From contig DAHUYE010000093.1 in NCBI GenBank assembly GCA_027315345.1, positions 1 to 37,899 of the forward strand: 37,899 bases of DNA. The letters run 5' to 3'. The notes beneath the pieces are model-generated. The model was not told the origin of the DNA. It was given only the letters and a program-made list of their open reading frames with translations, and did no database searches. A program made the position numbers and the translations under genes. This stretch comes from Actinomycetota bacterium. GTDB lineage: Bacteria; Actinomycetota; Acidimicrobiia; Acidimicrobiales; JAJPHE01. Of this stretch, positions 1 to 37,899 are shown one piece after another (the first letter of the stretch is position 1; every line of letters begins with the position of its first letter).

Positions 1-141
1 CCAGTTCCCTCCTTTGATGAACTGGACCACGCCGACCTTCCAGCCCCGGGCCCAGGCCCGGCCCATAACGCCGAAGGCGGCTGACGACTTGCCCTTTCCG
101 TGACCGGTGTTGACCAGGACTATCGACTCGGCGCGGGCCAC
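1..141 (-). CDS. cobO: Corrinoid adenosyltransferase CobO/BtuR, N-terminal part (cut by window edge)
   Basis: Adenosylates cob(I)yrinic acid diamide or cobalamin with ATP during coenzyme B12 synthesis in the cytoplasm. Only about 47 residues are inside the window. They hold the family's P-loop, TGHGKGKSSAAFG, followed by GWKVGVVQFIKGG, which is the usual first strand and loop of CobO. The only standard start codon in frame after the upstream stop at 265-267 is GTG at 139-141, which gives a very short N-terminus before the P-loop; an unusual start further upstream cannot be excluded. It lies downstream of and in the same direction as the sugar-nucleotide genes, with about 120 bases between, and no functional link to them is apparent. 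The family is secure; the start is not. Confidence 0.85.
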   Translation of the reverse strand, partial: MARAESIVLVNTGHGKGKSSAAFGVMGRAWARGWKVGVVQFIKGGNW

Positions 142-264
142 AGATCGACAGTACCGGTAGGCAGCGGGCCTGGGGTCAGGCGGCCCGGCCCGACTACCAG
201 TACCTGCCGGCCTCCCGGTCAGCTCCGGAACGGCTCGGTCCCGGTCCCGGTCCCGTCGATGCCG

Positions 265-1002
265 TCATACCGCCTCCCCTCCGCCCGGCCCCAACCACGG
301 GGCTCGGCCCGAGTCCAGCAGACTCTGGAGGTCCTGGCGGTCCTTGTAGGTGTCCATCGACTGCCAGAAACCCTGGTGGCGGAAGGCGTAGAGCCGGCCG
401 TCGCGGGCCAGGGCAGGCAGCACCTCGGTCTCCAGGTCCCCGCTGGAGTCCTCCACGGCCGCCCGCTCGAACACGAAGAAGCCGGCGTTGATCCAGTGAT
501 CGGTGAGGACCGGGTTCTCCAGGAACTCGGTCACCCGGCCGTCGGTTCCGGCCGCCAGGGTTCCGTACTGGCTGGGTAGCGGGACGGTGGTGACGGTGGC
601 GGCCGCCCCGCGTTCCTGGTGGAAGCGGATGAGTTCGCTCAGGTCCACGTCACCCAGCCCGTCGGCGTAGCTGGCCAGGAAGCGCTCCCCGCCGCAGCGG
701 GGAGCCACGGCCCGCAGCCGGTCGCCCTTATCGGCGTCGAGGCCGGTGTCGAAGACCTCCACCCGGCGGCCGGGCGGGGAGACCGAGTAGCGCTCGGCCA
801 GCAGGTCGTAGCGGTAACCACCGGCCAGGAGGAACCGGGTGTGGCCCTGGCGAGCGTAGATGTCCATCACGTGTTCGACCACCGGGCGGCCCCCCACCTC
901 CAGGAGAGGCTTGGGGATCTCGGCCGTGTCCGGATAGGCGCGTACGCCCCGGCCCCCGCACAACAGCACCACGTCCAGGCCGGGCTCGGACCTCCCGGTC
1001 AC
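265..1002 (-). CDS. Glucose-1-phosphate cytidylyltransferase-like nucleotidyltransferase (RfbF family)
   Basis: Predicted to transfer a nucleotide (CMP in the RfbF family) to a sugar 1-phosphate and so supply an NDP-sugar for cell-surface glycans. The 245 residues open with the nucleotide-binding stretch LLCGGRGVRAYPDTAEIPKP, where the G-G-x-G-x-R signature and the later Lys-Pro are typical. The middle has YADGLGDVDL, matching the YGDG metal/sugar site of RfbF, with Ala for Gly. The C-terminal part has INAGFFVFE and GFWQSMDTYKD, which are close to RfbF's WINGGFFV and GFWQPMDT. The GTG start at 1000-1002 overlaps the TGA of the upstream epimerase by 4 bases, so the two are translationally coupled and probably act in one pathway. 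The sugar specificity cannot be read from the sequence. Confidence 0.85.
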   Translation of the reverse strand: MTGRSEPGLDVVLLCGGRGVRAYPDTAEIPKPLLEVGGRPVVEHVMDIYARQGHTRFLLAGGYRYDLLAERYSVSPPGRRVEVFDTGLDADKGDRLRAVAPRCGGERFLASYADGLGDVDLSELIRFHQERGAAATVTTVPLPSQYGTLAAGTDGRVTEFLENPVLTDHWINAGFFVFERAAVEDSSGDLETEVLPALARDGRLYAFRHQGFWQSMDTYKDRQDLQSLLDSGRAPWLGPGGGEAV

Positions 1003-1997
1003 GCCCGCCCCGGGCGCAGCAGGGGGTTACCGGCCTCCCACTCGGCGCGGTACCACTCCACCGTCTTGGCCAGCCCCTCGCTCAGATCATGGGCCGGCGC
1101 CCAGCCCAGTCGTTCCCGGGCCCGGCGGTTGTCACAGAACATGGACCAGATCTCGGTGGGCCGGTGGGACAAAGCGCCGAATCGAGCCTCGATGGGGTTG
1201 CCCATCAACTCCAACACCAGGCGGGTGAGGTCCCGGATGGAAACCTCCTGCCCGCAGCCGAGGTTGATGACGCTGCCCTCATTGCCCGGCGGCGCGGCCA
1301 GGGCGGCCACGAAGCCGGCGGCTAGGTCCTCGACGTAGTTGAACTCCCGGGTCTGGCGGCCATCGGTCATCAACAGTTCGCCCCGGCGCAGGGCGGTCAG
1401 GATGATCTCGGGGATGACCCGGTCCGGGGTCTGCCAGGGACCGTAGGCGTTGAAGGGACGGAGGCAGACGATGGGCCAGCCGTAGGCCTGGTGGAACATG
1501 AGGGCGTAACGCTCCCCGGCGTATTTGGAAACCGAATAGGGCGAGACCGGGTTGACCGGACCGTCCTCCCGGAAGGGGGAGGGGGTGTCCCCGTAGATCT
1601 CACTGGTGCCGGTGTACAGGAAGCGCCGGTAGCGCCCGCCCAGGGCCTGGAGCAGGTTGACCGTGCCCTGGATGTTGGTGGTGATGTTCTCGTCCACTCG
1701 CCGGAAGGACTTGCCCACGTGGGTGAAGGCGGCCAGGTGGGCCACCAGTTCCGGCTCCACCGTCCGGGCCATGGCCTCCATGGCCGAACGATCGGTGATG
1801 TTGGCCTCCACCAGGCGCAGGTCGGAGCTGACGTCGGCCAGGCGGGGCGGCATCACCGAGGAGACCGAGGATGACATGGCGTAGACGTCGGCGCCGGCGG
1901 CCAGCAGGGCCCGGACCACGTGCGAACCGATGAATCCGCCCGCCCCGGTGACCAGCACCCGCCGCCCGCTGAGCCCTGCTTCGGTTGCCATCGCCAT
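999..1997 (-). CDS. NAD-dependent epimerase/dehydratase (extended SDR), likely NDP-sugar 4,6-dehydratase or epimerase
   Basis: Extended short-chain dehydrogenase that should act on a nucleotide sugar with bound NAD. The 332 residues begin with the Rossmann motif VTGAGGFIGSHV at about residue 15. The catalytic pair Tyr-x3-Lys is in PYSVSKYAGE at about 150-160. The active-site strand reads YTGTSEIYG; the Thr-Ser-Glu order resembles dehydratases (SSE in GMD, TDE in RmlB) more than plain epimerases. CLRPFNAYGPWQ and the C-terminal NLGCGQEVSI are also typical of the family. The 4-base overlap with the downstream cytidylyltransferase-like gene suggests a CDP-sugar substrate, which is inference. Two ATG codons are possible, at 1997 and 1991. 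No clear ribosome site is seen, and the gene lies 91 bases after the TetR gene on the same strand. Confidence 0.85.
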   Translation of the reverse strand: MAMATEAGLSGRRVLVTGAGGFIGSHVVRALLAAGADVYAMSSSVSSVMPPRLADVSSDLRLVEANITDRSAMEAMARTVEPELVAHLAAFTHVGKSFRRVDENITTNIQGTVNLLQALGGRYRRFLYTGTSEIYGDTPSPFREDGPVNPVSPYSVSKYAGERYALMFHQAYGWPIVCLRPFNAYGPWQTPDRVIPEIILTALRRGELLMTDGRQTREFNYVEDLAAGFVAALAAPPGNEGSVINLGCGQEVSIRDLTRLVLELMGNPIEARFGALSHRPTEIWSMFCDNRRARERLGWAPAHDLSEGLAKTVEWYRAEWEAGNPLLRPGRA

Positions 1998-2088
1998 GGG
2001 CCTGCTCAGGCCCCGAAGGATCCGTGCCGGCCGGCGCCGGCGCTGAAGCGGGTCGCCCCGGCCGGACCGGCCGGCGGATTCGGGTCGC

Positions 2089-2706
2089 TCAAACCGGGTC
2101 CGCCTCCGGGCGGATCGAGCGCAGGCCGGCCCAGGCCAGCTCGGCCAGCCGGTTGGCCATGGTCTCGATGCCCCCGGGGTCGACCAGTTGGGGGTCGATG
2201 AGGGCCCGGCGGCCGGTGGCCTCGGCCATGCCGACCAGAGCCAGGGCCAGCTGGCGGCGCTGCCGGGTGCCGATGCCGGCCTCGATGAGCGGGGCGATGG
2301 TCTCGGCCATGGCCACCTCCAGGTGGTCCACCGCCGCCGTCAGCTCCCGGTCGTGTCGGGACCCGCCCACGAAGAGCAACTGGAAGGCGGACCGATGCTC
2401 GACCACGAAGCGGAAGTAGGCCGTGAAGCCGGCCCGGACCTGCTGATGGGGCCCATCGGCGGCGGCCACGGCCTTCTCCACCTCCTCCAGCAGCAGGTGG
2501 CTCACCTCCTCCAGCAACTCGGCGTAAAGGGCCCGCTTGGAGCGAAAGTGCTGGTACAGCACCGGTTTGGTGACCCCGGCCGCCTCGGCCAGATCCGACA
2601 TGGATGTGCCGTCGAATCCCTTCTCGGCAAAATGCCCGACCGACACGTCGAGCAGCTGCCGGCGCCGTTCGGCCGCCGGGAGGCGGGAGCTCGGTGCCGT
2701 GGCCAT
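2089..2706 (-). CDS. TetR-family transcriptional regulator
   Basis: DNA-binding repressor type. The N-terminal helix-turn-helix covers about residues 10-55: RRQLLDVSVGHFAEKGFDG, then TSMSDLAEAAGVTKPVLYQHF with the recognition helix ending in the usual YxHF. The rest is an alpha-helical ligand domain of about 150 residues with a possible TetR_C-type pattern (FVVEHRSAFQLLF); no ligand can be named. The start was set at ATG 2706 rather than an upstream in-frame ATG at 2769, because a TACCGT hexamer (minus strand, 2719-2714) sits exactly 7 bases before it, the leaderless pattern seen across this window. The total is about 205 residues, normal for TetR. It may control itself, the sugar genes downstream, or the small gene divergent to it. 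Confidence 0.9.
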   Translation of the reverse strand: MATAPSSRLPAAERRRQLLDVSVGHFAEKGFDGTSMSDLAEAAGVTKPVLYQHFRSKRALYAELLEEVSHLLLEEVEKAVAAADGPHQQVRAGFTAYFRFVVEHRSAFQLLFVGGSRHDRELTAAVDHLEVAMAETIAPLIEAGIGTRQRRQLALALVGMAEATGRRALIDPQLVDPGGIETMANRLAELAWAGLRSIRPEADPV

Positions 2707-2713
2707 GGCTCTC

Positions 2714-2719
2714 ACGGTA
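2714..2719 (-). promoter_or_regulatory. Predicted -10 element of the TetR gene
   Basis: TACCGT followed by 7 bases and then ATG. This fits a TANNNT -10 hexamer with transcription beginning at the start codon (leaderless mRNA). No -35 hexamer is apparent in the GC-rich DNA upstream. Confidence 0.5.
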
Positions 2720-2774
2720 ACAACGGGGCGGGGCCGGGCAGGAGCCGGGCCGATCGGCGGCGAACTCATCGGAC

Positions 2775-2915
2775 GTGACCGCGCCGCCCAAAAACAAGCC
2801 GGCCAAGCAGACCCGGCGGCCTCCTGAGCCCATTCGTCCGGGCGGCGCGGTCATGTCCAATCTGTCCCTACTGGCCGTCCAGGCCGCCCGGCGCCGGGCC
2901 GAGCGCCCCCGCTGA
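2775..2915 (+). CDS. Possible small basic protein (46 residues), unrecognised
   Basis: A GTG-started reading frame of 46 codons fills the gap between the divergent TetR gene and the stop of the glycosyltransferase, ending 1 base before that stop codon. The product is strongly basic and proline-rich: a lysine/arginine-rich N-terminal half (PPKNKPAKQTRRPPEP), then a short amphipathic stretch MSNLSLLAVQAARRRAERPR. About 39 of 46 codons end in G or C, as in the neighbouring real genes. There is no TANNNT element at leaderless spacing and no convincing Shine-Dalgarno sequence, so the call is tentative. An internal ATG at 2853 could start a 20-residue peptide instead. I recognise no family. Confidence 0.35.
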   Translation: MTAPPKNKPAKQTRRPPEPIRPGGAVMSNLSLLAVQAARRRAERPR

Positions 2916-2916
2916 C

Positions 2917-3945
2917 TCAGCCGGTCCGGCGTTCTTCCAGCTCGTCCAGGAGGCCGGCCAGGATGGTGGGCAGATCGTCCAGGCCGAGCCGATCGGCGGC
3001 CACGGCCCGGTTGTGCTCGAGTAGGGCGGCGTCGGGGTCTTCCACGAAGGCGGCCAGCTCGCCCACCCCCCGGAACCATCTGAAGCCCAGCGCCATCAAC
3101 TCCTCGGCCACCGGGTAGGGCCCGACCAGGACGGGGCGGCGGTGGATGGACGCCTCCACGGCCGGGTTACCGAATCCCTCCCAGGAGGACGGCAGCACCA
3201 CGGCGTCGGCGGCGGCGTAGGCCCCGGCCATGTCCACCGGGGCGGGCCGGTGGATCACCGGCACCGTGGCGGCGTCGAAGAGGCGATCGAGCTCGGGCTG
3301 GTAGCCCTCCTCGGCCGGCCCGGTCAGCCAGAAGGTGGCCCCCATGGCCTCGGCGGCGGCCAGCCCGCCGGCCACGTTCTTGCGGGGTATGGCCCGGGTG
3401 GGCTGAAGGATCAGGCGGGCGCCCGGGTCGAGGTCCAGGGCCCGGCGGGTGGCGGCGCCGTCCCCCGGGGCCGGGTCGGTCCGGAAACGGTTGTGCACGG
3501 TGACGGCCCGAATCCCCCGGGACTGCAGCTGGACCCGGCTCAGGTCATTTACGGTGACGTGGGCCCAGCCCGGATCGTCGGCCACCCTGTCCCCCAGGCC
3601 GGGGCGCTGCCAGGCCAGGTCATGGTGGTGGAGGAGTCCGGGCCGGCCCCGCATGGCCGCCGCCACCGCCTCGGAGGCAGCCGGGTGGAGGGGCAGGGAG
3701 CAGATGTTCTCGGCCACCACCAGGTCGGCGCCGGCCAGGGCCGCCTGCAGCGCCGCCGCTTCGGGCACTCCCCGGTCCCAGGCCCCCAGGTTGGCCACCA
3801 GCACGTCGGCAATCCCGGCCCCGGCCACCGTGGTCACCTCCAGGCCCAGTTGCTCCAGGGCCCGGCGCCACTTTTCGGCCTCGACTGAAACCCCGTCCAA
3901 CCCACCCAGGCGGTAGGAGACCATTGCCACCCGGCGGAAGCCCAC
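2917..3945 (-). CDS. GT4-type glycosyltransferase
   Basis: Cytoplasmic transferase of the GT-B fold, expected to add a sugar from an NDP-sugar to a surface glycan or lipid. The 342 residues show an N-terminal acceptor domain and a C-terminal donor domain. The donor domain begins around LILQPTRAIPRKNVAGGLA, the usual R-x4-K hinge, and carries the signature VLPSSWEGFGNPAVEA, which is the E-x7-E type motif of the family. YAAADAVVLPSS is also typical. The GTG start at 3945 is supported by a TACCTT hexamer 8 bases before it; an ATG seven codons later (3924) is the alternative. It is divergent from the crotonase gene and fits the polysaccharide context of cytidylyltransferase, epimerase and gmd nearby. 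The sugar is unknown. Confidence 0.88.
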   Translation of the reverse strand: MGFRRVAMVSYRLGGLDGVSVEAEKWRRALEQLGLEVTTVAGAGIADVLVANLGAWDRGVPEAAALQAALAGADLVVAENICSLPLHPAASEAVAAAMRGRPGLLHHHDLAWQRPGLGDRVADDPGWAHVTVNDLSRVQLQSRGIRAVTVHNRFRTDPAPGDGAATRRALDLDPGARLILQPTRAIPRKNVAGGLAAAEAMGATFWLTGPAEEGYQPELDRLFDAATVPVIHRPAPVDMAGAYAAADAVVLPSSWEGFGNPAVEASIHRRPVLVGPYPVAEELMALGFRWFRGVGELAAFVEDPDAALLEHNRAVAADRLGLDDLPTILAGLLDELEERRTG

Positions 3946-3953
3946 TGGCGCCG

Positions 3954-3963
3954 AAGGTAGCGT
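3954..3963. promoter_or_regulatory. Bidirectional -10 element with shared TA (glycosyltransferase / crotonase)
   Basis: The 10 bases AAGGTAGCGT read TAGCGT on the plus strand (3958-3963), 8 bases before the GTG at 3972. They read TACCTT on the minus strand (3959-3954), 8 bases before the GTG at 3945. Both hexamers use the same TA at 3958-3959. Both genes would give leaderless transcripts. Confidence 0.5.
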
Positions 3964-3971
3964 CGCCGGCC

Positions 3972-4745
3972 GTGGCCGAGGTCCTGTACCAGTCCAGGGG
4001 TGGCACGGCCACCCTCACCATCAACCGTCCCGAGCGACGCAACTCCATGACCCAGGCGGTGGTCGAGGAACTGCGGGCGGCGCTGGCCCGGGCCCGGGAC
4101 GACGCCGGGGTGCGGGTGGTGGTGCTGACCGGCGCCGGGGAAAAAGCCTTCTGTTCCGGGGTGGATTTGAGCGGGGGAGCCGACGGCGGCTTCCTGGGCG
4201 ACCACGCCGGGCGGGGTGAGCTGCCCGCCCTTTTCACCGACCTGTGGTCCCTGGGCAAGCCCACCATCGCCCGGGTGCGGGGTTTCGCCCTGGCCGGCGG
4301 CTTCGGCCTGGCCCTGGCCTGTGACTTCGTCATCGCCTCGGATGACTCCCAGTTCGGCGCCCCGGAGGTGAACGTCGGGCTGTGGCCCTACGTGATAACC
4401 GTTCCGCTGGTCCGCTCCATGCCTCCCAAGCGGGCCCTGGAGTTGATGATGACCGGCCGGCGGGTCGACGCCGCCGAGGCCCTGTCCATCGGCTTCCTCA
4501 ACCGGGTGGTGCCGGCCGAGGACCTGGACGGGGCCGTGTCCGAGCTGGCCGCCCGGCTGGCGGCGGCGTCGCCGATCGTGATGAAGATGGGCCGGGACAG
4601 CTTCTACTCGGTCATGGACCTGCCCGCCGATGCCGCCCTGCGCCATCTGCACGCCCAGCTCAGCCTGACCACTCTGACCGAGGATGCCCGGGAGGGCATG
4701 GCCGCTTTCAACGAAAAGCGCCGGCCGGTCTGGAAGGGCCGCTAA
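3972..4745 (+). CDS. Enoyl-CoA hydratase/isomerase-family protein (crotonase A)
   Basis: Crotonase-fold enzyme acting on a coenzyme A thioester; 257 residues, usual length. The N-terminal half has TINRPERRNSM and GAGEKAFCSGVDLSGG, which form the CoA pocket and first oxyanion-hole strand. The second oxyanion loop is FALAGGFGLALACDFVIAS. The first catalytic glutamate of true hydratases (GGGCE-L) is glycine here, whereas the second (PE in FGAPEVNVG) is kept. Simple hydration is therefore doubtful, and an isomerase or other crotonase reaction is likelier. The start was set at GTG 3972, using the TAGCGT element 8 bases upstream; an in-frame ATG at 3924 would lie inside the divergent glycosyltransferase. 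The end lies in a 24-base tandem duplication. Confidence 0.88.
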   Translation: MAEVLYQSRGGTATLTINRPERRNSMTQAVVEELRAALARARDDAGVRVVVLTGAGEKAFCSGVDLSGGADGGFLGDHAGRGELPALFTDLWSLGKPTIARVRGFALAGGFGLALACDFVIASDDSQFGAPEVNVGLWPYVITVPLVRSMPPKRALELMMTGRRVDAAEALSIGFLNRVVPAEDLDGAVSELAARLAAASPIVMKMGRDSFYSVMDLPADAALRHLHAQLSLTTLTEDAREGMAAFNEKRRPVWKGR

Positions 4746-4766
4746 CCGGCCGGTCTGGAAGGGGCG

Positions 4767-4769
<3 letters not shown>
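4721..4769. repeat. 24-base tandem direct repeat (period 25) at convergent gene ends
   Basis: Positions 4721-4744 and 4746-4769 are identical at 23 of 24 bases (single C/G difference at the 19th base). The first copy encodes the last codons and stop of the crotonase. The second copy lies downstream of it and supplies the TAG stop (4767-4769, minus strand) of the converging XRE gene. It looks like a recent tandem slip duplication. Confidence 0.9.
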
Positions 4770-6235
<1,466 letters not shown>

Positions 6236-6239
6236 TCCG

Positions 6240-6989
6240 GTGGCCGATCCGATCGATCTCGACTGGAGGGACACCGCCACCGGCCTGCCCGTGGCGGTGG
6301 TGAGCATCCGCCGGCCGGCCCGGCGCAACGCCCTCGACACCGACGCCTGCGTGGCCCTGGCCGCAGCTCTGGAACAGGCCGGCGCCCGCCCGGCCCGGGC
6401 CGTGGTGCTGACCGGCTCGGAGGGCAGCTTCTGTGCCGGGGCCGACCTGGGCACGGTCCGGGATGCCGGCTTCGGCCCGGCCCTGCGATCGGTGCTGGAC
6501 GCCCTGGTCGACCTGCCCATCGTCTGCATAGCTGCCGTGGACGGGCCCGCCCTCGGCGCCGGGGTCCAGCTGGCCGTGTCCTGTGACCTGCGGGTGGCCA
6601 CTCCGGCGGCCCGCTTCGGGGTGCCGGCCGGCCGCCTGGGACTCATGGTCGATCACTGGACGGTGCGGCGGGTGTCGCTCCTGGCCGGCCAGGGCGTGGC
6701 CCGGGCCATGCTCCTGGGAGGAGTGCAGATGGACGGGGACCAGGCCGTGGCGGCCGGCTTCGCCCAGCGGGCCGGGGACCTTGATGCCGCCCTGGCCTGG
6801 GCCGGGGAGATAGCCGAACTGGCCCCTTTGACCTTGGCCGGTCACAAGCTGGCCCTCAACCGGGTGGAGATGGGAGCGGACGACGCCCGGGTGGAGGAGG
6901 CCCGGCGGCGGGCCTGGTCCTCGTCGGATCTGGAAGAGGGGATCACCGCCTTCCGGGAGCGCCGCCCGCCCCGTTTCCAGGGGGCCTGA
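6240..6989 (+). CDS. Crotonase-fold protein lacking both catalytic glutamates (crotonase B)
   Basis: 249-residue member of the enoyl-CoA hydratase superfamily, beginning at GTG 6240, 4 bases after gmd. Superfamily features are VSIRRPARRNALDT, GSEGSFCAGADLG (first oxyanion loop) and GPALGAGVQLAVSCDLRVA (second loop). At the two positions that carry the acid/base glutamates of hydratases it has Gln (GAGVQ) and Ala (FGVPAGRLG). It is therefore unlikely to hydrate enoyl-CoA by the usual mechanism. It may be a decarboxylase, hydrolase or isomerase using other residues, or a CoA-binding non-enzyme. The C-terminal EEGITAFRERRPPRFQG is a common crotonase tail. The tight spacing to gmd suggests co-transcription, but no pathway link is evident. 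Confidence 0.85.
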   Translation: MADPIDLDWRDTATGLPVAVVSIRRPARRNALDTDACVALAAALEQAGARPARAVVLTGSEGSFCAGADLGTVRDAGFGPALRSVLDALVDLPIVCIAAVDGPALGAGVQLAVSCDLRVATPAARFGVPAGRLGLMVDHWTVRRVSLLAGQGVARAMLLGGVQMDGDQAVAAGFAQRAGDLDAALAWAGEIAELAPLTLAGHKLALNRVEMGADDARVEEARRRAWSSSDLEEGITAFRERRPPRFQGA

Positions 6990-7009
6990 GGCGGCGCCCG
7001 CCACCCCGC

Positions 7010-7030
7010 CTGCCTAGACCCTGCCTAGAC
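7010..7030. repeat. Tandem 10-base repeat at sortase stop
   Basis: CTGCCTAGAC occurs at 7010-7019 and 7021-7030 with a single C between. The second copy contains the sortase TAG stop (7025-7027, minus strand). It resembles the larger duplication at 4721-4769, since it too lies between convergent gene ends. Confidence 0.8.
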
Positions 7031-7876
7031 GCTGGCCGGCAGGATGCGGACCAGGTTCTCGAAGAAGAAGTACAGCACCACCAGGAAGACCGGGGTGCCA
7101 CCCATCCAGGCCCACCACCGCAGCCGGCGGGATGCCGCCCACGAGGCCAGCCAGACCGCTATCCCCAACACCGCGAACAACACGATCTCCGGTATGGCCC
7201 CGCTCTGGCCGGACGTGAGGTTGGTGGGGGAGGAGGTCAGCTGGGTCCGGGTGGACGAGGCCGGGGTGACCGGGGCGGGAGTGGCGGCGCCGACCAGACG
7301 GGCCGAGACGATGAGACGGGTCGAGGCGCTGAAGCGGGGGTTACAGGTGGTCAGGGTAAGGCGGTTGTCCTTGGTCGGGGCCACCACGGCCACGTCGGAG
7401 GGGGACACGACCTGGCTGCCGGTGACGTCGTAGGTGTAGGTCGTCCCGCTCAACATGGTGATGTGGATGGGGTCCCCGGGCTTGAGGGCGTCCAGGTTGT
7501 AGAACGGCGCCCCGTAAGTGGTGCGGTGGCCGGCTATGGCCACGTTGCCGGGCTGGCCGGGCAGGGGAGTTCCGGTGTAGTGGCCGGGGCCCTTCTGCAG
7601 ATCGGACTCGCCCGTCCCTTCGACCAGGTACTTCTCCAGCCCGATCTTGGGGATCTGGATGATGCCGATGGCGTAGCCGGGCAATACCGGGCTGTAGGCG
7701 GCTGGGCCGGCCGTCTTGGCCGCCTGGGCCCGGGCGTGGAACTGCTGGGCCAGAGCCGCCTGGCTGTGGGATTCGGACACGCCCGTGCCCCACAACAGGT
7801 AGGCGACGAAGAGCCCGAGCAGGGTCCCCGCCGCCAGGAAGATCCGCCCGACCACCGCCAGTGTCGTCCGCAGCAC
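7025..7876 (-). CDS. Sortase, class E-like transpeptidase with N- and C-terminal membrane segments
   Basis: Membrane-anchored cysteine transpeptidase that would attach sorted proteins to the cell wall or join pilin-like subunits. An N-terminal membrane segment (about residues 5-28, TLAVVGRIFLAAGTLLGLFV) precedes the catalytic domain. The catalytic His is in NVAIAGHRTTYGAPF, the Cys in LTLTTCNP and the Arg in STRLIVSAR, as in actinobacterial class E sortases. A Thr/Ser-rich linker leads to two further membrane helices, ending in a WWAWMGG...VVLYFFFENL region, which is more than most sortases have. The start is GTG 7876, because TACCTT lies 7 bases before it; an upstream ATG at 7930 is less likely. 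No LPxTG-type substrate is visible nearby. It is divergent from ccmA. Confidence 0.88.
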   Translation of the reverse strand: MLRTTLAVVGRIFLAAGTLLGLFVAYLLWGTGVSESHSQAALAQQFHARAQAAKTAGPAAYSPVLPGYAIGIIQIPKIGLEKYLVEGTGESDLQKGPGHYTGTPLPGQPGNVAIAGHRTTYGAPFYNLDALKPGDPIHITMLSGTTYTYDVTGSQVVSPSDVAVVAPTKDNRLTLTTCNPRFSASTRLIVSARLVGAATPAPVTPASSTRTQLTSSPTNLTSGQSGAIPEIVLFAVLGIAVWLASWAASRRLRWWAWMGGTPVFLVVLYFFFENLVRILPASV

Positions 7877-7883
7877 AGCTCCG

Positions 7884-7889
7884 AAGGTA
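7884..7889 (-). promoter_or_regulatory. Predicted -10 element of the sortase gene
   Basis: TACCTT, 7 bases, then GTG at 7876. This is leaderless spacing and it decides the sortase start. Confidence 0.5.
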
Positions 7890-7924
7890 CCCCGGGCGCT
7901 TGGATCAGCCCGACCAGGCCCCCG

Positions 7925-7930
7925 TAGCAT
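7925..7930 (+). promoter_or_regulatory. Possible -10 element of the ccm operon
   Basis: TAGCAT lies 12 bases before the ccmA ATG, so a transcript would have a leader of only about 6 bases. A TTGGAT sequence 19 bases further upstream could serve as -35. Confidence 0.35.
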
Positions 7931-7942
7931 TGGCCGACGCCC

Positions 7943-8596
7943 ATGGCCGAAGCCGTCCTCCTCCGTAACGTCGTGGCCCTGGCCGGCCGGTTCCCGGTCC
8001 TGGCCGGCGCCGATCTGACCGTGGCCCCGGGCCAGGTGGTCCTGCTCCGCGGCGCCAACGGAGCCGGTAAGACCAGCCTCCTGCGCCTGTGCGCCGGGCT
8101 TCTCCCGGTGGCCTCGGGCCAGGCCCTGGTTCTCGGGGAGGACCTGAGCCTGGACAGCCGCGGCGTCCGGCGCCGGGTGGGGATGCTGGGTCACGCCACC
8201 CAGCTGTATGACGATCTGTCCGTCCGGGACAACGTGCGCTTCAGCGTCCGGGCCGGCGGGGGCAGCGCTCGGGACGCCGACGCCGCCCTGGAGATGGTCG
8301 GGCTGACCGGACGGCTGGCCGACACCCCGGCGTCCCGGTTGTCGGCCGGCCAGCGCCGCCGGGCCGCCCTCGCCTCGCTGGTGGGCCGCCGCCCGGAACT
8401 GTGGCTGCTGGACGAGCCCTACGCCGGTCTCGACGCCGACGCCCGGGGCCTCCTCGATGGCCTGGTCACCTCGGCCGTGGCCGGCGGGGCCAGCGTGATC
8501 ATCGCCTCGCACGAGGCCGGCCAGGTCGAGGCCCTGGCCCAGCGCACCGTGACCGTGGCCGGCGGCCGCACCACGGAGGCCGTCCTTGTTCCGTGA
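7943..8596 (+). CDS. ccmA: Cytochrome c maturation ABC ATPase CcmA
   Basis: ATPase of the CcmABCD complex, which drives release of haem-loaded CcmE during System I cytochrome c assembly. The 217 residues form one ABC domain: Walker A GANGAGKTSLLRL at about residue 34, signature LSAGQRRRAALAS, and Walker B LWLLDEPYAGLD followed by IIASHEAGQ with the switch His. Length and the 'LRGANGAGKTSLLR' context match CcmA rather than a general ABC ATPase. It is the first gene of a nine-gene run (ccmA to the ccmI-like gene) that is almost all overlapping. Its end overlaps ccmB by 11 bases. Confidence 0.93.
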   Translation: MAEAVLLRNVVALAGRFPVLAGADLTVAPGQVVLLRGANGAGKTSLLRLCAGLLPVASGQALVLGEDLSLDSRGVRRRVGMLGHATQLYDDLSVRDNVRFSVRAGGGSARDADAALEMVGLTGRLADTPASRLSAGQRRRAALASLVGRRPELWLLDEPYAGLDADARGLLDGLVTSAVAGGASVIIASHEAGQVEALAQRTVTVAGGRTTEAVLVP

Positions 8597-9251
8597 CGCC
8601 GTCCTGGTGGCGGGCAAGGACCTCAAGGTCGAGTACCGGTCCCGGGTGGGGGCCCAGCAGGTCCTCCCCTTCGCCCTGGTGGTCCTGGTCATCTTCGCCT
8701 TCACCCTCGACGCCAATCACGATCTGCTCCAGACGGCGGCGGCCGGTTTGTACTGGGTGGCCGTATTGTTCGCCGGGGTGCTCACCGTGCAGCGCAGCTT
8801 CGCCCTGGAGGCGGCCGACGGGCTCCGGGACGGCCTGCGGCTCTCCGGCCTCGACCCGGCCGGAATCTTCCTGGGCAAGGCGGCGGCGGTGGCCGGACAG
8901 CTGGCCGTGCTGGAGCTCTTCCTGGCCGGGGGCATAGCCGTCCTCTACTCGGCCAGCCTCCACGGCATCGTGCTCTTGGTCCTCAGCGCCGTGCTGGCCA
9001 CGGTCGGACTGGCCGCGGCCGGGACCGTGTACGGGATCGTGGCCGCCGGCCTGGGGGTACGCGAGACCCTGCTCCCGCTGCTTCTCCTCCCCGTCGTCGC
9101 CCCTGTCCTGCTGGCCGCCAGCAAGGTGTGGGAGATCACCCTGCAGTCCGGTCCGGGGGCGTGGGGATGGATGCGCATACTGGTGATCTTCGCCGTGGTG
9201 TACCTGGCTGCGGGTGTACTGGCCTTTGGGCCCCTGCTGGAGGAATCGTGA
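8586..9251 (+). CDS. ccmB: Haem exporter membrane protein CcmB
   Basis: Integral membrane partner of CcmA. The 221 residues are mostly hydrophobic with about six membrane helices, for example VLPFALVVLVIFAFTLD near residue 28 and LLPLLLLPVVAPVLLAAS near 165. LYWVAVLFAGVLTVQRSFALE is the CcmB hallmark. GLRLSGLDPAGIFLGKA is the conserved cytoplasmic loop. Translation starts at TTG 8586, inside the end of ccmA, and the stop overlaps the ccmC start by 4 bases (GTGA). There is no realistic alternative to the call given the order of neighbours. Confidence 0.93.
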   Translation: MFRDAVLVAGKDLKVEYRSRVGAQQVLPFALVVLVIFAFTLDANHDLLQTAAAGLYWVAVLFAGVLTVQRSFALEAADGLRDGLRLSGLDPAGIFLGKAAAVAGQLAVLELFLAGGIAVLYSASLHGIVLLVLSAVLATVGLAAAGTVYGIVAAGLGVRETLLPLLLLPVVAPVLLAASKVWEITLQSGPGAWGWMRILVIFAVVYLAAGVLAFGPLLEES

Positions 9252-9970
9252 GGCGTCTGCTCGGAATCGGATCTGTCGTGGGCCTCACCCTTACGGCCAT
9301 CCTCGGGCTGTTCGTGACGCCTCCGGACCGGGTGATGGGGACCCTGGTCCGCCTTCTCTACGTCCATCCCTCCGTGGCCTGGGTGGCCTATCTGGCCTTC
9401 GGGGTCACCGCCCTGGCCTGCATCTGCTACCTCTGGCCCCGGACCCGGGCCCCGTTCTGGGACCGCCTGGCCGTGTCCTCGGCCGAGATAGGGGTGGTGT
9501 TCTGCGCCCTGACCCTGGCCACCGGTTCCATCTGGGGCCGGCCGACCTGGGGCGTCTGGTGGGCCTGGGACGCCCGGCTGACCACCACCGCCCTACTGCT
9601 CGCCCTGTTCATCGGTTATCTGGCTCTGCGCCGGGTGACGGTCGATCCCGGGGCCCGGGCCCGCCGGTCGGCGGTGGCCGGCCTGGTGGCCTTCGCCGAT
9701 GTGCCCATCGTCCACATGTCGGTGGTGTGGTGGAACACTTTGCACCAGCCGGCCACCGTCCTGCGTCCCAGCCTGGCCTCGCCCACCGTCAGCGGCTCGA
9801 TGGCGTGGACCCTCCTGCTGTCCTTCGTCTCTTTCACCCTCCTCTACGGATGGCTGCTGATGCACCGCTATCAGAACTCGGTGCTCGAGTCCCGCCTGGA
9901 GGAGGAGGGGATGGAGATCGCCCTGGCCGAGAGATGGGCCGAGGCAGTGCCGTCCGGGGTGGGGCGATGA
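9248..9970 (+). CDS. ccmC: Haem-handling membrane protein CcmC
   Basis: Places haem onto the periplasmic-type haem chaperone CcmE. The 240 residues have six predicted helices. The tryptophan-rich WWD loop (TWGVWWAWDARLT) is near residue 100. Conserved histidines lie on either side: YVHPSVAWV and VPIVHMSVVWWNTLHQP. These are the external haem ligands of CcmC. GTG 9248 overlaps the ccmB stop by 4 bases, which fixes the start; a longer frame upstream would run far into ccmB. The stop overlaps the ccmD ATG (ATGA). The short cytoplasmic tail after the last helix (QNSVLESRLEEEG) is normal. Confidence 0.95.
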   Translation: MRRLLGIGSVVGLTLTAILGLFVTPPDRVMGTLVRLLYVHPSVAWVAYLAFGVTALACICYLWPRTRAPFWDRLAVSSAEIGVVFCALTLATGSIWGRPTWGVWWAWDARLTTTALLLALFIGYLALRRVTVDPGARARRSAVAGLVAFADVPIVHMSVVWWNTLHQPATVLRPSLASPTVSGSMAWTLLLSFVSFTLLYGWLLMHRYQNSVLESRLEEEGMEIALAERWAEAVPSGVGR

Positions 9971-10098
9971 GCTATGTGGCCGCCGGCTATGCCGTCACGT
10001 TCGTGACCCTGGGCAGCTACGCCCTCTGGGTGTTGCGCCGCCGCCGCAGCCTCGACCGGCTGCTCCACACCGACGCCAGCCCGGGCCCGGATCGGTGA
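9967..10098 (+). CDS. ccmD: Haem exporter protein CcmD-like, very short
   Basis: 43-residue protein with one membrane helix (YVAAGYAVTFVTLGSYALWV) followed by a basic stretch (LRRRRSLDRLL), exactly the plan of CcmD, which joins CcmABC and CcmE. The ATG overlaps the ccmC stop and the TGA overlaps the ccmE GTG, each by 4 bases, so the frame is fixed on both sides. Sequence conservation in this family is low; the assignment rests on position, size and the helix-plus-RRR pattern. Confidence 0.85.
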   Translation: MSYVAAGYAVTFVTLGSYALWVLRRRRSLDRLLHTDASPGPDR

Positions 10099-10634
10099 CC
10101 TCGACCCTGTTGGCGCCGCCGGGGCGTCCGCCCACCCCGCCTCTCTCCGAGCGCCGCCGACGGTCCCGCCGCCGGGCCTGGGCTCTCATCGGCGTGGTGG
10201 TGGTCGCCCTCGGTTTCCTTCTGTTCAAGGGACTGGAGGGAGCGACCACCTTCTTCTACACCGCCGACCAGGCCGTGCACATGAAGGCCAAGTTGGGCAC
10301 CACCCGCTTCAACATCGAGGGCACGGTCGTGGCCGGCAGCGTCCACCGGGTGGGGAGCGCGGTCGACTTCAGCATCTCCAACCGCGGAGTCACCGTCCCG
10401 GTGTCGAACATCGGGTATCCGCCTCAACTCTTCCGGCCCGGCATCCCGGTGGTGCTGGAGGGGGCGTTCAGCGGTAACACCTTCGACAGCGACCTCATCA
10501 TGGTCAAGCACAGCGCCGACTACGTGGCCGCCCATCCTCAGCGGGTGAAGAGCTACGTGGGCAAGAACGGCACCAGCGGCAGCAGTCGCTCGACGGGCGG
10601 CGGCGCTGGGTCGACCGGCGGGAGCGGCGGTTGA
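10095..10634 (+). CDS. ccmE: Haem chaperone CcmE
   Basis: Binds haem covalently and delivers it to CcmF/H. An N-terminal anchor helix (RRAWALIGVVVVALGFLLF, about residues 26-45) precedes an OB-fold domain starting FFYTADQAV. The covalent haem site is KHSADY near residue 140, which keeps the His-x3-Tyr arrangement of ordinary CcmE (HDENY) and not the Cys variant. The 179-residue protein ends in a Gly/Ser-rich tail (about 20 residues) that looks disordered. The GTG start overlaps ccmD and the stop overlaps ccmF, each by 4 bases. Confidence 0.95.
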   Translation: MTSTLLAPPGRPPTPPLSERRRRSRRRAWALIGVVVVALGFLLFKGLEGATTFFYTADQAVHMKAKLGTTRFNIEGTVVAGSVHRVGSAVDFSISNRGVTVPVSNIGYPPQLFRPGIPVVLEGAFSGNTFDSDLIMVKHSADYVAAHPQRVKSYVGKNGTSGSSRSTGGGAGSTGGSGG

Positions 10635-12637
10635 ACGGCCTCTTCGGCCACGCCGGGGTCATCCTGGCCTTCTGCGCTTCACTCATCGGCGCCGGCTCCA
10701 TCATCTTCGGCCTGGTGACCGGCCGGTCGGACCCGGTCCGCCACGGGCGGCGCTACGCCTGGCTGGTCGGGCTGGGAGCGGTGGTGGCGGTGGCGGCCAT
10801 GGAGCATGCCTTCATCGGTCACGACTTCAGCATCGCCTACGTGGCCCAGAACGACAGCCATGAGACCCCGCTTCTGTATCGCATCACCGGCATGTGGTCG
10901 GCCCTGGCCGGCTCCATCCTGTTGTGGGCGGCGGTGCTGAGCGCCTATCTGGTGGCCACGGCCGTGCGCTTCCGGTCCCGATGGGCGGACCCGGTGGTGG
11001 GCTGGGCCCTGGCCACCATTTTCACCGTGTCGGCGTTCTTCTACGGCCTGATGCTCATGCCCGCCGATCCCTTCCGGGCCACGGTGGGACCGATACCCCT
11101 GGACGGAGCCGGTCCCAACCCGCTGCTGCAGGACAACGCCCTGGTGGCCTTCCACCCCACGCTGCTCTACGTCGGATACGTGGGCTTCACCGTCCCCTTC
11201 GCCTTCGCGGTCGGGATGCTCGTGACCGGGCGGGTGGAGGAGTCCTGGCTGGTCGAGACCCGGCGCTGGACCCTGCTGGCGTGGGGATGTCTGGCCGGGG
11301 GACTGTTCCTCGGGGCGTGGTGGTCCTATCAGGTCCTGGGCTGGGGCGGCTTCTGGGCCTGGGACCCGGTGGAGAACGCCGCCTTCATTCCGTGGTTGTG
11401 CGCCACCGCCTACCTGCATTCGGTGGCGGTGCAGGAACGCCGGGGCATGCTCAAGGTCTGGAACCTGTCCCTGCTGGTAGCCACCTTCAGCCTGACCATC
11501 CTGGGCACCTTCCTGACCCGCTCCGGGGTGTTGGAGTCGGTCCACTCCTTCACCGAGTCCAACATCGGCCCGATCATCCTCGGGTTCTTCGGGCTGGTCG
11601 TGGCCGTCGGTGTCGGCCTCATCGGCTGGAGGGGGGACCGGCTCCGGGCCCCTGGAAGCATCGACTCACCGGTGTCGCGGGAGGGGGCCTTTCTCCTCAA
11701 CAACTTCCTGCTGGGCCTGTTCGCCTTCATCGTCCTGCTCGGGACCGTTTTTCCGCTGCTGGAGCAGGCCGTCAACGGGTCGGTGGTGGCGGTGGGGGCG
11801 CCCTACTTCGACCGCATGGGACTGCCCATCGTCCTGTGCCTCCTCTTCCTCATGGGGGTGGGGGCGGTGCTGCCGTGGCGCAAGACCAACGCCGCCCAGA
11901 TGCGCTCCCGCCTGCTGTGGCCCGCGTGGCTGGCCGGCCTGACCCTGCTGGGCTGCGCCCTGGCCGGGCTGCGGGGGATTGGGGAACTGGCCACCTTCAC
12001 CCTGGCCGCCTTCGCCGCCGGCTCGGCCCTGCGCCAGCTGTACCTCAACCTGCGCACCCGGGGTTGGCTGGGACTGACCGGCCGGTCCAGCGGGGGCATG
12101 GTCGTGCACATCGGCGTGGCCGTGGTGGCGGTGGCCTTTGCCGGGGCCGTCGGTTACGGCCAGCGGGGTGAGGTCCGCCTGGCCGTGGGCCAGTCCACCC
12201 GCTTCGACGGGCGCACCGTCACCTACCTCGGCTCCCGGAACCTGAGCTATCCCAACCGCACCGCCATCGAAGGCCTCATCCGAGTGGATGGCGGACGGGT
12301 GGTCGGCCCGCAGATCAGCCAGTACAGCACCCTGTCCGAAGGAGTGGGAACGCCGGCCGTTGTCTCCGGCCCCCACGAGGATCTGTACCTCACCATCGAC
12401 GTCGGCCCCAGCCGGGTGGGCGCGCCGGCCGTGATCGGAGTGGTGGTGCAGCCTCTGGTCATGTGGCTGTGGGTCGGTGGGGGGATCGTGGTGGGGGGGA
12501 CCGCCCTGGCCATCCTCCCCGAGCGCCGCCGCCGCCGGTCGACCCCCGAACCGGATCCGCTCAGAACCGTGAGGGACCCCCGACCGCCGGACGGCACCGA
12601 CGCCGAGTTGGTCGGGGTCGCTTCCGCCGAGCGGTGA
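10631..12637 (+). CDS. ccmF: Cytochrome c haem lyase subunit CcmF
   Basis: Large membrane protein that, with CcmH, attaches haem to apocytochrome c outside the membrane. The 668 residues contain many helices. The WWD signature is in GWGGFWAWDPVENAAF, near residue 240. LTRSGVLESVHSFTES holds a conserved external His, and VAFHPTLLYVGYVGFTVPFA holds the other. The C-terminal part has the large external domain typical of CcmF, followed by a last helix and a polar tail. TTG 10631 overlaps the ccmE stop by 4 bases. Length is normal for CcmF. Confidence 0.96.
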   Translation: MNGLFGHAGVILAFCASLIGAGSIIFGLVTGRSDPVRHGRRYAWLVGLGAVVAVAAMEHAFIGHDFSIAYVAQNDSHETPLLYRITGMWSALAGSILLWAAVLSAYLVATAVRFRSRWADPVVGWALATIFTVSAFFYGLMLMPADPFRATVGPIPLDGAGPNPLLQDNALVAFHPTLLYVGYVGFTVPFAFAVGMLVTGRVEESWLVETRRWTLLAWGCLAGGLFLGAWWSYQVLGWGGFWAWDPVENAAFIPWLCATAYLHSVAVQERRGMLKVWNLSLLVATFSLTILGTFLTRSGVLESVHSFTESNIGPIILGFFGLVVAVGVGLIGWRGDRLRAPGSIDSPVSREGAFLLNNFLLGLFAFIVLLGTVFPLLEQAVNGSVVAVGAPYFDRMGLPIVLCLLFLMGVGAVLPWRKTNAAQMRSRLLWPAWLAGLTLLGCALAGLRGIGELATFTLAAFAAGSALRQLYLNLRTRGWLGLTGRSSGGMVVHIGVAVVAVAFAGAVGYGQRGEVRLAVGQSTRFDGRTVTYLGSRNLSYPNRTAIEGLIRVDGGRVVGPQISQYSTLSEGVGTPAVVSGPHEDLYLTIDVGPSRVGAPAVIGVVVQPLVMWLWVGGGIVVGGTALAILPERRRRRSTPEPDPLRTVRDPRPPDGTDAELVGVASAER

Positions 12638-13167
12638 GGGGCCGCCGCGTCCTGGTGGGGGCGCTGGTGGCCGGGGCCCTGCTGATCGCCTTCGTGGTGG
12701 TCCTGGCCACCCGCCCCCCGGCCGCCGTCAACCAGGTCGACAGCCCCCTGCTGGGCCGTCCGGCGCCGGCCGTGGCCGGACCCGGGTTGGGCGGCGGCGC
12801 CGTCAGCCTGGCTTCGATGCGGGGCCACTTCGTGCTGGTCAACTTCTTCGCCAGCTGGTGCGGGCCCTGTCATGTCGAAGCGCCCGACCTGGTCGCCCTG
12901 TCCCGCCGCATCGACCTCTTGGGTGTCACCTATGACGATTCCTCTGCCTCGGCGGCCGCCTTCCTGGCTTCGACGGGCGGCCACTGGCCGGCCGTGGCCG
13001 ATCCGGACGGGGCCATCGCCCTCAGCTTCGGGGTCAGGGGCCCGCCCGAGTCCTACCTGGTCAGCCCGGACGGCACGGTGGTGGCCAAGGTGCTGGGGCC
13101 GGTGACCGCAGCCGAGATCTCCTATCTCAACGGGGTCATGGCCCGCACCCTCAGGGCCGGGCAGTGA
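12634..13167 (+). CDS. ccmG: Thiol:disulfide oxidoreductase CcmG/DsbE-like
   Basis: Membrane-tethered thioredoxin that keeps the CXXCH thiols of apocytochrome c reduced. The 177 residues begin at GTG 12634 (4-base overlap with ccmF) with an anchor helix (VLVGALVAGALLIAFVVVLA). The thioredoxin-fold domain has the active site FFASWCGPCHVEAPDL. The cis-proline loop is VRGPPESYLV, where G-x-P-E is the family pattern. It lacks any periplasmic signal cleavage site, so it stays anchored. The stop overlaps the ccmH start by 4 bases. Confidence 0.93.
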   Translation: MRGRRVLVGALVAGALLIAFVVVLATRPPAAVNQVDSPLLGRPAPAVAGPGLGGGAVSLASMRGHFVLVNFFASWCGPCHVEAPDLVALSRRIDLLGVTYDDSSASAAAFLASTGGHWPAVADPDGAIALSFGVRGPPESYLVSPDGTVVAKVLGPVTAAEISYLNGVMARTLRAGQ

Positions 13168-13625
13168 AGGCGCTGCGGGCCTGGGGGCCGTGGCTGCTCC
13201 TGGCCCTGGTGGTGGCGGTAGGGGCGGGGTTGGCCGGTACCCACCGCTCCTCTCCGGCGTCGCTGAGCCAGCGCACCGCCGCCATCGCCTCCGAGGTCCG
13301 CTGTCCGTCCTGTGAGGACCTCACCGCTGCCGAGTCCAACTCCCTGGCGGCGCTGGCCGTCCGTTCCCTCATCCGCGCCGACCTGGCCCGCGGCCGGTCC
13401 AAGGCCCAGATCGAGTCCTATCTGGTCGGCCTGTACGGACCCGACATCATCCTCCGGCCCTCCACCCACGGCCTGAGCGGACTGGTCTGGCTGGTGCCGG
13501 CGGCCCTCGGTGTCCTGGGTCTGGGCGGGGCCCTGCTGGCCCTGCGGCGGTGGCGGGTGGCGCCCATCTCCCCCGATGAGGTCGACCGGGCCCTGGTGGA
13601 GAAGGCCCTGGAGCACGGCTCGTGA
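13164..13625 (+). CDS. ccmH: Cytochrome c maturation protein CcmH (N-terminal-type, RCxxC)
   Basis: Part of the haem ligation complex; its two cysteines handle the apocytochrome thiols. The 153 residues have an N-terminal membrane or signal segment, then VRCPSCEDLTAAESNS with the diagnostic RCxxC near residue 50. Next come an alpha-helical bundle with the conserved LIRADLARGRSKAQI and the family sequence YGPDIILRP. A second membrane helix (LVWLVPAALGVLGLGGALLAL) follows. It is the short CcmH without the TPR part; that part is encoded by the next gene. Both ends overlap neighbours by 4 bases. Confidence 0.93.
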   Translation: MKALRAWGPWLLLALVVAVGAGLAGTHRSSPASLSQRTAAIASEVRCPSCEDLTAAESNSLAALAVRSLIRADLARGRSKAQIESYLVGLYGPDIILRPSTHGLSGLVWLVPAALGVLGLGGALLALRRWRVAPISPDEVDRALVEKALEHGS

Positions 13626-14539
13626 CCGTCGAGCCCGGGCCGGTCGAAAGCGCCGTCGCCCCCGGTTCCTCCCTCCCCGACCCGGCCGAGCGCGCCGAGC
13701 TGGAGGCGGAGCGGGACTTCCTGCTCCGCTCCCTTCGGGATCTGCGGGCCGAGCGGGAGGCGGGCGAGATCGAAGAGGCCGACTTCATCGCTCTCAGCGA
13801 GAGCTACACGGCCCGGGCCGGGCGGGCGTTGCGCCGGCTCCAGGAGCTCGACCAGGCCGGGGTCGGTTCGGTGGGAGACGCCGCCGCGCCCGTTCTCGAA
13901 TCCGCCGATGCCATCGCCCGGCCGCCCGCGACCGGGACCGTCCCGGAGGGGGTCGGGACCGCTCCCGACGCTGACCCGGCCCGCACCGGGCGCCCGGGGC
14001 GACGCCGGCGGCTGGCGGGGCGCCGGGGCCTGGTGGTGGCGGCCGGGCTGGGGCTCCTCGGGATCGGCGCCGGGCTGCTGGTCTACGGCTCGACCGGCTC
14101 GCGGTCGGTGGGCCAGACGGTCTCGGGCAGTGTGCCGTTGTCTCCGGCCCAGGAGCTGTCGGCGGCCCAGCAGGCCATGGCCGGCGGCAACGACCTCACC
14201 GCTTTGGAGCTGTTCCAGGCTGTCCTGCGGGTCGAGCCCAACCAGCCCGAAGCCCTGGCCTACTCGGGCTGGCTCCTCCGGGAGGCCGGGGACGAACAGT
14301 CCAACCCGAAGCTGGTGACCCAGGGGATCCTGGCCGAGGAGGCAGCCGTGCAGGCCGACCCGCAGTACCCCGATGCCCGCTACTTCCTCGGCGTGATGCT
14401 GCTGGACGAGGCCCATGATCCGGCCGGGGCCGTGACCGAGTTCCAGGCCTACCTGGCCCTGCACCCGCCGGCCCGGGACGCCAAGGCGGTCGAGCCGGTG
14501 CTGGCCCGGGCCCGGGCCGAATTGGCGGCCGGGCCGTGA
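13622..14539 (+). CDS. CcmI-like TPR protein of cytochrome c maturation
   Basis: Predicted apocytochrome c chaperone. The 305 residues start at GTG 13622, overlapping the ccmH stop by 4 bases. The N-terminal part (AERDFLLRSLRDLRAEREAGEIEEADF) resembles the cytoplasmic loop of CcmI/CycH. A Pro/Ala linker and one membrane helix near residue 140-157 follow (LVVAAGLGLLGIGAGLLV). The C-terminal half contains TPR-like helical repeats (ALELFQAVLRVEPNQPEALAY, then AEEAAVQADPQYPDARYFLGV, then FQAYLALHPP). Membrane topology differs from proteobacterial CcmI, which has two helices around the loop, so the symbol is withheld. The position at the end of the ccm operon supports the role. Confidence 0.8.
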   Translation: MTVEPGPVESAVAPGSSLPDPAERAELEAERDFLLRSLRDLRAEREAGEIEEADFIALSESYTARAGRALRRLQELDQAGVGSVGDAAAPVLESADAIARPPATGTVPEGVGTAPDADPARTGRPGRRRRLAGRRGLVVAAGLGLLGIGAGLLVYGSTGSRSVGQTVSGSVPLSPAQELSAAQQAMAGGNDLTALELFQAVLRVEPNQPEALAYSGWLLREAGDEQSNPKLVTQGILAEEAAVQADPQYPDARYFLGVMLLDEAHDPAGAVTEFQAYLALHPPARDAKAVEPVLARARAELAAGP

Positions 14540-14542
14540 GGC

Positions 14543-15688
14543 TCAGGCCTCCCGGCCCAGCCGGCGCAGGCGCAGCACCACTTCGGGCAGGGCGTCCTCC
14601 AGGGCGGTGATGTCCTCGGCGGTGGTGGACCAGCCCACCGACACCCGCACCGAGCGGTCGGCGGCCACGCCCATGGCGGCCAGGACGGCCGACGGCTCGA
14701 GCACCTCGGAGGAGCAGGCCGAGCCGGAATGGACGGCCACCCCGGCCTGATCCAGGCCGATGACCACCGCTTCGGCCTCGACCCCCCGCACGCCCATGCA
14801 GAAGATGTGGGCCACCCGCCGGTCCGGGTCCCCGTAACGGTCGACTTCCGGCAGGGACCGGCTCAGCACCGCCACCCGCTCCGTCTGCTCCCGGGCCCGG
14901 GCCACCTCTTCCTCCAGCACCCCGTCCCGGCCGAGGTGGGCGGCGGCGGCGCCGAAACCGGCCAGGGCAGCCGAATTCTCCAGCCCGGCCCGACGGGCCC
15001 GCTCCTGGCTGCCGCCGACCAGGAACGGCTCGAGGCGCAGGCCCCGTCGCACCAGGAGGGCGCCGGCCCCGGCCGGCCCGCCGAGCTTGTGGGAGCTGAC
15101 CGAGACCAGGTCGGCCCCCAGCTCGCCCACCGCCTGGAGGTGGTGGCCGAAGGCGGCGGCGGCGTCGACGTGCACCAGTGCGCCCAGGCCGTGGGCAACC
15201 TCGGCCACCTCCGCCACCGGCTGGAGGGTCCCGACCTCGTGGTTGGCCCACTGGCAGTGGACCAGGGCTACGGCGCCGTATTCATCCACGGCCCGCCGGC
15301 CGGCCGATTGCACGGCATCGGTGCTGATACGCCCCCGGCTGTCCACCTCCACCTCCACCACCGGGGTCAGGCGGGCCGAGGCCTCCCGGACGGCGGAGTG
15401 CTCGACCCCGGCGCAGAGGATGGCCCCGGGCCGGCCCCGGGTCACCCCCCAGACGGCGGCGTTGATGGCCTCGGTGGCGCCGCTGGTGAAGATGACCTGG
15501 CCCGGGCCCACTCCGGCCAGGTCCGCCACCGAGTGGCGGGCGTCCTCCAGGGCGGCCCGGACCACCCGGGCCTCCTGGTATACCCGGGACGGATCTCCGG
15601 CCGGGCCATCGAGGGCTTCGAGCATGGCCAGGCGGGCCCCGGGCCGCAGGGGGCTGGTGGAGGCGTGGTCGAGGTAGTGCCGGCTCAT
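14543..15688 (-). CDS. Cysteine desulfurase (NifS/IscS family)
   Basis: PLP enzyme that takes sulfur from cysteine for Fe-S clusters or thio-modified tRNA. The 381 residues keep the class V aminotransferase pattern: N-terminal YLDHASTSPLRP, FTSGATEAIN at about 67-76, and EHSAV (His97). The PLP lysine Lys201 is in VSSHKLGGPAGAGAL, and the persulfide cysteine Cys325 is in HSGSACSS. One oddity is that the PLP-contacting DxxQ motif reads DAAA (Asp175, Ala178), so the glutamine is missing. The gene follows the SufR-like regulator by 34 bases on the same strand. A role in regulated Fe-S assembly is inferred from that and from the divergent Mrp ATPase. It could also be a tRNA-thiolation desulfurase. 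Confidence 0.88.
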   Translation of the reverse strand: MSRHYLDHASTSPLRPGARLAMLEALDGPAGDPSRVYQEARVVRAALEDARHSVADLAGVGPGQVIFTSGATEAINAAVWGVTRGRPGAILCAGVEHSAVREASARLTPVVEVEVDSRGRISTDAVQSAGRRAVDEYGAVALVHCQWANHEVGTLQPVAEVAEVAHGLGALVHVDAAAAFGHHLQAVGELGADLVSVSSHKLGGPAGAGALLVRRGLRLEPFLVGGSQERARRAGLENSAALAGFGAAAAHLGRDGVLEEEVARAREQTERVAVLSRSLPEVDRYGDPDRRVAHIFCMGVRGVEAEAVVIGLDQAGVAVHSGSACSSEVLEPSAVLAAMGVAADRSVRVSVGWSTTAEDITALEDALPEVVLRLRRLGREA

Positions 15689-15722
15689 GGGTGGCGCCGG
15701 CCCCGAGCGGAGCGGGTGTCGC

Positions 15723-16427
15723 TCAGATGACCGTGACGCAGGCGGTGGCGCCCTGCGCCCGGCTGGACTGGGTGGTCGGCGCCGTGTCCCCGTACAGGCC
15801 GGCCAGCATCCCCCGAACCATGCCCCGGTCCACGGCGCAGATGACCGGGTTCTGAACGGCCGTGTCCCCGAAGGGGCACAGGTCCGAGACGATGGCGATG
15901 GAGCCGGCCCGGGGCTCGGCCCGGGCCGAGAAGCCGTGGGCGGTCAGAGCGTCGGCCACGGCGTGAAGGGCCGAGCGCAGCGACCGCTGTCCGTCCCCCG
16001 GGGCCATGTGGGCGGCCAGAACCCGTCCGTACTCTTCGCCCACCTCCTCGGCCATGGACTCGGCCTCCTCGGCCGGCACCAGGGCCAGGGCCCGGCCCAG
16101 CAGGCGGATCATCAGGTCCTCGCTGCGGACCTGGAGCTCCAGGCCGGTCTGGCGGGAGGCGGCCCGGTAGCGCTTGGAGGGACGGCCGGCCCCGCCCGCC
16201 CCGGGGCGGTCCAGGCACACGTCGACGTAACCCCCGGCGGCCAGCTTGTCCAGGTGGTGGCGGGCCACGTTGGGATGCAGTTCGAAGCGATCGGCCACCT
16301 CGCTGGCCGTCACCCCGTCGGCTGAGCGGGTGTGGAGATAGATGTCCCGCCGGGTCGGGTCCCCGAAGGCGGAGGTGACCGCCGCCACCGCGGCGGTGAA
16401 CTCCTCGTCGCTCAGGGGCTCGGCCAC
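15723..16427 (-). CDS. SufR-like Fe-S-sensing transcriptional regulator
   Basis: Probable repressor that senses iron-sulfur cluster status. The 234 residues begin with a winged helix-turn-helix (about 20-90): FGDPTRRDIYLHTRSADGVT, then SEVADRFELHPNVARHHLDK and GRPSKRYR. The C-terminal domain has Cys184 and Cys197 spaced exactly C-x12-C (SDLCPFG to PVICAVD), as in the SufR Fe-S site, and Cys230 four residues from the end. The third of SufR's four cysteines (about position 211) is absent. GTG 16427 is preceded by TAGAAT at 6 bases, a leaderless start. The downstream partner is a cysteine desulfurase and the divergent gene is an Mrp Fe-S carrier, both fitting targets. It could also be a general ArsR/DeoR-type regulator. 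Confidence 0.8.
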   Translation of the reverse strand: MAEPLSDEEFTAAVAAVTSAFGDPTRRDIYLHTRSADGVTASEVADRFELHPNVARHHLDKLAAGGYVDVCLDRPGAGGAGRPSKRYRAASRQTGLELQVRSEDLMIRLLGRALALVPAEEAESMAEEVGEEYGRVLAAHMAPGDGQRSLRSALHAVADALTAHGFSARAEPRAGSIAIVSDLCPFGDTAVQNPVICAVDRGMVRGMLAGLYGDTAPTTQSSRAQGATACVTVI

Positions 16428-16432
16428 CCGGG

Positions 16433-16439
16433 TATTCTA
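16433..16439. promoter_or_regulatory. Overlapping divergent -10 elements (sufR-like / mrp)
   Basis: TATTCTA contains TATTCT on the plus strand (16433-16438) and TAGAAT on the minus strand (16439-16434). The minus hexamer is 6 bases before the sufR-like GTG (leaderless). The plus hexamer would give mrp a leader of about 45 bases. Confidence 0.45.
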
Positions 16440-16451
16440 CCTATGCCCGTA

Positions 16452-16463
16452 GGGGAAATCCCC
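16452..16463. promoter_or_regulatory. Short palindrome GGGGA-AA-TCCCC, possible operator
   Basis: Perfect 5-base inverted repeat with a 2-base centre. It lies between the sufR-like gene and mrp, about 13 bases from the overlapping -10 elements and inside the likely mrp leader. It is a candidate binding site for the Fe-S regulator, but unlike any SufR site I know. Confidence 0.3.
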
Positions 16464-16488
16464 GAGGACGAAATGGGATGGGAACCCC

Positions 16489-17328
16489 TTGAGCAGTCCA
16501 CACCAGCCCGCCGGCCCCGCCGGGAGGGTCAACCAGTTCATGACGCCGGGCACCAGGACCCGGGTACTCGGCATCTCCTCCGGTAAGGGGGGAGTGGGCA
16601 AGTCCTCGGTGACGGTCAATCTGGCCATCAGCCTGACCGCCCGCGGCCACCGGGTCGGGATCCTCGACGCCGACGTCTACGGCTACTCCATTCCCCGCAT
16701 GCTGGGCCTGACCGAGGCCCCCGAGGTCGAGTCGGAGCAGATCATCCCGCCCGAGGCCTACGGGGTCAGCGTGGTCTCCATCGGCTTCTTCGTGGGCGAG
16801 GACCAGCCGGTGATGTGGCGGGGACCGATGCTGCACAAGGCCCTGGAGCAGTTCCTGGTCGACGTGGCCTGGGGCGAGCCGGACTACCTGCTGGTCGACA
16901 TGCCCCCGGGCACCGGGGATGTCGCCCTGTCCATGGCCCAGTTCCTGCCCCGCTGTGAGTTCTTCGTGGTCACCACCCCCCAGGCCGCCGCCCAGCGGGT
17001 GGCCCAGAAGACCGCCTTCATGGCCCGGAAGCTCAAGCTGCCGTTGCGGGGAGTCATCGAGAACATGTCCTGGTTCACCGGGGATGACGCCAAGCGCTAC
17101 GAGTTGTTCGGTTCCGGCGGCGGGCAGTCCCTGGCCGATGATCTGAGCGTCCCGCTGCTGGGCCAGATCCCCCTGGTGCCCGCCGTCCGAGCCGGGGGGG
17201 ACTCCGGAGTCCCGGTCACGGTCTCGGATCCGGAGGGGGAGGCGGCGGCCGCCTTCGGCGCCGTGGCCGAACGCATCGAGGCGATGGGCCCGGCCCGCAT
17301 CTACCGCTCGGAGCTCAAGGTCAACTGA
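16489..17328 (+). CDS. mrp: Mrp/ApbC-family P-loop ATPase (Fe-S cluster carrier)
   Basis: Deviant Walker A ATPase thought to hold and transfer Fe-S clusters in the cytoplasm. The 279 residues have GISSGKGGVGKSSVTVNLA near residue 28, the second motif GILDADVYGYSIP, VDMPPGTGDVALSMAQ, and IENMSWFTGDD. The CxxC pair found in many Mrp proteins at that last place is absent, and so is the N-terminal DUF59 domain. The start is uncertain: TTG 16489 follows GGGATGGGA, and an ATG at 16540 would remove 17 residues that precede the conserved part. It is divergent from the SufR-like regulator, which may control it. Confidence 0.9.
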   Translation: MSSPHQPAGPAGRVNQFMTPGTRTRVLGISSGKGGVGKSSVTVNLAISLTARGHRVGILDADVYGYSIPRMLGLTEAPEVESEQIIPPEAYGVSVVSIGFFVGEDQPVMWRGPMLHKALEQFLVDVAWGEPDYLLVDMPPGTGDVALSMAQFLPRCEFFVVTTPQAAAQRVAQKTAFMARKLKLPLRGVIENMSWFTGDDAKRYELFGSGGGQSLADDLSVPLLGQIPLVPAVRAGGDSGVPVTVSDPEGEAAAAFGAVAERIEAMGPARIYRSELKVN

Positions 17329-17350
17329 TCCGGCGCCGCTCCGGTGTGAA

Positions 17351-17388
17351 CCCGGGCGGCGGCCGGCCGGCAGGAAGCCGCCGCCGGG
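17351..17388 (+). terminator. Hairpin after mrp, possible terminator
   Basis: A 12-base stem (17351-17363 with one bulged G, pairing with 17377-17388) around a 13-base loop in the 104-base gap between mrp and the molybdopterin oxidoreductase. No T-run follows, as is common in GC-rich actinobacteria. Nothing else was seen in this gap apart from the next gene's -10. Confidence 0.4.
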
Positions 17389-17419
17389 ACGCCGCCATCC
17401 CGCCCGGGCCCCGGCGACG

Positions 17420-17425
17420 TACCGT
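17420..17425 (+). promoter_or_regulatory. Predicted -10 element of the molybdopterin oxidoreductase gene
   Basis: TACCGT, 7 bases, then ATG at 17433. Leaderless spacing; it supports this start over longer frames upstream. Confidence 0.5.
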
Positions 17426-17432
17426 TGAAGTG

Positions 17433-18137
17433 ATGCGACCTGGCACCCCAGTCGGACGGCGGGTGTTCCTGGGCATGGCCGGCCTGGGCGCGGTCGGGAT
17501 CCTGACCGGGGCCAAGGTGCAGTCCGCTCTGGGCCGGGTCCTTCAGCCGGTGACGTCCGCCTCCGGGGGCCTGTCGGCGCTCATCCCCGGCTCGGACACC
17601 TTCCGCATCTACACCGTCACCGACGGCTTCCCCAGCGTGACCGCTGACGCCTACCGGCTCAAGGTGGGCGGGATGGTGAACCGGCCTCTCGACCTCACCC
17701 TCGATGACCTCAAGGCCATGCCCAGCACGACCCTGGTCCGTGACTTCCAATGCGTCACCGGCTGGAGGGTGCCCAATGTGCGCTGGCAGGGGGTGCTCCT
17801 CTCCCATCTGCTCGACGCCGCCGGGGTGGCTCCGGGGGCGACGGCGTTGGCGTTCGACTCCTTCGACGGCACCTACACCGCGAGCCTGACCCTGTCCCAG
17901 GCCCGCCGTCCCGACGTCATGGTGGCCTACGGCTTCGAGGGGGGACCGGTCTCGACCCCCCACGGGGGTCCGGTCCGTCTCTACGTGGCCCCCATGTACG
18001 GGTACAAGTCGGCCAAGTGGCTGGGGGCCATCAACCTGGTCAGCGGGGTGGAGCCCGGCTACTGGGAGCAGCAGGGCTACGACGTGGATGCCTGGATCGG
18101 CGCATCGAACGGCCGGCATGACGCCCCCGTCAGCTGA
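17433..18137 (+). CDS. Tat-exported molybdopterin oxidoreductase (sulfite oxidase / MsrP fold)
   Basis: Extracytoplasmic molybdenum enzyme of the sulfite-oxidase superfamily, like MsrP (YedY), which repairs methionine sulfoxide. The 234 residues open with a twin-arginine signal: GRRVFLGMAGLGAVGIL at residues 8-24. The molybdopterin domain contains the Mo-ligand Cys107 in RDFQCVTGWRVPNVRWQGV. GGPVRLYVAPMYGYKSAKW follows, with the lysine and tyrosine residues typical of the YedY branch. There is no haem or Mo-dimer domain. The gene overlaps the next one, a b-type cytochrome, by 20 bases, so the enzyme probably exchanges electrons with the quinone pool through it. Substrate is unknown; methionine sulfoxide and other S- or N-oxides are candidates. 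Confidence 0.88.
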   Translation: MRPGTPVGRRVFLGMAGLGAVGILTGAKVQSALGRVLQPVTSASGGLSALIPGSDTFRIYTVTDGFPSVTADAYRLKVGGMVNRPLDLTLDDLKAMPSTTLVRDFQCVTGWRVPNVRWQGVLLSHLLDAAGVAPGATALAFDSFDGTYTASLTLSQARRPDVMVAYGFEGGPVSTPHGGPVRLYVAPMYGYKSAKWLGAINLVSGVEPGYWEQQGYDVDAWIGASNGRHDAPVS

Positions 18138-18861
18138 GCCCACCGGGGATCTCCAGCGCTTCGATCGGGTCGAACGGGCGCTTCACTGGGTGAATGCCGG
18201 GCTGTTCGGCGTGGTCATGCTCACCGCCATACCTCTCTATATCGGCTCTCTGGCCGGCATTTTCGGCCGTCGCCACCTGCTGGTGGAGATCCACGTGTGG
18301 GCCGGCGTCGCCCTGCCCGTTCCTCTGCTGCTGGCCCTGGCCGGACCGTGGGGACACAACCTGCGCGACGACCTGTCCCGCTTCAACCGCTGGACCAAGG
18401 ACGACTTCGACTGGTTGTTCTCATCGGCTCGTCGACTTCAGGCCCGGGTGGGCAAGTTCAACGCCGGCCAGAAGCTGAACGCGGCGTTCATCGGTGGCGC
18501 CATCGTCGTCATGCTGGTCACCGGCTCCGTCATGAAGTGGTTCTCCCCCTTCCCCAACTCGTGGCGCACCGGAGCGACCTTCGTCCATGACCTTCTGGCC
18601 ACCGCCATCTTCGTGGTGGTGGTCGGTCACATCGCCTTCGCCCTGACCCATGTCGATTCGCTGCGCTCCAGCATCACCGGCCGGGTGAGCCGCTCCTGGG
18701 CCCGCCGTCACGCTCCGGCCTGGCTGGAGGAGATGGAGCGGGCCGAGGTCCTGTCCTCTCAGCGGGGGGTGTCGACCCCCCTGGGCAGCTTGGCCGGGTC
18801 CCAGTCCAGGAGCGCCACCGCCGACCTGAAGGCGAACCGGTCGGTCATCCCTCCCACGTAG
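18118..18861 (+). CDS. Cytochrome b561 / formate dehydrogenase gamma-type membrane subunit
   Basis: Four-helix b-haem protein that would pass electrons between quinol and the exported molybdoenzyme. Likely haem ligands are His23 (RALHWVNAGLF), His59 (EIHVWAG), His157 (FVHDLLAT) and His171 (VVGHIAFALTH). GKFNAGQKLNA near residue 112-122 is the cytoplasmic loop signature of FdhI-type subunits. This is not the YedZ/MsrQ family usually paired with MsrP. The ATG at 18118 overlaps the molybdoenzyme gene by 20 bases. The last 34 residues (103 bases) overlap the converging dGTPase-like gene. They look unlike a cytochrome tail, so a lost stop codon is possible. Confidence 0.85.
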   Translation: MTPPSAEPTGDLQRFDRVERALHWVNAGLFGVVMLTAIPLYIGSLAGIFGRRHLLVEIHVWAGVALPVPLLLALAGPWGHNLRDDLSRFNRWTKDDFDWLFSSARRLQARVGKFNAGQKLNAAFIGGAIVVMLVTGSVMKWFSPFPNSWRTGATFVHDLLATAIFVVVVGHIAFALTHVDSLRSSITGRVSRSWARRHAPAWLEEMERAEVLSSQRGVSTPLGSLAGSQSRSATADLKANRSVIPPT

Positions 18862-20048
18862 GTCACCGCCCGGTGCATGGCCTCCGGGCTGCCGGCCGTC
18901 ACCTCGTCGCCACCGTGACCACGGTCCTCGGGTTCGGAGCGGCCGCCGGCGGCGCCGGCCGGCTCGGCCAGCAGGTGGGGACGGTCCGCGTAGTGCTCGA
19001 CCAGAGCTCTCAACACGTCGATGACGGCGGCGGCCTGGGCCTGGGAGGCGGGGCGCAGGTAGATGTGCTCGTAGTCGAAGGCCCGCAGGGCGGCCAGGGC
19101 CCCGGCCATGGGTTCGGACATTCCGACCACTCCGGTGCGGGTGATGGTCTCCACCAGGTCGGTTATGAAGGCCCGGAGCTGGCGGGACCGGGTCCGCCCG
19201 GCCCGCTCCGCCACCACGGCCGGGAGCATGTCCACGGTCACGATGCCGGCCTGCTGGGCGTCCTCCAGGTCGTGGGCGGTGTAGGCGCAGCGGTCGGCCC
19301 ACGACACCACTTCGGCCTCGGGGGTGGAGGGGGCGGGCCGGGACCAGCTGTGGTTCCGGATCCCGTCGAGCACCTGGGCGGTGAGGTTGAGCGGGACCAG
19401 GACGGCGTCGGCCCCCCACACGGCGTGGTCGAAGCCACCCTCCACGTAGGGTCCCAGGGCGTCCTCGCTGGCGTGGCCCCCCGGACCGTGGCCGCAGTCG
19501 TGGCCGAGGGCGATGGCCTCGGTCAGGGCCTGGTTGAGCCCGGTGGCCCGGGCCACCGCCCCGGCCACCTGGGCCACCTCCAGGGCGTGGGTCAGGCGGG
19601 TGCGCTGATGGTCATCGGGGAACACGAAAACCTGGGTCTTACCGGCCAGGCGCCGGAAGGCGGTCGAATGCAGTATCCGGTCCCGGTCCCGCTCGAAGCA
19701 GGTACGCAGCGGATCGGGCTCCTCGGGACGGGCCCGGTCCCCGGCCCCTTCGGCCCGGGTCGCCCCGTCGGCCAGGAGGGCCGCTTCGGACTCCTCCCTG
19801 GCCTGGCGGCCGATGGGCCAGCCCGCTCCCCCCGGTCCGCCCGGGGGCGGGCCCAGACGGGCTCCCTCCGGGCCCGGGGAGTCGGAGTGGGCCAGGCGGA
19901 TCCCCCCGGTCGGGCCGGGCCGGTCAGACCCCCCGGCGGGGCCGGCGGCGTGGCCGGCCATGGTCGACGCCCAGGTGCGAGCCCGAGCGGAGGGGGAGAA
20001 GCTCACACCGACAGTCTGGCGTGCGGGTGTGTCAGGCGGACGTACCAT
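18759..20048 (-). CDS. dgt: dGTPase-like HD-domain triphosphohydrolase
   Basis: Predicted to hydrolyse dGTP or another dNTP to the nucleoside and triphosphate, adjusting dNTP pools. The conserved part begins at DPLRTCFERDRDRILHSTAF near residue 112. The metal ligands are in TRLTHALEVAQ and ALGHDCGHGPGGH (HD motif). Further family sequences are GIRNHSW and ADRCAYTAHDLEDA. The first 80-100 residues are Gly/Pro/Ala-rich and not conserved, so the start is uncertain: ATG 20048 (with GAGGGAAG 5 bases upstream), a GTG near 20012 and ATG 19961 are all possible. Starting at 20048 leaves 26 bases to the divergent DUF3107 gene. The 3' end overlaps the cytochrome gene by 103 bases. Confidence 0.88.
   Translation of the reverse strand: MVRPPDTPARQTVGVSFSPSARARTWASTMAGHAAGPAGGSDRPGPTGGIRLAHSDSPGPEGARLGPPPGGPGGAGWPIGRQAREESEAALLADGATRAEGAGDRARPEEPDPLRTCFERDRDRILHSTAFRRLAGKTQVFVFPDDHQRTRLTHALEVAQVAGAVARATGLNQALTEAIALGHDCGHGPGGHASEDALGPYVEGGFDHAVWGADAVLVPLNLTAQVLDGIRNHSWSRPAPSTPEAEVVSWADRCAYTAHDLEDAQQAGIVTVDMLPAVVAERAGRTRSRQLRAFITDLVETITRTGVVGMSEPMAGALAALRAFDYEHIYLRPASQAQAAAVIDVLRALVEHYADRPHLLAEPAGAAGGRSEPEDRGHGGDEVTAGSPEAMHRAVTYVGGMTDRFAFRSAVALLDWDPAKLPRGVDTPR
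20043..20048 (+). promoter_or_regulatory. Possible -10 element of the DUF3107-arsA operon
   Basis: TACCAT would place transcription start near 20055, giving a leader of about 20 bases that holds the strong GGAAGGAG ribosome site (20062-20069) before the GTG at 20075. Confidence 0.35.
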
Positions 20049-20074
20049 GCAGGCTTCCCTCGGAAGGAGCAGCT

Positions 20075-20314
20075 GTGGTCGTTGTTCGCGTCGGTGTCAC
20101 CCAGGCGCCTCGGGAGATCGAGGTCGAGTTGAGCGACGACACCGATCGGGCCGCCCTCTCCAAGTCGATCGACCAGGCCCTGGGCAAGCCGGACGGAGTC
20201 CTCTGGCTGGAGGACCGCCGCGGTCGCAAGGTCGGGCTGCCCTCGGCCAAGGTGGCCTACATCGAGATCGGCGCCCCGGGGGAGGACCGACGGGTCGGAT
20301 TCGGCGCCCCCTGA
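20075..20314 (+). CDS. DUF3107 family protein
   Basis: 79-residue protein of a small actinobacterial family with no established function. It starts with a beta-strand VVVVRVGVTQAPREIEVEL, has a helical middle (SKSIDQALG), a short hairpin VLWLEDRRGRKVGLPSAKVA, and the highly conserved ending YIEIG...RRVGFGA. The start GTG 20075 is fixed by the ribosome site GGAAGGAG with a 5-base spacer. It is the first gene of a run with two ArsA/Get3-like ATPases, a PHP phosphatase and pdtaS. A role linked to those ATPases is possible but only inferred from position. Confidence 0.9.
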   Translation: MVVVRVGVTQAPREIEVELSDDTDRAALSKSIDQALGKPDGVLWLEDRRGRKVGLPSAKVAYIEIGAPGEDRRVGFGAP

Positions 20315-20351
20315 GGCCCGCTCCCACCCTCAGTCAGGACCGACGCCTCCG

Positions 20352-21299
20352 GTGACCGATTTGCTCGAGCGCCGGCTGATCTTTGTCAGCGGTAAGGGTG
20401 GGGTGGGCAAGACCACGGTGGCGGCCGCCCTGGGCCTGCTCGCCTCCCAGCACGGTAAGCGGACCCTGGTCTGCGAGGTCGACCCCAAAGGCGACCTGGC
20501 CACCTCCTACGAGTGCTCGCCCACCGGCTTCACCCCCCGGGAGGTCCAGCCCGGGCTGTGGGCGATGTCGATGAACACCGAGGAATCCCTGCGGGAGTAC
20601 CTCAAGCTCAACCTGCGCATCCCGGTGGCGGGCCGCATCGGCCCGCTGGCCAAGGCCTTCGATTTCGTGGCCACGGCCGCCCCCGGGGTCAAGGAGATAC
20701 TGACGGTGGGCAAGCTGTGCTGGGAGGTGAGAGAGGGCCACTACGACCTGGTGGTGGCCGACGCCAGCGCCACCGGCCACATCGTGGGCCAGCTGTCGGC
20801 GCCCCAGGGCATCAACGAACTGGTCCAGGTCGGCCTGGTCCGCCAGCAGACCGGCTGGATGCTCGACATCCTCTCGGATCCGGCCCTCACCGGGCTGTGC
20901 ATAGTGGCCACCCCGGAGGAGATGCCGGTCTCGGAGACCATCGACCTGGCCGCCCGGGTGGCCAAGGAGACAACCGTCGACCTGGCGTCCATCATCGTCA
21001 ACCGGGTGCTGCCCGAGTTGTTCACCACCACTGAAGAGGAGATCTTCGACCGGCTGTGCGAACCGGCGGTGGCCGACCGGCTGGAGGAGATGGCCGGAGG
21101 TTCCCCCGGACCGATCCTGGCCGCCGCCCGGCTGGCCGTGACCATGCGCCGGACCCGCACCGGACATCTCGAACGGCTGCGGGCCGGCATCGATCCGTCC
21201 GTGCCGCTGCTGTATCTGCCCTACCTCTTCGCCCGGGCCCATGGGCTGCGGGCGATCCGCCAGGTGGCCGAGGCCCTGGGCGCGGAGCTGGGTCTGTGA
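20352..21299 (+). CDS. ArsA/Get3-like ATPase, first of a pair
   Basis: SIMIBI-class ATPase related to ArsA and the tail-anchored-protein factor Get3. The 315 residues have the deviant P-loop FVSGKGGVGKTTVAAALG near residue 11 and CEVDPKGDLATSYE as the switch I region. DLVVADASATGHIVGQLS is switch II. CIVATPEEMPVSETIDLAARV holds the nucleotide-base loop. The metal-binding cysteines of true ArsA are absent, so arsenite transport is unlikely. Mycobacterium has a comparable adjacent pair (Rv3679/Rv3680), which is from memory. The stop overlaps the second ATPase by 4 bases, so the two are likely to act as a heterodimer. Confidence 0.9.
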   Translation: MTDLLERRLIFVSGKGGVGKTTVAAALGLLASQHGKRTLVCEVDPKGDLATSYECSPTGFTPREVQPGLWAMSMNTEESLREYLKLNLRIPVAGRIGPLAKAFDFVATAAPGVKEILTVGKLCWEVREGHYDLVVADASATGHIVGQLSAPQGINELVQVGLVRQQTGWMLDILSDPALTGLCIVATPEEMPVSETIDLAARVAKETTVDLASIIVNRVLPELFTTTEEEIFDRLCEPAVADRLEEMAGGSPGPILAAARLAVTMRRTRTGHLERLRAGIDPSVPLLYLPYLFARAHGLRAIRQVAEALGAELGL

Positions 21300-22468
21300 G
21301 CCCCCACCCCGCCCCGGTCGCCTCCGCCAGCCTGGACCAGCTGCTGGCGGCCAAGGAGATCGTCATCTGCTGCGGTTCCGGCGGGGTGGGCAAGACGACC
21401 ACGGCCGCCGCCGCCGCCGCCATGGCCGCCGTCAAGCACGGGGGCAAGGTGCTGGTGGTCACCGTGGATCCGGCCCGCCGCCTGGCCGACGCCCTGGGTC
21501 TGTCCGGGATCGGGAACACCGAGAGCCAGGTCCCGGCCTCCGCCTTCGCCGAGGCCGGGGTCAAGCCCCGGGGCCAGCTGTGGGCGGCCATGCTCGATAC
21601 CAAGCAGTCCTGGGACGACCTGGTCCGGGCCCACGGTCCGGATCAGTCCACCATCGATCAGATCCTGGCCAACCCGCTGTACCAGAACATCTCCGGCCGC
21701 TTCGTCCAGAGCCACGACTACATCGCCATGGAGCGGCTGTACGAACTCCATTCCGAGGGCAGCTACGACCTGATCGTGGTGGACACCCCGCCGACCCGCA
21801 ACGCCATCGACTTCCTGGAGGCGCCCCAGCGCATGGGGGACTTCTTCTCCAGCCGGCTGTTGCGCTGGCTGATCGCCCCCTACCGTTCCCGGCTGGTCAA
21901 CTTCGCCTCCAAGCCCTTCTACCAGGTGGCCGACCGCATCCTGGGCACCCAGTTCCTCCAGGACATCGCCGAGTTCTTCATACTCTTCCAGAGCATGTAC
22001 GACGGCTTCGTGGAGCGGGCCCGCAGCGTGTCCCGGCTGCTTCAGGACCGCCGCACCACCTTCATGGTGGTGAGCACGCTGGAGGCTTCCCCGCTGACCG
22101 AGGCCGAGTTCTTCATCGAGGCCCTGACCGAGCGAAAGCTCCATCTGGGGGCGGTCATCCTCAACCGGGTCCTGCCTGACTATCTGCTGGACGAGGGCGC
22201 CTCGGTGGTGGCCGGCACCATGGAGAAGTCCGCCGGTGATCTGGCCGTCCAGCTGGGCGCCAAGGTCGGGCCGCCCGAGCAGCTGGAGCGGGTCCTGGCC
22301 GAGATCTCCTCGTCCTTCCTCAACTTCCAGGTGGTGGCCCAGCGGGAGGCCGAACAGCGGGCCGAGCTTTCCGCCCGCCCCGATGTGGTGGCCACCATTC
22401 CCTTCTTCGACACCGACATCACCGATCTGTCCGGCCTGCTCCGCCTGGCTGAGCACATCTGGTCCTGA
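21296..22468 (+). CDS. ArsA/Get3-like ATPase, second of a pair
   Basis: 390-residue partner of the upstream ATPase. GTG 21296 overlaps its stop by 4 bases (GTGA), which sets the start; a longer frame upstream would only run back through that gene. The P-loop is IVICCGSGGVGKTTTAAAAA. Switch regions are VTVDPARRLADALGL and LIVVDTPPTRNAIDFLEAP. A long helical insertion follows (LLRWLIAPYRSRLVNFASKPF to EFFILFQSMYDGF), richer in aromatics than in the first ATPase and possibly a client-binding groove as in Get3. MVVSTLEASPLTEAEFFIEAL is the expected base-recognition region. Client and ion are unknown. Confidence 0.9.
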   Translation: MSPHPAPVASASLDQLLAAKEIVICCGSGGVGKTTTAAAAAAMAAVKHGGKVLVVTVDPARRLADALGLSGIGNTESQVPASAFAEAGVKPRGQLWAAMLDTKQSWDDLVRAHGPDQSTIDQILANPLYQNISGRFVQSHDYIAMERLYELHSEGSYDLIVVDTPPTRNAIDFLEAPQRMGDFFSSRLLRWLIAPYRSRLVNFASKPFYQVADRILGTQFLQDIAEFFILFQSMYDGFVERARSVSRLLQDRRTTFMVVSTLEASPLTEAEFFIEALTERKLHLGAVILNRVLPDYLLDEGASVVAGTMEKSAGDLAVQLGAKVGPPEQLERVLAEISSSFLNFQVVAQREAEQRAELSARPDVVATIPFFDTDITDLSGLLRLAEHIWS

Positions 22469-22521
22469 TGGCCACTGCCCGGCGCCGGTTCCGGCCCTGA
22501 GGCGTCCGAGGCGGTGAGACC

Positions 22522-23397
22522 ATGATCGACTACCACGTCCACCTCTGGCCCCACGGGGACCCAGACGCCACCCCCACCGTGGAGGAGTTGGCCGGCTACT
22601 GCGAGGCCGCCGCCGCCGAGGGAGTGGCCGAGATCGCCCTGACCGAGCACCTCTACCGCTTCCGCGCGGCCCGAGAGGCGGTGGGCGACTTCTGGGCCGA
22701 GGAAGGGGCCGACCCGGCCCTGGCCGCCGTAATCGGGCCGTACTGGGACGACCACTGCCGAGCCGATCTGGACATTTATGTGGCCGTGGTGGAAGAGGCC
22801 AAGGCGGCCGGCCTGCCCATCCGGCTGGGCCTGGAGGTGGACCATTACCCGGGCCGGATGGATGCCGTGGGGCGGCTCCTGGACGGGTACCCCTTCGACG
22901 TGCTCCTCGGATCGGTGCACTGGCTGGACATCTGGATGCTCGACTACGTCGAAGACCCGACCTCCATGGCCGAGTGGGGCCGGCGGGGAGTGGATGCGGC
23001 CTGGGGGGCCTACACCGAGGCCCTGGAGGATCTGGCCGGCACCGGGGTCTGCGATGTGCTCGCCCATCCCGATCTGGCCAAGGTGGCCGGCCACCGCCCC
23101 GACCCCGGGCTGCGGCTGGATCTCGAGGCCCGGATGGCCGAGGCCGCCGCCGCCAACGGGATGGCTGCCGAAGTGTCCTCGGCCGGGTGGCGCAAGCCGG
23201 CCCAGGAGGCCTATCCGTCGCCGACCCTGCTGGATCTCTTCCACGCCGCCGGCGTCCCCGTCACCACCGCCTCGGACAGCCACGGCCCCGGCCGGGTCGC
23301 GCACCGCAGTGCCGATCTGCGCCGGTTGGTGGAGCGGGCCGGCTATGACTCGCTGGCCGGCTTCGACCGGCGCCGCCGGCGGAAGGTGACCCTGTGA
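22522..23397 (+). CDS. PHP-domain histidinol-phosphatase-like protein (HisJ type)
   Basis: Metal-dependent phosphoesterase, 291 residues. Metal-binding histidines and acids are placed as in HisJ: DYHVHLWPHG at the N-terminus, ALTEHLYRF, LGLEVDHYPG, LLGSVHWLD, VLAHPDLAK and TASDSHGPGR near the end. It may remove phosphate from L-histidinol phosphate in histidine biosynthesis. No his gene is nearby, however, so another phosphomonoester is equally possible. The ATG at 22522 is preceded by GGCGGTGAG. The stop TGA overlaps the pdtaS GTG, so the two genes are translationally coupled, which ties this phosphatase to a signalling gene. Confidence 0.85.
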   Translation: MIDYHVHLWPHGDPDATPTVEELAGYCEAAAAEGVAEIALTEHLYRFRAAREAVGDFWAEEGADPALAAVIGPYWDDHCRADLDIYVAVVEEAKAAGLPIRLGLEVDHYPGRMDAVGRLLDGYPFDVLLGSVHWLDIWMLDYVEDPTSMAEWGRRGVDAAWGAYTEALEDLAGTGVCDVLAHPDLAKVAGHRPDPGLRLDLEARMAEAAAANGMAAEVSSAGWRKPAQEAYPSPTLLDLFHAAGVPVTTASDSHGPGRVAHRSADLRRLVERAGYDSLAGFDRRRRRKVTL

Positions 23398-24866
23398 TGG
23401 CCGACGCCACCCTGCCGGCCTGGATGTCCCCTGATGAATCGGACCACGTCAGGGCCCTGATGGCCAGCTGGGGGATGCTGGCCGACCTTTGCTTCGCCGA
23501 TCTCCTGCTGCTGGTGCCGGACGATGCGGGTAACCCGGTCGACTTCCACGCCGTGGGCCAGGTGCGGCCCAGCACCAACCCGACCCTGTACCGGGAGGAC
23601 ATGGTCGGTCGGGTCATCCCCGGCGCCGAACGGCCCGTGTTCAAACGGTCCTGGGCCCTGGGCCAGATCGTGGAGGAGGAAGTCAGCCACGCCACCGGTG
23701 AGCGGGTCCGGCTCCAGTGCATCCCGGTGCGGGGCCGGGACCGCCTCCTGGCCGTGATGACCCGGGAGTCGGCCCCGACCGTGGGGCGCCGGCAGGGCGA
23801 GTTGGAGCGGGTCTACGTGGAGACCTTCGACCGCTTCGCCCGCATGATCGTCAACGGGGAGTTCCCGTTCCACTTCGAGGAGGAGGTCTCCCTGTCCGGG
23901 GAGTCCCCCCGGGTCGGTGACGGCGTGCTCGTGGTCGACGATAAGGGGCGCGTCGTCTACGCCAGTCCCAACGCCGTCAGCGCCCTGCACCGGCTGGGAG
24001 TGACCTCCAACTTCGAAGGGGCCCGGCTGGAGGAGTTGGGGGTGGAGGCCACGTCGGTGGCGCGGGCTCTGGAAGCGGCCCTGCCCGTCACCGAGGAGGT
24101 CGAACGCCGTCCCGATCTCTCCCTCCTGGTCCAGACCATCCCTCTCCTCGAGAACGGCCGGCCGACCGGGGCCATGGTGCTGGTGCGCGATGTCACCGAC
24201 CTGCGCCGCCGTGACCGCCTGCTGGTGTCCAAGGACGCCACCATCCGGGAGGTCCACCACCGGGTCAAGAACAACCTCCAGACCATCTCGTCCCTGCTGC
24301 GACTCCAGGGCCGCCGGCTCGGGCCGGGGGGAGGCCGCACCGCCCTGGAGGAGGCCGAGCGCCGGATCCGTTCCATCGCCCTGGTCCATGAGATTCTCTC
24401 CCGGGACCCGGGGGATCAGGTCGCCTTCGGGGAGATCCTGCGCTCCCTCGTGCACATGGCCGAAGAGGCGGCCACCTCCTTCGACCGCCCGGTGCGGGTG
24501 CAGATCAAAGGGGATGCCGGGGAGGTGCCGGCCGAGGTGGCCACCCCCCTGGCCGTGGTCATGGCCGAGCTGCTCCAGAACGCCGTGGAGCACGCCTTCA
24601 CCGGGGAGGGTCCCTGGCAGGAACGGGACCGCCGCCAAGTCGGTGTCGACTTCGACAACGACGGGACCGAACTGCGCATCCGGGTGTGGGACAACGGTGT
24701 CGGCCTGCCCGAGGGCTTCGATGTCTCCCGCACCGTCAGCCTCGGGCTGTCCCTGGTGCGGGATCTAGTCATCGGCCAGCTTCAGGGTCAGATCATGATG
24801 GGCAGCGAGGGCGGGACCCGGGTGGCCCTGGTCTTCCCCCTACCCGCCCCTACAGATCTGGGCTGA
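23394..24866 (+). CDS. pdtaS: Sensor histidine kinase of the PdtaS type
   Basis: Cytosolic sensor kinase whose mycobacterial relative phosphorylates the RNA-binding antiterminator PdtaR. The 490 residues have an N-terminal GAF-like domain (about 20-165, MLADLCFADLLLLVPDDAGN). A PAS domain (about 175-285) has VVDDKGRVVYASPNAVSALH. A HisKA_2 dimerisation helix carries the phospho-acceptor His289 in HHRVKNNLQTISSLLRLQ. A C-terminal HATPase has the N-box AELLQNAVEHAF and G-box WDNGVGLPEGF. There are no membrane helices. The start may be GTG 23394, overlapping the PHP gene stop, or ATG 23397. No pdtaR gene is in the window. The converging neighbour is a whiB gene, the same tail-to-tail arrangement as pdtaS and whiB1 in Mycobacterium, as I recall it. 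Confidence 0.92.
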   Translation: MMADATLPAWMSPDESDHVRALMASWGMLADLCFADLLLLVPDDAGNPVDFHAVGQVRPSTNPTLYREDMVGRVIPGAERPVFKRSWALGQIVEEEVSHATGERVRLQCIPVRGRDRLLAVMTRESAPTVGRRQGELERVYVETFDRFARMIVNGEFPFHFEEEVSLSGESPRVGDGVLVVDDKGRVVYASPNAVSALHRLGVTSNFEGARLEELGVEATSVARALEAALPVTEEVERRPDLSLLVQTIPLLENGRPTGAMVLVRDVTDLRRRDRLLVSKDATIREVHHRVKNNLQTISSLLRLQGRRLGPGGGRTALEEAERRIRSIALVHEILSRDPGDQVAFGEILRSLVHMAEEAATSFDRPVRVQIKGDAGEVPAEVATPLAVVMAELLQNAVEHAFTGEGPWQERDRRQVGVDFDNDGTELRIRVWDNGVGLPEGFDVSRTVSLGLSLVRDLVIGQLQGQIMMGSEGGTRVALVFPLPAPTDLG

Positions 24867-24901
24867 GCTCATGGCTCTTCGCCTGACGGCTCATGGCGGT
24901 G

Positions 24902-24927
24902 CCGACGGGGACCCCGGCCCCAGTCGG
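24902..24927. terminator. Hairpin between convergent pdtaS and whiB
   Basis: CCGACGGGG (24902-24910) pairs with CCCC-A-GTCGG (24918-24927), a 9-base stem with one bulged A and a 7-base loop. It lies in the 85-base gap between two converging genes and could stop transcription in both directions. No T-run. Confidence 0.4.
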
Positions 24928-24951
24928 CTCGTTGGCGGGCTACCCGTCTCC

Positions 24952-25242
24952 CTAGGAGGCGGCGCGCTGGCGGGCCAGCCAGGACTTGCGCATCTTGCGG
25001 CGCTCCTCCTCGCTGGTGCCGCCCCAGACCCCGCACTCCTGATGGGTGGCCAGGGCGAACTCGAGGCAGGGCTCCTTGGCCGGGCAGGTCTGGCAGACCA
25101 GCTTGGCCGCCTCGATCTGGTCGATGGCCGTACCGGTGGTGCCGACCGGGAAGAACAGGTCGGGGTCGGTGTCGCGGCACGACGCCAGTCCCCGCCAGCT
25201 CTCGATGTCCCAGTCGATGGTGCGGCTCCAGGTGAGGGCCAC
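24952..25242 (-). CDS. whiB1: WhiB-family Fe-S transcription factor, WhiB1-like
   Basis: [4Fe-4S] protein that binds the primary sigma factor and tunes transcription, responding to NO or redox. The 96 residues have the four cluster cysteines Cys22, Cys50, Cys53 and Cys59 (SCRDTDPDLFFPVG and KLVCQTCPAKEPC). The turn GVWGGTSEEERRKMRKS follows, then a basic tail. LFFPVG and the tail-to-tail position with pdtaS point to WhiB1 among WhiB classes. The N-terminus is about 13 residues longer than mycobacterial WhiB1. The GTG at 25242 has a perfect AGGAGG 7 bases upstream (25255-25250), so this gene is leadered, unlike many in the window. A CRP-like palindrome lies 36 bases upstream. Confidence 0.92.
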   Translation of the reverse strand: MALTWSRTIDWDIESWRGLASCRDTDPDLFFPVGTTGTAIDQIEAAKLVCQTCPAKEPCLEFALATHQECGVWGGTSEEERRKMRKSWLARQRAAS

Positions 25243-25277
25243 GGGTTTGCCTCCTCGGCTGTCCAGGCTGAGGGCCT

Positions 25278-25293
25278 AGTGAATTTGTTCACA
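25278..25293. promoter_or_regulatory. CRP-like palindromic site upstream of whiB
   Basis: AGTGA-ATTTGT-TCACA matches the CRP/FNR consensus TGTGA-N6-TCACA at 9 of 10 fixed positions; the inner GTGAA-TTTG-TTCAC is a perfect inverted repeat. The centre is about 43 bases upstream of the whiB start codon and about 70 bases upstream of the divergent phosphodiesterase start. Its AT content stands out from the surrounding DNA. Mycobacterial whiB1 is a known CRP target. Confidence 0.55.
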
Positions 25294-25342
25294 TGCATCC
25301 CGCCCGACTACGACGAGCCCAGGGCGTGAAGTGCTGGGATCA

Positions 25343-25348
25343 TAAGAT
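25343..25348 (+). promoter_or_regulatory. Predicted -10 element of the glycerophosphodiesterase gene
   Basis: TAAGAT, 7 bases, then TTG at 25356. Leaderless spacing; it overlaps an alternative ATG (25347), arguing against that start. Confidence 0.45.
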
Positions 25349-25355
25349 GAAGGCC

Positions 25356-26105
25356 TTGGAAAAGCAAGGCTTTGATGGGGCAAACTTTTCTGGCCCGACA
25401 CTTCTCGGCCACCGGGGCATGGGCGTGGGCCCGGAGGAGAACACCCTGGCCGGGCTGATGGAAGCCATCCGGGCCGGGGCCGACGGGATCGAGTGCGATG
25501 TGCGCCGGACCGCCGACGGCGCCCTGGTCCTGCATCACGATCCGGTCATCGAGGGGGCCGGGCCGGTGGTGGGGTTGACGGTGGCCCAACTCCCGGGCCG
25601 GGTGCCGCGGCTGGAGGCGGTCCTCGACGCCCTGGTGGGCTCGCACCTCAACCTGGAGATCAAGAACCTGCCCACCGAGCCGGGTTACGACCCCGAGGAG
25701 CTCACGGCCAGGCAGGTGGCGGCCCTGTTGAGGGAACGGGCGGGCCAGGACTCGGTGATCATCTCCTCGTTCACCGCCGCCGCTCTTGACGCAGTGCTCT
25801 CAGTGGACCCCGCTCGGGCCACCGGGTTCCTGACCACGGCCGGCTACGACCAGGACAAGGCCTTGGCCCGGGCCGTGGAGCGGGGCTGGTCCGCCCTGCA
25901 CCCCCACCACCGGGCGGTCACGGCCGAGCTGGTGGCCGCCGCCCACTCACAGGGCCTGGCCGTCAACACCTGGACAGTCAACGACCCGGAGGAGGCTCGG
26001 CGCCTGGCCGGGATCGGGGTGGACGCCATCATCACCGACGCCGTCGGAGCCATCGGCTCCGCCTTGGGCCGGGCGGGGGCGGGCCCAGGGGCGTCAGCAG
26101 ACTGA
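25356..26105 (+). CDS. Glycerophosphodiester phosphodiesterase
   Basis: Hydrolyses glycerophosphodiesters from phospholipid turnover to glycerol 3-phosphate and an alcohol. About 249 residues. The TIM-barrel active site is complete: LLGHRGMGVGPEENT (His and Glu-Asn), GADGIECDVRRTADG (Glu-x-Asp), and LVLHHDPVIEG (second His). NLEIKNLP holds another metal/base residue. The usual ending is NTWTVNDPEEARRLAGIGVD followed by IITD. There is no signal peptide, so it should be cytoplasmic. The start is uncertain: TTG 25356 fits the TAAGAT element; ATG 25347 and an ATG at 25293 (inside the CRP-like site) are alternatives. The first 30 codons are less GC-rich than the rest. The 3' end overlaps the lipid kinase gene by 74 bases. 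Confidence 0.88.
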   Translation: MEKQGFDGANFSGPTLLGHRGMGVGPEENTLAGLMEAIRAGADGIECDVRRTADGALVLHHDPVIEGAGPVVGLTVAQLPGRVPRLEAVLDALVGSHLNLEIKNLPTEPGYDPEELTARQVAALLRERAGQDSVIISSFTAAALDAVLSVDPARATGFLTTAGYDQDKALARAVERGWSALHPHHRAVTAELVAAAHSQGLAVNTWTVNDPEEARRLAGIGVDAIITDAVGAIGSALGRAGAGPGASAD

Positions 26106-27012
26106 GCACCCCGGGGTGGTGGGCGATGTCGATGTGGTCGGCTTCGCCCAGGTACTCCCCGTCGCACTGGTGGGGGACCGGCCCGGCCCGGCCCTCCACC
26201 AGGAAGCCGGCCTGGTCCGGGAGGGTGGTGATGCGGGGATGGCGGGCCACCCGCCGGCCCGAGGCCATGGCCCGGCCGGCCACGTTGAACAGGGAGCGCA
26301 GGGCCAGGGTGCGGAATACCACCGCCGACAGGGCATTTCCGGCCAGGTCGGTCCCCGGGGCCAGGTTGAGGGGACGGTTGCCGAAGTAGGTGTAGGGGTT
26401 GCTGTTGAGGAAGACGGCCATGTAGGCGTCCTCCACGTCCCCGGCCGAGGCCTTGACCCGGAACCGGGGCGACCTGCGGTCGTAGTGGCGGAACCACGTG
26501 CTGAGGGCGGCCAGGAAGAAGACCGGGTGGCTGGCGTAGCGCTTGAGCCCCGAGCGCCTCTCCACCCGGTCGACGATGGCGGCGTCGAAGCCGACGCTGG
26601 CGTGGAACAGGAAATAGCGCCCGTTGACCGATCCCAGGCCCACCCGCCGCCGCCAGGCCGCCTGCGGGTCCCGGAGGGTGTCGATGAGCTGCATGGTGGC
26701 GTCCACCGGGTCGGGCTTCACGCCCAGGGTCCGGGCCATGACGTTGGTCGAGCCCCCGGGCAGGACGGCCAGGGTGGTGGCCGTGCCCGCCAGGCCGTTG
26801 GCGGCCTCGTTGAGGGTGCCGTCCCCGCCCAGCACGGCCACTACCTCTCGGCCGTCGGCGGCGGCCTCGGCGGCCAGCTCGGTGGCGTGGCCGGGGGCGG
26901 CGGTCTGGAGCACCTCCAGGTCGTGCTCGGCGGCCAGGCTCTGGGCGATGACCACCCTGACCCGGGGGGTGACCGCCGACGCCGACACGTTGACGATCAG
27001 CGACACCCGCAC
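26032..27012 (-). CDS. Diacylglycerol kinase-family lipid kinase
   Basis: Phosphorylates diacylglycerol or a related lipid with ATP at the inner membrane face. The 326 residues begin SLIVNVSASAV and carry the catalytic loop VVAVLGGDGTLNEAANGLAG at about 57-76. TTLAVLPGGSTNVMARTLGV is the second family motif. The C-terminal beta-sandwich domain includes NPYTYFGNRPLNLAPGTDLA and a late QCDGEYLGEA with the Asp-Gly-Glu motif. The arginine-rich last 20 residues overlap the converging phosphodiesterase gene. GTG 27012 lies 8 bases after the sigma factor stop, so the kinase is the third gene of the anti-sigma/sigma operon, an unusual partner. Confidence 0.9.
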   Translation of the reverse strand: MRVSLIVNVSASAVTPRVRVVIAQSLAAEHDLEVLQTAAPGHATELAAEAAADGREVVAVLGGDGTLNEAANGLAGTATTLAVLPGGSTNVMARTLGVKPDPVDATMQLIDTLRDPQAAWRRRVGLGSVNGRYFLFHASVGFDAAIVDRVERRSGLKRYASHPVFFLAALSTWFRHYDRRSPRFRVKASAGDVEDAYMAVFLNSNPYTYFGNRPLNLAPGTDLAGNALSAVVFRTLALRSLFNVAGRAMASGRRVARHPRITTLPDQAGFLVEGRAGPVPHQCDGEYLGEADHIDIAHHPGVLSLLTPLGPPPPGPRRSRWLRRRR

Positions 27013-27020
27013 CTAGGCCG

Positions 27021-27776
27021 TCACTTCTCGGCGGCCACCGCCCGCAACTGGCTGAGCGACCGGGCCAGCAGACGCGAAACGTGCATCTGGCTGATCCCGA
27101 GCTGGGTGGCGATCTCGGACTGGGTCAGGCCCTGGAAGAAGCGCAGGAACAGGATCCGCTGCTCGCGCGGGGGCAGCGCCTCCAGCAACGGCGAAAGGGC
27201 CGCCCTGTCCTCGGCCGCCGCCATGGTCAGATCGTCCTCCCCCAGCTGGCTGCCCAGGGTGGAGGAGCCCTCATCGTCCGGGCCCGGGGCCGGGGCGTCC
27301 AGGGAGGCGAAGCGGTAGGCCTGGCCCGCCTCCATGGCCTCGAGCACCTCCTCCTCCGAGGCCTGCATCTCGGCGGCCAGCTCGGCCACGGTCGGCGAAC
27401 GGCCCAGTTCCTGGGACAGCTCGGCCACCACCTGGCCCAGGCGCAGGTACAACTCCTGGAGGCGGCGGGGGGCCCGGACGGCCCAGCCCTTATCCCGGAA
27501 GTGGCGCTTGAGCTCGCCCACGATGGTGTGGGTGGCGTAGGTGGAGAACTCCACCGGCCGCTCGGGATCGAAGCGGTCCACGGCCTTGACCAGGCCGATG
27601 GAGGCCACCTGGATCAGGTCGTCCAGGGGTTCGCCCCGGTTGGCGAAGCGCCGGGCCAGGTACTCGGCCAGGCCCAGATGGGCATTGACCAGGTGGTTCC
27701 GCAGGGCGTCGGTGCGGGTCCGGGCGAACTCCTCGAAGTGGGCTCGCAGCTCGTCCCGGCTCTCAGGCTCCGCCAT
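27021..27776 (-). CDS. RNA polymerase sigma factor, SigB/SigF/SigG subfamily
   Basis: Alternative sigma-70 family factor of group 3, used for general stress or development. The 251 residues have region 2 (DLIQVASIGLVKAVDRFDPE and FSTYATHTIVGELKRHFRDK), a region 3 beginning near AELSQELGRSPTVAELA, and region 4 with helix-turn-helix LTQSEIATQLGISQMHVSRL near the C-terminus. RDKGWAVRAPRRLQEL is the region 2/3 junction typical of this group. The ATG overlaps the end of the RsbW-like gene by 14 bases. Its promoter is therefore probably the TACCTT element upstream of that gene. Confidence 0.93.
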   Translation of the reverse strand: MAEPESRDELRAHFEEFARTRTDALRNHLVNAHLGLAEYLARRFANRGEPLDDLIQVASIGLVKAVDRFDPERPVEFSTYATHTIVGELKRHFRDKGWAVRAPRRLQELYLRLGQVVAELSQELGRSPTVAELAAEMQASEEEVLEAMEAGQAYRFASLDAPAPGPDDEGSSTLGSQLGEDDLTMAAAEDRAALSPLLEALPPREQRILFLRFFQGLTQSEIATQLGISQMHVSRLLARSLSQLRAVAAEK

Positions 27777-28164
27777 CGGTCCCTTGCGCCGTGGCCGCCT
27801 TCTTCCTGAACCACACGACGGGCTGGCCCTCCTCGTCGCGCACGTCGTGCTCGTCGACCAGGGCGGACAGGATCTGGTGGCCGAGGTCCCCGAGACCCAC
27901 CGGTGGGCCGCCCGGATCGAAATAGCCCCGGCCCTCGACGCAGAGGCCGCCGGGCTCGACCAGGTAGTGCAGGCGAATGACCCCGTCCCGGCCCGAGGGC
28001 CCGATCACGGCGTGGCAGAGCTCGTCCACGGCCAGGCGCAGATCCTCGATCTCGTCCCAGCTGAAGCCGAGCCGGCTGGCCAGGCCGGTGGCGGTGACCC
28101 GGGCCAGTCTTACGAACTCGGGCCCGGCGGGAAGGCTGAGGGTCACCTCGTCCGTGTCAGGCAA
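27763..28164 (-). CDS. RsbW-like anti-sigma factor with degenerate ATPase site
   Basis: Expected to bind and hold the sigma factor encoded next to it. The 133 residues have the overall Bergerat-fold plan of RsbW/SpoIIAB (LPAGPEFVRLARVTATGLAS at the start, DLRLAVDELCHAVIG at the N-box, GDLGHQILSALVDEHDV near the end). The invariant Asn of the N-box (E-x3-N) is Ala (ELCHA). The DxGxG box is not recognisable (GRGYFDPGG). ATP binding and kinase activity are therefore doubtful. The start was set at TTG 28164, because TACCTT sits 7 bases before it; TTG 28173 is the alternative. The stop overlaps the sigma gene by 14 bases. No RsbV-type antagonist lies in the window. Confidence 0.8.
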   Translation of the reverse strand: MPDTDEVTLSLPAGPEFVRLARVTATGLASRLGFSWDEIEDLRLAVDELCHAVIGPSGRDGVIRLHYLVEPGGLCVEGRGYFDPGGPPVGLGDLGHQILSALVDEHDVRDEEGQPVVWFRKKAATAQGTDGGA

Positions 28165-28171
28165 GAGAGTC

Positions 28172-28177
28172 AAGGTA
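28172..28177 (-). promoter_or_regulatory. Predicted -10 element of the anti-sigma/sigma operon
   Basis: TACCTT, 7 bases, then TTG at 28164. Leaderless spacing; it decides the start of the RsbW-like gene. Confidence 0.45.
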
Positions 28178-28229
28178 GTACAGGCCCGCAGTTCGACTGG
28201 GCGGTCGATCTTTGATGAGAATGCGCCGC

Positions 28230-29009
28230 ATGAACGTCGTCGTTTGCGTGAAGCAGATCCCCGACCCGGCCCAGCCGGGACAGCTCGATCCAGGCAGCAA
28301 GACCCTGAAGCGCGAGGGGAAGCTCATCCTCGATGATTCCGACGCCTACGGCGTCGAGATGGCCCTGCTGCTGGCCGAGAAGGCCGGCGGGGGCGAGGTG
28401 ACCCTGGTTTCCATGGCTCCCAACGGGGAGACCAGCGGCCTGCGCACGGCCCTGGCCATGGGCGCGGCCAAGGCCATCCTCGTCAGTGACGACTCGCTGG
28501 CCGGCACCGACGCCCTGGGTACGGCCAAGGTCCTGGCCGCCGCCATCAAGCGGGCCGAGCCCGACCTGATCGTGGCCGCCACCGAGTCCACCGACGGCTA
28601 CACCGGCACCCTGCCGGTCCAGGTGGCCGAGATCCTCGGGCTGCCCTCGGTCACCTTCGCCAAGTCGGTCGATGTGGCCGATGGCAAGGTCAAGGTCAAC
28701 CGCCAGACCGAAGCCGGCTACGACGAGGTTGAATGCCCGCTGCCGGCCCTGATCACGGTGACCGCCGGAGTGGTCGAGCCCCGCTATCCGTCCTTCAAGG
28801 GCATCATGGCCGCCCGCTCCAAGCCGGTCGAGCAGCTGACCGTGGCCGATCTCGGCCTGAGCGCCGACCAGGTGGGCGCGGCCGGGGCCCGTCAGGAGGT
28901 GGTCGATGTGACCGCCGCCGAGGAGCGCAAGGCCGGGGAAGTCATAACCGATGAGGGCGATGCCCACGAGCGAGTGGTCGCTTTCCTCGACCAGCTCAAG
29001 CTGATCTAG
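28230..29009 (+). CDS. etfB: Electron transfer flavoprotein beta subunit
   Basis: With EtfA forms the FAD/AMP-containing carrier that takes electrons from acyl-CoA and other dehydrogenases. The 259 residues begin NVVVCVKQIPDP. They contain DDSDAYGVEMALLLAEK and GTDALGTAKVLAAAI, with AATESTDGYTGTLPVQVAE as the AMP-binding region. LPALITVTAGVVEPRYPSFKGIMAA is the usual signature. Starts at 28221 or 28215 are also in frame; ATG 28230 gives the standard N-terminus. etfA follows after 13 bases. Neither an acyl-CoA dehydrogenase nor the Etf:quinone oxidoreductase is in the window. Confidence 0.95.
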   Translation: MNVVVCVKQIPDPAQPGQLDPGSKTLKREGKLILDDSDAYGVEMALLLAEKAGGGEVTLVSMAPNGETSGLRTALAMGAAKAILVSDDSLAGTDALGTAKVLAAAIKRAEPDLIVAATESTDGYTGTLPVQVAEILGLPSVTFAKSVDVADGKVKVNRQTEAGYDEVECPLPALITVTAGVVEPRYPSFKGIMAARSKPVEQLTVADLGLSADQVGAAGARQEVVDVTAAEERKAGEVITDEGDAHERVVAFLDQLKLI

Positions 29010-29022
29010 GAGATAGGGACAA

Positions 29023-29994
29023 ATGGCAACGGACAAGATTTGGGTTCTCATCGACACCACCGAGGGCAAGCCGTCCTCGGGCGGTCTCGAGTTGTTGACG
29101 GCGGCCCGCCAGTTCGGCTCCGTGGTCGAAGCGGTGGTCTGGGGTGAGTCCTCCGAGGCCGCCGCCGGCCCCGCCGGCGCCCACGGCGCCGCCCGCCTGC
29201 TCGTGCTCGGGGACCTGGGCGGGGGGCTGGCCGGCCCCGCCGTCTCTTCGGCTCTGGCCGCCCGCATCAGCGGGGGTGAGGGGCCCGACGTCATCCTGGC
29301 CCCTTCCAGCTATGAGTGCCGGGACATCATCGGGCGTCTGTCGGTCAAGATCGACCGGCCCGTGCTGGCCAACATCGTGGGCCTGGCCAAAGAAGGCGAC
29401 GGGCTGGTCACCGAACACGGGATCTTCGGCGGCACCCAGATCGCCAAGGCCCGCTTCACCGGTGAGGGCCCGGGTCTGTTCATCGTGCGGCCCAAGACCT
29501 TCGCCGCCGAGGAGTCGGGCGGGGGACCGGCCGAGGTGGCCCAGCTGAGCGCGGGCGAGGCCGGAGCGACCGCCGGGGCCAAGCTCATCGCCCGCCACGT
29601 CGAGGAGCGGGAGGGCCCGAGCCTGGACGAGGCCCCGGTAGTGGTGAGTGGAGGCCGCGGCCTCGGCGCCGCCGAGAACTACGCCATGATCGAGGAGCTG
29701 GCCAAGCTGCTCAACGGCGCCGCCGGCGCCTCCCGCGCCATCGTCGACGCCGGCTGGGTGCCCTATTCGCACCAGGTGGGCCAGACGGGCAAGACGGTCA
29801 AGCCGACCGTCTACATCGCCTGTGGCATATCCGGCGCCACCCAGCACATGGTCGGCATGAAGGGCGCCAAGAACATCATCGCCATCAACAAGGACGCCGA
29901 GGCCCCCATCTTCTCCATCGCCGATCTGGGTGTGGTGGGCGATGTGCACAAGGTCCTGCCCAAGCTGATCGACGCCATCAAGGCGAAGAAGTAG
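29023..29994 (+). CDS. etfA: Electron transfer flavoprotein alpha subunit
   Basis: FAD-binding subunit of the electron transfer flavoprotein; 323 residues. The FAD-binding C-terminal domain has VVVSGGRGLGAAENYAMIEE, SRAIVDAGWVPYSHQVGQTG and YIACGISGATQHMVGMKGAK with the conserved Ser/Gly contacts. NIIAINKDAEAPIFSIADLG and VVGDVHKVLP follow. The N-terminal domain (KIWVLIDTTEGKP) is standard. A good ribosome site (AGGAG at 29008-29012, with GGGA nearer the ATG) lies in the 13-base gap after etfB, and the pair is followed within 8 bases by an oxidase gene. Confidence 0.96.
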   Translation: MATDKIWVLIDTTEGKPSSGGLELLTAARQFGSVVEAVVWGESSEAAAGPAGAHGAARLLVLGDLGGGLAGPAVSSALAARISGGEGPDVILAPSSYECRDIIGRLSVKIDRPVLANIVGLAKEGDGLVTEHGIFGGTQIAKARFTGEGPGLFIVRPKTFAAEESGGGPAEVAQLSAGEAGATAGAKLIARHVEEREGPSLDEAPVVVSGGRGLGAAENYAMIEELAKLLNGAAGASRAIVDAGWVPYSHQVGQTGKTVKPTVYIACGISGATQHMVGMKGAKNIIAINKDAEAPIFSIADLGVVGDVHKVLPKLIDAIKAKK

Positions 29995-30002
29995 CCGAGC
30001 CG

Positions 30003-31337
30003 GTGGCCGGCCCGGCCCCGTCCGTCCGGCGCCGCCAGCCGGCCGGCTATTGGACCAACTGGGGCGGTAACCAGCGCTGCGCCCCGGAGGAGATCAGCCG
30101 TCCCACCACCCTGGGCCAGCTGACGGCGGCGGTGAAGGCGGCCGCCGCCGGGGGCCAGGTGGTCAAGGCGGTGGGCTCGGGCCACAGCTTCACCGACGTG
30201 GCCTGCACATCGGGCGTCCAGGTCCGCCTGGACGGCTACGACCGGATCGTCGATATCGACCGGGAGCGCATGCAGGTCACCGTCCAGTCCGGGGTGACCA
30301 TCGCCGCCCTGTCCGAGGCCCTGGCCGGCGCCGGCCTGGCCATGCCGAACCTGGGTGACATCGGCTACCAGTCCATCTCCGGGGCCATCTCCACCGGCAC
30401 CCATGGCACCGGGGCCAAGCTGTGCGGCCTGGCCCACCAGGTCTCCGCCCTGGAACTGGTCAGCGGGGACGGATCGGTGGTGTCGGCGTCGGCGGAGGAG
30501 GAACCGGAGATTTTCGCCGCCGCCCGGTTGGGGCTGGGGGCGATGGGCATCCTCTCCAGCGTCACCCTGCAGTGCGTTCCCGCCTTCCGCCTGAAGGCGG
30601 AGGAGAAGGCCATGCGGGTCGATGACGTCCTGGCCGGTATCGATGAACTGGTGGAAGGCAATGACCACTTCGAGTTCTACTGGGTGCCCCACACCGGCTG
30701 GGCCCTGACCAAGTCCAACAACCGCACCGATGAGCCCGTCGGCGGCCGGAGCCGGGCCCGGGAGTGGTACGAGCAGGTCTTTTTGGAGAACGTGGCCTTC
30801 GGCGCCGTCTGCCGGGTGGGCCGGATGCGGCCCCACTGGATACCCCGGCTGGCTACCGCCGTTCCCTCCACCGGCACCCGCCGCTACGTGGCCCGCAGTG
30901 ACAAGGTCTTCACCTCCCCCCGGATGGTGCGCTTCTGCGAGATGGAATACAGCCTGCCCCGGGAGCACCTGGCCACCGCCCTCAACCGGTTGCGCCAGTT
31001 CATCGAGGATGCCGGCCTGATGGTCAGCTTCCCGGTGGAGGTGAGGGTGGCCGCTCCCGACGACATCCCGCTGTCCACCTCCTACGGCCGCCAGAGCTGC
31101 TACATCGCCATCCACATGTACCGGGGCATGCCGTATGACCAGTACTTCCGGGGCGCCGAGGCCATCTTCGCCGCCTTGGAGGGCCGGCCCCACTGGGGCA
31201 AGCTCCACTATCAGACCGCCGCCACTCTCGCCCCCCGCTACCCGAAGTGGGACGAGTTCCAGGCCGCCCGCCGCCGGGTCGATCCCGACGGCCGCTTCGC
31301 CAACGCCTACACCGACCGGGTGCTCGGCCCGATCTGA
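30003..31337 (+). CDS. FAD-dependent aldono-1,4-lactone oxidase-like protein
   Basis: FAD oxidoreductase of the D-arabinono-/L-gulono-lactone oxidase family; 444 residues. The PCMH FAD-binding domain (about 30-200) has VVKAVGSGHSFTDVACTSGV and MPNLGDIGYQSISGAISTGTH. The C-terminal ALO domain ends with PHWGKLHYQTAA (the HWxK motif) and PKWDEFQAARRRVDPDGRFA. No covalent-FAD assignment is made from sequence alone. GTG 30003 lies 8 bases after etfA, so the three genes may form one operon. That would pair a sugar-lactone oxidase with an electron transfer flavoprotein, but the oxidase could use O2 directly. The substrate is not known. Confidence 0.9.
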   Translation: MAGPAPSVRRRQPAGYWTNWGGNQRCAPEEISRPTTLGQLTAAVKAAAAGGQVVKAVGSGHSFTDVACTSGVQVRLDGYDRIVDIDRERMQVTVQSGVTIAALSEALAGAGLAMPNLGDIGYQSISGAISTGTHGTGAKLCGLAHQVSALELVSGDGSVVSASAEEEPEIFAAARLGLGAMGILSSVTLQCVPAFRLKAEEKAMRVDDVLAGIDELVEGNDHFEFYWVPHTGWALTKSNNRTDEPVGGRSRAREWYEQVFLENVAFGAVCRVGRMRPHWIPRLATAVPSTGTRRYVARSDKVFTSPRMVRFCEMEYSLPREHLATALNRLRQFIEDAGLMVSFPVEVRVAAPDDIPLSTSYGRQSCYIAIHMYRGMPYDQYFRGAEAIFAALEGRPHWGKLHYQTAATLAPRYPKWDEFQAARRRVDPDGRFANAYTDRVLGPI

Positions 31338-31386
31338 TGCCTATGGCGGCGGGCACCCGGGTCCTGCGGACCACGCCCGTCGCTGT

Positions 31387-31408
31387 GCCCGGGGGCCCAA
31401 CCCCGGGC
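31387..31408. terminator. Hairpin between convergent oxidase and SCO1664-like genes
   Basis: GCCCGGGG (31387-31394) and CCCCGGGC (31401-31408) form a perfect 8-base stem with a 6-base loop. It sits in a 107-base gap between two converging genes and is a likely two-way terminator without a T-run. Nothing else is apparent in the gap. Confidence 0.45.
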
Positions 31409-31444
31409 GGCGTGCACGGCCTGAGTCGGTGTCCACGTCAGCCG

Positions 31445-32215
31445 TCAGACCAGTGGCCAGGGGTAGGGCCGGCGGTCGGGATGCGGTGAGGGGAAATAGG
31501 GCCGCTCCAGGATGAGCCGGGCCCGGCCCATGAGGGCTTCGATCTCGTAGTCCTCGAGCAGGCCGGCCAGGCCGGGCGGGATGGCGGTGGCCACGTCTTC
31601 GATGTAGGCGAGCAGGTATGCGGGCACCTCCTCCCCGGCGAATTCCCAGATGACGGTGCGCAGCTTGGGCTCGTCATGGAAGGACAGGCCGTTGTCGATG
31701 CCCCAGATCCGGCACTCCCCGTAGAGGCAGTGGCCGCCCTTGCGGTCGGCGTTGTTGAGGAGCAGATCCAAGGTGGCCATCTCCCGGAGGCGGGCGTGGT
31801 GGACAGGGTGCTCCATCAAGGTGAAGTAGTGCTCGGCGAAGTCGGCGTCGATGAAGCGTTGCAACGATCCGCTCCCGAACGGCCCGTCATGGCGCAGGAC
31901 GGTCTCGGGGACCAGTCCCCAGCCCAGAAGGCGGGACAGCTCGAAGGCGGCCACCTCCCGGCGGAACAGCCCGCCCGGGAAGTCCCACAGCGGTCGTTCA
32001 CCCCGGCCGGGCTTGTAGATGGCGCCGAGGGTGTCCTCGCCCCGGCTGACGGAGACCAGGAAGGTGCCGTTGGAACTCCAGGGCATCCGCCCCTCCACCT
32101 CGATCTCCCCGGTGCTCAGGAGCTCCAGGTACTCGGGAACCGGGGCCAGGGCGGCCGTGCCTTCGGCCACCGTCGGGGTGGGCGCCGCCGGGCCATCAGG
32201 CGGCTGGTCGCTCAC
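31445..32215 (-). CDS. SCO1664-family protein (PI3/PI4-kinase-like fold), function unknown
   Basis: Conserved actinobacterial protein, distantly kinase-like. About 256 residues. Visible conserved parts are GTFLVSVSRGEDTLGAIYKP (nucleotide-binding strand with Lys), RREVAAFELSRLLGWGLVP, MATLDLLLNNADRKGGHCLY (catalytic-loop-like Asn-Asn-x-Asp) and WGIDNGLSFHDEPKLR (the metal-binding D-N-G-like motif). Together these suggest an ATP-binding lipid- or small-molecule-kinase fold. GTG 32215 overlaps the DUF3090 stop by 4 bases. The longer frame upstream is a shadow of DUF3090. The first 25 residues are Pro/Thr/Ala-rich and probably disordered. Confidence 0.85.
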   Translation of the reverse strand: MSDQPPDGPAAPTPTVAEGTAALAPVPEYLELLSTGEIEVEGRMPWSSNGTFLVSVSRGEDTLGAIYKPGRGERPLWDFPGGLFRREVAAFELSRLLGWGLVPETVLRHDGPFGSGSLQRFIDADFAEHYFTLMEHPVHHARLREMATLDLLLNNADRKGGHCLYGECRIWGIDNGLSFHDEPKLRTVIWEFAGEEVPAYLLAYIEDVATAIPPGLAGLLEDYEIEALMGRARLILERPYFPSPHPDRRPYPWPLV

Positions 32216-32709
32216 AGGGCCGGGGGCCGGTGTCCGTTGGTCCGGGGACAGTCGTGCCCGTCCGGATTGAGGGGATAGCCGCACAGTGGGCAGGGGGGCC
32301 GCCCGGACTCGACCAGGCGGACGCCGTGGATGGCCAGGGCGGCCACCTGTTCCAGGGACGCCTCCAGGCGGGCGACGGCCCCGGTCTCGTCCTCGGCCAC
32401 CAGTTCCTCGGCCACGATGATGACCAGGCCGGCGTCTTGGTCGTAGCTGACGCCCAGGGTCCCGACCGCCCAACTCGGCTCGTATGGAGGGATCAGGTCC
32501 AACTCGGTGGGCAGGGCGCCGGGATGGCCGGCCGCTTCGATCACCTCGGCCAGGTACTGGGCCAGGGCGGCCACCTGGCCCTTCTCCACCTTGAGGGTGA
32601 CCAGGTCGGTGCCCCGGCGGGCCTGGAGGAGGAATACCCGCCGGCCGGGCTCACCGACCGTGCCCACCGTGATGCTGTCCAGGGGGCCCAGGTCGAAGGA
32701 CTCACTCAT
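32212..32709 (-). CDS. DUF3090 family protein
   Basis: Conserved actinobacterial protein of unknown function; 165 residues. It starts SESFDLGPLDSITVGTVGEP, has RVFLLQARRGTDLVTLKVEK and a helical centre (VAALAQYLAEVIE). The C-terminus is a probable zinc knuckle, RPPCPLCGYPLNPDGHDCPR (Cys-x2-Cys with a later His-x-Cys). Its ATG overlaps the phosphatase stop by 4 bases, and its stop overlaps the SCO1664-like start by 4 bases. The three genes are therefore made together and likely act together. Confidence 0.9.
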   Translation of the reverse strand: MSESFDLGPLDSITVGTVGEPGRRVFLLQARRGTDLVTLKVEKGQVAALAQYLAEVIEAAGHPGALPTELDLIPPYEPSWAVGTLGVSYDQDAGLVIIVAEELVAEDETGAVARLEASLEQVAALAIHGVRLVESGRPPCPLCGYPLNPDGHDCPRTNGHRPPAL

Positions 32710-33353
32710 GAGGGCTTCAGTTCCTGGAGGGCGCCCACCGAGTTGACGGTCAGCACGGCCGGGCCGCCCTCGGAGTACTGGATGGCCGTGATGGAACAGG
32801 GGCTGATGACGATGCGCTGGAACAGATCCAGATGGGTGCCGAGGGCATCGGCCACGGCCGCCTTGATGGGATCGGCGTGGGAGACGCAGACCACCCGCCG
32901 GCCGGGGTGGGCGGCACACAGCCGGCGCAGGGCGTCGGTCATGCGGGTCTGCATCTCGCTGAAGGACTCACCCTGGGGGAATCGGAACCCGCTGGGCCAG
33001 CGCTGGACGGTGTGCCACTCCGGCTTCTTGTACAGCTCCTTGAGGGCGCCCCCGGTCCAATCCCCGAAGTCGCACTCCAGCAGTCCCCGCTCGATGACCA
33101 CCTTGTGCCCGAACCGCTTGGCGATGGGCGCCGCCGTCTCCCGGGCCCGCTCCAGGGGGCTGGCGTAGATGGCGTCGACGGCGCCCAGGGCGGCCAGCCG
33201 CTCGGCGGCCGCCTCGGCCTGGGCCCGGCCGACCTCGGAGAGGTGCAGACCCTTGGCCCGTCCCGGGAGCACCGAGCCGGTAGTGGGGGTCTGGCCGTGG
33301 CGCACCAGCAGTATGACGGTGGCCGGAGGAGGCTTGGGGCGGCGGGTAGGCAT
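32706..33353 (-). CDS. Histidine phosphatase family protein (MSMEG_4193-like)
   Basis: Phosphoglycerate mutase-fold phosphatase with a catalytic phosphohistidine. The 215 residues have VILLVRHGQTPTT (RHG motif, nucleophilic His near residue 20), IYASPLERARETAAPIAKRF, LECDFGDWTGGALKELYKK and VVCVSHADPIKAAVADALG (second catalytic His). SCDFGDWTG and the DUF3090 neighbour match the MSMEG_4193 subfamily, whose substrate is not known. ATG 33353 is supported by TAGGTT 8 bases upstream. It is the first gene of the three-gene unit and is divergent from the uracil-DNA glycosylase gene, with only 24 bases between their starts. Confidence 0.9.
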   Translation of the reverse strand: MPTRRPKPPPATVILLVRHGQTPTTGSVLPGRAKGLHLSEVGRAQAEAAAERLAALGAVDAIYASPLERARETAAPIAKRFGHKVVIERGLLECDFGDWTGGALKELYKKPEWHTVQRWPSGFRFPQGESFSEMQTRMTDALRRLCAAHPGRRVVCVSHADPIKAAVADALGTHLDLFQRIVISPCSITAIQYSEGGPAVLTVNSVGALQELKPS

Positions 33354-33361
33354 CTGCAGGC

Positions 33362-33371
33362 AACCTAACCT
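33362..33371. promoter_or_regulatory. Bidirectional -10 element with shared TA (phosphatase / uracil-DNA glycosylase)
   Basis: AACCTAACCT reads TAACCT on the plus strand (33366-33371), 6 bases before the GTG at 33378. It reads TAGGTT on the minus strand (33367-33362), 8 bases before the ATG at 33353. The TA at 33366-33367 is common to both. The whole promoter and both start sites fit in 24 bases. Confidence 0.55.
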
Positions 33372-33377
33372 CCCTTC

Positions 33378-34049
33378 GTGGCCGGTCGTGACTCGCTGGC
33401 CGCCCTCAACCGGGAGGTGGTGGCCTGCCGGGCCTGTCCCCGGCTGGTGGCCTGGCGGGAACAGGTGGCCCGGGAGAAGCGGGCGGCCTTCGTGGGTCAG
33501 AGCTACTGGGGCCGGCCGGTGCCGGGATTCGGGGACCCCGACGCCGGGGTGGTCATAGTCGGGCTGGCTCCGGCCGCCCACGGCGCCAACCGGACCGGAC
33601 GCATGTTCACCGGGGACCGTTCGGGGGACTGGCTGTTCGCATCGCTGTGGCGCACCGGCTTCGCCAACCAGCCCACCAGCGTGTCGGCCGATGACGGCCT
33701 GGTCCTGACCGGCGCCTACATCACCGCCGCCGTCCGCTGCGCCCCACCGGCCAACAAACCCACCCCGGCCGAGCGGGACACCTGCCAGCCCTACCTGGAG
33801 CGCGAGCTGGCCCGGCTGGGTTCCCGGCGGGTCATCGTGGCCCTGGGCCACTTCGGCCATGACGCCGTCTGCCGGGTCCTCGGCCTGCGGCCCAAACCCC
33901 GTTTCGGCCACGGGGTAGAGCACCGTCTGGCCGGCGGGCAGGTCCTGATCGGCTGCTACCACCCCAGCCAACAGAACACCTTCACCGGGACCCTGACCGA
34001 AGAGATGATCGACGCCGTCTTCTCCCGGGCCCGGGAACTCTGCTTGTGA
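33378..34049 (+). CDS. Uracil-DNA glycosylase, family 5 (UDGb) type
   Basis: Removes uracil, and in this family also hypoxanthine and other deaminated bases, from DNA. The 223 residues carry four cysteines placed for a [4Fe-4S] cluster: Cys17 and Cys20 (VACRACPRL), Cys121 (AAVRCAPP) and Cys136 (ERDTCQP). The active-site motif is VGLAPAAHGANRTGRMFTGD. It has Ala-Ala where families 1 and 4 have catalytic Asp or Glu, which is the mark of family 5. The second motif is CYHPSQQNTFTG. GTG 33378 has TAACCT 6 bases upstream. The cysteine set is complete, so the protein should be active. Confidence 0.92.
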   Translation: MAGRDSLAALNREVVACRACPRLVAWREQVAREKRAAFVGQSYWGRPVPGFGDPDAGVVIVGLAPAAHGANRTGRMFTGDRSGDWLFASLWRTGFANQPTSVSADDGLVLTGAYITAAVRCAPPANKPTPAERDTCQPYLERELARLGSRRVIVALGHFGHDAVCRVLGLRPKPRFGHGVEHRLAGGQVLIGCYHPSQQNTFTGTLTEEMIDAVFSRARELCL

Positions 34050-34054
34050 CGGCG

Positions 34055-34077
34055 GGCCCTAGCGGGCTCTAGGAGCC
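34055..34077. terminator. Hairpin between convergent udg and F420-type protein gene
   Basis: GGC-CCTAG (34055-34062) pairs with CTAGG-(A)-GCC (34069-34077), an 8-base stem with one bulge and a 6-base loop. It lies in a 33-base gap between converging genes. Confidence 0.4.
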
Positions 34078-34082
34078 GGAGC

Positions 34083-35219
34083 TCAGCCGACCGGCGTCGG
34101 TTTGGACGGCATCATCCTGGGTTCGGGCACGGCCGTCTCCGGCCAGCGGTTGCGGCTGACCCGGGCCAGGCGGTGCATGAGGGCCACGGCTCCGGGGTCC
34201 TCATCGGCCGGGCGGGTCTCGATGACCCCGTCGGCCAGCATCCCGTCCATCACCTCCCGGCCCCGGTCGGTGCGCACCACCGTCAAGGTCCAGTCGTTGA
34301 AGGCCCCGATGCCGCCGGTGGAGATGTCGGCGTGCTCGGCGGCAAAGTCGGGACAGGACTTGCAGCCCTCCCGCGTCCAGGCGTGGCACTCCTTGAGGGG
34401 GATCTCGTGGTAGTCGCCATTGCGCATCCAGATCTGGAAGACGCCCTTGATATTCATCTTCACCATGTCCTGGCGGGCCAGCCCGTACTTGGCCTCGAAC
34501 AGCTCGGTGAAGATGGCGTCGTCAAAGGTCTTGGAGCACAACAGCCCGATGGTCAGGGTGAAGCGGCGGGCCACCTTCCCCGCCTTACGGGCCTGCATGG
34601 TGGGCGGAGCGGAGGCCATGCAGCTCATGCCCACCATGGCCAACTTTTCGGCGCCGGAGTCGATGGCCTCGGCGTAGGCCAGGGTGTTGGCCGAGTAGGT
34701 GTAGCGGCTGCCGGAGGCGGCCAGGATGTCCTCCCGGGTGCGGGCGACTCCGGGCTTGGCCTTCCAGGTCGAACCGTCCCCCTCGAGGTAGGAGACCAGG
34801 GCCGCGTCGATGACCTCGTGCTCCAGGGACCACAGCAGGATGGCCGAGACCAACCCGCCGTCCTGGCCCCGCTCGTGGATCTCGGGATCGGTGGCCCTCA
34901 CCAGGAGGACGTCCTTGGCCACCCCGGCCACCTCTTCCACCTGCCGGGGCCGGCCGAAGAGATAGGTGTCGATCTCGGTCTCCCAGCTGCGGAAGCGGGG
35001 ACAGGCTCGGGTGCAGAGCGTGCAGCCCTTCTCCCCGTGGGTGCAGTCCTCCCGGCCGCCCAGGTCATCGATGTGCCAGGGCTTATAGCGGCCCCCGGTG
35101 TCGTCGTACTCGAGCACGTCGTAGGGGCAGGCGATGACGCAGGCGGCGCAACCGGTGCACAGACCGGAGGTGACCACCTCGCCGAACAGGTGGGCCCAGT
35201 GGGGTTTTTCGGGGGGCAT
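34083..35219 (-). CDS. Coenzyme F420 hydrogenase/dehydrogenase beta-subunit family protein
   Basis: Flavin and iron-sulfur protein of the FrhB/FdhB family, which moves electrons between F420 (or NAD(P)H or ferredoxin) and a partner. About 378 residues. The N-terminus holds two ferredoxin-type [4Fe-4S] motifs: CTGCAACVIACP and, after CTHGEKG, CTLCTRACP. The FrhB domain follows (ERGQDGGLVSAILLWSLEHE and a Cys-rich stretch near AMVGMSCMASAP). ECHAWTREGCKSCPDFAAE gives further cluster-binding cysteines. The ATG at 35219 has TAGTGT 7 bases upstream, so it is preferred to GTG 35228. No partner subunit gene is adjacent, so it may work alone or with a distant partner. Confidence 0.88.
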   Translation of the reverse strand: MPPEKPHWAHLFGEVVTSGLCTGCAACVIACPYDVLEYDDTGGRYKPWHIDDLGGREDCTHGEKGCTLCTRACPRFRSWETEIDTYLFGRPRQVEEVAGVAKDVLLVRATDPEIHERGQDGGLVSAILLWSLEHEVIDAALVSYLEGDGSTWKAKPGVARTREDILAASGSRYTYSANTLAYAEAIDSGAEKLAMVGMSCMASAPPTMQARKAGKVARRFTLTIGLLCSKTFDDAIFTELFEAKYGLARQDMVKMNIKGVFQIWMRNGDYHEIPLKECHAWTREGCKSCPDFAAEHADISTGGIGAFNDWTLTVVRTDRGREVMDGMLADGVIETRPADEDPGAVALMHRLARVSRNRWPETAVPEPRMMPSKPTPVG

Positions 35220-35226
35220 CGGCCTC

Positions 35227-35232
35227 ACACTA
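35227..35232 (-). promoter_or_regulatory. Predicted -10 element of the F420-type protein gene
   Basis: TAGTGT, 7 bases, then ATG at 35219; leaderless spacing. The divergent fpg promoter lies 9 bases away. Confidence 0.45.
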
Positions 35233-35240
35233 ACTACCGG

Positions 35241-35246
35241 TAGGGT
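35241..35246 (+). promoter_or_regulatory. Predicted -10 element of the fpg-like gene
   Basis: TAGGGT, 7 bases, then GTG at 35254, the codon that must be the start because the next residues are the catalytic Pro-Glu. Confidence 0.55.
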
Positions 35247-35253
35247 CGATCGG

Positions 35254-36054
35254 GTGCCTGAGATGGTGGAGGTGGAGGCCTACCGCCGCCTGGCCGAAGG
35301 CGCCCTGGGCCGCCGCATCGCCAGGGTGGACGCCCCCGATGCCTGGTACCTCAAGGGTGGACTGACGGCGGCGGTTCTGGACGCCGCTCTGCCCGGGCTC
35401 AAGCTCACGGCGGCCCGGCGCAAGGGCAAGCTCCTGATCCTCGACACCGCCCGGCCCCGCTCGGATGCGGCCGGTCCCAGCCTGGGGCTGCGCTTCGGCA
35501 TGACCGGCCGGCTGGTGCTCGACGGCGTAGCCGGCGTCGAGGAGCTGATCTACTCGTCCCGCCGGGCCAACCCGGCCTGGGAGCGCTTCGGGCTGGTCTT
35601 CACCGACCGGAGCCGCCTGGTCATGTCCGACCCCCGCCGGCTGGGAGGTGTGATCCTCGAACCGGAGGAGGCCCGGCTGGGTCCGGACGCGGCGGCGTTG
35701 ACCCTGGCCGAGCTTCGCTCGGCCCTGAGCGGCTCCCGGGTGGCCCTCAAGGCCAGGCTGCTCGACCAGTCCCGGGTGGCCGGGATCGGCAATCTGCTGG
35801 CCGATGAGATGTTGTGGCGGGCCGGCCTGTCCCCTGAGCGCGAGGCCGGCTCCCTCGATGGGGCCGAGCTGCGCCGGCTGCACCGCCACCTGATCTCCAC
35901 CCTCGAGCAGCTGTCGGGCCGGGGCGGCTCCCACACCGGGGACCTGATGCCGGCCCGCCGGCCCGGAGCGGCCTGCCCCAAAGACGGTGCGCCCCTCCGG
36001 CGGGCCACCATCGGCGGGCGGACTACGTGGTGGTGTCCGGCCCACCAACGCTGA
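35254..36054 (+). CDS. Formamidopyrimidine-DNA glycosylase / endonuclease VIII family
   Basis: Bifunctional DNA repair enzyme that excises oxidised bases and cuts the strand. The start GTG 35254 is decided by chemistry: after Met removal the chain begins PEMVEVEAYRRL, giving the N-terminal proline nucleophile and Glu. RRKGKLLIL holds the beta-hairpin Lys, and the helix-two-turn-helix is LKARLLDQSRVAGIGNLLAD. The C-terminal zinc finger is altered. Where Fpg has four cysteines (CxxC and CxxC) this one has CPKDG and WWCPAHQ, so two ligands are Asp and His. The 266 residues are normal. The 3' end overlaps the Lgt-like gene by 32 bases. Whether it prefers 8-oxoguanine (Fpg) or pyrimidine lesions (Nei) is not certain. 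Confidence 0.9.
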   Translation: MPEMVEVEAYRRLAEGALGRRIARVDAPDAWYLKGGLTAAVLDAALPGLKLTAARRKGKLLILDTARPRSDAAGPSLGLRFGMTGRLVLDGVAGVEELIYSSRRANPAWERFGLVFTDRSRLVMSDPRRLGGVILEPEEARLGPDAAALTLAELRSALSGSRVALKARLLDQSRVAGIGNLLADEMLWRAGLSPEREAGSLDGAELRRLHRHLISTLEQLSGRGGSHTGDLMPARRPGAACPKDGAPLRRATIGGRTTWWCPAHQR

Positions 36055-36916
36055 GCGTCGACTGTGTTGTCTGTCCGGCCTCCGGCCGGACGGTGCCGTC
36101 GGGGGCCCCGTCCCCGCCGCCCTGGCGGGACTCCTTCTGGTGGCGGAGGAGGAGCCAGGCGACGGTGCCCCAGCCGGCCACGGCCAGGACGATGGCGGTC
36201 ACCTCGACGGCATCCCAGAGGCGGGGCCGGGCCAACCAGAAGAACTCATCGGTGAACCGGACGATGCCCCACAGGCCGGCCATGGCGGCCAGCACCACCC
36301 CGGTGGGCTTCCGGCCGGTGCGTTCCTCGACGTAGCGCAGGATGGCCCAGATGGCCAGGCACTCGGCGGCCTGGAACAGCGGTACCGGTATCTCCCTGAC
36401 CGTCACACCGTTGGCCATGCAGCCGAACTTGCCGATGGTGCAGGCGTAGCGCATTCCGTACCAGCCGGCGGTGGGGTGGCCACCGCCGTCGATCATCATC
36501 TGCGGTCCGAGCAGCCGACCCATGGCCCAGGCCGCCATCAGCACCGGGGCGGCGATGTCCAGGGCGGCCAGGGTGGGCACCTCGGGCAGGTACTTCCGCT
36601 TGAACCAGATCCCGGTGGGCACCCCCAGCAGCAGGCCGCCGAAGGAGGACAGCCCCCCGTGCCAGACGGCCAGGATCCCGGCCGGGTCGGTCCGGTAGTA
36701 GGAGAAATTGGCCACGACGTGGACGGCCCGGGCTCCGATGATGGAGGCGGCCACCACCCAGAGGAAGGCCCGGTTGAGCCAGTCGGAGGGAATCCCGACG
36801 GCGTCGAAGCGCCGCCGCATGTACCAGAGGGAGAACCAGAAGGTGAGCGCCAGGCCGATTCCGTAGGTGTGGACCTGGAGCGGCCCGAGATGAAATACCA
36901 CGGGGATGGGCCTCAA
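36023..36916 (-). CDS. Prolipoprotein diacylglyceryl transferase-family protein (Lgt-like)
   Basis: Multi-pass membrane protein; true Lgt adds diacylglycerol from phosphatidylglycerol to lipoprotein cysteines. About 297 residues with seven or so helices. AVWHGGLSSFGGLLLG contains the Lgt active-site His (H-G-G), AMGRLLGP keeps the Arg, and GIVRFTDEFF keeps the later Arg. The Lgt signature G-R-x-x-N-F-x-N-x-E-x-x-G is not intact: it reads GRLLGPQMMIDGGGHP. The start was set at TTG 36916, which has TAGGAT 8 bases upstream; a longer frame would cross into the divergent gene. The last 40 residues are polar and overlap the fpg gene by 32 bases. It may be the organism's Lgt or a paralogue with another lipid-transfer role. 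Confidence 0.8.
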   Translation of the reverse strand: MRPIPVVFHLGPLQVHTYGIGLALTFWFSLWYMRRRFDAVGIPSDWLNRAFLWVVAASIIGARAVHVVANFSYYRTDPAGILAVWHGGLSSFGGLLLGVPTGIWFKRKYLPEVPTLAALDIAAPVLMAAWAMGRLLGPQMMIDGGGHPTAGWYGMRYACTIGKFGCMANGVTVREIPVPLFQAAECLAIWAILRYVEERTGRKPTGVVLAAMAGLWGIVRFTDEFFWLARPRLWDAVEVTAIVLAVAGWGTVAWLLLRHQKESRQGGGDGAPDGTVRPEAGQTTQSTLSVGGPDTTT

Positions 36917-36924
36917 GGGGCTGA

Positions 36925-36934
36925 ATCCTATTGT
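36925..36934. promoter_or_regulatory. Bidirectional -10 element with shared TA (Lgt-like / enoyl-CoA hydratase)
   Basis: ATCCTATTGT reads TATTGT on the plus strand (36929-36934), 6 bases before the ATG at 36941. It reads TAGGAT on the minus strand (36930-36925), 8 bases before the TTG at 36916. The TA at 36929-36930 is common to both. Confidence 0.55.
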
Positions 36935-36940
36935 TGACCC

Positions 36941-37738
36941 ATGGCCGACCCGTACGTCACCCTCGAGCGCCGGGCCGACGGCGTGGCCGTCGTCCGTCTG
37001 GACCGGCCCAAGATGAATGCACTGTCCTCGGAACTGCTGGGCCAACTGGCCGAAGCGGCCGCCCAGCTCATCGAGGATCCGCCCGGGGCGGTGGTGGTCT
37101 GGGGAGGGCCCCGGATCTTCGCTGCCGGCGCCGACGTCAACGAGTTCATCGATCCCGACTCGGGCCGGCCCACCTCGGCCCGGGCCCGCCTGGTGGCCGA
37201 GCGGTTCCGCACCGCCCTGGACTCGGTGGCGGCCATCCCGGTGCCGACCGTGGCCGCCGTGGACGGCTACGCCCTCGGGGGTGGCTGTGAACTGGCCCTG
37301 GCCTGTGACCTTCGGGTCGCCTCCGAGGCGGCCAGATTCGGCCAGCCCGAGATCCTCCTCGGCATCATCCCGGGCGGTGGGGGCACCCAGCGCCTGACCC
37401 GCCTGGTCGGCCCGGCCCGGGCCAAGGACCTGATCCTCTCCGGCCGCCAGGTGGCCGCCGACGAGGCCCTCCGTATCGGCCTGGCCGACCGGGTGGTGCC
37501 GGCCGGTTCAACCATCGACGAGGCCCTGGCTCTGGCCGCCACCCTGGCCGCCGGGCCCCGCCGGGCCATGGCCCTGGCCAAGGCCGCCATCGACCGGGGC
37601 GCCGAGGTGGAGCTGGGGGAGGGGCTGGACCTGGAGGCGGACAACTTCGCCGAGGTGTTCGAGACGCCGGATGCGGCCACGGGCGTCGCCTCTTTCCTGG
37701 AGCACGGACCGGGCCGGGCCCGCTTCGCTTCGTCTTGA
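36941..37738 (+). CDS. Enoyl-CoA hydratase
   Basis: Crotonase that adds water to trans-2-enoyl-CoA in fatty acid beta-oxidation or related CoA pathways. The 265 residues keep both catalytic glutamates: the first in GYALGGGCELALACDLR and the second in FGQPEILLGIIPGGGGTQRL. These two stretches are nearly identical to well-studied mitochondrial and bacterial hydratases. The first oxyanion loop is RIFAAGADVNEF. ATG 36941 has TATTGT 6 bases upstream. Of the three crotonase genes in this window it is the only one with a complete hydratase site. Confidence 0.93.
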   Translation: MADPYVTLERRADGVAVVRLDRPKMNALSSELLGQLAEAAAQLIEDPPGAVVVWGGPRIFAAGADVNEFIDPDSGRPTSARARLVAERFRTALDSVAAIPVPTVAAVDGYALGGGCELALACDLRVASEAARFGQPEILLGIIPGGGGTQRLTRLVGPARAKDLILSGRQVAADEALRIGLADRVVPAGSTIDEALALAATLAAGPRRAMALAKAAIDRGAEVELGEGLDLEADNFAEVFETPDAATGVASFLEHGPGRARFASS

Positions 37739-37765
37739 GCCGGCCCGGGTAGGGCCAGGACCACC

Positions 37766-37899
37766 GTGCTCAAGCTCCTGCTGGTGGCGTTGTCCGTGGG
37801 GATGTCGAACTTCGCCGCCTCGGTGGGGCTGAGCCTGCGGGGCGTGGACGCCGCCCTGCGGCTCCGGGTTGCCCTGCTCTTCGGTCTGTTCGAAGGGGG
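37766..37899 (+). CDS. mntP: Manganese efflux pump MntP-like (DUF204), N-terminal part (cut by window edge)
   Basis: The first 44 codons of a small multi-pass membrane protein. The first helix is LLLVALSVGMSNFAASVGL and the second begins LRVALLFGLFEG, which matches the MntP/DUF204 repeat (SMDxFAVS... FGxFQ). The usual Asp of the first helix motif is Asn (MSNFAA). The ribosome site AGGA (37757-37760) lies 5 bases before GTG 37766, 28 bases after the enoyl-CoA hydratase stop. The rest of the gene lies outside the window. Confidence 0.75.
   Translation, partial: MLKLLLVALSVGMSNFAASVGLSLRGVDAALRLRVALLFGLFEG

Follow-up and report, generated by a model that had tools for sequence, protein, structure and literature searches.

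Do the six neighbouring genes for a DUF3107 protein, two ArsA/Get3-family ATPases, a PHP-domain protein, a PdtaS-like kinase and a WhiB1-like regulator serve a common process, or have they simply been inherited side by side? The question is raised by the window studied here (the whole stretch of DNA analysed, 37,899 nucleotides of a contig from an Acidimicrobiia bacterium), in which the six-gene stretch, checked by sequence and with Pfam, consists of five genes on the + strand followed by the WhiB gene on the − strand, tail to tail:

20043..20048, + strand: possible −10 element TACCAT of the DUF3107 gene (pattern TAYCRT)
20075..20314, + strand: DUF3107 protein (PF11305), 79 aa; PF11305 66 bits against a cut-off of 27
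20352..21299, + strand: ArsA1, BagA-like ATPase of the ArsA/Get3 family; PF02374 116.7 bits
21296..22468, + strand: ArsA2, BagB-like Get3-fold ATPase; PF02374 98.9 bits
22522..23397, + strand: PHP-domain protein, histidinol-phosphatase-like; below NCBIfam cut-offs
23394..24866, + strand: PdtaS-like histidine kinase, GAF/PAS/HisKA_2/HATPase_c; GAF_PdtaS 111.6 bits and HisKA_2 78.3 bits, both above cut-offs
24952..25242, − strand: WhiB1-like iron-sulfur regulator, four cluster cysteines kept; closest solved structure WhiB1

The GTG start of ArsA2 overlaps the TGA stop of ArsA1, with 4 bp in common, and the PHP and PdtaS genes also have 4 bp in common; these overlaps, the shared direction of the five genes and the tail-to-tail WhiB1 had been reported in a preliminary description of this DNA, our coordinates agree with it, and the observation of the gene block is confirmed. 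The TAYCRT pattern occurs upstream of DUF3107 in 44 of 172 regions, against a mean of 7.1 in shuffled sequences; a commoner string, TGTANCGT, is absent upstream of the window's DUF3107. A sigma-70 promoter scan of positions 19800–25500 found none, no known RNA family reached its gathering score in the window, and a defence library returned for the window just weak matches of both ATPases (≤20 bits).

Long-term clustering of these genes had also been proposed, and within the class Acidimicrobiia this holds beyond chance. Our class sample comprises 101 of 109 DUF3107 regions, the remaining 8 being left out (the window's own row and the DUF3107 position of L208 were set by hand in the region table). 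The ATPase pair lies directly downstream of DUF3107 in 59 of these 101 regions, with a median gap of 36 bp and, in 57 of the 59, a gap of at most 104 bp, an operon-like spacing; the WhiB gene faces the gene group in 71 of the 80 class regions with enough room. In 80 loci found through ArsA2, which may have species in common with the 101 regions, and counting only those with room, DUF3107 is kept in 66/67, ArsA1 in 79/80, PdtaS in 60/64 and WhiB in 55/64, while the PHP gene, kept in 48/71, is an optional member of the block. The gene cluster is real and old, with DUF3107 and WhiB1 as its usual ends and PdtaS as its usual middle; DUF3107, PdtaS and the facing WhiB1 are its most constant parts.

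Common ancestry without a common process is a serious rival to any functional reading: unrelated housekeeping genes (Mrp, a dGTPase-like HD protein, DUF3107, the ATPases, PdtaS, WhiB1, GDPD and ETF) would have stayed together in a slowly rearranging region, which we consider possible, if rather doubtful. General synteny is indeed high in this region, because four neighbours whose functions look unrelated are retained in most of the ArsA2-found loci (ETF beta 45/54, Mrp 44/53, HD 42/63, GDPD 41/59); that they are kept nearly as well counts against the block reading and fits plain synteny. Plain synteny would also fit the changes of state of the ATPase pair, at least seven while DUF3107 and PdtaS stay on a PdtaS tree built by a quick method with some long branches, and the distance between DUF3107 and WhiB in other classes, about 10 kb or much more. 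Against descent alone stand the operon-like gaps between DUF3107 and the ATPases and the poor retention of three further Pfam-supported genes from this stretch, kept in just 10/59, 11/60 and 7/54 ArsA2-found loci; the tight same-strand spacing and the retention across families we counted for the block reading. Two more ORFs of this range, without Pfam match, are kept in 19/55 and 7/54; one of them overlaps a sigma-factor gene and is perhaps no real gene.

Two further observations argue against synteny alone, namely the association of DUF3107 with PdtaS and WhiB across the phylum and the divergence of DUF3107 where PdtaS has been lost. Among 119 genomes of the phylum, DUF3107 co-occurs with PdtaS in 23/27 against 27/92 and with WhiB in 26/27 against 31/92, kinship being ignored in both counts and the 27 including G097, whose DUF3107, a fragment of 24 positions at the end of a contig, yields no region. 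Within the class, PdtaS is present in 15 of the 42 genomes without a linked pair, always on the contig of DUF3107, and in none of the 27 genomes whose block is DUF3107 and WhiB alone; in these 27, the two genes still face each other, in 24 cases within 242 bp. The mean identity of DUF3107 to out-of-class DUF3107 is 0.330 in this PdtaS-less lineage (n = 27), which represents one clade and one event (13 Mrp rows, one change), against 0.408 with the pair (n = 57) and 0.395 with PdtaS and no pair (n = 14), whereas the identity of WhiB to out-of-class WhiB (three reference rows) is 0.527, against 0.498 and 0.516, respectively. Compared with class rows with the pair, the lineage is lower for DUF3107 (0.360 vs. 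0.460), WhiB (0.568 vs. 0.617) and Mrp (0.604 vs. 0.661), the drop being smaller for WhiB and Mrp than for DUF3107. PdtaS, rather than the ATPases, appears to be the likelier partner of DUF3107.

DUF3107 and the ATPases as an obligate pair is an idea that we rejected: the ATPase genes do not adjoin DUF3107 in 42/101 class regions and 16/16 out-of-class regions, and they are therefore no obligate partner of it. The preliminary description had let its case depend on the two not being rarely adjacent across the phylum; outside the class adjacency fails (0/16, two of the 16 having less than 1.3 kb of room downstream), and within the class it is found in 59/101 regions. In one out-of-class family (f13), DUF3107 and the pair are 6–13 kb apart in two of three cases. 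The pair is probably an optional extra, not the core, of a stress-response block.

Another out-of-class family, f30, is taken to be mycobacterial because its ATPase pair passes the BagA/BagB cut-offs and adjoins WhiB4 (L181). What the preliminary description says of Mycobacterium agrees, on this assignment, with what the f30 regions show: DUF3107 is not far from whiB1 (in three of four f30 regions a WhiB1-type gene is about 10 kb away and, by positions, about 11 kb in the fourth), and the ArsA pair sits elsewhere, beside another whiB. The adjacency of whiB1 and pdtaS is matched by a tail-to-tail arrangement of WhiB and PdtaS in at least 22 of the 42 PdtaS genomes from outside the class (hand count).

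Turning to the ATPases, the signature lysine is K in 64/64 A-subunit rows and 0/84 B-subunit rows; the window's ArsA1 keeps it (GKGGVGKTT) and ArsA2 has it replaced (GSGGVGKTT). Among other, unlinked pairs, three A rows have lost the Walker lysine as well. The region between switch II and the following strand motif is 44 residues long in ArsA1 and 92 in ArsA2, where it is helical in the predicted model and, over residues 179–248, 44% FILMVWY (a raw share). The model of ArsA2, the one subunit modelled (pLDDT 76.8), matches 6bs3_B, Get3-like B, with Z 33.9 and rmsd 2.7 over 351 aligned residues (218.6 bits by sequence), and many Get3 chains with Z 18–24; the Get3 fold is present. CxxC, the zinc motif of Get3/TRC40, occurs in 0/80 ArsA1 and 0/81 ArsA2 rows, and the earlier view of Get3-like ATPases devoid of metal cysteines stands. 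The switch-I aspartate is catalytic in Get3 (the title of PDB entry 9ns5 names Get3 D57N); here, hydrolysis by the pair is uncertain because this residue is variable, and not conserved, in either subunit. A composite active site combining the ArsA1 lysine with an ArsA2 catalytic aspartate was also considered and rejected, as its lysine half held and its aspartate half failed.

The pair may target membrane proteins. A classic GET-like pathway, in which ArsA1 and ArsA2 deliver tail-anchored proteins and DUF3107 is a Get4/5-like or ribosome-side partner, is an explanation that we find improbable. It would suit the match of the ArsA2 model to Get3 structures holding transmembrane clients (4xwo, 4xvu and 4xtr, Z 22.6–23.1), the hydrophobic residues of the helical region and the place of DUF3107 directly upstream of the pair in 59 of 101 regions; yet in 42/101 regions DUF3107 persists with no pair beside it, in other classes it lies away from the pair, and with 44 residues in ArsA1 against 92 in ArsA2, a groove could be formed on one side only.

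In phylogenetic terms, the linked pair forms a clade of its own next to the Get3-like pair of mycobacteria, BagA/BagB. In both trees, made by a quick method with no more than two linked rows from each family and some long branches (L198 being left out of the ArsA1 tree), 39 linked rows fall on one side of a branch, outside the f30-pair clade (SH-aLRT 94 and 90). ArsA1 and ArsA2 score below the NCBIfam cut-offs for BagA (134.2 bits, cut-off 400) and BagB (298.6 bits, cut-off 521), which an f30 pair passes (427.7 and 619.3); the second pair of the window's genome, which groups with the f30 pairs, is also below (143.3 and 368.3). Against TIGR00345 (GET3_arsA_TRC40, cut-off 135), the window pair (107.8 and 91.2 bits) and the f30 pair (93.2 and 88.9) all fall short.

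The preliminary description had hinted at an NO/copper response system, with PdtaS sensing NO or copper and the ATPases targeting membrane proteins under that stress; this we regard as distinctly improbable. M. tuberculosis bagAB, PdtaS and WhiB1 are each tied to NO in the literature: bagAB is cited as protective against glycerol and NO toxicity (PMC10597346), NO and copper inhibit PdtaS through cysteines C53/C57 (PMC8131098), and WhiB1 reacts with NO (PMC3390391; PMC5741622). Consistent with such a system, the four cluster cysteines are present in 146/146 WhiB rows, and a cysteine not homologous to C53/C57, C109 of the window, in 85/136 PdtaS rows. The C53/C57 pair itself is, however, found in 0/135 rows (0/66 for the window and same-class genomes, 0/69 for the named loci), the only CC among the 136 PdtaS rows coming from outside the class (L167), and the proposed nitric-oxide-responsive kinase is not supported; in addition, the pair of the block is a paralogue that branches separately, and it is the genome's second pair that sits on the f30-pair branch. 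As other cysteines are present (C109, and C33 in 54/136 rows), redox sensing by PdtaS through another route is possible, judging from sequence. One cannot take for granted that relatives of M. tuberculosis PdtaS share its NO/copper sensing. Finally, a role of the pair in pumping arsenite or another anion, suggested by the PF02374 name “Anion-transporting ATPase”, is hardly credible, with scores of 49.0 and 44.8 bits against a cut-off of 650 for the arsenical pump model TIGR04291, no CxxC in either subunit and, in the Pfam search of window ORFs, no match of ArsB type.

For DUF3107, the predicted model (pLDDT 83.4) matches 7rur_C with Z 10.6 and rmsd 1.6 over 65 aligned residues. Its PDB relatives are oligomers, described as “hexadecameric” (7rur) and “octameric” (7rus), and 9nip is named “Small RNA-Binding protein (SRB)”; this molecule name, given by the depositors, suggests that DUF3107 may bind RNA. 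Matches of the model to Hfq/Lsm rows are weak (Z 3.6–4.2, a range where the tool advises caution), and a literature search for an RNA-binding role of DUF3107/TB9.4/Rv3208A returned nothing on point among the matches listed.

The explanation that we tentatively prefer, at somewhat less than an even chance with its mechanism included, is an old Acidimicrobiia regulation block, DUF3107-PdtaS-WhiB1, with an accessory Get3-like ATPase pair. In this mechanism, which for DUF3107 draws on what its PDB relatives are called and how they assemble, the protein would form a ring-like oligomer binding small RNA and, with PdtaS and the RNA-binding ANTAR partner PdtaR, would adjust gene expression post-transcriptionally; a candidate PdtaR, a receiver plus ANTAR protein, is encoded in the genome (L149). 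WhiB1 would adjust transcription when nitrosative or redox stress strips it of its iron-sulfur cluster. The two ATPases would form an asymmetric heterodimer in which, since ArsA1 alone offers the signature lysine, only the ArsA2 nucleotide site could be completed in trans; the long helical region of ArsA2 may hold hydrophobic clients, probably membrane proteins, and the pair would be an accessory output of the block, protecting proteins of the membrane or envelope during that stress. A more specific proposal, which we hold to be unlikely, makes DUF3107 an actinobacterial small-RNA-binding ring acting with PdtaS/PdtaR (ANTAR) and WhiB1, and the linked BagAB paralogue a stress output tying riboregulation to membrane-protein handling; if true, riboregulation would be connected to a Get3-like machine of bacteria in a way not described before. 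As far as we found, few partners are known for either DUF3107 or the Get3-like pairs of bacteria, and the block, by placing both beside PdtaS and WhiB1 in much of the class, offers a concrete partner set; no description of it was found in the literature searched, which mostly excludes subscription journals.

How does the block compare with known systems? The window DUF3107 shares its Pfam family with TB9.4/Rv3208A (7rur, 7rus) and SRB (9nip), with 34% identity to 7rur in the structural alignment and a different gene neighbourhood. The regulator agrees with WhiB1/WblE in its PDB match (90.2 bits for WhiB1, 56.7 for the next kind), its four cysteines and its turn, GVWGG in the window (G71 and W73 in 146/146 rows, G74 in 145/146), with no departure among the features compared. 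PdtaS/PdtaR of M. tuberculosis is alike in its GAF-PAS-HisKA_2-HATPase layout, its HHRVK motif (135/136 PdtaS rows, one row being gapped) and its tail-to-tail WhiB neighbour, but the kinase of the block is without C53/C57, and immediately upstream of it stand DUF3107 and, in many cases, the ATPase pair or PHP. Get3/TRC40 has its fold in common with ArsA2, whereas here TIGR00345 is not passed, CxxC is absent and the switch-I aspartate varies. BagA/BagB (Rv3679/Rv3680, “bacterial Get3-like A and B”, PDB 6bs3–6bs5) likewise form a tandem pair with the signature lysine in the A subunit and none in the B subunit, near a WhiB gene; the window pair differs in adjoining DUF3107, PdtaS and WhiB1, in forming its own clade below the equivalog cut-offs, and in an ArsA1 whose switch I is often DAKG, against EGRQ in other classes, and whose switch II is often D..ATGH, against DAPPTGR.

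The window comprises the entire contig C65 of a 3.84 Mb genome in 106 contigs; its G+C content is 0.69-0.75 (3 kb steps), and neither tRNA genes nor known RNA families were found in it. Gene calls and Pfam matches place five co-oriented genes and a facing WhiB gene where the preliminary description had put them, with a 4 bp overlap at ArsA1/ArsA2 and likewise at PHP/PdtaS:

16489-17328, Mrp/ApbC-type P-loop protein, farther upstream than the HD gene
18759-20048, dGTPase-like HD protein, divergent, upstream of DUF3107
20075-20314, + strand, DUF3107 protein
20352-21299, + strand, ArsA1, A subunit of the ArsA/Get3-family ATPase pair
21296-22468, + strand, ArsA2, B subunit of the pair
22522-23397, + strand, PHP protein
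23394-24866, + strand, PdtaS kinase
24952-25242, - strand, WhiB1-like protein
downstream of the block, GDPD gene (Pfam)
downstream of the block, electron-transfer flavoprotein (ETF) genes

Farther away, 7025-13167 holds genes for sortase and for the assembly of cytochrome c, together with a redoxin. Short strings recur upstream of DUF3107 when counted over 172 regions (the named loci and class regions described below plus window 19955-20074, near relatives included), namely TGTANCGT in 34 and TACGATG in 30 (shuffled mean 0.6 for each), and CAGTSTG in 27 (shuffled mean 2.3); they are probably promoter elements and possibly also a regulator site.

We compared two sets of loci. The first consists of 80 named loci picked by likeness to ArsA2, with counts restricted to loci having room; NCBI places 46 of these 80 best relatives in Acidimicrobiia, including Candidatus Microthrix and Acidiferrimicrobium, the others bearing coarser or odd names. 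On this ground we take the class to be Acidimicrobiia; the genome comparison used gives nothing finer than "same class". Gene order and strands are preserved in most of them: DUF3107 is present in 66/67, ArsA1 in 79/80, PdtaS in 60/64, WhiB in 55/64, and PHP in 48/71. Three other Pfam-matched ORFs in range are retained in just 10/59, 11/60, and 7/54 loci, and two ORFs without a Pfam match in 19/55 and 7/54; the last, which overlaps the sigma-factor gene, may be no real gene. Mrp, ETF, GDPD, and HD are likewise well retained, which is compatible with plain synteny, and because the set is also conditioned on ArsA2, it cannot separate function from synteny.

The second set is free of conditioning on the ATPases: DUF3107 was found in 109 of the 138 class genomes searched, and regions of up to 20 kb were taken for 101 of these, window included (8 were left out). 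The pair lies downstream of DUF3107 on the same strand in 59/101 regions, with a median gap of 36 bp (at most 104 bp in 57/59), PdtaS lies downstream in 67/101, and a WhiB gene faces the group in 71 of the 80 regions having at least 9 kb of room. The long-term clustering proposed earlier is confirmed; it is of old origin and occurs widely across the class. PdtaS follows DUF3107 without the pair in 14 regions (within 74 bp in seven), and 27 regions devoid of both keep DUF3107 with WhiB facing it, within 242 bp in 24 of them. Mrp relatives occur at most 3.5 kb upstream of DUF3107, same strand, in 63/101 regions. Genomes of ~1 Mb from family f55 figure in the list of class genomes that gave no DUF3107 match, possibly reflecting genome reduction.

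Which genes form the core was approached through their gains and losses. On a PdtaS tree (64 rows, 63 labelled), well-supported branches force at least seven changes in the presence of the pair, and 26 of the 42 class genomes without a linked pair have an ArsA2 relative elsewhere (E ≤ 1e-25). PdtaS (PF12282, E up to 1e-6) occurs in 15 of these 42, always on the contig of DUF3107 and once 15 kb off, and in 0 of the 27 genomes whose block is DUF3107 and WhiB only. As these PdtaS-less lineages fall on one side of a single Mrp-tree branch (13 rows, support 96), the loss counts as one event. Their DUF3107 has an identity of 0.330 to out-of-class DUF3107, versus 0.408 with the pair, and little changes where the pair alone is missing (0.395); WhiB identity to out-of-class WhiB is 0.527 versus 0.498 (3 reference rows). 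Measured against class rows having the pair, DUF3107 falls to 0.360 from 0.460; WhiB falls less, to 0.568 from 0.617, and so does Mrp, to 0.604 from 0.661. Across 119 phylum genomes, PdtaS is found in 23/27 with DUF3107 versus 27/92 without, and strong WhiB matches in 26/27 versus 31/92 (Fisher p < 1e-6 for each, kinship uncorrected). Pair turnover, DUF3107 drift upon PdtaS loss, and phylum co-occurrence are suggestive of DUF3107 being linked to PdtaS and WhiB1 more than to the ATPases. We tentatively favor, as the likeliest reading, a regulation block made up of DUF3107, PdtaS, and WhiB1, to which the Get3-like ATPase is an accessory; plain synteny comes next, as a serious but somewhat less probable explanation.

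Outside the class, the pair adjoins DUF3107 in 0 of 16 regions, two of which have less than 1.3 kb of downstream room. The supposed tie between DUF3107 and the ATPases is, in this respect and with 59/101 in the class, looser than initially thought. Where the pair does follow DUF3107 in the class, the gaps are operon-like. Two genomes of family f13 carry the pair on the same strand as DUF3107 and downstream of it, at distances of 6.4 and 12.6 kb, one of them with acyl-CoA dehydrogenase, PHP, thioesterase, and ABC genes in between; a third contig ends too early. Family f30 is taken to be mycobacterial because the WhiB adjoining its ATPase pair is WhiB4 (137.6 bits) and the pair passes the BagA/BagB cut-offs; here, the distance between DUF3107 and a WhiB1-type gene is ~10 kb in three regions and, from positions, ~11 kb in the fourth genome. 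In family f25, the nearest PdtaS-linked WhiB among the matches listed is ~88 and ~106 kb from DUF3107.

As for the proteins of the favored regulation block, solved structures of Rv3208A, of the DUF3107 family, are titled hexadecameric and octameric, and entry 9nip (48 chains) names its molecule "Small RNA-Binding protein (SRB)"; no paper on this entry was found in the literature searched. The DUF3107 model shows a weak likeness to Hfq and Lsm (Z 3.6-4.2), and a review table lists Streptomyces gene 5169 as "DUF3107, possible ATP-binding protein" (PMC4255298). We consider the window protein a putative RNA-binding protein.

In M. tuberculosis, C53 and C57 mediate the inhibition of PdtaS by NO and copper, and its RNA-binding partner PdtaR is titrated by a small RNA that NO induces (PMC8131098). 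With the columns of the two cysteines placed by alignment to the structure 2ykf, both cysteines occur in one of 136 PdtaS rows, from an f30 genome, and in 0 of the remaining 135 (66 from the window and same-class genomes, 69 from named loci), so the NO-responsive kinase suggested before lacks its known sensing cysteines. Since other cysteines exist (window C109 in 85/136 rows, C33 in 54/136), another redox input may act on PdtaS, whose phospho-acceptor region is intact in 135/136 rows. The four WhiB cysteines are kept in 146/146 rows, 3 from outside the class; in M. tuberculosis WhiB1, all four are needed for the cluster (PMC3390391), and the protein reacts with NO (PMC5741622). The window's genome has a PdtaR candidate (receiver and ANTAR domains). 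At C101:717-2424, another of its WhiB genes adjoins two ANTAR matches, the first in a GAF-ANTAR type neighborhood.

Turning to the ATPases, the signature lysine is found in 64/64 A rows versus 0/84 B rows, and CxxC in 0/80 A and 0/81 B rows, in line with the earlier view of ATPases without metal cysteines. Given also a variable switch-I aspartate in both sets of rows and 92 residues between switch II and the following strand motif in ArsA2 versus 44 in ArsA1, their sequences predict an asymmetric heterodimer in which one nucleotide site would be completed and the client surface would be one-sided.

The window's genome carries a second BagA/BagB-like pair on contig C88 (L179:6768-9240), 168 bp from another WhiB that is closest to WhiB3 among solved structures; Get3-like pairs thus recurrently adjoin differing WhiB kinds, WhiB4 being the neighbor in one f30 genome. 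A WhiB lies within 4 kb of 14/23 pairs unlinked to DUF3107, and with 11 WhiB matches in 3.84 Mb, we estimate chance proximity at a few per cent for this genome only.

The known counterpart is the mycobacterial pair BagA/BagB (Rv3679/Rv3680); bagAB is implicated in protection against glycerol-metabolism and NO toxicity (PMC10597346), and one screen with streptomycin found raised fitness of Rv3679/Rv3680 mutants (PMC12216072). ArsA2 is of the BagB type (sequence score against 6bs3_B 218.6 bits; model of pLDDT 76.8 with Z 33.9 and rmsd 2.7 over 351 aligned residues), and ArsA1 is closest to an archaeal TRC40 (3zq6, 91.6 bits), then to Rv3679 (86.7 bits). The NCBIfam cut-offs for BagA/BagB, passed by an f30 pair, are missed by ArsA1 and ArsA2 and also by the second pair. 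DUF3107-linked proteins form one group in each tree (65 ArsA2 and 64 ArsA1 rows), of 39 rows with SH-aLRT 94 and 90; this group has as its neighbors in the ArsA2 tree the pairs of f13 and two pairs from f6 and f7, and the f30 pairs form another, apart from it, with the second pair of the window's genome. The DUF3107-linked pair represents a new clade of paralogs within a known kind.
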